A stretch of DNA of 43,247 nt from Anaerolineaceae bacterium (lineage in GTDB: Bacteria > Chloroflexota > Anaerolineae > Anaerolineales > Villigracilaceae). Position numbers and translations under genes: made by a program. A model generated the notes under the pieces. That model had not been told where the DNA came from. It saw nothing but the letters and a program-made list of their open reading frames with translations, and ran no database searches. Where the stretch lies: contig VFJR01000025.1 of NCBI GenBank assembly GCA_009885945.1, positions 1 through 43,247 of the forward strand. Direction: 5' to 3'. The number at the start of each line of letters is the position of its first letter. Within the stretch, counting starts at the first letter, position 1. Of the stretch, positions 1-43,247 are shown one piece after another.

Positions 1-378
1 AACTCTGCCAATCCAAAGAGATGGAAGAGTGGCAATCGTTATTCCGGTAATAACCACTAGCGATCCCAGCCCAACGGGAATAGAAATCCCTTTGGTAATA
101 AATACACGGAAAATTACCAGAGCCAGTATGCTTCCAATTGCCAATAGAACGCCATTTGTTGTGTTTCCTCTTTTGATTAATAGGGCTCCCAAAAGAGTGC
201 ACAAAAGGGCAACCGAGACACCCGTGATATCAATTAGATTGATATCTGCTGGGTAAAGGATATTTTTTATTGCGCTGCTTAAACCAAGCAGAACAACAAT
301 ACCTATGTTGGTATAAAAGGCGATGCTTGCTCGGCGTTGTTCTGCTTGCGTATTTTTAATATCGGGTTCTTCTTGCAT
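1..378 (-). CDS. Membrane sensor protein, N-terminal part (cut by window edge)
   Basis: An open frame of 126 codons starts at the ATG at 378-376 and runs off the left edge without a stop. It begins MQEEPDIKNTQAEQRRASIA and then shows four hydrophobic segments at about residues 19-38, 48-68, 75-92 and 99-117, separated by short polar turns. This is the multi-helix N-terminal layout of the neighbouring GAF receptors. An AGGA about ten bases upstream serves as ribosome binding site, and the gene lies 38 bp after the preceding GAF gene, so it is very probably the twelfth member of the array. The GAF part is outside the window, so the assignment rests on position and membrane layout only. A histidine kinase with the same type of membrane domain cannot be excluded. 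Confidence 0.7.
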   Translation of the reverse strand, partial: MQEEPDIKNTQAEQRRASIAFYTNIGIVVLLGLSSAIKNILYPADINLIDITGVSVALLCTLLGALLIKRGNTTNGVLLAIGSILALVIFRVFITKGISIPVGLGSLVVITGITIATLPSLWIGRV

Positions 379-416
379 GGCATTGGTTTCCTGATTGGCA
401 AATATTTTTTTATACA

Positions 417-2150
417 CTATTCTTTTTTGTGATCAGAAGCATTTAAGTTGATAAGGATTTCGGCGCCTTCTAAAAATTGAGAAAGTTCCTTGGCGGTTGT
501 GCTTAGAATGTTTTCTGTACGGAAGGTTGCGCCTATCTTTCCAGCAATCTCTGAAATAATTTTTTCACGCTCTGCACGTTGGCTGGTTTCTTCAAATAGG
601 CGTGCGTTTTCTGCGGCTAACGCAACACGTTCTGCGACCGCGTTGATCAAATCCATTTGATTTTGTTTGACGCGCCCACTTTGGGGTATGGCTATCTTTA
701 GCGAGCCAATGGTCGTACCGCGCAGCTGAATGGGCACAACAACCTGTGATTGTTTGGTCGGGTCATCTTCTGCGGGCTCAGGCTTGGAGTCGTTTGGCTG
801 GATAGCGACTACGCCTCCGGATGCATAGCGAAAGCCAAGAGATTTTTTGTCTTGAGAAAAATTGCCCCAGGTTTGACCCAAATATTGGCGTGAAATAGAT
901 TCTGCTTCTGTAAGCGCTTTTTGGGTTTGCTCAAAAAGGCGGGTATTTTCGATAGCGAGAGTGACTTGATCGGCGAGTGTAGAAAGGATGTCAATATCTT
1001 TCCCGGAGAATGCAGCTGGCTGCGTACTTTGTACGTTGAGTACGCCAATAGTTTTCTCGCCGCTTTTTAACGGAAGTCCAATTTCGGAGCGGGTGCCTGG
1101 GAGGTCGGGTTCGTTGAAGAAAACCGCATCCACCCCAACGTCTAGCGCGATGCGTGGTCTTCCTGAACTGCTAACATATCCAATAATTCCATTGTCGCCA
1201 ACTTTAATGCGATGCCCTCGGGTCATCATTTTTTTTCCGCCAGGGCTGTTTGTTGCGCTCAAAAGGGTAAATTGATTGTTGGGGTCGTTGAAGTAAATTG
1301 CAACATGATAAACATCAAATTGTTCACTAATAATATCTGTTACTTGCGGGAGTAGTACTTGAAGATTTTGAGTAGCTGTAATTGCTTTTACTACTTCAGT
1401 AATTGCTTTAAATTGATTTGCATTTTTAAAATTCTCACTATTTGCTTCGCGTAATTCTTTTGTTCGTTCTGATACTCGTTCTTCAAGATGCCCGCGGATG
1501 ATTTCAAGTTCTGTGTTTGTTTTTTCTAAAATTCGATTTGCTTCGACGGTTTGGTTAAGGCGTTCCCGTTCAATACGGTTACGGGACGTGAGCAGGATAA
1601 TACTAAGTAAGCCAAATACAAATGTTGCTCCTGCTGATCCAATTCCTAAATTGGATGGTATTGATGGTTTCAGGGCAGGCAATAGCGCAACTAAAACGGT
1701 ACTTACTAATGAGATTAAGATCATAGAGCGCAAGCTCATTAAGACTATACCAATAATAAATACAGTGGGTAGTATGGAGTATAGCGGAGCAAAATCTGAT
1801 CCTGAGCTTGCCACTTCTGATGTTATTGCTGAGATCGTGAGTGCGAGTACGAAAATATTGACGCCCCATTTGAAGTGTTTTGTGCGAGAGAGTATATAAG
1901 CGATTAGGGTTGAGACAATCAAATAACCAATGGATAGTAACGAATTGGTTGATAGGGCGTTGGCTGATAATCCTCCGACCAAACCCATTAGGTTCGTTAC
2001 AAAATAAACCAAAGTTATGGCGGCAAATAACTGAGCTTGTATGCGAGCTCCGCTTTCTGTTATTTGTTTGCTGGGGCTGGTGAATAGGCTCCAAATTTTG
2101 AAAAGAGGAGCAGACGTTGAACTTGTTTGTTCGGGATATTTTTTGTTCAT
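417..2150 (-). CDS. Six-TM membrane GAF-domain sensor protein (577 aa)
   Basis: Predicted inner-membrane sensor without an enzymatic output. Residues 1-190 hold about six hydrophobic helices (near 40-60, 68-88, 95-112, 125-140, 143-160, 172-189). A charged coiled coil follows at 195-245, including LEERVSERTKELRE, then a full GAF domain at about 255-405 (FDVYHVAIYF, TRSEIGLPL, GVLNVQST, LADQVTLAIENTRLF). A linker with Trp428 and Gly439-Phe440 leads to the C-terminal half of a second GAF (VVPIQLRGTTIGSLKI to AENARLFEE, 470-521). The shared tail occupies 526-569 and ends AEILINL. The start overlaps the previous stop as ATGA (2147-2150), so translation is probably coupled. There is no HisKA, HATPase, GGDEF or DNA-binding domain. 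The ligand is unknown. The GAF assignment is firm; the sensing role is inferred. Confidence 0.9.
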   Translation of the reverse strand: MNKKYPEQTSSTSAPLFKIWSLFTSPSKQITESGARIQAQLFAAITLVYFVTNLMGLVGGLSANALSTNSLLSIGYLIVSTLIAYILSRTKHFKWGVNIFVLALTISAITSEVASSGSDFAPLYSILPTVFIIGIVLMSLRSMILISLVSTVLVALLPALKPSIPSNLGIGSAGATFVFGLLSIILLTSRNRIERERLNQTVEANRILEKTNTELEIIRGHLEERVSERTKELREANSENFKNANQFKAITEVVKAITATQNLQVLLPQVTDIISEQFDVYHVAIYFNDPNNQFTLLSATNSPGGKKMMTRGHRIKVGDNGIIGYVSSSGRPRIALDVGVDAVFFNEPDLPGTRSEIGLPLKSGEKTIGVLNVQSTQPAAFSGKDIDILSTLADQVTLAIENTRLFEQTQKALTEAESISRQYLGQTWGNFSQDKKSLGFRYASGGVVAIQPNDSKPEPAEDDPTKQSQVVVPIQLRGTTIGSLKIAIPQSGRVKQNQMDLINAVAERVALAAENARLFEETSQRAEREKIISEIAGKIGATFRTENILSTTAKELSQFLEGAEILINLNASDHKKE

Positions 2151-4972
2151 TCTTTAATGTCCTGATTTTGCATCTGAATTACTACTTCAGAGCCGGGCAG
2201 GGCACGTCCAAGTTCTTCTACTGCTGTTTGCAGCACGTTTTGCATATTGATGGATGAGCCGATGCGGGATGTTACTTCGCCAATCAGCTGTTCTTTTGCT
2301 GCACGTGCTTGTGATTCGTCGAGCAGGCGGGCACTCTCAAGGGCAAGCGCCATTCGTTCTGAAACTACTTCTGTTAAGGTAATCTCGTCTTGATTCCATT
2401 CGCGATCTGTTGTTGGCGGGGTGCTTATTTGAATAATGCCAATGACTTGGCCGCGGAGCTTTATGGGCGCCACAATTTTTGATTGGGAGGTATTCGCGTC
2501 TGTGCTTTTTATTGTAATTAATTTACCTTGATTCATCACCTGATTGATTTCATCAGTGACAAGTGTTTTTGTTAATTTGGTGCCGCTGCTTAATCCCTGG
2601 TGGTATCCAGTCAACTCTTCTTGCTGAGCAAAAAGCACCCACTGTTCTTTGATAAATTGGCCGTACACTGCTTGTACTTCATTAAGCGCGTTCTGTGCAC
2701 TTTCAAATAAGCGCGCGTTTTCAATAGCTGTTGCAATTTGATCGGCAAGAATGCTTAATACTTTAATATCACTTTCGTCAAAAGCGTTGGATTTTGTGCT
2801 TTGTATATCGAGCGCACCAATTAATACGCCTCGTACAATGAGAGGGAGTGCCATTTCGGAATGAGTTTCGGATAGGTCTGGGTTATTGAAATAAGCGGAA
2901 TCAGAACCTACGTCCAGCGCAATACGTGGTTTGCCAGAAGATGTGACATTTCCTACAATACCGGTCGCGCCGACTTCAAGCCTGTGACCGCGCGCCAGCA
3001 TTCTTTGGCCCCCTGGGCTATTGGCTGCCATCAGCTGAGCAAATTGCTTTGTATCATTTAATAGAAATATGCCCACATGGTAAAAATTAAACCGTTCACT
3101 GACCAAGCGGGTGATGAGCGGGAGCAGGTTTTCTGTACGTTGCTCACTGGTAATAATATTGGATATTTCACCAACGGCTTGAAGCTCTCGTGAGCGTTTT
3201 TCACTTTGCGCGCGTGAATTTTCAAGATCAAGCGTGCGGTCTTCGACGCGTTTTTCTAGATTTTCTAAAGTTCGATTAATTTCATCTGTGACTTGGTTAA
3301 TGGCTTGCGCAAGAGCGCCAATCTCATCTTGTGTTTGAACAATTGCTTTCGCTGAGAAATTTCCTGCGGAAATTTCTTCTGCAACTAAAGATAGGGATAC
3401 GATAGGTGCTGCCACGACTGTGGTTGCCAAAAGCGAGATAATAATACTGCCGCCTATTAAAAGCAACGAAATAAAAATACTGTTTCGGGTTTGTGTTTCA
3501 ATAGGTGCGAGATGGGCATTTTCGGACTCGCGCGCAATAGCGACCCAAGGTAGTATTTTTATTGGGGTACCCACATTAATGGCTGTATCGTTTAATGAAA
3601 TTGAATATGCTTCAAAGCGCGGCTGAAGATCAATTACATTGATCGCTTGCACAACCGCAGGGTCTGCACCAGCAACCATTGTATCTTTCGAACCGGCCGG
3701 CAGGCGGTTTTTGGCTTGGAAGATCTGAAGTTCCAGATCGCTAAAATTATTATAAGATTTGAAAAGACGTTCTCGGTCGCCTGTAAATGCCACTCGTAGA
3801 TATGTCTCGCGGTCTATCACGGAGACTTGTATGGTACCGTCCTGGACTGCGGGCCGCACCAAGGTCTGTATGACTTTTGCATCAATTTCTTCCCTTAGTA
3901 TTCCTATTATTTCGCCGCTGCGATTCTTGATAGGCGCGCTAAAAAATATACTAGCTTTGCCATTTTGAAAAATAATATTGGATACATAAGGCTTATTATT
4001 TGTAAAGGGCTGTTTGAAGTAATCGTTGGCGCTTTCATCTCTTCCTTGATTTTCGCTAACGGTATCAAGAACATTCCTTCCCTTTTTATCCAGAATTGCA
4101 TACGAACGTATAAAAACAGCATCTTTTCTCTTGTTGTTCGAGAGTGTAAGGCTTGCGTTGACTTCTTCTGGGCTGCCGGCTCGAGATACTGTTGATCGTT
4201 CGATATATTCAATCAGCGGTATTTGTTTACTTTCGGAATGGATAATAATAATTTGATTATTAATGTAATTGTCAATATTACTCGCTATATTATTTGAAAG
4301 CTCTGTTAGCTGCGCATCAGCTTCTGCAAGCAGGATTTGCCTTGTGGTTGAATAGTTAATATATCCAAATATCGCGAGCGGTACTATGGTTGCGATTAAA
4401 AAACCAAGCAGGAGCTTAACGCGCAGCGGGAAAGTGCTGAATTCACGTGCGGCGACCGTCAGAAAAATAACTAAAATAACCCCTGTAAATAGGTATATAT
4501 ATACTTGATTAACAGGAATTGTAAAACTTGGCAAATATACATCCGCCAGGATAACAGCAAATCCTCCTGAAAGACCAGCCATTATTCCATTAGTTATTTG
4601 TTGGGCTGGAAGGGTGGTTATGGCGATGCTGATTATAATTAGCAGTAATGAGATGCCTTGTAATATCCCCTGCCCATCAGCAAAAACTGGAAAGGCTAAC
4701 GAAATAACAATAAGCCCCGCGATCAAAATATAAATGCCAATATCAATGCGTGACTTGTAGCATAGCCAGGCGCTTGTAAACCCTAGCAGTGAAAAAGCGG
4801 CACTAAAAATAATACTTAAATAAGAAGTTATATCGTCTTTATTTAAGAACAGAATAGACCCAATGGCTATTACCAAAAGCAATACCCCTATGCCTGCGCT
4901 GAGCGCAATCCCATTGCGCCTTCTTTTTTCAAAGTTTGCATCTGGCGAGTTGTTTGTGTTTGAAAAAGTCAT
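2147..4972 (-). CDS. Membrane dCache-HAMP-GAF sensor protein (941 aa)
   Basis: Large receptor with two kinds of input. Residues 20-175 form a bundle of five to six membrane helices. A further helix at about 185-205 leads into an extracytoplasmic double-Cache-like domain (about 210-485, with YAILDKKGRNVLDT and IFFSAPIKNRSGEIIGILRE, typical Cache strands). A returning helix is at about 498-520, followed by HAMP (521-572, TQDEIGALAQAINQVTDEI) and a coiled coil. GAF1 lies at about 610-765 (FNFYHVGIFLLND, THSEMALPL). The array linker (KEQWVLF, then GYHQG), the half GAF (IVAPIKLRGQVIGIIQI) and the tail ending SEVVIQM follow. No catalytic output is present. It lies 18 bp after a substrate-binding lipoprotein gene, which suggests the lipoprotein presents a ligand to the Cache domain; this is inference. 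Confidence 0.9.
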   Translation of the reverse strand: MTFSNTNNSPDANFEKRRRNGIALSAGIGVLLLVIAIGSILFLNKDDITSYLSIIFSAAFSLLGFTSAWLCYKSRIDIGIYILIAGLIVISLAFPVFADGQGILQGISLLLIIISIAITTLPAQQITNGIMAGLSGGFAVILADVYLPSFTIPVNQVYIYLFTGVILVIFLTVAAREFSTFPLRVKLLLGFLIATIVPLAIFGYINYSTTRQILLAEADAQLTELSNNIASNIDNYINNQIIIIHSESKQIPLIEYIERSTVSRAGSPEEVNASLTLSNNKRKDAVFIRSYAILDKKGRNVLDTVSENQGRDESANDYFKQPFTNNKPYVSNIIFQNGKASIFFSAPIKNRSGEIIGILREEIDAKVIQTLVRPAVQDGTIQVSVIDRETYLRVAFTGDRERLFKSYNNFSDLELQIFQAKNRLPAGSKDTMVAGADPAVVQAINVIDLQPRFEAYSISLNDTAINVGTPIKILPWVAIARESENAHLAPIETQTRNSIFISLLLIGGSIIISLLATTVVAAPIVSLSLVAEEISAGNFSAKAIVQTQDEIGALAQAINQVTDEINRTLENLEKRVEDRTLDLENSRAQSEKRSRELQAVGEISNIITSEQRTENLLPLITRLVSERFNFYHVGIFLLNDTKQFAQLMAANSPGGQRMLARGHRLEVGATGIVGNVTSSGKPRIALDVGSDSAYFNNPDLSETHSEMALPLIVRGVLIGALDIQSTKSNAFDESDIKVLSILADQIATAIENARLFESAQNALNEVQAVYGQFIKEQWVLFAQQEELTGYHQGLSSGTKLTKTLVTDEINQVMNQGKLITIKSTDANTSQSKIVAPIKLRGQVIGIIQISTPPTTDREWNQDEITLTEVVSERMALALESARLLDESQARAAKEQLIGEVTSRIGSSINMQNVLQTAVEELGRALPGSEVVIQMQNQDIKE

Positions 4973-4990
4973 TATATGTCTCTGAATAGT

Positions 4991-5968
4991 CTACGGTAAG
5001 GGTAGGAATGTTGAGTCGAGCATTGCGGCAAAATCTGGCAATGTTACCAAGCCGCCGGATAGCAACAGGTAATTTCCTGTGCGTTGTGCAGTGTCATAAA
5101 TAGAACCTGCACTTCTGTTTTGAAAAAGAGCTACATTGTCTGCAAGAGTCATTACTTTTAGGTCAGGGTCTGCGCCAGTTTCGGCTGACGTAACGCCTAA
5201 ATATTTTGCTGCAATCTCGCTGGTTTCTTGCGGATGAAGCAGTCTGTAATCGACCGCTTCGTACCAAGCCTTTAGGAAGTTTTTAATATCATCTGGGCGT
5301 TGCTTAACCACCGATTCTCGAAATGCAATTGTATCTGGGAACAGTCGCTCGGTTCTGTCGGTGGGGTAGATTATGCGATTTCCGTTTTCCAATGCCTGGC
5401 TGGTAAATGGCTCCCAAACAAAAACTGCCTGAACTTGGTTGCTCGCAAGAGCGGCAATACTGTTTGCAGGGTCCAGTTCAGTAAGGAATACATCGCCTAA
5501 ATTCATATTAACGCTTGCCAGCATTTCAGAAACCAATACCTCATATTGCGTTCCTACTAATACCCCGATCGTTTTTCCTTTGAGTAAGTTAATAGACGTA
5601 TACTCTGGCCGCGCGACAATGGGCATAAAGCTTCCATCGTCAGAAATTCCGACAACTTTCATGTTTGTATGGCGCTCAATATTCATTACATCACCGACCG
5701 CAATTAACGCAGCATCTATTTGTCCGGCGGCAAGGTCCGGAAAAGAATCTGAAAATATTGGGTAATATACCGGCTGAACCAAAACTCCATACTTTTCAAA
5801 AAAACCTTTTTCTTGAGCTACGAGCAAAGTGTAATCTCCCCACCAATAAGTAAACTCCACTAATAAAGGTTTTTGAGAGCTCTCAGATTGCTGTGATTCG
5901 GCGCAAGAACTTAAGGAAAGAATTGCACAAAATATTAAGATAATGATCAATAGTCTTTTTCTTTTCAT
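4991..5968 (-). CDS. NMT1/SsuA-like substrate-binding lipoprotein (325 aa)
   Basis: Periplasmic-binding-protein fold of the NMT1/THI5-like and SsuA/TauA type, which bind small organic ligands for ABC importers. The N terminus is a lipoprotein signal: basic MKRKR, a hydrophobic stretch, and lipobox L19-S20-S21-Cys22. Family features include the first strand VEFTYWWGDYTLLVAQEKGF, a DLAAGQIDAALIAVGDV segment, LLKGKTIGVLVGTQYEVLV, and VQAVFVWEPF in the second lobe. Length is normal for the family. No permease or ATPase gene is nearby; the gene sits inside a run of GAF receptors, 15 bp after one and 18 bp before a dCache-HAMP-GAF gene. I infer a ligand-capturing co-receptor rather than a transporter subunit. 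The ligand cannot be read from the sequence. Confidence 0.88.
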   Translation of the reverse strand: MKRKRLLIIILIFCAILSLSSCAESQQSESSQKPLLVEFTYWWGDYTLLVAQEKGFFEKYGVLVQPVYYPIFSDSFPDLAAGQIDAALIAVGDVMNIERHTNMKVVGISDDGSFMPIVARPEYTSINLLKGKTIGVLVGTQYEVLVSEMLASVNMNLGDVFLTELDPANSIAALASNQVQAVFVWEPFTSQALENGNRIIYPTDRTERLFPDTIAFRESVVKQRPDDIKNFLKAWYEAVDYRLLHPQETSEIAAKYLGVTSAETGADPDLKVMTLADNVALFQNRSAGSIYDTAQRTGNYLLLSGGLVTLPDFAAMLDSTFLPLP

Positions 5969-5983
5969 TATGTACCTTTGTGG

Positions 5984-7975
5984 TTATCTTTCTGTGATCA
6001 TGTCTATTGCCGCAGGTTCAATTTGAATTAAGACCTCAGTGTTTCCAAGTGTCTTGCTTAGCTCTTGTGCGGCTGTCTTTACAATAGAATCGAAGCGGGT
6101 CGACGAGCTGATCTTGCTTGTTATATCAGATGTGATGCGCTCTATGTTTGCGCGCCTTTGGCTGGTTTGCAGGAGTATGGCGGCTTCCAGCGCTAAAGAG
6201 AGTCGCCCGGCGATCACCTCTGCGATTTCAGTTTGATCTTCCTGCCAAACTTGATCTGAAGGTACTTTTATGCTCAATACGCCGATACTTTTTCCGCGCA
6301 TGCGTATGGGTATGGCGAGACTGGTGTTATTGTTATCATTTTTGAGGATGACAACGTTATCAGTTTTGATTGCATCCTGCACTGATCGATATTGCAAAGG
6401 CTCTTCAAGCCGAACAATATCTGCTCCCGATATTTTGTACCCAAAGCGTTTCTCGCTGGTCTGCATGACCTTCCACGCGTCTTTGACATATCCTGTTACA
6501 GCGTTTTGGGCTTCAGTAAGAAGACTTTGCGCTTCGACAAACGATCTTGAGTTTTGTATAGCGACGGATACTTGATCTGCCAGTGTTGATAGTACTTCGA
6601 TATCTTCTTGGGTAAATGCGCCGTCAATTTCACTTTGTACATCCAATGCTCCAATGACTTGCCCTAAAATTCTTAAGGGAAGCGCCATTTCTGAGCGGGT
6701 GGTGGGCAGGTCTGGATTATCAAAAAATACCGCATCTGCGCCTGTATCAAGCGCGATACGCGGGCTGCCCGTACCTGTTGTGTAGCCTACAATACCTACT
6801 TGACCTACGCGTAATTTATGTTCACGTAGTAACATGCGTTTTCCACCATTGCTGTTTGCAGCGCTAAGAACCGCGAATTCACGGCTGGTGTCTAATAAAA
6901 ATACGCCTACATGATAATACCCAAACTGTTGACTGATCACTTCTGTAATGCGGGGCAAGAGCGAGTTAAGATCTTGCACGAGCGCAATTTCGCGTGAGAC
7001 CTGGGCGATCGCCTCAAACAGACGAGTGCGCCTTTCATTTTGTTTTACAGAATTTTCCATCCGAGCTTCACGCTCTTGAATTTGTTTTTCCATTCCTTTG
7101 ATGGTTAATAGATGGCGAATTGACGTGTTTTTGATTGACTGTCCTATGATTGCAATCTCGTCTTTGCCTACAATTTCAACATCTTCCTGATTTATTCTAT
7201 TTGCAATATTGTTACTTAAATTTACAAGCTCGTTTAAGCGGTTGGAGAATGAGCTTGCGATTGTGCGGGTGATGACAAGAGTTGTAAAGATTAAAATTAT
7301 GAACAAGATGATAATGCTTGTTTGTGAGGTTTTATATGCGCTCAACGCAGCTGTATATGAAAGCTCTTCATATTTTAGGTTGATTTCGAGCAGTTCATTA
7401 ACTAAGATTTGCGTTCTTTGTGATAAATTTGCAATATCTAACTCGATTTGGGTAAGTGGAGTATTTAGGAGAAGAGCAAGCCGATAATCTTGCTCTTTGA
7501 TAAGCAAATCTCCGTAGATAGCACGCAGAGCCTGAATAGTAAGAACTTCGCGTTCTTGCAGACTGGTGTTTCCTGTTTGCACAAGCAGATTGGTGAAGTT
7601 TGGGTCTCTTGTGGTTTGCCATTCATTTTCGTATTGTTTAATAATTAAATTTACATCTTGTTCTTGCCCAACAGTGAATTGTTCAATCACATTTTTGTCT
7701 TTTTCATGCTTCATTTTTTCTATTTGTGTTTGCGTGCCATTCAATAGAACTTGTATTTCTTGAAGTTTTAGAGTTGGGCGTACTCTTTTTGAATGAATGC
7801 TGTTGATGTGAAATTGTGATGTAATCAATCCTTGAATCGCAACAAAACTAAGCACTACTATGCAGAGAATAGACAGGACGGTAATTAAATTAAATTTTTG
7901 ACCCGTCATCAGGGTCGCAAGATATTTTTGCCACCGTGATTTTTGTGGAAGCGTTGAGAATTTAGAAAAGGTCAT
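5984..7975 (-). CDS. Membrane helical-bundle/HAMP/GAF sensor protein (663 aa)
   Basis: Receptor laid out like a chemoreceptor input: one membrane helix at about 30-50, a mostly helical extracytoplasmic segment at 55-215 rich in Gln, Glu and Leu (reminiscent of four-helix-bundle sensors), a second helix at 219-239, and a HAMP-like stretch to about 293 (VGKDEIAIIGQSIKN). A coiled coil leads to GAF1 at about 330-478 (FGYYHVGVFLLD, PRIALDTGADAVFF, TRSEMALPL). The linker has Trp501 and Gly512-Tyr513, the half GAF covers about 553-605 (AIPIRMRGKSIGVLSI), and the shared tail ends TEVLIQI near 652. It has no kinase, cyclase or methyl-accepting signalling tip, so it is not a chemotaxis receptor. It lies 9 bp after the preceding GAF gene and 15 bp before the first substrate-binding gene. 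Confidence 0.88.
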   Translation of the reverse strand: MTFSKFSTLPQKSRWQKYLATLMTGQKFNLITVLSILCIVVLSFVAIQGLITSQFHINSIHSKRVRPTLKLQEIQVLLNGTQTQIEKMKHEKDKNVIEQFTVGQEQDVNLIIKQYENEWQTTRDPNFTNLLVQTGNTSLQEREVLTIQALRAIYGDLLIKEQDYRLALLLNTPLTQIELDIANLSQRTQILVNELLEINLKYEELSYTAALSAYKTSQTSIIILFIILIFTTLVITRTIASSFSNRLNELVNLSNNIANRINQEDVEIVGKDEIAIIGQSIKNTSIRHLLTIKGMEKQIQEREARMENSVKQNERRTRLFEAIAQVSREIALVQDLNSLLPRITEVISQQFGYYHVGVFLLDTSREFAVLSAANSNGGKRMLLREHKLRVGQVGIVGYTTGTGSPRIALDTGADAVFFDNPDLPTTRSEMALPLRILGQVIGALDVQSEIDGAFTQEDIEVLSTLADQVSVAIQNSRSFVEAQSLLTEAQNAVTGYVKDAWKVMQTSEKRFGYKISGADIVRLEEPLQYRSVQDAIKTDNVVILKNDNNNTSLAIPIRMRGKSIGVLSIKVPSDQVWQEDQTEIAEVIAGRLSLALEAAILLQTSQRRANIERITSDITSKISSSTRFDSIVKTAAQELSKTLGNTEVLIQIEPAAIDMITER

Positions 7976-7984
7976 TTGTTTACC

Positions 7985-9703
7985 TTATTTCCTGTCAGTA
8001 TCTTCTAGTTGAATAGCAACTTCTGCGCCGGGGATAGTGCGTGCCATTTCTTGGATGGTTGTTTGCAGCAGATTGTCTATGTCTAGCATGCTGCTAATTT
8101 TTGTAGAAATTTCGCTGATAATTTTTTCTTTTGATGCTCTACGCTGAGTTTCTTCCAGTAGAGATGAGTTTTCTAGAGCAAGGGATGTGCGTTGTGCCGC
8201 TGCTTGAATCATATCAATTTCATCTGTATCCCATTCGTGCAGGTCGGGGGTGTTGATATTGATGATGCCAATGACTTCATCTCGGATTTTGATCGGCACA
8301 GATAGAGTCGATTTTTTGCCTTGAGTTGACGAGATCATTCTGCCTTCTTTCATAGCAGTTTGAATTTCTGGCGAGTCTATTTGTTCTAGTGTGGGCGTAG
8401 GCATGGTTCCAGTGAAACGGTATCCAGCCCCGAGCTTGTTTGTTGAAGCGTTTTTCCAAGTCTCTATCAAATAGTTTCCCATAAACATTTGGCTTTCAGA
8501 AATGGCTGTTTGCGATTGTCTATAGAGTTGCGCGTTGCGAATAGCAATCGCAACTTGATCGGCTAAAGTAGTAAGAAGTTCAATATCATCTTGAACAAAG
8601 GCATTTTCTTCTGTGCTTTGCACATCCAATACGCCAATAAGTTTGTTGCTGATTTGAAGGGGGAGTGCAACTTCAGAGCGTGTTCCTTGCAGGTTTGGGT
8701 TGTTGAAGTACGTAGAGTCTGTCCCTGTATCCAGCGCGATGCGCGGTATACCTGTGCTGGCTGTATACCCAACGATACCAACTTCTCCAACTCGAAGGCG
8801 GTGCCCATTCGCAAGCATTTGTTGCCCCCCAACACTATTTGCCGCGCTGAGAATGGCGAATTGCTTGGTTTCATCAAGCAGAAAAATCCCGACGTGATAA
8901 AAGCCAAAGCGATCGCTAATTACTTTGGTAATATTTGGCAAGAGATCGCTTATATCTTGTAAGGATGCGATCGCGCGCGAGACCTGCGATATAGCCTGAA
9001 ATTGACTGGCTCGCCGTTCGTTGATCTCATTGGCTATTGCCAGCGCTGCGGTGCGGTAGTCCACACGTTTTTCAAGCGAGGCTTGTAATTCAAGCAATTC
9101 CTGGTTTGTGCTTATTTGGACCTGTTCATTTGAGCGCGCTTCAGACACAGATTGTTCGAGGCGTGTCATCATTAAGTGTAAAACGAAAGACATTATTAAA
9201 ATTAAGACACCGGAAATAACAGCGTCATCTAGTTCTGTTTTTTGCGACATGGTAGATGGAGTTAAACCAGCAAGGTCAAAATAATATACAACTTCAATAG
9301 CAAAGATTGTCAGCGGCGTAAAAACAAAAATTGATTTGCGGCGGTTTAATAAAACACTAATAATTATAATTAATGAATATGCCTGCATGGAAATATCGTG
9401 CGCACCGTTAGCTGACACTGCAAGTATTGTGACTGCAGCAAGCAACCCGATCGGCACAATTATTTTTGCCATTACCAGGCTGCCCAGTAAAACCAAGATG
9501 AATGCTGTTATTTCCAGAGCAAGGGTAATACTCAATGTTGTAAATGCCAGTGGGTTGAAGGTGCCTGGAATGAGTAATCCGCTTACTAATAATAAAATAA
9601 GCAAATTGCCAACGATGGAGAAAATAATAATATTCCGCACTAGTTTTGCGAATCTGGGGTCATTATCTTCCGGGTCGCTAATAAGACTGATCAAATTATT
9701 CAT
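7985..9703 (-). CDS. Six-TM membrane GAF-domain sensor protein (572 aa)
   Basis: The frame is open from a TTG at 9733, but I chose the ATG at 9703: it overlaps the preceding stop as ATGAATAA (8 bp), begins MNNLISLISDPEDNDP, and has a GAG about nine bases upstream. Five to six membrane helices fill residues 20-180. A coiled coil (LEKRVDYRTAALAIANEINE) leads to GAF1 at about 250-395 (FGFYHVGIFLLDETKQFAIL, PRIALDTGTDSTYF, TRSEVALPL). The linker carries Trp416 and Gly427-Tyr428. The half GAF (LSVPIKIRDEVIGIINI) and the tail ending GAEVAIQL complete the array pattern. There is no output domain. It is close in layout to the 577-, 561- and 576-aa members, which suggests old duplications within the array. 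Confidence 0.88.
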   Translation of the reverse strand: MNNLISLISDPEDNDPRFAKLVRNIIIFSIVGNLLILLLVSGLLIPGTFNPLAFTTLSITLALEITAFILVLLGSLVMAKIIVPIGLLAAVTILAVSANGAHDISMQAYSLIIIISVLLNRRKSIFVFTPLTIFAIEVVYYFDLAGLTPSTMSQKTELDDAVISGVLILIMSFVLHLMMTRLEQSVSEARSNEQVQISTNQELLELQASLEKRVDYRTAALAIANEINERRASQFQAISQVSRAIASLQDISDLLPNITKVISDRFGFYHVGIFLLDETKQFAILSAANSVGGQQMLANGHRLRVGEVGIVGYTASTGIPRIALDTGTDSTYFNNPNLQGTRSEVALPLQISNKLIGVLDVQSTEENAFVQDDIELLTTLADQVAIAIRNAQLYRQSQTAISESQMFMGNYLIETWKNASTNKLGAGYRFTGTMPTPTLEQIDSPEIQTAMKEGRMISSTQGKKSTLSVPIKIRDEVIGIININTPDLHEWDTDEIDMIQAAAQRTSLALENSSLLEETQRRASKEKIISEISTKISSMLDIDNLLQTTIQEMARTIPGAEVAIQLEDTDRK

Positions 9704-12650
9704 TACTATTCTCGTTTTTACGAAACTGTACAACCACCTCAGAGCCGGGTAAGATGCGCCCGATTTCGGCAGCCGTAGATTGAAGGATGTTATCTTTGCT
9801 AATAAAGGAACCGATTTTGGAAGTTATTTCGCCGATAATTCGTTCCTTATCTGCTCGTTTTTGACTATCAAATAGCAGACGGGCATTTTCTAGTGTAATC
9901 GCCGCGCGTTCCACAATAGATGATGCCATCTCTAGCTCGTCATCTGTCCATTTTCTTTCGGTGATAGATTGGATGGTGAGTACTCCAATAACCTCTCCGC
10001 GCAGTTTTATTGGAATCGTCATCCTTGATTCTGTTGCATCGGCCTTAAGTGGGGAATTGGTTATTGAATTATTTAATTCAGAAGGGCTTATTTTTTCATG
10101 CAATATTGTAGTTTTTGTAGTGGAATGACGCACGCCAAATATTTTTTGCGAATTTGTGTAGCGACTCCAGCCTCTATGTATTGCTTCAGTGGATAAGGCA
10201 TCGGCTTCTTTGAGTGTTCTTTCTGTTTGTTCATATAAACGCGCATTTACGATTGCGATGCTAACTTGGCTTGCGAGGGTATTTAGAACTTCAATATCTT
10301 CCAGCCCGAAAGCGTTTGATGTGCGGCTTTGGATATCTAAAACACCAATGATTTCTGTTGTTGCAAGCAGAGGCAATGCCATTTCAGAGCGGGTTTCTGG
10401 TAAGTCAGGGTTATTAAAGTAAGTTGCGTTAGCTCCCGTATCAAGTGCGATTAGCGGTTTTTTTGTGGAGGCAACTGAGCCTACAATACCAAGCACGCCT
10501 ATCTTTAATTTATGCTTACGTTCCAGCATGCGTTTCCCCCCAGCGCTGTTTGAGGCACTTAATATAGCAAACTCTTGATTTTCGTTGACTAAGAATATAC
10601 CTACATGATAAAAGCCAAATTGTTCGCTGATTACGTTTGTGATCGCAGGAAGTAATTCCTCTATTTTTCTGGTCGAGCTGATCGATTCTACGGCTTTTGA
10701 AATTGCTTCAAATTGAGATGCGCGGCGTTGATTTTTCTCGAGAGCGATGACCAACTCGGCAGATCGATCTGCAACACGTTGTTCTAAGCCGGCTAGTAAA
10801 TCTTTTATCTGCTCGGTCATATTATTGAAGGCATTTGCGAGGCGTCCGAGTTCATCGTCAGTCTCGTACACTGCCCGAACATTTAAGTCGCCCGCTGCAA
10901 TTTGCTCTGAGGTTTGAGTTAATTCTTTGATTGGTGCGGATATAACATTGCCAACGCCTAAACTTGTAAGGATTGCTACAAGAAAAAGTGTCGCAAGAAT
11001 AATCGCACTATAAGTGAGCGTTGATGAAGTTTCAATATTTTTTCTCTCACGGGAGCGTTCTTCGGCAATGTTTAGCTCACTTACTGGAACGAGTGTGACT
11101 AAACTATATCCAATATTTTTGATTGGAGAATATACTACATACGTATCGATGTTATTGATAATGACTTTGCTTATATTGGTTTCGCCAGACATTGCTTTGG
11201 ATATAGCTATTTGAAAAGGAATTGGACCTTTGCCTAGGATTGACGCTTTGGTCTCTTCGCCAGATGCAAGTATTTCAGGTCTCATGCTTAGCATTTCATA
11301 GGCTTGAGCAGGCATATGAATAATATGAGATTTTTTATCGATCAATATGCTGTATCCAGTTGTGCCAACTTGGATGTTGTCTATGGCATTGCCTATTTCT
11401 TTTAGTTTTAAGTCTGCTGCCATTACGCCTGTAAATCTGTTGTTTATATACACTGGAGAAGATACAGTAACAACTAACCCGTTCCCGGCCGGATCTTGAT
11501 AGGGGTTTGTCCATCTATATATTTTTTCTGGATTATTTTCAGGAGTTGCTACCGTAAAGAAATTTTGGGTCGTAATATCAAAATCAGCCGGAACAACATT
11601 TGCAATGCCTATGTTAGGGTAATAGGTTGTTATTCCTGATGTTGTTAAATAATAGACAGCGATGGCTGACGAATATTTTTTTAGTACTCCATACGCGTTG
11701 ACATCAATGCGCGCTGTGGTATTTAAGTCTGCAATGATGGCATCTGTAAGCAATACTGTAGATGGGATGAATACGGATGCAGAGTCTGATGGCAGTGAAC
11801 TATATTGACCCCCCGATAGTTGGATTAAATTTGTGCGGGCATCCCAATACAAGTCTGAATTTAATATAGATGCTTTTTTTTCAATTTCAGAACGGTAAGA
11901 CGCAAGTTGGTTTATATCTGTGCTTATAGATTCAAGCTGGTTATTTATTTCCGCGCTATTTTTTTCAGAAATAGCGATTAGGCTATTTTTAATATTCTGT
12001 TTTTCGCTTTCGCCAAGATCTTTGGATAAATTTTCTGCAATTGTATTTGAGCGAAAAAATATAAAAGTTGACGAAATGATAAGAGAGATTCCGCTCGTAA
12101 CCACAATCCCCAGAATAATTTTTGTACGGAGTGCGAAGGTTGGGAATTGACGAACAGCAAAGTATACATACAAAACTATTAATGTAATTCTGAATATCAA
12201 ATTGCTGGTGGGGGGGGGAGGGCGATTGATGGAACCAGTGCTGTCAATGATTGCAACAAGAACAGCAGTTGTTATGCTAACAATCAACCCTTGCCATAAA
12301 GATTTGCGAGGGAAAATCGACAACGAAATACTTCCAATAATAATTAACGACCCAATGACGCTTGAATAGACAAGTTCTGTAAAGATAATAGTGCTTAATA
12401 TAAACTGTAAGGCTACGCCATAGATCATTGTCCACCCAGCAACAGTATATTTCCCTTTCCGCGAAAACCAAAAAGATGCTAAACAAGTTGCCAGTAAAGG
12501 AGTAATTAATACTAATTGGTCCGTATTGTTTTGTAAAAAAACGAATACACCAGCAACAATTATCATAAGAATTGTTGAGGCAATAATGAAATTTGTCTCT
12601 TGGGCTTGCCTGTTAATTGTTTTACCCTGGAGTGGTGTAATTGAATTCAC
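9696..12650 (-). CDS. Membrane dCache-HAMP-GAF sensor protein (984 aa)
   Basis: Starts at a GTG at 12650-12648, with AAGGA seven bases upstream, 2 bp after the preceding stop. Residues 20-170 hold five to six membrane helices; a helix at 178-199 leads to a long dCache-like region (about 205-535, with IAVYYLTTSGITTYYPN, GLVVTVSSPVYIN, TGVMAADLKL and SILIDKKSHIIHMP). A helix at 547-568 precedes HAMP (569-620, TDDELGRLANAFNNMTEQI). GAF1 is at about 660-810 (FGFYHVGIFLVNE, LIALDTGANATYF, TRSEMALPL). The linker has a conserved Trp (HRGWSRY) but Gly-Val in place of Gly-Tyr. The half GAF and the tail ending SEVVVQF follow. Residues 144-147 are four prolines encoded by a run of nine cytosines on the coding strand, a possible slippage site. 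No output domain is present. Confidence 0.9.
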   Translation of the reverse strand: MNSITPLQGKTINRQAQETNFIIASTILMIIVAGVFVFLQNNTDQLVLITPLLATCLASFWFSRKGKYTVAGWTMIYGVALQFILSTIIFTELVYSSVIGSLIIIGSISLSIFPRKSLWQGLIVSITTAVLVAIIDSTGSINRPPPPTSNLIFRITLIVLYVYFAVRQFPTFALRTKIILGIVVTSGISLIISSTFIFFRSNTIAENLSKDLGESEKQNIKNSLIAISEKNSAEINNQLESISTDINQLASYRSEIEKKASILNSDLYWDARTNLIQLSGGQYSSLPSDSASVFIPSTVLLTDAIIADLNTTARIDVNAYGVLKKYSSAIAVYYLTTSGITTYYPNIGIANVVPADFDITTQNFFTVATPENNPEKIYRWTNPYQDPAGNGLVVTVSSPVYINNRFTGVMAADLKLKEIGNAIDNIQVGTTGYSILIDKKSHIIHMPAQAYEMLSMRPEILASGEETKASILGKGPIPFQIAISKAMSGETNISKVIINNIDTYVVYSPIKNIGYSLVTLVPVSELNIAEERSRERKNIETSSTLTYSAIILATLFLVAILTSLGVGNVISAPIKELTQTSEQIAAGDLNVRAVYETDDELGRLANAFNNMTEQIKDLLAGLEQRVADRSAELVIALEKNQRRASQFEAISKAVESISSTRKIEELLPAITNVISEQFGFYHVGIFLVNENQEFAILSASNSAGGKRMLERKHKLKIGVLGIVGSVASTKKPLIALDTGANATYFNNPDLPETRSEMALPLLATTEIIGVLDIQSRTSNAFGLEDIEVLNTLASQVSIAIVNARLYEQTERTLKEADALSTEAIHRGWSRYTNSQKIFGVRHSTTKTTILHEKISPSELNNSITNSPLKADATESRMTIPIKLRGEVIGVLTIQSITERKWTDDELEMASSIVERAAITLENARLLFDSQKRADKERIIGEITSKIGSFISKDNILQSTAAEIGRILPGSEVVVQFRKNENSNE
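12210..12218. repeat. Poly-G tract of nine (C9 on the coding strand)
   Basis: Nine consecutive G on the plus strand lie inside the 984-aa receptor gene, where the coding strand reads CCT followed by nine C, giving Pro144-Pro147. Runs of G or C this long stand out in this AT-rich sequence. A gain or loss of one base by strand slippage would shift the frame after residue 147, before the Cache and GAF domains. Confidence 0.9.
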
Positions 12651-12652
12651 AG

Positions 12653-14962
12653 CTATTCCTTATTATCAAATTGAATTAAGATTTCGGAACCGCCCAACAT
12701 TTTTTCTAACTCTTCTGCGGTTGTATACAGAATATTTTCGATTTGTTGCATGCTGCCAATTCGGTTGGATGCACTTGAAATGGCCTGTTCCTTGTTTGCG
12801 CGTTTTTGGCTGTCTTCTAGCAAACGCGCATTTTCTAGAGAAAGAGCCGCGCGTGTTGCAACGGTTTGCGCTAAATTGATACTATCTTCAGTCCATTCAT
12901 AATTTGGATCGTTTTGTTCCACACCAATAATGCCTACTACTTGATCTAATACCATGAGAGGCACAAGCAGGGTGTTTGCTTGGTAATATTGATTATTTGT
13001 ATCATTAAGCAAGATGGGTTTTCCATTTTGCAATTGCATTAATACATCTTTTGAAATTAAATGATCTAGTTGTTTCGTTTGTGAACCATCGTATTCGAAA
13101 CCGTTCGTGTTGCGGTTGCGAGACGTTTTTTGCCATGCGGCTTGTGTTTGGGCAAGGCGGGCTGTGTTCAACTCATTGAGAGTGGCTTCTAAGCGTTGTA
13201 ATAACTGGGCATTTTCAAGAGCGCCAACAATTTGGTCAGCTAATAATTGCATTGTTGTTGCATTGTCAGCGCTAAAAGATTTGGATTTGGTCGATTGAAT
13301 ATCTAGCACACCTAGGATGTTATTTCCGCTTCGCATAGGGAGTGTAATTTCTGAGCGGGTGTCCGGCAGAATAATGTTTTTGATATAGGTAGTATCGTTT
13401 TCTACATCCTCGGCAACATAGTATTCGCCAGTTCGAGATACAAAGGCAATAATACCCGGCCCATTTATTTTGATTCTATGGTGATTTTCAACCATGAGTT
13501 GACCCGCGTTGCCGCTTGCGGAGCGGAGATTTAAATACTCCCCCCTTTGGTCTATCAGGTAAATAGCAACATGATATGCGTTGAATCGCTCCCTAATTAA
13601 TCCCACGGTTTGATTAATGAGCGCATCAACATTACGGATTGCATTAATATCACGCGCAACTTCTGACGCGATTGCAAGTTCTATTGATCTGCGCTCTAAT
13701 GTTAGAGTGCGTTCGCTTATGCGCTGTTCCAAATCGGCTAAGTTAGTTTGCAGTTGGTCTGTCATTAAATTGAAAGTGGATGCTAGCGAGCCAATTTCGT
13801 CAGTGCTTTCTATCTTTGCACGTATGTTTAAATTTCCCTGAGCAACAATATTTGCTGTTTCAGTTAAGTGGAGAATTGGCAAAGTAAAGGTACGTGACAA
13901 TAATGTTGCCAACCCTGTTATGAGAAGAGTTGCTAGTAAGACGAAAATTATATTCGTGCGGATTTGGTTCTGGCTATTTGCCAAAAAAAGCGATGATGGC
14001 TGGCTGTATGCAATTGCCCATGGGCGTGTCTGCAAAAATGCGACTGCCACAGCGTCGCTGCCGCTTTCATCCGGGTTAATATCTACGGTGAAAAAAGACT
14101 GCTCTTTAGCATTTTTTAAAGCTAAGTCAAAATTTGCTAAATTCGAAGCTTGCTGTTCCGCTGTTGTGCCTTGTAGTCTTTTTTGATTGACAGCTACAAT
14201 AAATTGCTCTGGACTCAACGGGACAACAGATTTTTGGATAAGATCTGGACGCTCGTTATCGGCTATTCTTATATTTAATTCGTCTAATAGTGTGATTCTG
14301 ATATTTTTGTTTGTACTGGCACTTTTAATGATAATTTGCTGAAGGATTGATGAATTATATTCAGCCCGTAAAATACCAAGAGTTTCTCCGCTGTCACTTC
14401 TTACCAGTCCGGCAAAAAATATAGTTGTTTGAGCTAGATCGTTATATACTACAGCTGAAACTGTAGGCAAGTTTTTGTCCAGTGCGCTAATAAAATATTC
14501 ATATGTTGATTCGTTTTTGCCTATATTTGCTTCTGCACTGTCAAGTAATATGTTTCCGTTTAAATCCACTAAGGCATATGAAATGATATTTACAGTGTCT
14601 TTTCCAGTTAATTTGATTAGAGTATTTTTAGCATGTTCTTGCGCCGATCCGTCTATTCTTTCTGATGGCGATAAGGATAGGTATTCGATAAAATCTTTAA
14701 ACTGAGCTTCAACCCGAACACCATCCAGCGTGTTGGTGATAAAAGTATCAAGGCTGTTTGTAGTTTGCAGCGCACCAGATCGAATGTTTGCTTCTGCGGC
14801 TTGAAGTATGGCTTGCTGGGTTTGAATGGTATCTTTAATGGCGATTCCAATCAAGGGAATTAAAGAGATCATTAGAATGAAAAGAGTTAAGCGTCCACGA
14901 ATGGATAGGTTACTTATCCATCGAAATAATCCACTATTTGATTGACCGCTTTTTTGATTCAT
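12653..14962 (-). CDS. dCache-HAMP-GAF sensor protein (769 aa)
   Basis: Classical receptor topology without the extra helix bundle: one membrane helix at about 25-42, an extracytoplasmic dCache-like domain to about 325 (SYALVDLNGNILLDSAEANI, IFFAGLVRSDSGETLGILRA), a second helix near 333-355, then HAMP (STDEIGSLASTFNLMTDQL) and a coiled coil. GAF1 at about 445-595 is the most divergent of the short members: FNAYHVAIYLID, but YYVAEDVENDTTY where others have PRIALD, and TRSEITLPM. The linker keeps the Trp (AAWQKT) and Gly-Phe. The half GAF (LVPLMVLDQVVGIIGV) and the tail ending SEILIQF complete it. The gene lies 23 bp after a substrate-binding lipoprotein gene, mirroring the arrangement at 4972-5968. 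Binding of that lipoprotein to this Cache domain is inference. Confidence 0.9.
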   Translation of the reverse strand: MNQKSGQSNSGLFRWISNLSIRGRLTLFILMISLIPLIGIAIKDTIQTQQAILQAAEANIRSGALQTTNSLDTFITNTLDGVRVEAQFKDFIEYLSLSPSERIDGSAQEHAKNTLIKLTGKDTVNIISYALVDLNGNILLDSAEANIGKNESTYEYFISALDKNLPTVSAVVYNDLAQTTIFFAGLVRSDSGETLGILRAEYNSSILQQIIIKSASTNKNIRITLLDELNIRIADNERPDLIQKSVVPLSPEQFIVAVNQKRLQGTTAEQQASNLANFDLALKNAKEQSFFTVDINPDESGSDAVAVAFLQTRPWAIAYSQPSSLFLANSQNQIRTNIIFVLLATLLITGLATLLSRTFTLPILHLTETANIVAQGNLNIRAKIESTDEIGSLASTFNLMTDQLQTNLADLEQRISERTLTLERRSIELAIASEVARDINAIRNVDALINQTVGLIRERFNAYHVAIYLIDQRGEYLNLRSASGNAGQLMVENHHRIKINGPGIIAFVSRTGEYYVAEDVENDTTYIKNIILPDTRSEITLPMRSGNNILGVLDIQSTKSKSFSADNATTMQLLADQIVGALENAQLLQRLEATLNELNTARLAQTQAAWQKTSRNRNTNGFEYDGSQTKQLDHLISKDVLMQLQNGKPILLNDTNNQYYQANTLLVPLMVLDQVVGIIGVEQNDPNYEWTEDSINLAQTVATRAALSLENARLLEDSQKRANKEQAISSASNRIGSMQQIENILYTTAEELEKMLGGSEILIQFDNKE

Positions 14963-14985
14963 AATGACCTTGTTTAAATTTTGAA

Positions 14986-15963
14986 TTACGGCAAAAAGCC
15001 GGGGTTAATAAATTTATTGATATCAGGTGCTGAACGTAAACTGCCATTGGAAATAAAGAAATCTGTGTAAAGCTGTGCAGCATAATAAAGAGATGTTGAT
15101 GTGTTACTTTGGTTGAAAAGAACTTTATTGTCTTCCAAGTTTTGTAGCTTAATACCATCCAGTGAAATCTCAGACGGATCAATTCCGAGTTGGGCGGCGG
15201 CGGCGGCGTTGCCGTCATTTAAATTGCTTAGCCAATACTCTACTGCTTTAAACCAGCCTTTCGTAAACCCTTTAACAGCCTCTGGGTTTTCTCTTGCAAA
15301 AGAACCGCGCACTGCAATTACATCAATGATCAATCCAGGGGTGTCCGAGCTTGAAAATAGTATCTGGTTTCCATCTGCTTTTGCTTCGCTGACATACGGT
15401 TCCCAAGTGTGAACTGCGTCTAATTCTCCACTGCGTAGTTTTGCGGGACCTTCTGATGCATCCATATTAACAAATGTAATATCTGCTGGCTGTATATTAT
15501 TATTTTTTAACACTGTAGTAACGAATAATTCTCCAAAGCCGCCTATGTTGGTGCCAACTTTCTTGCCTTTTAAGTCGGCTATCGAAGTGATAACTGGATT
15601 TACTAAAACTGCATCTCCGCCAGCCGATTCGTCGGATGACATAATTACGTAGAAATCGTCATTTGTTTGCGTTAGTACGATTACATCTCCAACGGAGACA
15701 GCAATGATGTCATATTTTCCAGCTAAGAAATCCGCCATGAGCGCGTCGGTGTTCTCTGGTCGTCGTGCATCTAAAATTATATTTTCAGCAGCGTAAAACT
15801 CTTTTTCGTTTGCGATTAGAGCAGGGTAGTATCCCGCCCAGTAATCAAAGCCAAAATGAATGGTAGTGGGTTCTGCTGGAACGGACTGCCGGCTGATACA
15901 AGAGCTCAATAAAGCACTAAGGATTGTAAACATAAAAACTAAATATTTCAATTTTGTATTCAT
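14986..15963 (-). CDS. NMT1/SsuA-like substrate-binding lipoprotein (325 aa)
   Basis: Second substrate-binding lipoprotein of the array and the same length as the first. It has a signal with lipobox L19-S20-S21-Cys22, then IHFGFDYWAGYYPALIANEK, DFLAGKYDIIAVSVGDVIVL, IADLKGKKVGTNIGGFGELF and LDAVHTWEPYVSEAK, all typical of NMT1-like proteins. The two proteins share this skeleton but are clearly diverged, so they probably bind different ligands. A short (GCC)5 stretch encodes alanines in NAAAAAQLG near the C-terminal third. No transporter permease or ATPase lies near. It is 28 bp after a six-TM GAF gene and 23 bp before the 769-aa dCache receptor. A sensory role is inferred from this context. 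Confidence 0.88.
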   Translation of the reverse strand: MNTKLKYLVFMFTILSALLSSCISRQSVPAEPTTIHFGFDYWAGYYPALIANEKEFYAAENIILDARRPENTDALMADFLAGKYDIIAVSVGDVIVLTQTNDDFYVIMSSDESAGGDAVLVNPVITSIADLKGKKVGTNIGGFGELFVTTVLKNNNIQPADITFVNMDASEGPAKLRSGELDAVHTWEPYVSEAKADGNQILFSSSDTPGLIIDVIAVRGSFARENPEAVKGFTKGWFKAVEYWLSNLNDGNAAAAAQLGIDPSEISLDGIKLQNLEDNKVLFNQSNTSTSLYYAAQLYTDFFISNGSLRSAPDINKFINPGFLP

Positions 15964-15991
15964 CTATGTGCTCCTTAAAATTTTATGATCA

Positions 15992-17677
15992 TTAAGCACT
16001 GCCGTTGGCAGTAGTATCTAATTGAATAAATGTACGAGTAGCACCTAGAGTGCGGCCTAATTCTTCAATTGTAATTTGCATAATTCGATCAAAGTCTGTG
16101 GAAGAACTAATCGTAGCTGAAAGACTCGAAATCATTTGTTCCTGGTGGGCACGCCGCCCGGCGTCTTCAAACAAACGTGCGTTTTCAAGCGCGAATGCGG
16201 CACGGTCAGAGATTGTTTTTACAAGAGAAATTTCGTTGTCACTCCAGTCGCGATTGGGATCATCAGCTTGAATATTGATGATGCCAATAATTTGATCCCG
16301 TATCCTGACGGGCACAGATAATGTTTGTTTATTTTGGTCTATATCAAGCACAAAATCCTTCGTGTCAAATTTCTGTTGAGCACTTGCTTCTAGATATTCG
16401 ATTTTCTGAAGTGACCCATCCGGCTTGAATGAATATCCGCTATTTTCGTCTTTACGGGAAATTCTTTTCCAATCCTGTTGGCTTGCTCGAATGTAGCCAC
16501 TTAGGGCATCTTGAATCTTTTCAAATAACTGTGCATTCTGAATTGATGTACCTACTTGATTCGCAAGAGTACTTAAAATATCTATATCTTCATTTGTAAA
16601 AGCAGATGCTTGAGTGCTCTGTACGTCCAAAACACCAATAATTTTGTCGCCAATCTTTAGGGGAAGTGCAACTTCAGAGAGGGTGTTTGGTAACTCCGGA
16701 TTCTGAAAGTATGCCACATCAGCTTCCACGTCTAATGCAATACGCGGACTTCCTTGTTGTCCAACATAACCGACAAGGCCTTTTGCGCCAACTCTTAACT
16801 TATGCCCGCGTGCTACAAGTTGTTTTCCGCCGTCGCTATTTGCTGCGCGCAGAACCGCATATCCATCATTGTTAATAATAAATACGCCAACATGGTAATA
16901 GCCAAATTTTTCACTAATCAACCTTGAAATTAGAGGAAGCAGTTTTTCCATGCTTTGCTCTAATACAATGGCTTGTGAGATTTCTGCAATAGCTTGAAGC
17001 TGCGCTGCACGAACAATAGCCTGCTGGCTGGCATTTTCAAATTGATGGGTACGTTCTGTTACGCGGCTTTCAAGGGTTGTGCTGAGAGTCTGTAAATCCT
17101 GATTGGATTGTTCAAGTTCCTTTATTCTTAAAAATTCTAGGCTGTTTCTGTAATTTGCCAGTAAAAAAAGAATTCCGCTGATAGTGCTTATTAATCCTAA
17201 TGGTCCTCCTATGTTGTCAGGCAGAGGAATGCCAAATAAAGGGAGAAGCAATGTGGCAAATACGATCAAGCCTATTAGTAAAAAATTTTCCCATCCGTTA
17301 AGGATAGCATTGGCAAAGATTAATCCAAGCGGAATATAAAATAATAGTGTTACTCGAATTTCTCTTTGACCTACAATAATGTTAATAAATGCAGATGAAC
17401 AAAAACCTATGATGAAAAGGAAAGCGCCAAGATTGTAATATTTTGTTTTGGTAATTATATATGCAGTGAATGAGATGAGGAAAGGAATAATAAAAGTGAC
17501 CAATGCTGCTTTTGTATCACGGTTAATAATGTAAGTACTAAATGCGCCGATGAGCAAGAAGGCACTTAAGGCGAGACTTAAAGACGATGAAAGTCTCGCC
17601 TTTCTTTGATCTGCTATTTTTGTTAGCGAAGGGTGATGAGTGATTAATTGATTAAAAAAAGCGGATATTCTCTTCAT
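15992..17677 (-). CDS. Six-TM membrane GAF-domain sensor protein (561 aa)
   Basis: The N-terminal 190 residues contain about six membrane helices (for example LALSAFLLIGAFSTYII and LLFYIPLGLIFANAIL). A coiled coil (LEQSNQDLQTLSTTLESRV) leads into GAF1 at about 225-385 (FGYYHVGVFIINNDGYAVL, PRIALDVEADVAYF, TLSEVALPLKIGDKIIGVLD). The linker includes QQDWKRISRK and SGYSF, keeping the Trp and Gly-Tyr pattern. The half GAF (LSVPVRIRDQIIGIINIQ) and a shared tail ending ATRTFIQL finish the protein. No output domain. It is 11 bp after the preceding gene and 28 bp before the second substrate-binding gene. Confidence 0.88.
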   Translation of the reverse strand: MKRISAFFNQLITHHPSLTKIADQRKARLSSSLSLALSAFLLIGAFSTYIINRDTKAALVTFIIPFLISFTAYIITKTKYYNLGAFLFIIGFCSSAFINIIVGQREIRVTLLFYIPLGLIFANAILNGWENFLLIGLIVFATLLLPLFGIPLPDNIGGPLGLISTISGILFLLANYRNSLEFLRIKELEQSNQDLQTLSTTLESRVTERTHQFENASQQAIVRAAQLQAIAEISQAIVLEQSMEKLLPLISRLISEKFGYYHVGVFIINNDGYAVLRAANSDGGKQLVARGHKLRVGAKGLVGYVGQQGSPRIALDVEADVAYFQNPELPNTLSEVALPLKIGDKIIGVLDVQSTQASAFTNEDIDILSTLANQVGTSIQNAQLFEKIQDALSGYIRASQQDWKRISRKDENSGYSFKPDGSLQKIEYLEASAQQKFDTKDFVLDIDQNKQTLSVPVRIRDQIIGIINIQADDPNRDWSDNEISLVKTISDRAAFALENARLFEDAGRRAHQEQMISSLSATISSSTDFDRIMQITIEELGRTLGATRTFIQLDTTANGSA

Positions 17678-17688
17678 TTTATTTGATC

Positions 17689-19419
17689 CTATTCTCCATT
17701 ACCGCTTATTTTCTTCGGGGTTGAAGGGTCAATCAATTGAAGTGAGACAGTTGCATTCCCAAGTGCCTGCCCCAATTCACTTACTGTTTCTTTTAATATG
17801 ATTTCAATATTTGGAGTTGCATTGATGCGCGCGGAAATTTCTGAAACAATTGCTTCGCGGGATGCACGAGTTTGCGCCTCTTGGTAAAGCCGTGCATTCT
17901 CAAGAGCATCACTTAATTGTTCTGAAAAAATGAGGGCCATAGAAGTTTCTTCTTGATTCCACGGCTCGCTGTTATCCTGCTTCCGCATTCGTATCGCGCC
18001 TATAGATTGACCGCGAATTTTAACTGGTATTCCTATCGACTTATTTTCAGATGAAACAGTCAAGTCACCAGATTGCATTGCTTGCATTGATTCTTGTTCC
18101 CAATTAAGTGTTGAAGTTTTTGCAACACCCTGAGCCCCCCCGATGTAGCCTGATTGCCCTTGAGTTTTTAATAACTTTTGCCAATCTGCGCGACTAAGTT
18201 CGCCATAAGCACGGCGGGATGCTTCTAATGTAATTTGATTTTCTTCGAACAACCGCGCGTTCTGGATTCCGACTGCTAGTTGATCTGCAAGAATTTGTAG
18301 AGTCGCAATGTCTTCATTGCTAAAAGCGCCCGTTTCAATGCTTTGCACATCCAAAGCTCCTAGTATTATGTCGCCAATTGTGATCGGCAGGGCCATTTCA
18401 GAATGGGTATCCGGAAGATCTGGATTGTTAAAGAAAACCGCATCATGTCCTACGTCTAAGGCAATACGCGCCTTCCCGGATTGAGTGACATTTCCTACCA
18501 TACCGCGCTCGCCAACTTTGAGTTTGTGCTTTCTTTCCAGCATCTTTTTTCCACCTTCACTATTTGATGCTTGTAAAACTGCAAAATCGGCGGCTGGGTC
18601 AAGTAAAAAAATGCCAACATGGTAAAACTCAAACTTTTCGGAGATAATTGCGCAGGTTTCGTTAAGCAGTTGGTCGATATTTCTTATCAATGTGATAGCC
18701 TTACCTGCTTCGGCTGCTGCTTGAAGTTGACGATTACGCCTTTCCATCATCTTTGAGCGTTCGAAAATACGCGCCTCGAGTATTTTGAGCGAACTTTCAA
18801 GCTCTACATTTTTTTCCGTCAATTGTTTATCGTTAATAATTACTTGTTTAGTTGTACCTTGAAAAGTATTAGATGCAATTCCTAGTATAAAAGTTAGAAT
18901 AAGGAGAAGAAAAGAATACAAAATGATCGTTTGAATTGGATTGAGCGTTATTGCCGCAGGGATTAATGATCTTTCTTGAACCGCAACTTGCACGCCCGCA
19001 AGCATAAATACAATTATTCCAAAGTAACCATACACAGCAGTTGGGGATAACAATAAGGTCGCCAATGCTAATACTAATACAAACCCCAACAGGTAGATGG
19101 TTTGTGAAATATCTGCAGATATAATCAATGATGCAGATACAAAGCAAAAAACAAAAAAAACGTATACAAACGCCGCAACGCGACTCCATCGAGTACGATT
19201 TAAGTATATTAGCAGCGGCCACAAAATAATTTGCATGGCTTGGAAAATAAAGTTAATTGGTTTTGTTTCCCCTGGAGGTGCAACGAAAAAGAAAATGGCA
19301 ATTCCTGCAGAAACTAAAACCCCAAGATTGAGAATCGTAAAAAGGCTGCGGGCAACCCTGGTCTTTTCAGGGTCATCTGCAAATATGGGCGGAGTGAAAA
19401 AATTCCTTATAAAATTCAT
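17689..19419 (-). CDS. Six-TM membrane GAF-domain sensor protein (576 aa)
   Basis: Helices fill the first 185 residues (for example LFTILNLGVLVSAGIAIFFF and IYLLGFVLVLALATLLL). A coiled coil (LTEKNVELESSLKILEARI) precedes GAF1 at about 240-385 (FEFYHVGIFLLDPAADFAVL, ARIALDVGHDAVFF, THSEMALPI). The linker has SRADWQKLLKT and SGYIGGAQG, again with Trp then Gly-Tyr. The half GAF (IGIPVKIRGQSIGAIRM) and the tail ending NATVSLQL follow. No output domain. It lies 15 bp after the preceding gene; the start ATG at 19419 is unambiguous. Its general layout is that of the 561- and 572-aa members. Confidence 0.88.
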   Translation of the reverse strand: MNFIRNFFTPPIFADDPEKTRVARSLFTILNLGVLVSAGIAIFFFVAPPGETKPINFIFQAMQIILWPLLIYLNRTRWSRVAAFVYVFFVFCFVSASLIISADISQTIYLLGFVLVLALATLLLSPTAVYGYFGIIVFMLAGVQVAVQERSLIPAAITLNPIQTIILYSFLLLILTFILGIASNTFQGTTKQVIINDKQLTEKNVELESSLKILEARIFERSKMMERRNRQLQAAAEAGKAITLIRNIDQLLNETCAIISEKFEFYHVGIFLLDPAADFAVLQASNSEGGKKMLERKHKLKVGERGMVGNVTQSGKARIALDVGHDAVFFNNPDLPDTHSEMALPITIGDIILGALDVQSIETGAFSNEDIATLQILADQLAVGIQNARLFEENQITLEASRRAYGELSRADWQKLLKTQGQSGYIGGAQGVAKTSTLNWEQESMQAMQSGDLTVSSENKSIGIPVKIRGQSIGAIRMRKQDNSEPWNQEETSMALIFSEQLSDALENARLYQEAQTRASREAIVSEISARINATPNIEIILKETVSELGQALGNATVSLQLIDPSTPKKISGNGE

Positions 19420-19434
19420 TAGCGAATCCTTGAA

Positions 19435-21114
19435 TTAACCTTTTCGATCTTTTAATGATAAGCTGCCTGTATAGCGGCTTCGTGAAAGGTCTTTTTTTCT
19501 TGGCGAATCTGGGGCGCCAAGACGAATTTCAACTTCTTTCAAATTCATTGCCTTTTGAAATTCATTTACAGCGCTAAGAATAACTGCGTCAATATCGAGT
19601 GTTTCCCGGATCTTGCTGGAAACAGAGGAGATTGTTTGATCTCTAATTGCGTTTGCTTGTGCTTCTTCTACCAAGCGTAAATTATCTGCAGCGAGGCTAA
19701 CTTGCCCGGCAATTTTAAGGGCAAGGTCTTTTTCCTCAGCGCGCCAGATGGCGTTTTTTCTTGACATTGATATCGAGCCGATTTGAAATCCACGCAGGAT
19801 TATGGGTACGACGAGGATATTGCTATCGTCTATTTCAATGTTTTTTTCAGGACGCAAGCCCAGTGGGGTGTAGGTGTAAACATGTTGTTTCTTTTCAAGT
19901 CTTTTTTTCCAATTTTCGCTTGTGTTTGTATTTGTGACTGCTTCCAGTTGTGTAAGGACCGTTTGTGTTTCATTTAATAAATTAACATTATCAATTGCAG
20001 CCGCAATATGATCTGCCAACGACGCGAAAATATCTAGATCTTCTTTATCAAAAGCTCTTGCTTCTGTGGAATGTATATCAAGAATGCCAATCATCTTACC
20101 GCGAGCAATAAAAGGCAGGGCAAGTTCTGAGCGGGTGTTTGGCAGTTCTTTTATAGAAAATGATTCTGCGTAGTCGCCAACGTCATGTGCAATGTATGGG
20201 CTTTTTTGGCGTAAAGCATTTGTAATCGGGTATTCCGATTTTATATCCAGCCTATATCCTTGACCTAACAGTTTTTTACCGCCATCAGAAGATGCTGCTT
20301 CAAGAATAATTTGATCGCCGTGTGTGTTGATTGAAAAAATGGCTACATGGTAGTAATTAAATTGTTCAGCAATTAATTGCACGCTTTTATTTAAAAGCGA
20401 TGTTATATCTTGAATAGACGCAATGTCGCTGGAAATTAAAGATATAGACCTCAGGTATTCAGTTTTCTTTGCAAGCCCGTATGTCCGTTCGTAAACTCTT
20501 TCTTCAAGAGTATTGCGTTCATTGAGTAGCGCATCTAACGCAGTGAGTCCTTTTTTGTTGGCGTTGTCTCCATCTTTTTTTAATGTGTATAGACCAAAAG
20601 TTAAAACTCCGCCAACCGCTAAAAGATCAACTGCGTAGTTTGTCCACACATACCAGTCTCCGGGCTCCGGAGAAACAGTTAGGGTGCTATATCCATTAAT
20701 TACCAGCCATCCCGCAATGAAAACGGTTAGAGTGCTCACTACATTGATTATTATGCCGATGCGAAAATCAAAGAATAAACACCCAAGCAAAATAGCGGTT
20801 AAAAAAAATAATGTGCCGTCTGAAAAAGGTCCCCATCCCAGAAGAGTGATTGCTCCGATTGCATATACGATAAGTAACATTCCTGTTGCGCGCCAAGCAT
20901 ATGGAATTGGAAGAAAAGTAAAAGCAAGAAGTAACAGATAGGCTACAACATGGCTGGCTGCAAGTGGCAGTGTTCCACTGACAAGAGGGAAAGCTGTGAT
21001 AAGGATAACCGGACTGATGATGCAGGTTATGATTAAAACGTTGCGTAAAAACTTTTCACGCCAATCATTTTGAGAAGCTATTTCAAAATTATTGCTTTCG
21101 GATATGTTACTCAT
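19435..21114 (-). CDS. Six-TM membrane GAF-domain sensor protein (559 aa)
   Basis: The frame extends upstream to a TTG at 21144, but the ATG at 21114 is the better start: it overlaps the preceding stop as ATGAGTAA (8 bp), has AAAGG six bases upstream, and gives MSNISESNNFEIASQNDW. About six helices occupy residues 25-180. GAF1 at about 220-375 is divergent (FNYYHVAIFSINTHGDQIIL, YIAHDVGDYAESF, TRSELALPFIARGKMIGILD). The linker carries SENWKKRLEKK and a Tyr-Thr-Tyr in place of Gly-Tyr. The half GAF (LVVPIILRGFQIGSISM) leads to a tail whose last strand LKEVEIRLG is followed by about 25 extra basic residues, a longer C terminus than its neighbours. No output domain. Confidence 0.86.
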   Translation of the reverse strand: MSNISESNNFEIASQNDWREKFLRNVLIITCIISPVILITAFPLVSGTLPLAASHVVAYLLLLAFTFLPIPYAWRATGMLLIVYAIGAITLLGWGPFSDGTLFFLTAILLGCLFFDFRIGIIINVVSTLTVFIAGWLVINGYSTLTVSPEPGDWYVWTNYAVDLLAVGGVLTFGLYTLKKDGDNANKKGLTALDALLNERNTLEERVYERTYGLAKKTEYLRSISLISSDIASIQDITSLLNKSVQLIAEQFNYYHVAIFSINTHGDQIILEAASSDGGKKLLGQGYRLDIKSEYPITNALRQKSPYIAHDVGDYAESFSIKELPNTRSELALPFIARGKMIGILDIHSTEARAFDKEDLDIFASLADHIAAAIDNVNLLNETQTVLTQLEAVTNTNTSENWKKRLEKKQHVYTYTPLGLRPEKNIEIDDSNILVVPIILRGFQIGSISMSRKNAIWRAEEKDLALKIAGQVSLAADNLRLVEEAQANAIRDQTISSVSSKIRETLDIDAVILSAVNEFQKAMNLKEVEIRLGAPDSPRKKDLSRSRYTGSLSLKDRKG

Positions 21115-23026
21115 TATCGCCTTTTCTGTCTGGGGCAATTTCAATTACAAGTTTGTCTGCATCTAGCGCTCTTCCAAGGTCTTTTGCAACAATTTGTAAA
21201 ACGCCATCGATTGTTGCGGATGTCCAAATCTTATTACTGATTTCTGCAGCGAGTTGTTCACGTGATGCTAGTTGGCGGCTTTCATTAATCAAACGAGCGT
21301 TTTCTATCGCAATGGTAGCCTGAGTGGCAATAGCATTGACCAGGTTTCGTTCTTCCAATGACCAGCTATTTTCGGTTTGTATGTGAATTTTTCCTAATAC
21401 CTGATCGCGCAGTGATAAGGGGATATCAACTGAATGATTGATGGTTGGTTCATCTTCGCCAACTATATATTCGATGTCTTGTCCGCTGGTTAAGTTCGTC
21501 CATGCGTTTGTCAAATATTGTTGCTGGATAGCCCGTAGCTCACGCAGGTTTTCTTGTACTTCATGATACAAGCGAGCATTTTCCAGTGTTACCGCTGTAT
21601 GTCCCGCGATCGCTTGTAATGTTTCTTTTTCTTGCGCTCCAAAAGAATTTTCTTGAGTAGATTGAACATTAAGCACACCCAGTATGCGATCGCCGGACTT
21701 CAGAGGAATCGCAATTTCTGATTTGGTGTAAGGCAAGAGCGGGTTAGGGATTAATGAAAATGAATATTCTGAATCTGACGAAACTACAACTTTATCTTTG
21801 GATAAACTTTCGGACACAAGACTTTTTCCGTTCATGCTTACCTTGTGTTTGTTTTTCTGTAACACTTTTCCGGCTTCACCTGTTGCGGCTTTTAATTCTG
21901 CAAAATTTTGTGTGTCGTCTAATAAAAATATTGCAGAATAGTAATACCCAAGTTGATCTGTAATTAAATTGACAATATTTTCTACTAGTTGAGCTGGATC
22001 TTGGCTTGAGGAAGCGGCATTTCCTATGTTGTACGCGGCTTTTAGTTGAACAATTTGTTCCGCAGCTTTTTTCTCCATTAACATTTTCAGCTCTTTCGTT
22101 TCTGCTGCCATACGGTTGATGTATATGGTTAATTCGCTAATGTTATCAGTTGTGGAAATTTTAAGTTTGTCCGCAGCCGAATCGAGTTTCCCTCTTTTGA
22201 GATTCTTGACCAGACTTTCAAGCGGATCTGTTAATACCCTAGTTGAGAGATAGGCAAGTCCTAATCCTATTAATAATGAAAGTATGCTGACAAAAATTAA
22301 TTCAAATTTAAGGTTGCTGATAATTACATCAACGCTCTGTCCGCTCTTTAGCGCACTAATTGTATTTTTATAGCCAGCCGTTACAAGAGTTAAATTTATT
22401 ATCCCAATAATCGCGGCAGAAAACAGCATCATTTTAGTTGTGATTGACTTACCGCCGTTGTTTTGTATGATATCGTCTTCGTCGTTTGGGATAAGTATAT
22501 TTCTGGCTGATGATAGTATATTTTCCAGCAAAAGAGACGAAAAAGAAACAACAATAATAGCCGATGCCGCTCCGCCTATAGAAACATAAACAAGTTGTTC
22601 GATGTTGATATTTCTATTGAAATAATGATAGGTAATGAATGGCAATACTCCAGCGAGAAGAATTGTCGTAAAATTGGCGAAACTATAATTCCAATTGAAA
22701 CTGGTAATTTCTTTCCACGCAAGAAGTTGTTCTTTATTGTTAGTTGGAGTACTGCCTAATCGATGTATGGATAAAGCTGTGCGAGCGTGTGGTGTTACGA
22801 GCCACGTAAATACAAGTAGGATTAAGCTTGTTCCAAAAATAAGTTCAGGTATTGAGCTAGAAATTACTTTGAGGGTTTCGTAGGAAAATTGAGCGTTGAG
22901 CTGAATAAATATAATACCGAGTAATAAGCCGGGGATGGATAAAAACTGGGTGAAAATTACAGCCAGAGGAATATAGTATCCGCCAGTTTTTGATAAGAGA
23001 ACTTTTAGGGAAAATTTAAGATTCAT
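21107..23026 (-). CDS. Multi-TM HAMP/GAF sensor protein (639 aa)
   Basis: Six membrane helices are spread over the first 263 residues (about 16-42, 60-78, 114-136, 143-166, 197-217, 240-263). A HAMP-like segment follows (RVLTDPLESLVKNLKRGKLD, then DNISELTIYINRMAAET), then a coiled coil and GAF1 at about 340-490 (LGYYYSAIFLLDDTQNFAEL, SFSLIPNPLLPYTKSEIAIPL, GVLNVQST). This GAF lacks the HV of the usual YHVGIF motif and the PRIALD segment. The linker keeps Trp (TNAWTNLTSGQ). The half GAF (VDIPLSLRDQVLGKIHIQ) and the tail ending ADKLVIEI follow. No output domain. It lies 15 bp after the 1295-aa gene. The membrane part differs from the compact six-helix bundles downstream. Confidence 0.86.
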   Translation of the reverse strand: MNLKFSLKVLLSKTGGYYIPLAVIFTQFLSIPGLLLGIIFIQLNAQFSYETLKVISSSIPELIFGTSLILLVFTWLVTPHARTALSIHRLGSTPTNNKEQLLAWKEITSFNWNYSFANFTTILLAGVLPFITYHYFNRNINIEQLVYVSIGGAASAIIVVSFSSLLLENILSSARNILIPNDEDDIIQNNGGKSITTKMMLFSAAIIGIINLTLVTAGYKNTISALKSGQSVDVIISNLKFELIFVSILSLLIGLGLAYLSTRVLTDPLESLVKNLKRGKLDSAADKLKISTTDNISELTIYINRMAAETKELKMLMEKKAAEQIVQLKAAYNIGNAASSSQDPAQLVENIVNLITDQLGYYYSAIFLLDDTQNFAELKAATGEAGKVLQKNKHKVSMNGKSLVSESLSKDKVVVSSDSEYSFSLIPNPLLPYTKSEIAIPLKSGDRILGVLNVQSTQENSFGAQEKETLQAIAGHTAVTLENARLYHEVQENLRELRAIQQQYLTNAWTNLTSGQDIEYIVGEDEPTINHSVDIPLSLRDQVLGKIHIQTENSWSLEERNLVNAIATQATIAIENARLINESRQLASREQLAAEISNKIWTSATIDGVLQIVAKDLGRALDADKLVIEIAPDRKGDNE

Positions 23027-23041
23027 AATGATATAGGCTCT

Positions 23042-26000
23042 CTATAGTGTTTCGCCGCTGTTGTCTTTTGGCGAACTTAAAGTCACCTTGGCGTGACGAG
23101 CTCCGACCGCTTTCATCAGCTCGCTGGCAGTAGTCATCATAATGGTTTCAATATCCGTTGATCGGCGAATCTTGCTGGTAATTTCATAAATCATTCTTTC
23201 GCGTTCGGCTTGATTGCGAAGCTGTTCCAGTAACCTAGCATTGGCAATGATAGCAGCGAGACTACCGCCCAATGTACCGAGCATTTCTTGGTCATTTTCA
23301 GTATAAGCCCCGCTTTTCTCACTTTCAACATTAAGAACTCCCAATAACTCATTTCGATAAACAAGGGGAATTGCTAATTCTGAACGAGTATTTGAACTGG
23401 CTTCAATATACCGTGTATCTTCTAATACGTTATTTATGCGCAGCGGGCGGCGGTGGGCGGCTACCCAGCCTGTTATTCCGGAACCGATCTGTATCACCAT
23501 TTTTGAAACATCTTCAGAATAGCCAATAGCTGCTTTTACTTCGATGTTCTTTTTTTCTACATCTGCTAACAGAATCGCAACGCGATCCCCGCCAAGACTT
23601 ACTTGTAAGCCTGTGACTGCGCTTTCTAGCGCCTCTTCTAATGTTGTGCCAGATGCAGTAGTTGTTGTAATATGATGTAGTAACCGATGCTGAGATAAAT
23701 GTTCTTGAGTTTCTGCAAATAATTCTGTATTTGCTATCCCAATCGAAAGTTGGTCCGCCAGAATTTGTAAACTGCGTAAGATGTCCTCTGTAAACACATT
23801 CGGTTTTGAACTTTGCGTGTCTAACACACCAAGTATACGTTCGCCGGCTTTTAAGGGAAGCGTAGCTTCTGCGCGGGTATCGGGCAGTAACGGGTTATGA
23901 AGAAATGTAGCGTCTGCATTTGTATCATTAACTACGAGAGGCTCTCCATGACTTGCTACATAACCCATAATGGATTTTGATCCAACTGCAAGTTTATAGT
24001 CTTGTCGCTTCAATTGAATACCTGCATCTCCAGTTGCTTCTCGAATTGCAATAAACTCACCGGCAGAGTCGATCAAAAAGATACTGGCGTGATAAAAATT
24101 AAAGCGGTCCCGTATCAGATTTACAGCTTTGAGTAATAACTCGTCTAAATTCAAAGAACTGCTAATATCCCGCGCAATTTCAGAAGCTGTTTGTAGCTGC
24201 AATGTTCTTTGTTGACTTTCGTCTAGCAAAAGGACATTGTGAATAACCCCTGCTACCTGGCTTGCTAAAGCTGAGAAGAAGCGCAAGTTATCTTCATTAA
24301 ATGCATGTTCTTGGTTTGGATCTTGAATAATAAGTGCGCCGACAGGTTGATTCTGAACCAGCAACGGAGCCCCCATCCATGAACGCGCAGGCTTGCCGAC
24401 AATTTTTGCGCCCAATTCAGCGGCTCTTTTTTCTGTGTCTTCAACCAGCAGGAGTGGTTGTTTTGTGTGAATCAGGATTGATGTTAGTCCTTGTCCAAGA
24501 GGGAAGGATTCTATTGTGCTGGTAACCCCATCTTCATATGTATATGGAATACTGATTGAATTTGTTTTTTCATCATACAGAGCGATGATAAAGCTATACT
24601 CACCGATTAGTTTTCTAACTTGGTTGTGCAGGCTTTCATAAAACGATTCGAGGCTAGATGTGACTGAAATTACCTGGCTTAATTCGGTTAGCGCTTCCAT
24701 TTCTGTTAAATGCAATTGAGTAATACTTGCAGAATCTATCTTCTCGAGAGTTGTGCGCAATAAATCCATTAGATTTACGTATGGTTGAATGGATGAATAG
24801 TTTAGCGATTGATTACTTGCTACCATAACCATTACGCCGATAAGAGTATCTCCTGATTGGATAGGCAGGAATACCCCTGATGAGCCGCTAAAGATATTTA
24901 CGAAATCATTGAGTGCAGTGTGTTTTTGTGCTTCTTTATCTGACGTAACCACAGTGCCTAACAGCAAGATTTTTTTAATGTCTATCATGCTTGAATTTAA
25001 ATAATCTATCGCAGTATTTAATTTCGCTTTATCAAAGAATTCGTGAGTGTAAGAGTAAACATCGAATTTATTACTATTGATTAATAATAAAACATGTGGA
25101 ATTGGACTGTTTTGCAATACGTTAGATGTCTTTTCTAGCGCGCTGGCTTTTGTTTTGGCTTCTGCAACTACCTGGCTTGCGCGATATAAACGTTCTAGTT
25201 CTTGTAAATTAACCTGGTTCGATTCTGTTAACTTAATGCTTTGAATTGCGGTTGCAATTTGGTTTGCCAGAGTTTGAAGCATTACCAAATTTACCGTTTC
25301 CTGACCGAAGGCATTGGGTTCTTTGCTTTGAACATCTAGGGCGCCTATTATTAAATTACCAACAGAGATAGGCATACCAACTTCAGATCGTGTTTCGGGT
25401 AGGTATTTGTTTTTAAAATGAATGGAGTCCTCGCTAACATCAGAAACTACCTTTGATTTGTTGTTTGCTGTTACCCATCCAATAATAGACGCAGAACCAA
25501 CATCAAGGCTGTGTGAGTTTGCAAGCATGATCTCAGCAGCAGGACTATGTGCTGCGCGCAAGGTTGCCGTTTTTCCCGCGCGGTCAACCAAAAACACTCC
25601 CGCATGATAAAAGCCGAATTGTTCCACGAGCAGCCTAACAGTCTTATTTAATAACTCATCAAGGCTTGTTGATGCAATAATGCTTTGGGCAACTTCTGCG
25701 GCAATCAATAATTCCTTTGTTCTTTCGTCTACCTTTTGCTCTAGTGACTTATATACCTCACTAAGCTGATCTGCCATTTGATTAAAAGATGCTGAAAGTT
25801 CGCCTACTTCATCTGTACTTAATACTTCTGCTCGTTGAGACCAATCACCCTTAGAGAAGCGATGCGTAATATTAGCGAGTGCACGAATTGGACGAATAAC
25901 ACGATTACTGCCTGCCCAGATAACTAAGCCCATAGAAGCCAATGATATAGCAATTAGTCCAAGTGTAAACAAGGTCAAGCCATTTAATTGACTTAATATT

Positions 26001-26929
26001 TCTTCTTCGTGTGTTGCGAGAACTATGCCGCTGTTGATACTGGGCAGCCATTGGGCTTGCGCTAATATATGATGACCATCTATAGAATCGTATTCAATAG
26101 AAATTGGGTCCGCGCTAAAACTTGTGTCTGTATTATTCAACACAGCGATTGCGGTAGCAATCGCTTCTTTTTGAGATGCTGATGTGTTTTCGATTTGCAG
26201 TTGTTTTGTGTAAATATTAGGGGTAAGCATTATCTCTGATGGCAGGATATAAAATGCTTGAGATGAAGGGCTTAAGGTTACAAGTGAATTCAAAGATTCT
26301 TGAAGGTTTTGCGATTCTGTAACCCCAACCAACAGACCTAATAGTGATCCACCAGTTGTTTTATATTTAACGATCGTTAAAAGAGCCAATTGATCTGGAT
26401 ATAAAGGCTTCATGTCGTATGTCATCAGAGAGCGACGGTCCACCGCATCATCCAGTAGATTTTCTACAGGGATCTTTAATCCCTCCCATTCTGAATTGCT
26501 AGAAGTCTGAATTATTCCATCTGGGGTGAGTAGTAAAAGTTCATTGAATGTAGATACACCATCTTCTGAAAGGGTATTAAATTGACTTAAAACATTTTTC
26601 CGAATACCTATAAACGAAGTACTTTGCCTGTTTGCATGTAAAGCAGATTCCATTGCTGAAATAAAATCACTTTTACGAGAGAGACGATCTAATCGTATTT
26701 CCTTAATTTTTATACTTCTATCCGTATTATTTATTTGGGTGGCGATCAACCTTTGGTTTTGTTCTATCACTTGCTCACGAAGCAAGCTACGCGCGCGAAA
26801 ATAAGATGCGCCTGCCATTAAAAGCAAAGGTATCAATGTGAAAAACAAGAGAGTCCGTGCAATAGTGCTTGCCAGACTGCCCGTGAATTTTGTACGCTCC
26901 AAATTAGGTAATTCAGAAGAATTGTTCAT
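23042..26929 (-). CDS. Cache-HAMP receptor with five tandem GAF domains (1295 aa)
   Basis: Largest member and first GAF gene of the operon. One helix lies at about 24-46, then a Cache-like extracytoplasmic region to about 315 (FNELLLLTPDGIIQTSSNSE), a second helix near 318-340, and HAMP (STDEVGELSASFNQMADQL). Five GAF-type units follow: A (FGFYHAGVFLVD, TRSEVGMPI), B (divergent, around VFLPIQSGDTLIGVMVM), C (EYSFIIALYDEKTNSISIPY, GAPLLVQNQPVGALII), D (FNFYHASIFLID, TRAEATLPL) and E (GGDRVAILLADVEKKNIEVK, TRSELAIPL). The shared tail (MIYEITSKIRRSTDIETIM) closes it. The Trp/Gly-Tyr linker and half GAF of the other members are missing here. No output domain. It lies 17 bp after the second receiver gene. 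It could act as a hub receptor for the receivers; that is inference. Confidence 0.88.
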   Translation of the reverse strand: MNNSSELPNLERTKFTGSLASTIARTLLFFTLIPLLLMAGASYFRARSLLREQVIEQNQRLIATQINNTDRSIKIKEIRLDRLSRKSDFISAMESALHANRQSTSFIGIRKNVLSQFNTLSEDGVSTFNELLLLTPDGIIQTSSNSEWEGLKIPVENLLDDAVDRRSLMTYDMKPLYPDQLALLTIVKYKTTGGSLLGLLVGVTESQNLQESLNSLVTLSPSSQAFYILPSEIMLTPNIYTKQLQIENTSASQKEAIATAIAVLNNTDTSFSADPISIEYDSIDGHHILAQAQWLPSINSGIVLATHEEEILSQLNGLTLFTLGLIAISLASMGLVIWAGSNRVIRPIRALANITHRFSKGDWSQRAEVLSTDEVGELSASFNQMADQLSEVYKSLEQKVDERTKELLIAAEVAQSIIASTSLDELLNKTVRLLVEQFGFYHAGVFLVDRAGKTATLRAAHSPAAEIMLANSHSLDVGSASIIGWVTANNKSKVVSDVSEDSIHFKNKYLPETRSEVGMPISVGNLIIGALDVQSKEPNAFGQETVNLVMLQTLANQIATAIQSIKLTESNQVNLQELERLYRASQVVAEAKTKASALEKTSNVLQNSPIPHVLLLINSNKFDVYSYTHEFFDKAKLNTAIDYLNSSMIDIKKILLLGTVVTSDKEAQKHTALNDFVNIFSGSSGVFLPIQSGDTLIGVMVMVASNQSLNYSSIQPYVNLMDLLRTTLEKIDSASITQLHLTEMEALTELSQVISVTSSLESFYESLHNQVRKLIGEYSFIIALYDEKTNSISIPYTYEDGVTSTIESFPLGQGLTSILIHTKQPLLLVEDTEKRAAELGAKIVGKPARSWMGAPLLVQNQPVGALIIQDPNQEHAFNEDNLRFFSALASQVAGVIHNVLLLDESQQRTLQLQTASEIARDISSSLNLDELLLKAVNLIRDRFNFYHASIFLIDSAGEFIAIREATGDAGIQLKRQDYKLAVGSKSIMGYVASHGEPLVVNDTNADATFLHNPLLPDTRAEATLPLKAGERILGVLDTQSSKPNVFTEDILRSLQILADQLSIGIANTELFAETQEHLSQHRLLHHITTTTASGTTLEEALESAVTGLQVSLGGDRVAILLADVEKKNIEVKAAIGYSEDVSKMVIQIGSGITGWVAAHRRPLRINNVLEDTRYIEASSNTRSELAIPLVYRNELLGVLNVESEKSGAYTENDQEMLGTLGGSLAAIIANARLLEQLRNQAERERMIYEITSKIRRSTDIETIMMTTASELMKAVGARHAKVTLSSPKDNSGETL

Positions 26930-26946
26930 TGCAAGGTTTTTCTAGG

Positions 26947-27387
26947 TTAACTAAATTCCCATACTGGCTCATTGTTTAAGATACGGCGAATCTGATCAGG
27001 GAATCGATCTGGGTCTAATGGTTTGCCAAGGAAACCATCAAAGCCAGACTCGCGAGCCTTGCTCATTTGCTCAACACTGGCTTCAGCTGTTACTGCAATA
27101 ATTGGGGTGGCTTTCAATCTTTCGGATGCCCGAATTTTCTTTAAAGCCCCGTATCCATCTTCATAGGGCAGGCGGATATCCATCAGGATCAAATCAAGTC
27201 TGGGTAAAGTGTCTGCGTATTCTACAACTTCGTACCCAGAAGTTTTCCACTCACAGTGTATTCCCAAATAACCTAACATGCGGGCTATCAATACAAAGTT
27301 GGACACATTGTCTTCCACTACTAAGACGGTTGCATCTTTTGGTATGGTAGGTTTGCGCAATGGTTGCGTGTCGTTTACATTAGGCAT
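26947..27387 (-). CDS. Stand-alone CheY-like response regulator (146 aa)
   Basis: Single receiver domain with a 17-residue N-terminal extension. Acidic pocket Glu25-Asp26, phosphoacceptor Asp70 in LILMDIRLP, Thr100 in IIAVTAEAS and Lys122 in GFLGKPLD are all present, so phosphorylation is expected. There is no effector domain, so it should act by protein contact, as CheY, DivK and Spo0F do. Its ATG overlaps the end of the preceding receiver gene by 8 bp, and the five-GAF gene starts 17 bp after its stop. No histidine kinase is encoded anywhere in the window, so the phosphodonor is unknown. Confidence 0.93.
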   Translation of the reverse strand: MPNVNDTQPLRKPTIPKDATVLVVEDNVSNFVLIARMLGYLGIHCEWKTSGYEVVEYADTLPRLDLILMDIRLPYEDGYGALKKIRASERLKATPIIAVTAEASVEQMSKARESGFDGFLGKPLDPDRFPDQIRRILNNEPVWEFS

Positions 27388-27763
27388 TAGAACTCCTTAA
27401 AAATCGCTCCACTTGTTGAGCTAATATGTCAATATCTATTGGTTTTTGAATATACCCATCGCAGCCAGCTTCTAATGATTTTTCACGATCCCCTCTCATT
27501 ACATTTGCTGTTATCGCTACAACAGGAATTTTATTGTATCTTGGTATGGCTTTGATCTTGGCTGTTAAAGAGTAACCATCCATTTCAGGCATATTGATAT
27601 CCATCAGAATTAGGTTTGGTAAATTCGTTTCAAGATAATCCATCGCCTGAACTGCACTTGGTGCTTCAACCAAACTGTACCCCTCTGACTCTAACACGCG
27701 CCGCACAAGGTTTCTGTTGTTTGGGTCGTCTTCAATATAGAGAATAATTCCTTTGTTTGACAT
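27380..27763 (-). CDS. Stand-alone CheY-like response regulator (127 aa)
   Basis: First gene of the GAF array operon. A minimal receiver: Glu11-Asp12-Asp13, phosphoacceptor Asp55 in LILMDINMPEMDG, Thr85 in VVAITANVM and Lys107 in GYIQKPID. The FxGYIxKPI pattern resembles receivers found in hybrid kinases and DivK-type proteins. There is no output domain. The start ATG at 27763 has GGAG about six bases upstream. The 136 bp upstream of it carry a hairpin and a small palindrome, and presumably the operon promoter. It probably shares a phosphodonor, absent from the window, with the second receiver. Confidence 0.93.
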   Translation of the reverse strand: MSNKGIILYIEDDPNNRNLVRRVLESEGYSLVEAPSAVQAMDYLETNLPNLILMDINMPEMDGYSLTAKIKAIPRYNKIPVVAITANVMRGDREKSLEAGCDGYIQKPIDIDILAQQVERFLRSSNA

Positions 27764-27820
27764 GTAATCTCCAACTTGAATTTTAGCACGCTCTATTTTA
27801 ACGCATCCATGACAGCTACC

Positions 27821-27837
27821 TTACAAAATGTTTGTAA
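27821..27837. promoter_or_regulatory. Palindrome TTACAAA-N3-TTTGTAA
   Basis: A perfect 7-bp inverted repeat with a 3-base centre lies 58 bp upstream of the first receiver gene; a further TTTGTAA occurs at 27882-27888. A TAAAAT that could be a -10 element lies just downstream on the minus strand. The geometry fits a dimeric repressor site or a small hairpin; no regulator can be named. Confidence 0.35.
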
Positions 27838-27840
27838 TAC

Positions 27841-27871
27841 ATAAGATCGGACACGTCATGCCCGATCTTAT
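27841..27871 (-). terminator. Hairpin between the TIR/SLATT/SLOG operon and the GAF operon
   Basis: A perfect 10-bp stem (ATAAGATCGG with CCGATCTTAT) and an 11-base loop lie 29 bp downstream of the SLOG-protein stop codon. The run after it on the minus strand is not a clean T tract (GTATTACAAACATTTTG), so it may be a weak terminator, a processing hairpin or an attenuator that lets some transcription reach the receiver genes. Confidence 0.5.
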
Positions 27872-27899
27872 TATAAATCTGTTTGTAAAGAGCTGATGT

Positions 27900-30266
27900 T
27901 TACTTCTTCTTTTTAACTGGCGCCTTTGGCTTAGGGGCTGACTTGGGCTTTGATAAATCAGGTAATCCATCAAATGCCCCGTCAATATATTCAGCATGCA
28001 TAAATTTTGATGAATTAATATGCTCTACTTTTCCGCCGATATCGCGCATTAACTCGACCATGTGCTTCACTAATCTTGCATCTCGGTCTTTGGGGTAACC
28101 GCTTTTGCCGTCCCATAAAGTAATTAGATAAACATGGTCCATTCCACGTAAGAGCGATGAATATAAAGCCCAACGGTTATTTCGTTCGTAGGCATCAACG
28201 CCTTCTTTGGGTTCGCCAACATGTTCAAGCTGATAGGCTTCATCCACCAATGGGTGAGAACGTATTTTATAGAAACGATCCACCCATTCGTCGCCCCCAG
28301 GCGAGACAAATTCGCGAATGTAGGCTGCTTCTGGTAGCGGTAGATGCGCTTCTACATGAATTCCGCGTGCGGCACAAACCTCAGCAAAAATGATTTCGCT
28401 GCCCGCAGATAAACCTGCTGTAATTGCAATGTCTTCAGCGCCAGCGTTAAGTTTGTCAAGGCGTTTTTCTATTTCGTTGCGGATTTGCACTTCTTTTTCT
28501 TTCGAAAAAGTCTTTTGCTCCTTACTTGGGTAATCTATCATATAGCCGCTAAACAAGAATACATCTGCTGGGTTTTTGGCAGATCTTTTGTTGATCTCGT
28601 TTTCTCTGGCTGCTTGTTTTTTTTCTGCAGGATTTTCGCCTTGAATACGAGATAACTCCTCTTTAATAACTTGAATTGCCGCTGTTACATAAGTTTCGCG
28701 CATTCCAAGTGACTCCAGCATTTCTAGCTGAGAGAGAGATGACTTTAGATAAAACTGATTTCGGCGTGATGCTGTCAGCGCCTTTCGATAAGAGCGGACG
28801 ACACTCTCTACTTTTTCAGCAGTTAAAACTCGTAGTTCAGCAAGAGATATTAAGGTCCAGTAATCTGCTTTTTCGTCATCTGATTTTGTCTCAAGTGAAA
28901 AAATCATGGAGCCGCGTAATTCTTTTAAGGAATCGCGTATAAACTTAATTTCAGGATCAGGGTCTTGTTTATTTTCAAAACTATCTGCCAATTGCACCAA
29001 AATTGTCGCAAGCGTCAAGGCATTTACGCCTGGATAATACTCATTAAAGTTTATTTTATATCCCGTAAGATAGGTATCAATTGCTTTTAGAAGCCAGTGG
29101 TACGAATCGAATGCTGCTTTTAGACGCGCTTTTTTGTCACTTACTTTTTTCCACGAGTCTACCCACATCTCTTTATAAATACGGCCAAGATACGATATTG
29201 CCTCGGAGTCGTTTGGTGTATCTGCCAGCAAGCTTTCTATTTTTACAATCGCTTCATCAACACGCCCAAGACGATTCAAATGAAATGCTTCTTCGCGTCG
29301 AAACATCATGTTGCTTGAATTCATTTCAAGACCTTTACGATATTGATCGAGCGCTAGTTCATTTCGACCCATATTCGCAAGCGCGCGACCCGCCTCGCCA
29401 ATCGCCTCTTCCTTAATAAGGGGGTTGCGTATTTCTTCCGTCAAAAGGAGCAGGTCGCCGATTCGTTTTCGGCGTTGTGCAATTGTCACGCGTTCTTTCC
29501 ATTCGTTGTACTCGCGCCAAAAGCCGGTTGCCAATGGGGTGCGTAATGTTTTTCGGTCTGGTTCAGCTAAACCTGTTAATAAATTAAACACCGGGCTGTG
29601 GATCGATTCTTTTTCCGATGCCCATGTATCGCGGGTAACACGGGCGATAGCGGCGCGGTCTTTTTCAAGAAAGGCTGGGTCTGGAACACCTTCAGGCGTA
29701 ATATGATAAGGAATAGTGCGCACATTAAATACATCAAAAGGCATATACGAACGCCCTGCTTGAATATGAACCACACCGCGTTTTCGAAATGCGTGACGAA
29801 TACCGAGTTCGTAAAATACATTGGCGTTATCAATGCTCATATCTACCAGCGCAAGATCGGCAAGTAATAACTCTTGAAACATATCGGTAAGAATATCGCC
29901 GCTCTTGGTTTCTTCATCTGCACGAAATGGTTCAAACCCCGCCATAATAAGCATAGGCTTCAGTAAATCTGTATAAATAGCATTGAAATCAAAGATTTGA
30001 CCATCCCCGCCTTTTTTCTTCCCGAAAGGCATTATTACAAACGCGTGAGGTCTAATCTCTGGCCTTAATTGCGCAGCAGCAGGTTCACTTTGAATAGGTG
30101 CAGTAACTGGCAAGGTTGGCGCTTCAACCTTCTTTGTCTCAGGCGTTGCTGGCAACCTGGTTTCCTGCGAAGAGGCAACGTTATTAGCAGCAGGCATTGC
30201 AGGTACAGAAGCATCTTTTGGAGCTTCTGTATATTTACTAAAATGAAACATCTTTAAAAAGTCCAT
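27900..30266 (-). CDS. Deoxyribosyltransferase/TIR-like - TPR (TRAFs-binding-like) - SLOG protein (788 aa)
   Basis: Three-part cytoplasmic protein, last in a four-gene operon. After a low-complexity Pro/Ala leader (1-70), residues 74-235 resemble the nucleoside deoxyribosyltransferase/TIR-like fold: FVIMPFGKK, an FDFNAIYTDLLKP helix, and LVDMSIDNANVFYELGIRHA with Asp142, Asn149 and Glu153 as likely active-site residues. Residues 265-545 are helical repeats of TPR type (LALDQYRKGLEMNSSNMMFR, AISYLGRIYKEMW), matching the MAP3K TRAFs-binding-like region known beside such domains. Residues 566-762 look like a SLOG nucleotide-binding domain: VFLFSGYMID, ITAGLSAGSEIIFAEVCAAR, HLPLPEAAYI, then VYLITLWDG and DARLVKHM. 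The C terminus is Lys/Pro rich. I infer nucleotide signal handling; domain identities rest on motif recall, so are moderately sure. Confidence 0.75.
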   Translation of the reverse strand: MDFLKMFHFSKYTEAPKDASVPAMPAANNVASSQETRLPATPETKKVEAPTLPVTAPIQSEPAAAQLRPEIRPHAFVIMPFGKKKGGDGQIFDFNAIYTDLLKPMLIMAGFEPFRADEETKSGDILTDMFQELLLADLALVDMSIDNANVFYELGIRHAFRKRGVVHIQAGRSYMPFDVFNVRTIPYHITPEGVPDPAFLEKDRAAIARVTRDTWASEKESIHSPVFNLLTGLAEPDRKTLRTPLATGFWREYNEWKERVTIAQRRKRIGDLLLLTEEIRNPLIKEEAIGEAGRALANMGRNELALDQYRKGLEMNSSNMMFRREEAFHLNRLGRVDEAIVKIESLLADTPNDSEAISYLGRIYKEMWVDSWKKVSDKKARLKAAFDSYHWLLKAIDTYLTGYKINFNEYYPGVNALTLATILVQLADSFENKQDPDPEIKFIRDSLKELRGSMIFSLETKSDDEKADYWTLISLAELRVLTAEKVESVVRSYRKALTASRRNQFYLKSSLSQLEMLESLGMRETYVTAAIQVIKEELSRIQGENPAEKKQAARENEINKRSAKNPADVFLFSGYMIDYPSKEQKTFSKEKEVQIRNEIEKRLDKLNAGAEDIAITAGLSAGSEIIFAEVCAARGIHVEAHLPLPEAAYIREFVSPGGDEWVDRFYKIRSHPLVDEAYQLEHVGEPKEGVDAYERNNRWALYSSLLRGMDHVYLITLWDGKSGYPKDRDARLVKHMVELMRDIGGKVEHINSSKFMHAEYIDGAFDGLPDLSKPKSAPKPKAPVKKKK

Positions 30267-30272
30267 AGTTGA

Positions 30273-31613
30273 TTATCCCTTTGCTTCTTTAGATTTTGGA
30301 TAACGAGAAAGTAAATCATTTAATACACTAGGCGGTGTATTTGGACCAATATCTACGCCGTCAAATTCCTTTGCGATGTTTTGCAGAGATGAATTAAATT
30401 CCGAAATCCGCTCCAGAATGTTGTGAACGCCCTCGCTGGCGGCTTTTGCCATGGCGGCAAGTTCTTCTTGTACAAGCGGAGAAGATGCTTCCTCAGCTAG
30501 AGTGCCTAGCGCGGCTTTGTAGGTTTCAGTTAATTGCTCTTCTGTTTCTTCTAGAGTTTCTTTTACAAACTCAACAGTTGCATCTTCAATATTTTTCTTA
30601 AATCGTTCGTTGGAATCGACGGCTTCTTTAATGGTGCGGTTAATTAATCCAGATTCTTTCTCCAGTGAGTCATCCTCAGCCAGAGCTTCTTGCATGGATT
30701 TGATGTATTCCATGTTTTGTGCCCAAAGAATTTCTTCGGTGGACTTCACCATGCGGTAAAACTCTTTTTCGTTCTTCTCGTTTCCTTCAAGATTATTCCA
30801 ATGATCATATATGATGGTTAATTCCATGATCACTTTGCTGTAATTGCGAATAATAGTGTCTATACTGCGAAGCTCCTGCCAGCCAAGAAATGCGGCAGTA
30901 AAAGCGGCCGTTAAGGCAACCCATAGACTTATTGATGAGCCTGGTTCGCCAAGTGCGGCAAATAAAGCACCGAGACCGCCAGCGATGTAGATATACAAAG
31001 TTAATCGAGTGCGTTCCTTTTCATATTGATTATTTTTACGAACATGCCAATCTAATTGATGGCCTACGCGGAAATTAATATAATCATCACCCATCAGGTC
31101 GTTGAAACCATAATCGCTGGCAGGATCTTCCGGGTTATAGTGGGGAGGAAGTTGTCCCTCATAATTTTTTAGGATTAATTCACCGCCCAAACTGCGAAAA
31201 ATCTGACGTTGAATTTCGACAAGCCGCTTTTCAAGATAGGCTTTGCGGTTTGGTTGTTTTTGCAGAATAGTACGGTACATATAAATTTCTTTTTTAATTT
31301 CTTCTGCACCCGCGCGTTGAGTTAACCAATCGCCGCTAGCATACATTTTGCTTGTATACGCTGCTAAACCTGAGCCAAGAATTGGAGCAAGAATCAGTAA
31401 AAACTTTAATGTTAATCCTCCGATTTTAGGGAATGAGTCGGGATAGGTTTGGGTCAGGATTGCGAATAATGTGGCAAGAATGCCCATGGCGGCTATCCAG
31501 CGGCGCAGACGTAAATGCGCCTTTGAACGTTTGCTGGACATTTCATCAAGCTGAGCGTGACGTGTCCATGCTGTAATTAGTATGGGTGCGGCTTGTTGTG
31601 TATTTTCTTCCAT
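30273..31613 (-). CDS. SLATT/DUF4231-type membrane protein with two 2TM units (446 aa)
   Basis: Four membrane helices in two pairs: about 39-56 and 67-86, then 204-221 and 228-246. Each pair is preceded by a basic amphipathic stretch (RSKAHLRLRRWIAAM; EKERTRLTLYIYIAGG) and followed by a long helix, the layout of SLATT (SMODS- and SLOG-associating 2TM effector) domains, which Pfam partly calls DUF4231. The text DWLTQRAGAEEIKKEIYMYR after the first pair is typical. Residues 270-446 are charged and helical (coiled coil). In the family, SLATT proteins are proposed pore-forming effectors gated by a nucleotide sensor. Here it lies 18 bp after the TIR-WD40 gene and 6 bp before the SLOG gene, fitting effector and sensor. 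A housekeeping membrane role remains possible. Confidence 0.8.
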   Translation of the reverse strand: MEENTQQAAPILITAWTRHAQLDEMSSKRSKAHLRLRRWIAAMGILATLFAILTQTYPDSFPKIGGLTLKFLLILAPILGSGLAAYTSKMYASGDWLTQRAGAEEIKKEIYMYRTILQKQPNRKAYLEKRLVEIQRQIFRSLGGELILKNYEGQLPPHYNPEDPASDYGFNDLMGDDYINFRVGHQLDWHVRKNNQYEKERTRLTLYIYIAGGLGALFAALGEPGSSISLWVALTAAFTAAFLGWQELRSIDTIIRNYSKVIMELTIIYDHWNNLEGNEKNEKEFYRMVKSTEEILWAQNMEYIKSMQEALAEDDSLEKESGLINRTIKEAVDSNERFKKNIEDATVEFVKETLEETEEQLTETYKAALGTLAEEASSPLVQEELAAMAKAASEGVHNILERISEFNSSLQNIAKEFDGVDIGPNTPPSVLNDLLSRYPKSKEAKG

Positions 31614-31631
31614 ATTTACTTCTCCGTGTAA

Positions 31632-34600
31632 CTAGTTTCCATCTGTCGGTAGATTTGGACAGATGGCTCGGTATTCTTCATCAAAAAACAGGGTTTTCCA
31701 TTTTTCGATATCAAAATTTTCAGTAAGCCGACTGCATGCGGTGTCAATTAATTGATCTTTGGTTATATATTGCACTTTTTCCATATCCCAAAGCATAACA
31801 GTCTTAAGAGAAACCGTTGCAAGCTCTTTACCATCAGGAGTAAAGGAAACGCTTGTGACTGAACTTATATGAGGTAGCCTTGCAACTTCTTGACCCATGA
31901 CCATATCCCAGATATATACAAAACCCGAATCGTCTCCCAGAGCTAAATATTTATTATCAGGGCTAAAATCAATAAACTTTATTTCTGCATTTGCTTTAAA
32001 CTCACTTTGAATACGTGCAAATGAACTATCTTCTGCGTTCCATAAATAAAGAATTCCTTCAGATCCGCTGGTAGCTAGTGTTTTTCCGTCGCTTGTGAAC
32101 TCTATAGTATTGATACTGCCAAATTGATCAAGAGTGGCAGTTTGAGTTTTTGTACTTAGATCAAAAACTATACTTTCCTGACCTTCTTCATCAGTGCCTG
32201 CCACCAGATATTTTCCATCGGGAGATATTCCTAGTGAAATGACATTACCTTTGGCTTGCAAGCTTCCCGATATTGTCAGATTGCTGAGATCCCAAATATT
32301 AATCAGCCCGTTTTCATCAGATGTGATAATTTGTTTATTATCGGGCGTAAATGTAACGGCGTTAATTGTGACCTGTTTGTGGTCTAAGTAATGCTTTTCA
32401 CTTCCGTCTTTGCCGATAAGAATTACACGATTGTAGGCAGAAACATTACTGTCATATTCCACTGCCGCGATCCATTTTGAGTCTGGGCTGATTGTTGTAC
32501 TGTAAGTTAGCCCGCTTGCTTTTGCGACAACTTTCCTCGTTTCGTTGCTTGTTCCAGCTTGATCGGTATTAACCAGCCATATGTTTTTGTCATCTGAATT
32601 TACCAAAAGGAAACTTCCATCTGGGCTAAAGTGAGCTTCGCGGGTGAATTCGTTAAATTGAATTAAGCCTTTTCTTGATTTTAGGTTGGAAATATCCCAA
32701 AGATATACACGCCCATCTCGGTCTCCTGCGATTAATCGAGATCCATCAGCATTGAACTGAAGAGATGAGCCAATGCCTTCGATTGGAAGCTGTAAAACTT
32801 CAGCTCCGGAATGCGCATCCCAAACACGAACAGTTTGATCATAGCCTGTTGTCGCGATCCATTGTCCATCTTTGCTAACGCGGGTTTTCAATACGAAATT
32901 TGCGTGCGCCATACGCATTCTTTCCTGTCCCGTAGCTGTATCAATAACGCGTATGAATTTATCGTCAGATACAGTTGCGAACCAGGTGTTATCTGGTCCA
33001 AAGGATACATCTTCTACCCAGTCACCATGTTTTATGAAATATTTCTCGCCGCCATAAGCGACTCGAGTGGCACGCGTTGTGCTGTCTGCGCCGCCGCTAA
33101 TAACCCATTGTCCGTCAGGGCTAAATTCAACATCGTAGACCTCGTTGGTGTGCTTTGCTCCTGCGACTGTGCGGCTTTGCATAACGGTCCATATAGTAAC
33201 AAATCCTTCGGATGTGCCATAAGCCATATATGCGCCAGAATCGTCAAAATCAATGCTGTACACTTCTCCCTTTTGTTCTAGGAATATTTCCTCTTTGAAA
33301 TCGGTCATATCTATAAGGCTGACCATATTTGTTCTGCCAACCCCAAGCCAGCGGCCATTGGGATTCATATTCAAATCCCATATTGTTCCATCAAATTGCA
33401 ATGAGCTAAGTTGCTTTTCTGTTTCTACATCCCAAAACGTCACAACCCCTTTTTCGGTGCCGGTCACTAATATTTTTCCGTCGCTGCTAAACGCAGAATC
33501 ATAAACAGCGCTTTCGTGCGGAGCGCAAAAATATTGGCTGCCATCGTTTGTGTCCCAGAGACACGCATTACCAGCTTCGTCTGCGGTGGCAAATTTTTGC
33601 CTATCTGGACTGAGTTGAATTGTCCAAACGCGACCCTCGACATTCGTTTGTTTAATAGGAATAGCCAATAGGGTAATGTTATGGCGAATAATAGTTTCGG
33701 CATCAGCAAGGCTTGGCAAGTGGGTATACGCGTCAATTGCTAATAATGTGCTAGTGTCTAATTCACCGGCTTCATCTTGATATATTTTTGCTTCAGATGC
33801 ACTTCGTTGTGCCTTGGCAATTTGGGCATTTTCTTCGGCGATCTTTGCGTTTTCTTCCGCAATTTTTTTATTTTCTTCTGCAATTGCTTGTTGAGCTACT
33901 GCGGTTGCCTGGCTGTTTTTTGCCTTTTGTTCATTTACTAATGCCGCTCCGCGTTGAACAAATGCAAACACGCCCATTGCAAGACTGACGACAAGAGCGA
34001 GAGCAACGCCGATGGTAAAGTTTCGCTGGCGTTGCACTGCAACCTTGCGTCCTATGCTAATAAATTCTGCCTGAATGGGTGCTACCTGACGACTAACGCT
34101 TGTCGTAGATGCAGTCATCCATTTTTCGCTTTCTTCTAGTTCGGTGCCGCCAAGCAGGAAACTTTTATTTTGGTTCTTTTGCTCCCATTCGGTAGCGCGC
34201 TGCAAAATGCGTGTATGCTGCTGAATCCATTCCAGATCGGTGTTGATTGAATCGAATATTTTTGGGAGGTTAGCTTTGTAGTTATCCTCTTTGCGTAAAT
34301 ATATCCAATTGGTAGATGCAAGTTTTGGATGCATCTTTGTGCGTTTTTCGGGATCACGGTATAAGACTGGAATTATCTTTTTGTTATATTTAATGCCAAG
34401 TTCCAACTCATCCATGCAAATTTTTGATGCAAGTGAATCAGGGCTGATCACAAAAATAAAAGCATCTCCGCTTTCGATGGCGCGTGTGATTTCTGCCATC
34501 CAATCAGCGCTGGGGGGAATACCCTCCCAGTCAACCCAAGCGGCAATACCACTATTGTCAAGACTATCATTTAGTTTCTTGACAAAGGGTTTGTCTTTGC

Positions 34601-34649
34601 GTGAATAGGAAATAAAGACTTTGCTTTGTGGGTTTTCTGGGTTAGCCAT
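31632..34649 (-). CDS. TIR - TM - coiled-coil - WD40 protein (1005 aa)
   Basis: Residues 9-140 form a TIR domain: KVFISYSRKD at the start, GIAAWVDWEGIP, Trp50/Glu53 and FVISPDSLASKICMDELELG, where Glu81 is in the position of the catalytic glutamate of NAD-cleaving TIR enzymes. A single membrane helix is at 211-231. A tandem heptad coiled coil (IAEENKKIAEENAKIAEEN) follows, then roughly 650 residues of WD40 repeats (many ending in xWD, as in VTFWDV, VRVWDA, VYLWDI, INIWDL), enough for two propellers. The end, LIDTACSRLTENF to YRAICPNLP, is a tail I recognise from Chloroflexota WD40 proteins. Thus the TIR faces the cytoplasm and the propellers lie across the membrane or, if the helix is re-entrant, also inside. 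It is second gene of the operon, 20 bp after the C39-like gene. NAD cleavage is inferred. Confidence 0.9.
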   Translation of the reverse strand: MANPENPQSKVFISYSRKDKPFVKKLNDSLDNSGIAAWVDWEGIPPSADWMAEITRAIESGDAFIFVISPDSLASKICMDELELGIKYNKKIIPVLYRDPEKRTKMHPKLASTNWIYLRKEDNYKANLPKIFDSINTDLEWIQQHTRILQRATEWEQKNQNKSFLLGGTELEESEKWMTASTTSVSRQVAPIQAEFISIGRKVAVQRQRNFTIGVALALVVSLAMGVFAFVQRGAALVNEQKAKNSQATAVAQQAIAEENKKIAEENAKIAEENAQIAKAQRSASEAKIYQDEAGELDTSTLLAIDAYTHLPSLADAETIIRHNITLLAIPIKQTNVEGRVWTIQLSPDRQKFATADEAGNACLWDTNDGSQYFCAPHESAVYDSAFSSDGKILVTGTEKGVVTFWDVETEKQLSSLQFDGTIWDLNMNPNGRWLGVGRTNMVSLIDMTDFKEEIFLEQKGEVYSIDFDDSGAYMAYGTSEGFVTIWTVMQSRTVAGAKHTNEVYDVEFSPDGQWVISGGADSTTRATRVAYGGEKYFIKHGDWVEDVSFGPDNTWFATVSDDKFIRVIDTATGQERMRMAHANFVLKTRVSKDGQWIATTGYDQTVRVWDAHSGAEVLQLPIEGIGSSLQFNADGSRLIAGDRDGRVYLWDISNLKSRKGLIQFNEFTREAHFSPDGSFLLVNSDDKNIWLVNTDQAGTSNETRKVVAKASGLTYSTTISPDSKWIAAVEYDSNVSAYNRVILIGKDGSEKHYLDHKQVTINAVTFTPDNKQIITSDENGLINIWDLSNLTISGSLQAKGNVISLGISPDGKYLVAGTDEEGQESIVFDLSTKTQTATLDQFGSINTIEFTSDGKTLATSGSEGILYLWNAEDSSFARIQSEFKANAEIKFIDFSPDNKYLALGDDSGFVYIWDMVMGQEVARLPHISSVTSVSFTPDGKELATVSLKTVMLWDMEKVQYITKDQLIDTACSRLTENFDIEKWKTLFFDEEYRAICPNLPTDGN
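33817..33879. repeat. Three 21-bp tandem units encoding a heptad repeat
   Basis: Units at 33817-33837, 33838-33858 and 33859-33879 are similar 21-mers encoding IAEEN-type heptads in the TIR-WD40 protein; a fourth, diverged unit follows to 33900. They form the coiled coil next to the membrane helix. In-frame gain or loss of units would change the coiled-coil length without breaking the gene. Confidence 0.75.
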
Positions 34650-34669
34650 CTAGGCGCATCCTTGCGAGT

Positions 34670-36076
34670 CTAGCGAGTGACAAACCATGCGGCAACGTAC
34701 CCTTGATGGGTTGCATCTTTAACTTTGATCCACTGATCGTTTTTACCAACCTTGGCTTCGCCGCCTGCTTCGGTAATTATGAATTCATAATTGATAGGCA
34801 CACGTTTGATCAAAGATGCATCACTGATTACGGGTTGATTGCGAAGTGCTACTTGTTCGCAAACTGCTTTAATTTTTACGGTTCCAGCAGGTGCAGGGGC
34901 TGCTGCGGCTGGAGCTTGGGCGGTTGAACCGCTGGCATATTTCACATACCAAGCGGCAACATAGCCTTCTTTATTGCCGGCATCACGTACCTTTAACCAT
35001 TGATTGGTAACGCCAATTTTTGCAATGGCTTGGTTTGCAGGTTCTACACATACTAGTTTTTCGGTAACAGGCACACGCCTCATTAAAGTTTCAGGTGAAA
35101 CGATAGGCTTTGAGCGGAAAGAAAGTTCCTCGGTGGGTATTAGTTGTAGCGCGCCAGCAGGCAGAGGAGGTAATGGTGCAGCGGGCGCAGGTGCAGAACC
35201 CGGCTTAGGCGGGGCAGCAGGCGCGGGAGCAGAAGCAGGCGACGGCGTAATGGTTGAGGCGGGTTTTCCTTTAACATCAGAAACATACCAGCCTGCTACG
35301 AATCCCTGATCGCCCTTTGGATCCTGCACCTGAATCCATTGACCTTGTACGCCAAGTTTTGCCTTAGCGCTGGTTTTTGGTTCCAAACAAATTAATTCGG
35401 TGCCTAAAGGCATGCGCTTCCATAAATAACCTGTTACAGAGCCTTCGCCGCGCAGTGAAAGATCGTCTTCGCCGGCATACAGAATATATTTTTCTGCAGG
35501 CAACGGTACGCTGGTTTTCTTGGGTGGTTCTGGCGGAGTGCTGCTATAAGAATCAAACCATAGTACGGCACTAATCTCGGAAGCAAGTTTTGCGCCGTTG
35601 TATTTATAGCGTGTAGTCAAGAGGACTTCTTTATCAGGACCATCGCCTGGGTATCGGTAAGGGTCATATAGCAAATAATCATCGCCCTTCTTTTCTTTTA
35701 CAAGCACAAAGTGGGTCTGAATGCCCGCTTGTTTATTCCAGTCCACTTGTAAAATGACGGGCTTGCCCTGTGCTATAGTAGCGTCAATTAGAGCGGTGGG
35801 GGCAGGCGAAGACTCGCAAGGTTGCATATCACGGTAGGCACTGTTTGGCCACACATAGGGTAAAACGCTCGGAATGAAAAAAGCGCCTTGAAAACCACCA
35901 GCGTTTTTCATCTTTTCATTGACTGTTAAGGGCGTTTCGTTATAGCCAATGCCGTTTAACATCATAGTGACTGACGTGAGCAAACAGCCCCACCCGCCAA
36001 TCGTCTCTGAAGAAATTCCCAATGCGGATTTCTTCCATGGTTCGTCGTTCTGATATAGATTCTGAGTCTTAAACAT
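34670..36076 (-). CDS. C39-like papain-fold protein with three SH3 repeats (468 aa)
   Basis: Residues 1-170 fit a C39-type papain-fold peptidase: Cys31 in GGWGCLLTSVTMML, His122 in QTHFVLVKEKKG and Asp138 in YLLYDPYRYPG form the likely triad, with a GKPVILQVDW strand between. Three SH3-like repeats follow at about 195-270, 305-375 and 398-468, each with a VxGQWIQVQD or NQWLKV strand and a closing GFVAGWYV, GYVAAWYV or GYVAAWFV, joined by Ala/Pro-rich linkers. There is no signal peptide or membrane helix, so it appears cytoplasmic, unusual for bacterial SH3-peptidase proteins, which usually act on the wall. AGGAGG at 36082-36087, five bases before the ATG, is a strong ribosome binding site. 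It is first in the TIR/SLATT/SLOG operon; its role there is unknown. Confidence 0.82.
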   Translation of the reverse strand: MFKTQNLYQNDEPWKKSALGISSETIGGWGCLLTSVTMMLNGIGYNETPLTVNEKMKNAGGFQGAFFIPSVLPYVWPNSAYRDMQPCESSPAPTALIDATIAQGKPVILQVDWNKQAGIQTHFVLVKEKKGDDYLLYDPYRYPGDGPDKEVLLTTRYKYNGAKLASEISAVLWFDSYSSTPPEPPKKTSVPLPAEKYILYAGEDDLSLRGEGSVTGYLWKRMPLGTELICLEPKTSAKAKLGVQGQWIQVQDPKGDQGFVAGWYVSDVKGKPASTITPSPASAPAPAAPPKPGSAPAPAAPLPPLPAGALQLIPTEELSFRSKPIVSPETLMRRVPVTEKLVCVEPANQAIAKIGVTNQWLKVRDAGNKEGYVAAWYVKYASGSTAQAPAAAAPAPAGTVKIKAVCEQVALRNQPVISDASLIKRVPINYEFIITEAGGEAKVGKNDQWIKVKDATHQGYVAAWFVTR

Positions 36077-36299
36077 GCTCGCCTCCTGCTGTGATATGAC
36101 GATTAATCTTTTATAGGATATTTGGAATGTTCTAATTTTACACTAATTTTGATTGCAATGAAACTGAAATTTTTCGACCAAACACTTTTGTAAAACCGAT
36201 CAAACGCTTCTTTCTGCGCCTAAACCTGACCGCGCCATAAGCATTTTCTACGCCGACAGCAAGACGGCGGGCTTCAGCCTGTTCCTGAAAGAGTCTCTG
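36077..36299. other. 223-bp intergenic region before the TIR/SLATT/SLOG operon
   Basis: Lies between the metalloprotease stop and the C39-like start, both minus strand. A TAAAAT at 36140-36135 (minus) could be the operon's -10 element about 60 bases before the ATG, but no good -35 is seen 16-18 bp upstream. A CGCCG/CGGCG inverted repeat at 36251-36269 lacks a T tract. About 53 sense codons continue in frame after the metalloprotease stop. Confidence 0.4.
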
Positions 36300-37631
36300 T
36301 TACTTGCAAAAAGCGGGTGCTTTCTCAAAATTTACTTTTGTAATAAACCAGTTTTCGCCTATTTTTTGAATAATTATTGTTTGCGGCAAGAGTGTTGCTT
36401 CAATCGTCTGTACTATTTTCCCGTCCGATTTTTGGAAGAATTGAGTTGTCCACACCTCGCAGGTTTTTGCTTCTATTTGTGCCGCGTTTATTATTTTGAT
36501 ATCTGCAACATAACTTTTGTAGTAATCAATTTCTGCTACCTCAACCAAGCCTTGTTGATTAAGAGAGTCAATTTCTGCAAATAGGTTTTCCAAAATTTCT
36601 CCGCCTAAAACTGTGCTGGCAACTGATGCATCTCCCTCACGATACGCTTTGATCTGTAGTTTGATGGCATTCGTTAAAAAATCGCCGACTTCTTTGGCTA
36701 ACTCAGGCGAAACCCCATTTGTTTGGTCGGGTAAAAACGGATTTGTACCGGCTGCGATCTCTGCTCCGTCTTTGGCGCCGTCTTTATCCATATCAGCGTC
36801 GATTGGATTCATGCGATTGGCAACTTCAACACCATCGCCTAGCCCGTCATTATCTGTATCAGGCTTATTTGGATCTGTGCCTGTTACTAATGTTTCATCT
36901 GAATCTGACAATCCATCTTGGTCTGTGTCGTTGTTGGGACTTTGGGGCGGATTTTCGTTTGGCTTTGGCAATTGTGGTGCAGATGGAGAAGTGCTTGCCA
37001 GCCCATAAACTGATTGCACGCCAGCAACGTCATCGTCGCCTAAAAAGCGATGAGGTCTGCTATAACTTGGAAACATAAGCGCGTTTTTATCAGTGCTGTG
37101 ATTTAATCCAAGTGTATGTCCAATTTCATGTGCTGCAACTGTTAACAAGTCAACATTTTTATTATCACTATTTACCCAACGTTCCGAATCGTCAAAATGC
37201 AAAAAAACCTGCTTATCTGAATAGGGATTTGGGTAAGAAGCATGTGCTAAGACATTTCCTGCGCCATCAAACGAATCGCCATCGCCATGCTCGCCTTCTG
37301 CCCAACCAATCACAATGTCTGCCTTGTTTCTGTCGCTGGTTTCTGTAAATATAAGCGGGATATTAGCCGCCCATAATGCAAATGCAGACTTTACGAGTTG
37401 TCTTTCTTCATCCCCCGATATTTTATCTGTGCCATTAATGAAGAAGTAGGTGATATTGGTTTTTCCCCATTGAGAAGCAACTCGGAATTCTGCCGAATTG
37501 AGAATATTTACGTCTCCGTCTGGAAGATTATCATAACGATAAGACGGCTCTGCATTTGAAGTTGCGGGGGTAAAGGTAGAGCAAGAGAAAAGAAATGTGA
37601 TGGCAATCAATAAAAACATTGGCTTTTTCAT
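36300..37631 (-). CDS. Matrixin-type metalloprotease lipoprotein with TSP3 repeats (443 aa)
   Basis: Secreted zinc protease anchored by lipid: signal with lipobox L14-F15-S16-Cys17. The catalytic domain (about 45-210) has the metzincin zinc motif HEIGHTLGLNH (His168, Glu169, His172, His178) and Met-turn ALMFPSY (Met186). The GDGDSFDGAGNVLAHASYP segment upstream fits the structural metal loop of matrixins. Residues 234-305 carry three thrombospondin type 3-like Asp-rich calcium repeats (DTDQDGLSDSDE, DTDNDGLGDGVE, DMDKDGAKDGAE). Residues 310-443 resemble an NTF2-like fold of unknown role (TIIIQKIGENWFITKVNFE). No propeptide cysteine switch is obvious. Its own promoter should lie in the 148-bp divergent region at 37632-37779. 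The substrate is unknown. Confidence 0.9.
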   Translation of the reverse strand: MKKPMFLLIAITFLFSCSTFTPATSNAEPSYRYDNLPDGDVNILNSAEFRVASQWGKTNITYFFINGTDKISGDEERQLVKSAFALWAANIPLIFTETSDRNKADIVIGWAEGEHGDGDSFDGAGNVLAHASYPNPYSDKQVFLHFDDSERWVNSDNKNVDLLTVAAHEIGHTLGLNHSTDKNALMFPSYSRPHRFLGDDDVAGVQSVYGLASTSPSAPQLPKPNENPPQSPNNDTDQDGLSDSDETLVTGTDPNKPDTDNDGLGDGVEVANRMNPIDADMDKDGAKDGAEIAAGTNPFLPDQTNGVSPELAKEVGDFLTNAIKLQIKAYREGDASVASTVLGGEILENLFAEIDSLNQQGLVEVAEIDYYKSYVADIKIINAAQIEAKTCEVWTTQFFQKSDGKIVQTIEATLLPQTIIIQKIGENWFITKVNFEKAPAFCK

Positions 37632-37767
37632 TTTTACCTCTAATAATTGGGCTCTCTGGCAGAGTTGAGTTGTAAACTTTATTAATAGCAGCTTACTTCA
37701 TGAGTGTAGCATAAAAATAGAAGCGCTATTTGCCCCACCAATTTACTTTCGCTCTCTTCTTACAACG

Positions 37768-37773
37768 TATAAT
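37768..37773 (+). promoter_or_regulatory. Consensus -10 box placed for a leaderless transcript
   Basis: TATAAT ends six bases before the ATG at 37780, so transcription should begin at or next to the start codon. No Shine-Dalgarno sequence lies before the ATG and no good -35 hexamer is seen at 17 bp (only a TTTACT/TTACTT about 19-20 bp upstream). Confidence 0.55.
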
Positions 37774-37779
37774 ATAGAC

Positions 37780-38973
37780 ATGCGCATATATATTTTTGCT
37801 AGCTTGCTTTTATTGGCTGCGTGCCAACCTAGGGCGAATAATGCTTTAATTACTATCGTCGATGCTGACCAGCTTCACACCAGCGATGCTAGTCAATTCG
37901 TGCCGCGCCTTTTGTTAGAGGATATGGGCATTGTTCTCGGAGAAAGCGATCGGGTGTTAATGAATGGCGCGGCTGTTTTACTTGACGAATTGGTAACAGT
38001 AAACAATTTGGTAACCTTGCAAGTTCGACGTGCGGTGCCGGTAACTCTTCAAATGCCGAATGAGTCGCGCGTGATATTAAGTTCTGCGTTTACGGTTGGC
38101 GAGATGTTGAAAGATGCGGGAGTAAATTTATCCATTAATGATTTTATAGACTCGCCAATATCCACTCCAGTCACATCGTCTATGATCGTGAAATATATTC
38201 CCGCACGTGATCTGCGTATATTTATTAGGGATATTTCTTTGATTTTGAGCTCTGCTGAAGGAGCGGTTGGCAGGATAATGGCTGAGGCGGGGATTCCGCT
38301 GGTTGGGTTAGATTACAGCCTCCCGCTGGATAGTGAAGCGGCGCCTCTTGATTCTCAATTTAGATTGGTGCGTGTTCACGAATCGGTATCTTTAACTTTG
38401 AAATCAATCCCTCGTCAAGATGAATATATAGCGTCTGATGATATAGAATTGGATCAAACAGAGATCTTACAACCTGGCTCAGATGGATTGAGTATTTCGC
38501 GAATTCACACACGTTTTGAAGATGGTCAGCAAGTGTTACGAGAAATTGATGATGATGTTATTGTGCGATCGCCGCAAAAACGCGTTATCGGATATGGCAC
38601 AAAAATTGTTACACATACTATTCCGGGAAGTACAAACATCGAATATTGGCGCGCGGTGCAAATGTATGCTACGTCTTATTCACCATGCCGGTCTGGCGTA
38701 CCGCAGTGTTTGAGCGGCACCTCGTTTGGTTTGCCAGTGCAAAAAGGGGTGGTGGCAATGAAGTATGATTGGTATTTGCAATTGGCTGGCCAACAAGTGT
38801 ATATTCCAGGATATGGCGTGGCGGTTGTGGCAGATGTGGGCGGGGGCTTTCCAGATGGGCGGGCATGGATAGATTTGGGCTATAGCGATTCTGACTGGGA
38901 GGAGTGGAGTGGTTGGGTTACTGTCTATTTTCTAGCGCCTGTGCCGGATAGCATTCCATATATTTTAAAATGA
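37780..38973 (+). CDS. DUF348/G5/3D-domain cell-wall lipoprotein (397 aa)
   Basis: Exported wall-associated protein like the YabE/Rpf-type group. Lipobox L12-A13-A14-Cys15 follows a short signal. Two DUF348 (ubiquitin-like) units at about 82-125 (VTLQMPNESRVILSSAFTVG) and 145-190 precede a G5 domain at about 195-275 (SLTLKSIPRQDEYIASDD to RVIGYGTKI). A 3D domain at 292-385 (MYATSYSPCRSG, KGVVAMKYDWYL, VVADVGGGFPDGRAWIDLGY; Asp352 and Asp365 among the conserved acids) resembles the MltA-type lytic fold. The role is probably peptidoglycan binding or remodelling. No SD sequence precedes the ATG, and the signal peptide starts right there, so the start is firm. The LCP gene follows with a 4-bp overlap, linking both to wall assembly. 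Confidence 0.88.
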   Translation: MRIYIFASLLLLAACQPRANNALITIVDADQLHTSDASQFVPRLLLEDMGIVLGESDRVLMNGAAVLLDELVTVNNLVTLQVRRAVPVTLQMPNESRVILSSAFTVGEMLKDAGVNLSINDFIDSPISTPVTSSMIVKYIPARDLRIFIRDISLILSSAEGAVGRIMAEAGIPLVGLDYSLPLDSEAAPLDSQFRLVRVHESVSLTLKSIPRQDEYIASDDIELDQTEILQPGSDGLSISRIHTRFEDGQQVLREIDDDVIVRSPQKRVIGYGTKIVTHTIPGSTNIEYWRAVQMYATSYSPCRSGVPQCLSGTSFGLPVQKGVVAMKYDWYLQLAGQQVYIPGYGVAVVADVGGGFPDGRAWIDLGYSDSDWEEWSGWVTVYFLAPVPDSIPYILK

Positions 38974-40112
38974 CAACTTCGCAAAAAATTACCCTAGGCA
39001 TTCTTTCAACGATTGCAATTATTATGCTGGTTATGGTTTCGTTTTTAATCCTGCATAATTATCAACAATGGGCAGTTAAGCCGTTGGGGGGTATTTTAGA
39101 AACGCCGCCCACTGTTCAGTTTCTGTTAGCAAATGAAACGCCCACAACTGTGCCGCCCGGCACTTTAGCTCCCACTATAGATTTTGATGTTACAAATTTA
39201 CCTAATACGCCTATTTGCGGCGGACCTTTAAAAATGGATTTATTAATGATCGGTACTGATTCGCGTTCTGGCCGTTATGAATATGGGCTTGCAGATGCCA
39301 TTCGGCTTGTGCGAATTGATTTTGTAACACCGCGCGTATTTGTTTTAGAATTTCCGCGTGATCTGTGGGTGGAGATTCCAGAAATTAGCGACAATATTCA
39401 ACAAGATCACGAACGATTAAATCAAGCTTATTTATATGGCAACCCAGGTTTTAACTATTACGAGCATCCAAGTGAAGGTCCTGGTTTGCTCGCGCGCACT
39501 TTAAATTTAAACTTTGGTGCTAATGTAGATCATTATGTCGCGGTCTCTATGAAAACCTTTATAGAAGTTGTAGATGTTATTGGCGGGATAGATGTTAATT
39601 TGCCTGATGGCTTGGATGGCAGAACAGGCACAGACAATAGCCGTCGTCTTATATTCCCTAAAGGAGAACAACATCTTAGCGGCGAACAAGCTTTAACATT
39701 AGCGCGTATTCGTAACCAGACTGTATTTACACGAGCTGAGCATCAAAATATGGTCATGTGTGCTGTTCGTAAAAAAATGATCAGCCCGCAGGTTATTCCT
39801 CAGCTTTCGCAAATATTGACAACTTTTCAAGAAAACATTCAAACCGATTTAACGCCAGAGCAAATTGGTCAACTTGCATGTTTGGGCGTAGCGGCTCGCC
39901 CTGAGAATATTGTCTTTGCGAGTTTCCCTAACGAGTTGTTTAAGGAAAGTACGGTCTACGACCCTGTTTTCAAATCATTTGTTTTTGCTTGGGATGTAGA
40001 TTTCGATATTTTGCGACAATATACGACTCAGTTTCAAGCGGGATATTGGCCTAGTCAACAACAAATATCAACAAACTCTGCAGAGTTGGAGGACGCATTC
40101 CTTTGTCCGTAA
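38970..40112 (+). CDS. LytR-CpsA-Psr (LCP) family cell-wall glycopolymer transferase (380 aa)
   Basis: LCP enzymes attach polyprenyl-linked glycopolymers to the wall. An N-terminal helix (about 8-28) anchors an extracytoplasmic catalytic domain from about 88: LLMIGTDSRSG with Asp97 and Arg99, then VFVLEFPRDLWVEIP with Arg130-Asp131, LNQAYLYGNPGF, VDVIGGIDVNLPDG and GEQALTLARIRN, all family motifs. The linker 40-85 is rich in Thr and Pro. The ATGA overlap with the DUF348/3D gene suggests coupled translation, and its end overlaps the rsmA start by 10 bp. The polymer and acceptor cannot be told. Confidence 0.93.
   Translation: MTTSQKITLGILSTIAIIMLVMVSFLILHNYQQWAVKPLGGILETPPTVQFLLANETPTTVPPGTLAPTIDFDVTNLPNTPICGGPLKMDLLMIGTDSRSGRYEYGLADAIRLVRIDFVTPRVFVLEFPRDLWVEIPEISDNIQQDHERLNQAYLYGNPGFNYYEHPSEGPGLLARTLNLNFGANVDHYVAVSMKTFIEVVDVIGGIDVNLPDGLDGRTGTDNSRRLIFPKGEQHLSGEQALTLARIRNQTVFTRAEHQNMVMCAVRKKMISPQVIPQLSQILTTFQENIQTDLTPEQIGQLACLGVAARPENIVFASFPNELFKESTVYDPVFKSFVFAWDVDFDILRQYTTQFQAGYWPSQQQISTNSAELEDAFLCP
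40088..40093 (+). promoter_or_regulatory. Ribosome binding site GGAGGA deciding the rsmA TTG start
   Basis: A near-perfect Shine-Dalgarno within the end of the LCP gene, nine bases before TTG 40103; it favours the TTG over the ATG 30 bases downstream. Confidence 0.75.
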
Positions 40113-40957
40113 AATTATCTTCCATCCCACAGATGAACACTGCTTCATTGTTAAAGCAATATGGCTTGCGCGCTGAAAAAGGACTCGGCCAAAATTTTTT
40201 ACAAGACCCAATCGCCTTGGAAAAAATAGCCCGTGCCGCACAAATTCAGCCTGATGATAGCGTCTTGGAAATTGGACCCGGCTTGGGAAGTTTGACCCGT
40301 TATTTGTCAGCCTTTGCCAGAGAAGTCATAGCGGTCGAAATTGACGAGAACCTGCTTCTGCCTCTTCGAACGATTCTTACGCCTCATCCGAACGTGCGCG
40401 TGATTCATGGTGATATTTTAAATATTTTGCCCAATGAGATGATTGAGCAAGAGGGCTATATTGTTGCCGCGAATATTCCTTATTACATAACTTCTGCAAT
40501 TATCCGTCACTTGTTGGAGAACTCACCAAGACCCCGCCGCCTTGTGCTCACCATGCAAAAAGAAGTAGCAGATCGTATTTGTGCGCGAGATGGAGACATG
40601 AGTTTGCTGGCATTAAGTGTTCAAATTTATGGCAAGCCTGCAATTGTAGAGAAAATTCCCGCTGATGCTTTTTATCCTGCACCTAAAATAGATTCGGCGG
40701 TTTTGTGCATAGAGATCTATCCTCAGTCTTTGATTCCAGCACATTCAATTAATGTTTTCTTTAAATTGATCAAGGCGGGTTTTGGTCAAAAACGAAAAAT
40801 GATGCGAAACTCACTTGCGGCTGGCTTGCATATCTCTCCTGCAAAAGCGGATGTTCTGTTAATGAGTGCGCAGCTAAGCCCTGCAATACGTGCAGAGAAA
40901 TTGACAATTCCAGATTGGCTGCGACTAGTGGAAAATTGGACTTCACTTAAGCTATAA
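40103..40957 (+). CDS. rsmA: 16S rRNA (adenine1518-N6/adenine1519-N6)-dimethyltransferase RsmA (284 aa)
   Basis: Methylates two adjacent adenines in the 3' helix 45 of 16S rRNA, using S-adenosylmethionine, late in small-subunit assembly. Family signatures are clear: GLRAEKGLGQNFLQD at the N terminus, motif I VLEIGPGLGSLTRYL (54-68), acidic EID near 79-81, GDIL at 103-106 and catalytic NIPYYITSAII at 124-134, with FGQKRKMMRNSL near the C terminus. Length is typical. The start is TTG at 40103, supported by GGAGGA at 40088-40093 nine bases upstream; the ATG at 40133 has no such site and would cut the usual N terminus only slightly. It is the third gene of the block, ended by the terminator at 40958. 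Confidence 0.97.
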   Translation: MSVKLSSIPQMNTASLLKQYGLRAEKGLGQNFLQDPIALEKIARAAQIQPDDSVLEIGPGLGSLTRYLSAFAREVIAVEIDENLLLPLRTILTPHPNVRVIHGDILNILPNEMIEQEGYIVAANIPYYITSAIIRHLLENSPRPRRLVLTMQKEVADRICARDGDMSLLALSVQIYGKPAIVEKIPADAFYPAPKIDSAVLCIEIYPQSLIPAHSINVFFKLIKAGFGQKRKMMRNSLAAGLHISPAKADVLLMSAQLSPAIRAEKLTIPDWLRLVENWTSLKL

Positions 40958-40993
40958 AAAAACTGGACGAGATAAAAATCTCGTCCAGTTTTT
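40958..40993. terminator. Bidirectional rho-independent terminator
   Basis: A perfect 15-bp stem (40958-40972 with 40979-40993) around the 6-base loop TAAAAA. The A-rich foot on one side and T-rich foot on the other give a U tract in both directions, so it can stop rsmA (plus) and the receiver/GGDEF gene (minus). It overlaps the stop codon of the latter. Confidence 0.9.
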
Positions 40994-41846
40994 ATGCTTT
41001 GTTCCTGATGAGCTCAGCTTTTATGTCATTTGCTGTAGCGAACTTGCCTGTTACCGATGTAAGCTCGGCTATCTTTACAGTCAACCGCCCATTACTTTTT
41101 GCGGCTTGTTCCCGATCTTTGATAGGGTAAAAATAGTCCATTGATTGCTCAAGACGGCTTCGTAATTTGTCTCGCAAAGCCGATGGGTTAGCGGGGGAAA
41201 CTACGAGTAAAAATTCGGTAGCGCTGATGTGACCAAGAAAATCTTCAGCAGTACTAACTTCGCGCATGGTATTTACAACCATCATGCTTACTGCCCGTAG
41301 AACATCATCTGATGCAACAAAACCGTAGGTTTCACGAAAGAAATCCATGTTTTCGAGAGAGACTAGCATAACCGACCAGCCGCCCTTTTGAATTGCTTCA
41401 GTTAATCGTTCATCTACTAACGCGCCTTCTGGCAAGCCAGAGACTGGGTTGGTAAGCGAGCCTTGGCTTACTCGTCGCAAAGCATTGCGTACGCGCAGGC
41501 GAAGTTCTTGTACATCAAATGGCTTGGTGATGTAATCATCCGCGCCAATTTCTAAGCCTTGCAAACGGTCCGCTCGGTCTCTTTTTTCGGTCAGGAAGAT
41601 AATAGGTATTTCTTGGGTGCGTCTATCTGCACGTAAACGACGCGCTACTTCATAGCCATCAATATCAGGAAGGCGTATATCAAGTATGACAAGGTCTGGG
41701 TGGTTGGATTGACTGGCTCGAACACCATCTTCGCCCCAATTTACTGTAAAGACTTCATAGCCTTGTACGCGAAAATAGGCGTTGAGCATTTCTGCTACAT
41801 CTAAATCGTCTTCAATAATCAGGATTTTTGATTTTTCTTCAGCCAA
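40992..41846 (-). CDS. Response regulator with degenerate GGDEF domain (284 aa)
   Basis: A receiver domain (1-122) with Glu12-Asp13-Asp14, phosphoacceptor Asp56 in LVILDIRLP, Thr86 and Lys108 (YITKPF) is followed by a GGDEF-like fold (130-280): NPVSGLPEGALVDERL, LVSLENMDFFRETYGF and DDVLRAVSMMV are recognisable. The active-site GGDEF is replaced by SATEF at about 208-212, and the metal-binding first Asp position is Glu-Asn in SLENMDFF, so cyclic di-GMP synthesis is not expected; a scaffold or binding role is likely. The start is TTG at 41846 since no in-frame ATG precedes the conserved first strand. It is the last gene of the Roadblock - V4R operon, 15 bp after the V4R stop. Confidence 0.88.
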   Translation of the reverse strand: MAEEKSKILIIEDDLDVAEMLNAYFRVQGYEVFTVNWGEDGVRASQSNHPDLVILDIRLPDIDGYEVARRLRADRRTQEIPIIFLTEKRDRADRLQGLEIGADDYITKPFDVQELRLRVRNALRRVSQGSLTNPVSGLPEGALVDERLTEAIQKGGWSVMLVSLENMDFFRETYGFVASDDVLRAVSMMVVNTMREVSTAEDFLGHISATEFLLVVSPANPSALRDKLRSRLEQSMDYFYPIKDREQAAKSNGRLTVKIAELTSVTGKFATANDIKAELIRNKA

Positions 41847-41861
41847 AGGGATCGCCTGTGG

Positions 41862-42497
41862 TTAGGAAATTGGTTCTTTTTGTACGATGAATTCACAAAC
41901 ATCATCGCCAACAGCTACGCATTTGGACTCGTTTACGCGAAACTCATTGCCGCCAGAAACCCACTTGAGGGCTTCTTGAATCAAACCAGTAGAAACGTAA
42001 CATACTGGCTTGTCTGCTCCTGTGCGTCCCCAGCAGCAGGGGCACTTATGAATAGTCCAAATAAATTCAGTTTCTTTCTCTTCAACGGTAGTTTGTTGAT
42101 CACTTAATTGGGTAAAGATCTTTGCAAAGGCTGGCAGACCAATTCTCAGTTTGGAGTGAAGCGGAAGAACTACGAACGCCAAATCTGCGGCGCCTGCTAA
42201 TGCTCCGAAATTCTTCAATGCGTCCGAGAAGGTAGCTCGCCCAGCGCGTAAAGCCAAACCGCGCCCGCCGCGAGGACCGTACATTTCTTCTAATGCAGAT
42301 CCGATGGCGGACAATTCAGAAAAGTCAAAACCTTTGTCTAAGTTATCAGGTGGATAATTGTCGATATAATGATTCAAGCCGCCCAAGTTGAGAATGGCAT
42401 TAAGGCCATTTTTCCCCATTACTTCTTCTAGGGACTTTATTGTAATCAATCCAAACTTGTTGGGGTAATATAAACCAGCTTTTTGAATGGGGCTCAT
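41862..42497 (-). CDS. V4R-domain protein (211 aa)
   Basis: The C-terminal half matches the V4R (4-vinyl reductase-like) small-molecule-binding domain: CPCCWGR (Cys152, Cys154, Cys155), Cys166, then STGLIQEALKWVSGGNEF, VNESKCVAVGDDVCEF with Cys193 and Cys201. The N-terminal part is an alpha-helical region starting MSPIQKAGLYYPNKFG. V4R domains bind small ligands or a metal and often sit beside Roadblock and receiver genes; the ligand here is unknown. The ATG at 42497 has GGAG seven bases upstream. It is 10 bp after the Roadblock gene and 15 bp before the receiver gene, so the three form an operon. Confidence 0.85.
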   Translation of the reverse strand: MSPIQKAGLYYPNKFGLITIKSLEEVMGKNGLNAILNLGGLNHYIDNYPPDNLDKGFDFSELSAIGSALEEMYGPRGGRGLALRAGRATFSDALKNFGALAGAADLAFVVLPLHSKLRIGLPAFAKIFTQLSDQQTTVEEKETEFIWTIHKCPCCWGRTGADKPVCYVSTGLIQEALKWVSGGNEFRVNESKCVAVGDDVCEFIVQKEPIS

Positions 42498-42507
42498 TTG
42501 GACTCCG

Positions 42508-42879
42508 CTAAATCAGTTTTACTAGGTCTTCAGTTGCGCGGCGCATGTCAAGGAAAATTAAACCTAATTTTGCTTGTTCGCCTGTAAGTACGGTCAGCAC
42601 GGCGTCCTGCCCGACTGACATTAGTACCACATACCCTTTTTGGCCTTTTATGTACACTTGCTCAAGTGAGCCGCGTCCAAGCTCAGTTGCAATGCGTTCA
42701 CCTAAGGAAAGCATCGCGGCAGACATCGCGGAGACGCGGTCTTCTTCCACACCTTGCGGTAAGGCAGATGCAATACTTAAACCATCAACACTAACAACTG
42801 CAGATGCTTCAATATCAGGTGATGATATTTGAAGTTCCCGCAGACGATCTACCATTTGTTGTGAACGTGATTTCGACAA
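42508..42879 (-). CDS. Roadblock/LC7-domain protein (123 aa)
   Basis: Compact alpha/beta Roadblock/LC7 fold: MVDRLRELQISSPDIEASAV, VVSVDGLSIASALP, a RVSAMSAAMLSLGERIATEL helix, QVYIKGQKGYVVLMSVG and a last helix LIFLDMRRATEDLVKLI. In bacteria such proteins regulate small Ras-like GTPases (MglB type) or form dimeric platforms; no GTPase gene is in the window. The frame is open from TTG 42894, but AGGAGG lies at 42891-42886 inside that extension, six bases before the TTG at 42879, so I place the start there (L/MSKSRSQQ). It is the first gene of the operon behind a near-consensus promoter. Confidence 0.88.
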   Translation of the reverse strand: MSKSRSQQMVDRLRELQISSPDIEASAVVSVDGLSIASALPQGVEEDRVSAMSAAMLSLGERIATELGRGSLEQVYIKGQKGYVVLMSVGQDAVLTVLTGEQAKLGLIFLDMRRATEDLVKLI

Positions 42880-42885
42880 ACCAAC

Positions 42886-42891
42886 CCTCCT
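42886..42891 (-). promoter_or_regulatory. Ribosome binding site AGGAGG for the Roadblock gene
   Basis: A perfect Shine-Dalgarno six bases before TTG 42879; it overlaps the first codons of the longer frame from 42894 and thus argues for the shorter protein. Confidence 0.75.
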
Positions 42892-42950
42892 CAAAGAAGG
42901 AATAACGCTTTTTGGATTTGCTACAAGCGTTGTATTTTTAATATAACTGT

Positions 42951-42979
42951 ATTTTAGAACATGGCTAGGATTGTGTCAA
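42951..42979 (-). promoter_or_regulatory. Sigma-70 promoter of the Roadblock-V4R-receiver operon
   Basis: On the minus strand TTGACA (42979-42974) and TAAAAT (42956-42951) are separated by 17 bp, nearly consensus. Transcription would start near 42944, about 65 bases before the TTG at 42879. Confidence 0.8.
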
Positions 42980-43209
42980 GTTAGGATATTCGGTTATGCT
43001 ATGTGCTTACAAAACAGCAAGTTTTTTATAACAAAAGTTCTCGCACATCCCAATATTTTGCTAGATGTACCTTTTTGTTGAATAGGATATGGGTAAATAT
43101 AATAATAAATAATATCACCATTTCCTAGACATCCCGAAAATTATATAAGGAGATTATTTTTATTGGAGATTTCAGCATTTGAGAACACGACGCAAATCGA
43201 TTCGTTATA

Positions 43210-43238
43210 TTGACACATGTATGCCCGCATGGTAAACT
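43210..43238 (+). promoter_or_regulatory. Candidate promoter reading out of the right edge
   Basis: TTGACA (43210-43215) and TAAACT (43233-43238) are 17 bp apart on the plus strand. The -35 is perfect, the -10 matches four of six positions. The gene it would serve is beyond the window. Confidence 0.5.
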
Positions 43239-43247
43239 CTCGCCCGC

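Follow-up and report, generated by a model that had tools for sequence, protein, structure and literature searches.

What would two substrate-binding lipoproteins of an importer family do in an operon of sensory receptors? This question is posed by the window analysed here (the whole stretch of 43,247 nucleotides from an Anaerolineaceae bacterium, contig VFJR01000025.1), in which two such genes are each followed by a receptor gene. The operon lies entirely on the minus strand with intergenic gaps of -38 to +28 bp, and reads from its first gene onwards:

27380..27763, minus strand: single-domain response regulator, the operon's first gene (Pfam Response_reg)
26947..27387, minus strand: single-domain response regulator, overlapping the preceding gene by 8 bp (Pfam Response_reg)
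23042..26929, minus strand: 1295-aa receptor with HAMP and four GAF stretches, lacking a kinase domain (Pfam)
21107..23026, minus strand: membrane GAF receptor without kinase domain (Pfam and sequence)
19435..21144, minus strand: MASE11-GAF receptor without kinase domain (Pfam)
17689..19419, minus strand: membrane GAF receptor without kinase domain (Pfam and sequence)
15992..17677, minus strand: membrane GAF receptor without kinase domain, encoded next upstream of binding protein 1 (Pfam and sequence)
14986..15963, minus strand: binding protein 1, NMT1/SsuA-type lipoprotein (Pfam NMT1/NMT1_2; AlphaFold; Cys22 lipobox)
12653..14962, minus strand: partner receptor 1, dCache (about 49-324)-HAMP-GAF-GAF', 769 aa (Pfam HAMP and GAF; dCache by model)
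9696..12650, minus strand: dCache-HAMP-GAF-GAF' receptor without adjoining binding protein (Pfam dCache 48.3 bits, cutoff 45)
7985..9733, minus strand: membrane GAF receptor without kinase domain (Pfam and sequence)
5984..7975, minus strand: GAF receptor with a 4HB_MCP-like sensor that is weak and scores below cutoff, encoded next upstream of binding protein 2 (Pfam)
4991..5968, minus strand: binding protein 2, NMT1/SsuA-type lipoprotein (Pfam NMT1/NMT1_2; Cys22 lipobox)
2147..4972, minus strand: partner receptor 2, extra N-terminal hydrophobic segments (judged by eye) followed by dCache-HAMP-GAF-GAF', 941 aa (Pfam)
417..2150, minus strand: membrane GAF receptor without kinase domain (Pfam and sequence)
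1..417, minus strand: N-terminal 139 aa of one more receptor, truncated where the contig ends (open frame; continues on contig C133, locus L122)

Response regulators also open the operon in relatives, several of which encode counterparts of the four-GAF receptor of about 1290-1300 aa.

Both lipoproteins are 325 aa long, share 31% identity and match NMT1/NMT1_2 in Pfam, while their match to the SsuA family stays below the family cutoff. The AlphaFold model of binding protein 1 (pLDDT 94.2) has TauA and SsuA as its nearest solved folds, and by Pfam and structure matches the window lipoproteins thus have the NMT1/SsuA-family fold of ABC importer binding proteins, the Type II binding-protein fold. 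The lipobox cysteine C22 is invariant among the aligned relatives (23 of 23), and a 26-row alignment that includes proteobacteria shows it as nearly so. That these proteins are extracellular enzymes or scavengers rather than sensors, as the lower-ranked matches to Thi5 and DszB might suggest, is highly improbable given that TauA and SsuA rank above both and that a lipobox and a receptor pairing do not suit a cytosolic enzyme.

A sequence-only reading of the window had described two lipoprotein-receptor pairs in the same order with gaps of 23 and 18 bp, and the coordinates (15963-14986 followed by 14962-12653, and 5968-4991 followed by 4972-2147, all on the minus strand) bear this out, with the 23-bp gap in the first pair and the 18-bp gap in the second. 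Its description of both receptors as dCache-HAMP-GAF proteins also holds, by two routes. Partner receptor 2 scores 45.9 bits against the Pfam dCache cutoff of 45 and matches HAMP and GAF; the Pfam scan of partner receptor 1 returned HAMP and GAF only, without a dCache match, and its ectodomain is dCache in the AlphaFold model, resembling the DctB sensor domain (3by9) with a Z of 24.2 and an rmsd of 2.7 over 252 residues. The amino-acid chemoreceptors PctA and CtaA share this dCache fold (Z about 21), and ligand-bound entries are among the structure matches listed. Identity to DctB, PctA and CtaA is 12-16%, and the window receptors differ from them in their proposed binding-protein partner; DctB, PctA and CtaA bind ligands directly. 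The Foldseek and VIA lists for the partner receptor are filled by dCache and GAF matches. LuxQ, which LuxP activates as a binding-protein-activated sensor kinase and whose periplasmic domain is a double-PAS, is absent among the 50 structure matches listed. A third dCache-GAF receptor of the window (9696-12650) is preceded by no binding protein, which qualifies the pairing.

The sequence-only reading had asked whether homologous pairs occur in other genomes, and they do. Of 63 matches outside this genome, 61 fall within the 60 loci used (the two weakest were omitted); in the gene maps, profile-matched frames were given priority over longer overlapping frames. A downstream gene is present for 45 array binding proteins. 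A dCache-type receptor comes directly next in 41 of these and one gene later in four, the conserved adjoining gene expected of binding-protein-dependent receptors, and this recurrence places the window pairing beyond chance. In 40 of the 41 direct cases the next receptor matches our Cache profile, and that of L071:5826 has a Pfam dCache domain. The profile was trained on partner receptors, which makes its 45/45 partly circular; the independent count is a Pfam tally, which took in 37 of 45 downstream genes, those that are complete and exceed 500 aa, along with 38 of 44 upstream ones, and in which dCache_1 was found in 36/37 downstream receptors versus 4/38 upstream genes and HAMP in 37/37 versus 7/38. 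The upstream figures omit L071:6862-8775, which doubles as a downstream gene and has Cache by profile; with it the upstream count is about 5/39. The gap between binding protein and receptor has a median of 27 bp over 43 pairs and is at most 60 bp in 37 of them. At loci L123-L161 a Cache receptor lies within 1.2 kb of 36 of 42 binding-protein frames; L123-L153 are largely the same contigs as the first locus set and were not counted as independent. L071:9519 adjoins a receptor with a broken frame.

A conserved order does not by itself imply contact: gene order in operons can persist for various reasons, conservation extends to the entire array here, and binding protein and receptor might sense separately and never touch. 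One other gene, on the same strand and of 262-287 aa, separates the pair in three relatives (L040, L046 and L047), as this explanation would allow; it belongs to the Cyclase family in the two that were scanned, L040 and L046. The one of L047 is lipoprotein-like, and at L043:17364 the intervening gene is a second NMT1 protein. Among 216 other GAF proteins in the mapped loci, 20 also have the partner-type ectodomain with no binding protein directly before them. On the other side stands near-joint absence: in ten arrays without a binding protein (picked for long contigs, not randomly) just two of 90 receptors are of the partner type, both in G007, so that only one array in ten retains them. From the unpaired receptors in G007 and in the mapped loci, it follows that partner-type dCache receptors without a preceding binding protein may bind ligands directly.

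Co-variation bears indirectly on the same point. Over the 24 of 45 pairs with all parts (this genome's ParA not being used twice), distances between binding proteins correlate with those between dCache ectodomains at r 0.85 (leave-one-out 0.84-0.90), versus r 0.65 for the GAF end of the same receptor, r 0.60 for the upstream receptor and r 0.61 for ParA (n=24 throughout). Adjacent genes may co-vary by joint transfer, for which the upstream neighbour is a partial control.

The pair order also survives a change of output. At L041 and L042, in the same family, a dCache-HAMP-HisKA-HATPase protein follows the binding protein by 9 and 6 bp, respectively, and these binding proteins are sisters of the clade of binding protein 1 (98 SH-aLRT). 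Six further loci have a HisKA-HATPase kinase next to the binding protein. At L154, L157, L158 and L159 (proteobacterial or verrucomicrobial) the binding protein gene overlaps that of a HAMP-HATPase protein by 4 bp; of these four, just L154 and L159 have a HisKA match, and across these four together with L041 and L042 the dCache score exceeds the cutoff only in L041 and L154. The six loci share with the window the binding-protein family, the gene order and a dCache-HAMP receptor. They differ in carrying HATPase within the receptor chain (and HisKA in four of six), like ordinary two-component sensors, whereas the window receptors have neither. No receptor partner was found at four of the eight loci outside Anaerolineae. 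Binding protein followed by receptor is an order kept in other phyla too, and also where a histidine kinase replaces GAF as the output, which makes separate sensing by mere operon neighbours unlikely.

Could the lipoproteins instead feed an ABC importer encoded elsewhere, their place in a sensory operon serving only to co-regulate uptake? Importer binding proteins share their fold and family, BPD_transp_1 is matched 21 times in the genome, and some relatives (L074 and L084) adjoin a permease and an ATPase. All 21 matches lie on other contigs, and, as the sequence-only reading had stated for the vicinity, neither permease nor ABC ATPase was detected by Pfam among the 26 window proteins scanned; no cognate permease and ATPase were found in the operon, its continuation included, or among the listed neighbours of array loci. 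Each of the genome's other three NMT1 proteins has its own permease and ATPase nearby, and because of this we set importer use aside as the main reading, although the window lipoproteins might share those parts. That earlier reading had counted relatives without receptors against itself. Permease-adjoining relatives do exist, but all five permease-context rows of the tree fall outside the side that holds 54 sensor-context rows, a side set off by a branch with support of 92, below the star threshold of 95. The array binding proteins L043:17364 and L071:5826 likewise lie outside the sensor side, on long branches. As the co-variation moreover goes with the dCache ectodomain, we regard an importer role as improbable. 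Conserved adjacency, ectodomain co-variation, near-joint absence and homologous pairs with histidine kinases instead agree with the earlier proposal, and the assignment of the window lipoproteins as putative transporter-free ligand presenters to the adjoining dCache receptors is well supported by these comparisons of sequence and gene order.

Where would the signal go? Pfam found no HisKA or HATPase in any window receptor chain, and no kinase domain is among the 14 Pfam families found in the 37 downstream receptors of the relatives. The sequence-only reading had accordingly called the receptors kinase-less, which is true of each chain in the window but not of the system: the window contig ends inside the operon, and an exact 109-bp end overlap, present only at these two contig ends, joins it to contig C133, where the rest of the last receptor (dCache-HAMP-GAF) is followed by a ParA-type ATPase, a hybrid histidine kinase and a PALP-REC fusion (Pfam). 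This order is kept in the relatives mapped. The family operon thus comprises about 6-12 GAF receptors, with CheY-like regulators first and a ParA-type ATPase, one hybrid kinase of the architecture GAF-(PAS)-GAF-HisKA-HATPase-REC and PALP-REC last; array G077 has one labelled regulator instead of two. A system without a kinase is rejected on the contig join and the operon-closing kinase of mapped relatives. The receptors could still work without it, by titrating CheY-like regulators or binding a second messenger, and the lack of a kinase domain in every window receptor and the two stand-alone regulators that open the operon are compatible with such an output. This is nevertheless doubtful in view of the H and G1 boxes of the hybrid kinase that closes the operon here, and of the kinase that closes it in eight mapped relatives with a binding protein and in all ten sampled arrays without one. 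Judged by genes alone, the content fits many receptors with one kinase, as in MCP arrays, and the receptors appear to share a single kinase.

The ATPase matches AAA_31/CbiA and carries KGGVAKT near its N-terminus, a deviant Walker A motif, features that identify it as ParA-type; it was found in 123 of 150 family genomes. In array G027 it is unlabelled in the gene map, probably lying under an over-extended kinase frame, and a separate search finds it there. A short basic N-terminal peptide motif of our own definition occurs in 15 of 18 distinct kinases (16 of 19 rows), its likeness to known peptides being judged by eye. A profile of the receptor tails matches the kinase N-terminus with an i-E of 1.9e-19 and also other GAF segments of the kinase (5.4e-17 at 250-357), and is therefore not a specific docking signal.

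Taken together, we consider it probable that the lipoproteins are ligand-presenting co-sensors and optional inputs of a multi-receptor GAF operon with one kinase. Outside the membrane, each lipoprotein would bind a small solute, to judge by the fold most likely a taurine- or sulfonate-like anion or zwitterion, and would dock in loaded form on the dCache ectodomain of the receptor encoded directly downstream, from which the signal would pass through HAMP to the receptor's GAF-GAF' rod. These receptors, which have no kinase themselves, would serve the family-specific operon as optional inputs. Assembly of the receptors with each other and with the kinase most likely runs via related GAF' segments, so that many inputs would converge on one kinase, in an array perhaps positioned by ParA. 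Pair conservation, orphan status, co-variation, near-joint absence, the operon continuation and the resemblance of receptor C-termini to the kinase N-terminus are the sequence-based parts of this model; we infer the ligand class, physical docking, receptor-to-kinase coupling and the role of ParA.

Chemotaxis offers a precedent, maltose-binding protein acting with the MCP chemoreceptor Tar. In MCP arrays many receptors, some of them fed by binding proteins, converge on one kinase and CheY-like regulators, as the receptors here appear to do; those arrays use MCP and CheA, whereas the window operon has GAF rods and a hybrid HisKA kinase. A relative of MCP chemotaxis was considered, and MCPsignal (PF00015) has no match in the genome, while seven of 14 control genomes were positive. 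Binding proteins acting on receptors are already known, with about ten characterised pairs of binding protein and sensor kinase, the BctC-BctE system among them (PMC9602780), and some of the binding proteins double as importer parts. The earlier claim that the pairing is new holds for the partner without a kinase and for the operon with a shared kinase, and not for the principle. In BctC-BctE (PMC9602780) and LuxP-LuxQ, an extracytoplasmic binding protein, once loaded, acts on the receptor's periplasmic domain, and the window pair are likewise neighbours with a dCache-type ectodomain. Unlike BctE and LuxQ, the window receptor lacks a kinase; its chain ends in GAF-GAF', and it shares an operon with many other receptors and a single hybrid kinase. 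BctC also belongs to a transporter, whereas the window binding proteins have none nearby. For ParA-type positioning of sensory clusters, PMC7993993 describes PpfA-TlpT, which resembles the present case in the ParA-type ATPase gene beside sensory genes and in the likeness of the kinase start to ParA-activating basic peptides; its activator is a chemoreceptor, and the candidate activator here is a histidine kinase. In titles and abstract openings (most subscription journals and preprints being outside the search) neither this operon nor a receptor-acting NMT1 protein was found described.

The host family consists mostly of uncultured Anaerolineales-type bacteria. Its binding-protein clade is tied by gene order to receptors, whether these signal through a GAF rod or a histidine kinase, and so offers clean material in which to look for the docking surface and the ligand code. 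More tentatively, and with somewhat less than even confidence, the operon may encode a second bacterial array type without MCP, CheA and CheW, in which 6-12 GAF-GAF' receptors, some with transporter-free binding proteins, would co-assemble via GAF' with one soluble hybrid kinase and be spread by a dedicated ParA activated by the kinase N-terminus. In a genome that lacks MCPs, the operon resembles a system of many receptors and one kinase and, if the coupling is true, would give array-type signal integration a second example to set beside chemotaxis.

The minus strand of the window, which is one entire contig (C205, 43,247 bases) of a 3.43-Mb genome in 209 contigs, carries a single tight operon running from 27763 to the contig start with intergenic gaps of -38 to +28 bp. 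It encodes two single-domain response regulators, 11 complete GAF-domain receptors, two 325-aa NMT1-family proteins and a further receptor truncated by the contig end, the first 139 aa of which lie within the window. The NMT1 proteins and their partner receptors are:

14986-15963, minus strand: binding protein 1, 23 bp ahead of its partner
12653-14962, minus strand: partner receptor of binding protein 1
4991-5968, minus strand: binding protein 2, 18 bp ahead of its partner
2147-4972, minus strand: partner receptor of binding protein 2, with HAMP, GAF and a dCache (extracellular sensory) domain barely over the Pfam cutoff

The sequence-only reading had placed each NMT1 protein just before a dCache receptor, and this was confirmed, in the other pair by way of a structural model: the Pfam scan gave no dCache match in receptor 12653-14962, and residues 49-324 of its AlphaFold model (mean pLDDT 85.4) superpose on the DctB sensor domain (Z 24.2, rmsd 2.7, 252 residues), so that its ectodomain is, as modelled, a dCache. 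The C-terminal order in 10 receptors (all but the one with four GAF domains) is a canonical GAF, then a second GAF-like segment of lesser length and a helical tail, the model covering one of them.

Both NMT1 proteins have a lipobox cysteine that is invariant among 23 aligned relatives, and the model of binding protein 1 (pLDDT 94.2) has TauA and SsuA as its nearest solved folds. Of the genome's five NMT1 proteins, the other three, on contigs C57, C21 and C81, each have a permease and an ATPase of their own nearby. None of the genome's 21 permease matches falls on the window contig, and the earlier statement that no transporter stands beside the two proteins thus holds.

The domain scan found no kinase domain in any window receptor, and the sequence-only reading had called the receptors kinase-less. 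A kinase-free system was rejected, the missing kinase being an artefact of the contig end: the final 109 bases of the operon strand are the first 109 of contig C133 (locus L122), a stretch found in the genome at these two contig ends only. The operon continues there with the rest of the cut receptor (dCache-HAMP-GAF), a ParA-type ATPase, a hybrid kinase of 1307 aa containing three GAF stretches, PAS, HisKA, HATPase and two REC, and a PALP-REC fusion. In relatives too, the hybrid kinase is followed by this last gene (L122 7151-8965), whose product joins a response-regulator domain to a PALP-family enzyme. After the array, L122 11734-19491 encodes a corrinoid protein, two MttB-type methyltransferases and a pterin-binding enzyme, a possible hint of methylated amines as inputs.

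The GAF-kinase and PALP-REC terminus was present in all eight binding-protein-bearing relatives mapped further, with ParA outside or unlabelled in some stretches. Ten genomes without the binding protein all had GAF receptors, hybrid kinase and PALP protein; the two leading regulators were labelled in nine, as was ParA, which a separate search located in the tenth. ParA occurs in 123/150 family genomes (E <= 1e-60) and, at 1e-75, in 7/121 drawn class genomes, 6 of the 7 from this family.

A profile of the receptor tail matches residues 96-208 in the N-terminal part of the kinase (i-E 1.9e-19). Since it also matches other kinase GAF segments (e.g. 250-357, 5.4e-17), docking of receptors and kinase via like GAF segments is a suggestion only. 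A basic N-terminal motif like MPKKxKIxKRLDKLF is found in 15/18 distinct kinases (16/19 rows), for example in L122 from 3295, next to ParA; L045 and L071 have the variants KRLNNLY and KRINDLF, with no ParA labelled beside those kinases. PMC7993993 describes short N-terminal extensions rich in positive charge on ParA ATPase activators, and a similar one on TlpT, the proposed activator of the cluster-positioning PpfA. From its sequence, the kinase motif is a candidate ParA-activating peptide, and the kinase may act as a tether between ParA and the receptor cluster. A search of the genome gave no MCPsignal domain.

Relatives of the binding protein were found in 40/150 same-family genomes, this one counted (E <= 1e-20). 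We took 60 loci, covering 61/63 matches outside this genome, and mapped 67 binding-protein genes (4 from this genome), of which 46 belong to GAF arrays; for 45 of the 46 the contig reaches a further gene downstream. The pair recurs in these genomes: a dCache-type receptor follows immediately in 41/45 and after one gene in 4/45, that gene being a Cyclase-family protein (L040, L046), an unscanned gene of similar size (L047) or a second NMT1 protein (L043). Before this gene-order check, our own Cache profile had given a Cache-bearing receptor after 43/45; because it derived from the window's receptors, the count was repeated with Pfam. dCache_1 matched 36/37 downstream receptors versus 4/38 upstream genes, and HAMP 37/37 versus 7/38 (Fisher p about 1e-15, relatedness of the sequences ignored). 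The sole dCache-negative receptor must be 12653-14962, as the Pfam scan finds none there.

L043 16314-18371 has tandem NMT1 proteins ahead of a single dCache-GAF receptor. Cyclase-family (PF04199) genes stand directly behind the binding protein in L040 (9721-10584), L046 (8191-8979) and L092 (2106-2918), with a lipoprotein-like start and a dCache receptor next in the first two; their product might be a third extracellular component.

Tree distances of binding protein and partner ectodomain correlated with r 0.85 (leave-one-out 0.84-0.90) over 24 arrays with all parts; in the same arrays, the values for the binding protein were 0.65 against the partner's own GAF end, 0.61 against ParA and 0.60 against the upstream receptor. 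Over 43 pairs, two with kinase partners, r was 0.82, matched by 0/1000 permutations. A partner-type ectodomain profile built without window sequences (>= 100 bits) was positive in 45/45 partners, mostly its own training set, in 20/216 of the remaining GAF proteins from mapped loci and in 2/90 receptors of ten binding-protein-free arrays, both in one genome. Binding protein and partner-type receptor therefore tend toward joint presence or absence; partner-type receptors without an adjoining binding protein do occur.

Some relatives precede histidine kinases. The binding proteins of L041 and L042 lie 9 and 6 bp ahead of a dCache-HAMP-HisKA-HATPase kinase (dCache 52.0 and 39.3 bits, cutoff 45), and the two proteins are sisters of the binding protein 1 clade (98 SH-aLRT). 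In L085, L088, L090, L091, L096, L097 and L098 a PAS-type HisKA-HATPase kinase with at most weak single-Cache matches follows immediately. Beyond Anaerolineae, L154, L157, L158 and L159 overlap HAMP-HATPase genes by 4 bp (dCache 48.1, 36.3, 21.5 and 31.7 bits; HisKA in L154 and L159 only); L155, L156, L160 and L161 had no such partner at the locus, the L155 protein, at the locus end, being preceded by an OmpR-type output domain.

One branch of the 68-row binding-protein tree (support 92, under the 95 for a star) sets apart 56 rows: 44 from arrays, 2 with dCache kinases, 8 behind regulator genes (6 with a scanned kinase downstream), L090 (kinase) and L092 (Cyclase-family gene). The five rows with a permease context are all on the opposite side, as are the long-branched array rows L043:17364 and L071:5826.

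The window also encodes, outside the array:

27900-34649: TPR-S protein, SLATT_1 protein and TIR-WD40 protein, consecutive, just upstream of the array
36300-37631: Matrixin-type metalloprotease with TSP3 repeats
40992-42894: Roadblock/LC7, V4R and response-regulator (weak GGDEF) genes, consecutive

The first three genes look like components of a conflict or defence system of TIR type; PADLOC returned nothing for the TPR-S and SLATT_1 proteins, and TIR-type matches plus one HEAT/ARM-named match for TIR-WD40.

Loaded binding proteins stimulate chemoreceptors, sensor kinases (about ten cases characterised), cyclic-di-GMP enzymes and Ser/Thr kinases, according to PMC9602780. The proposed mode of action is therefore not new. 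What sets the present system apart from those known is a transporter-free NMT1 clade, a kinase-less GAF receptor as partner and an operon with a probably shared kinase, none of which was described in the titles and abstract openings searched; the novelty suggested for the pairing stands for the last two only. The original interpretation is thus partly supported: the kinase was absent only through the contig end, and the case for the NMT1 lipoproteins as putative ligand presenters to the adjoining dCache receptors is strengthened.
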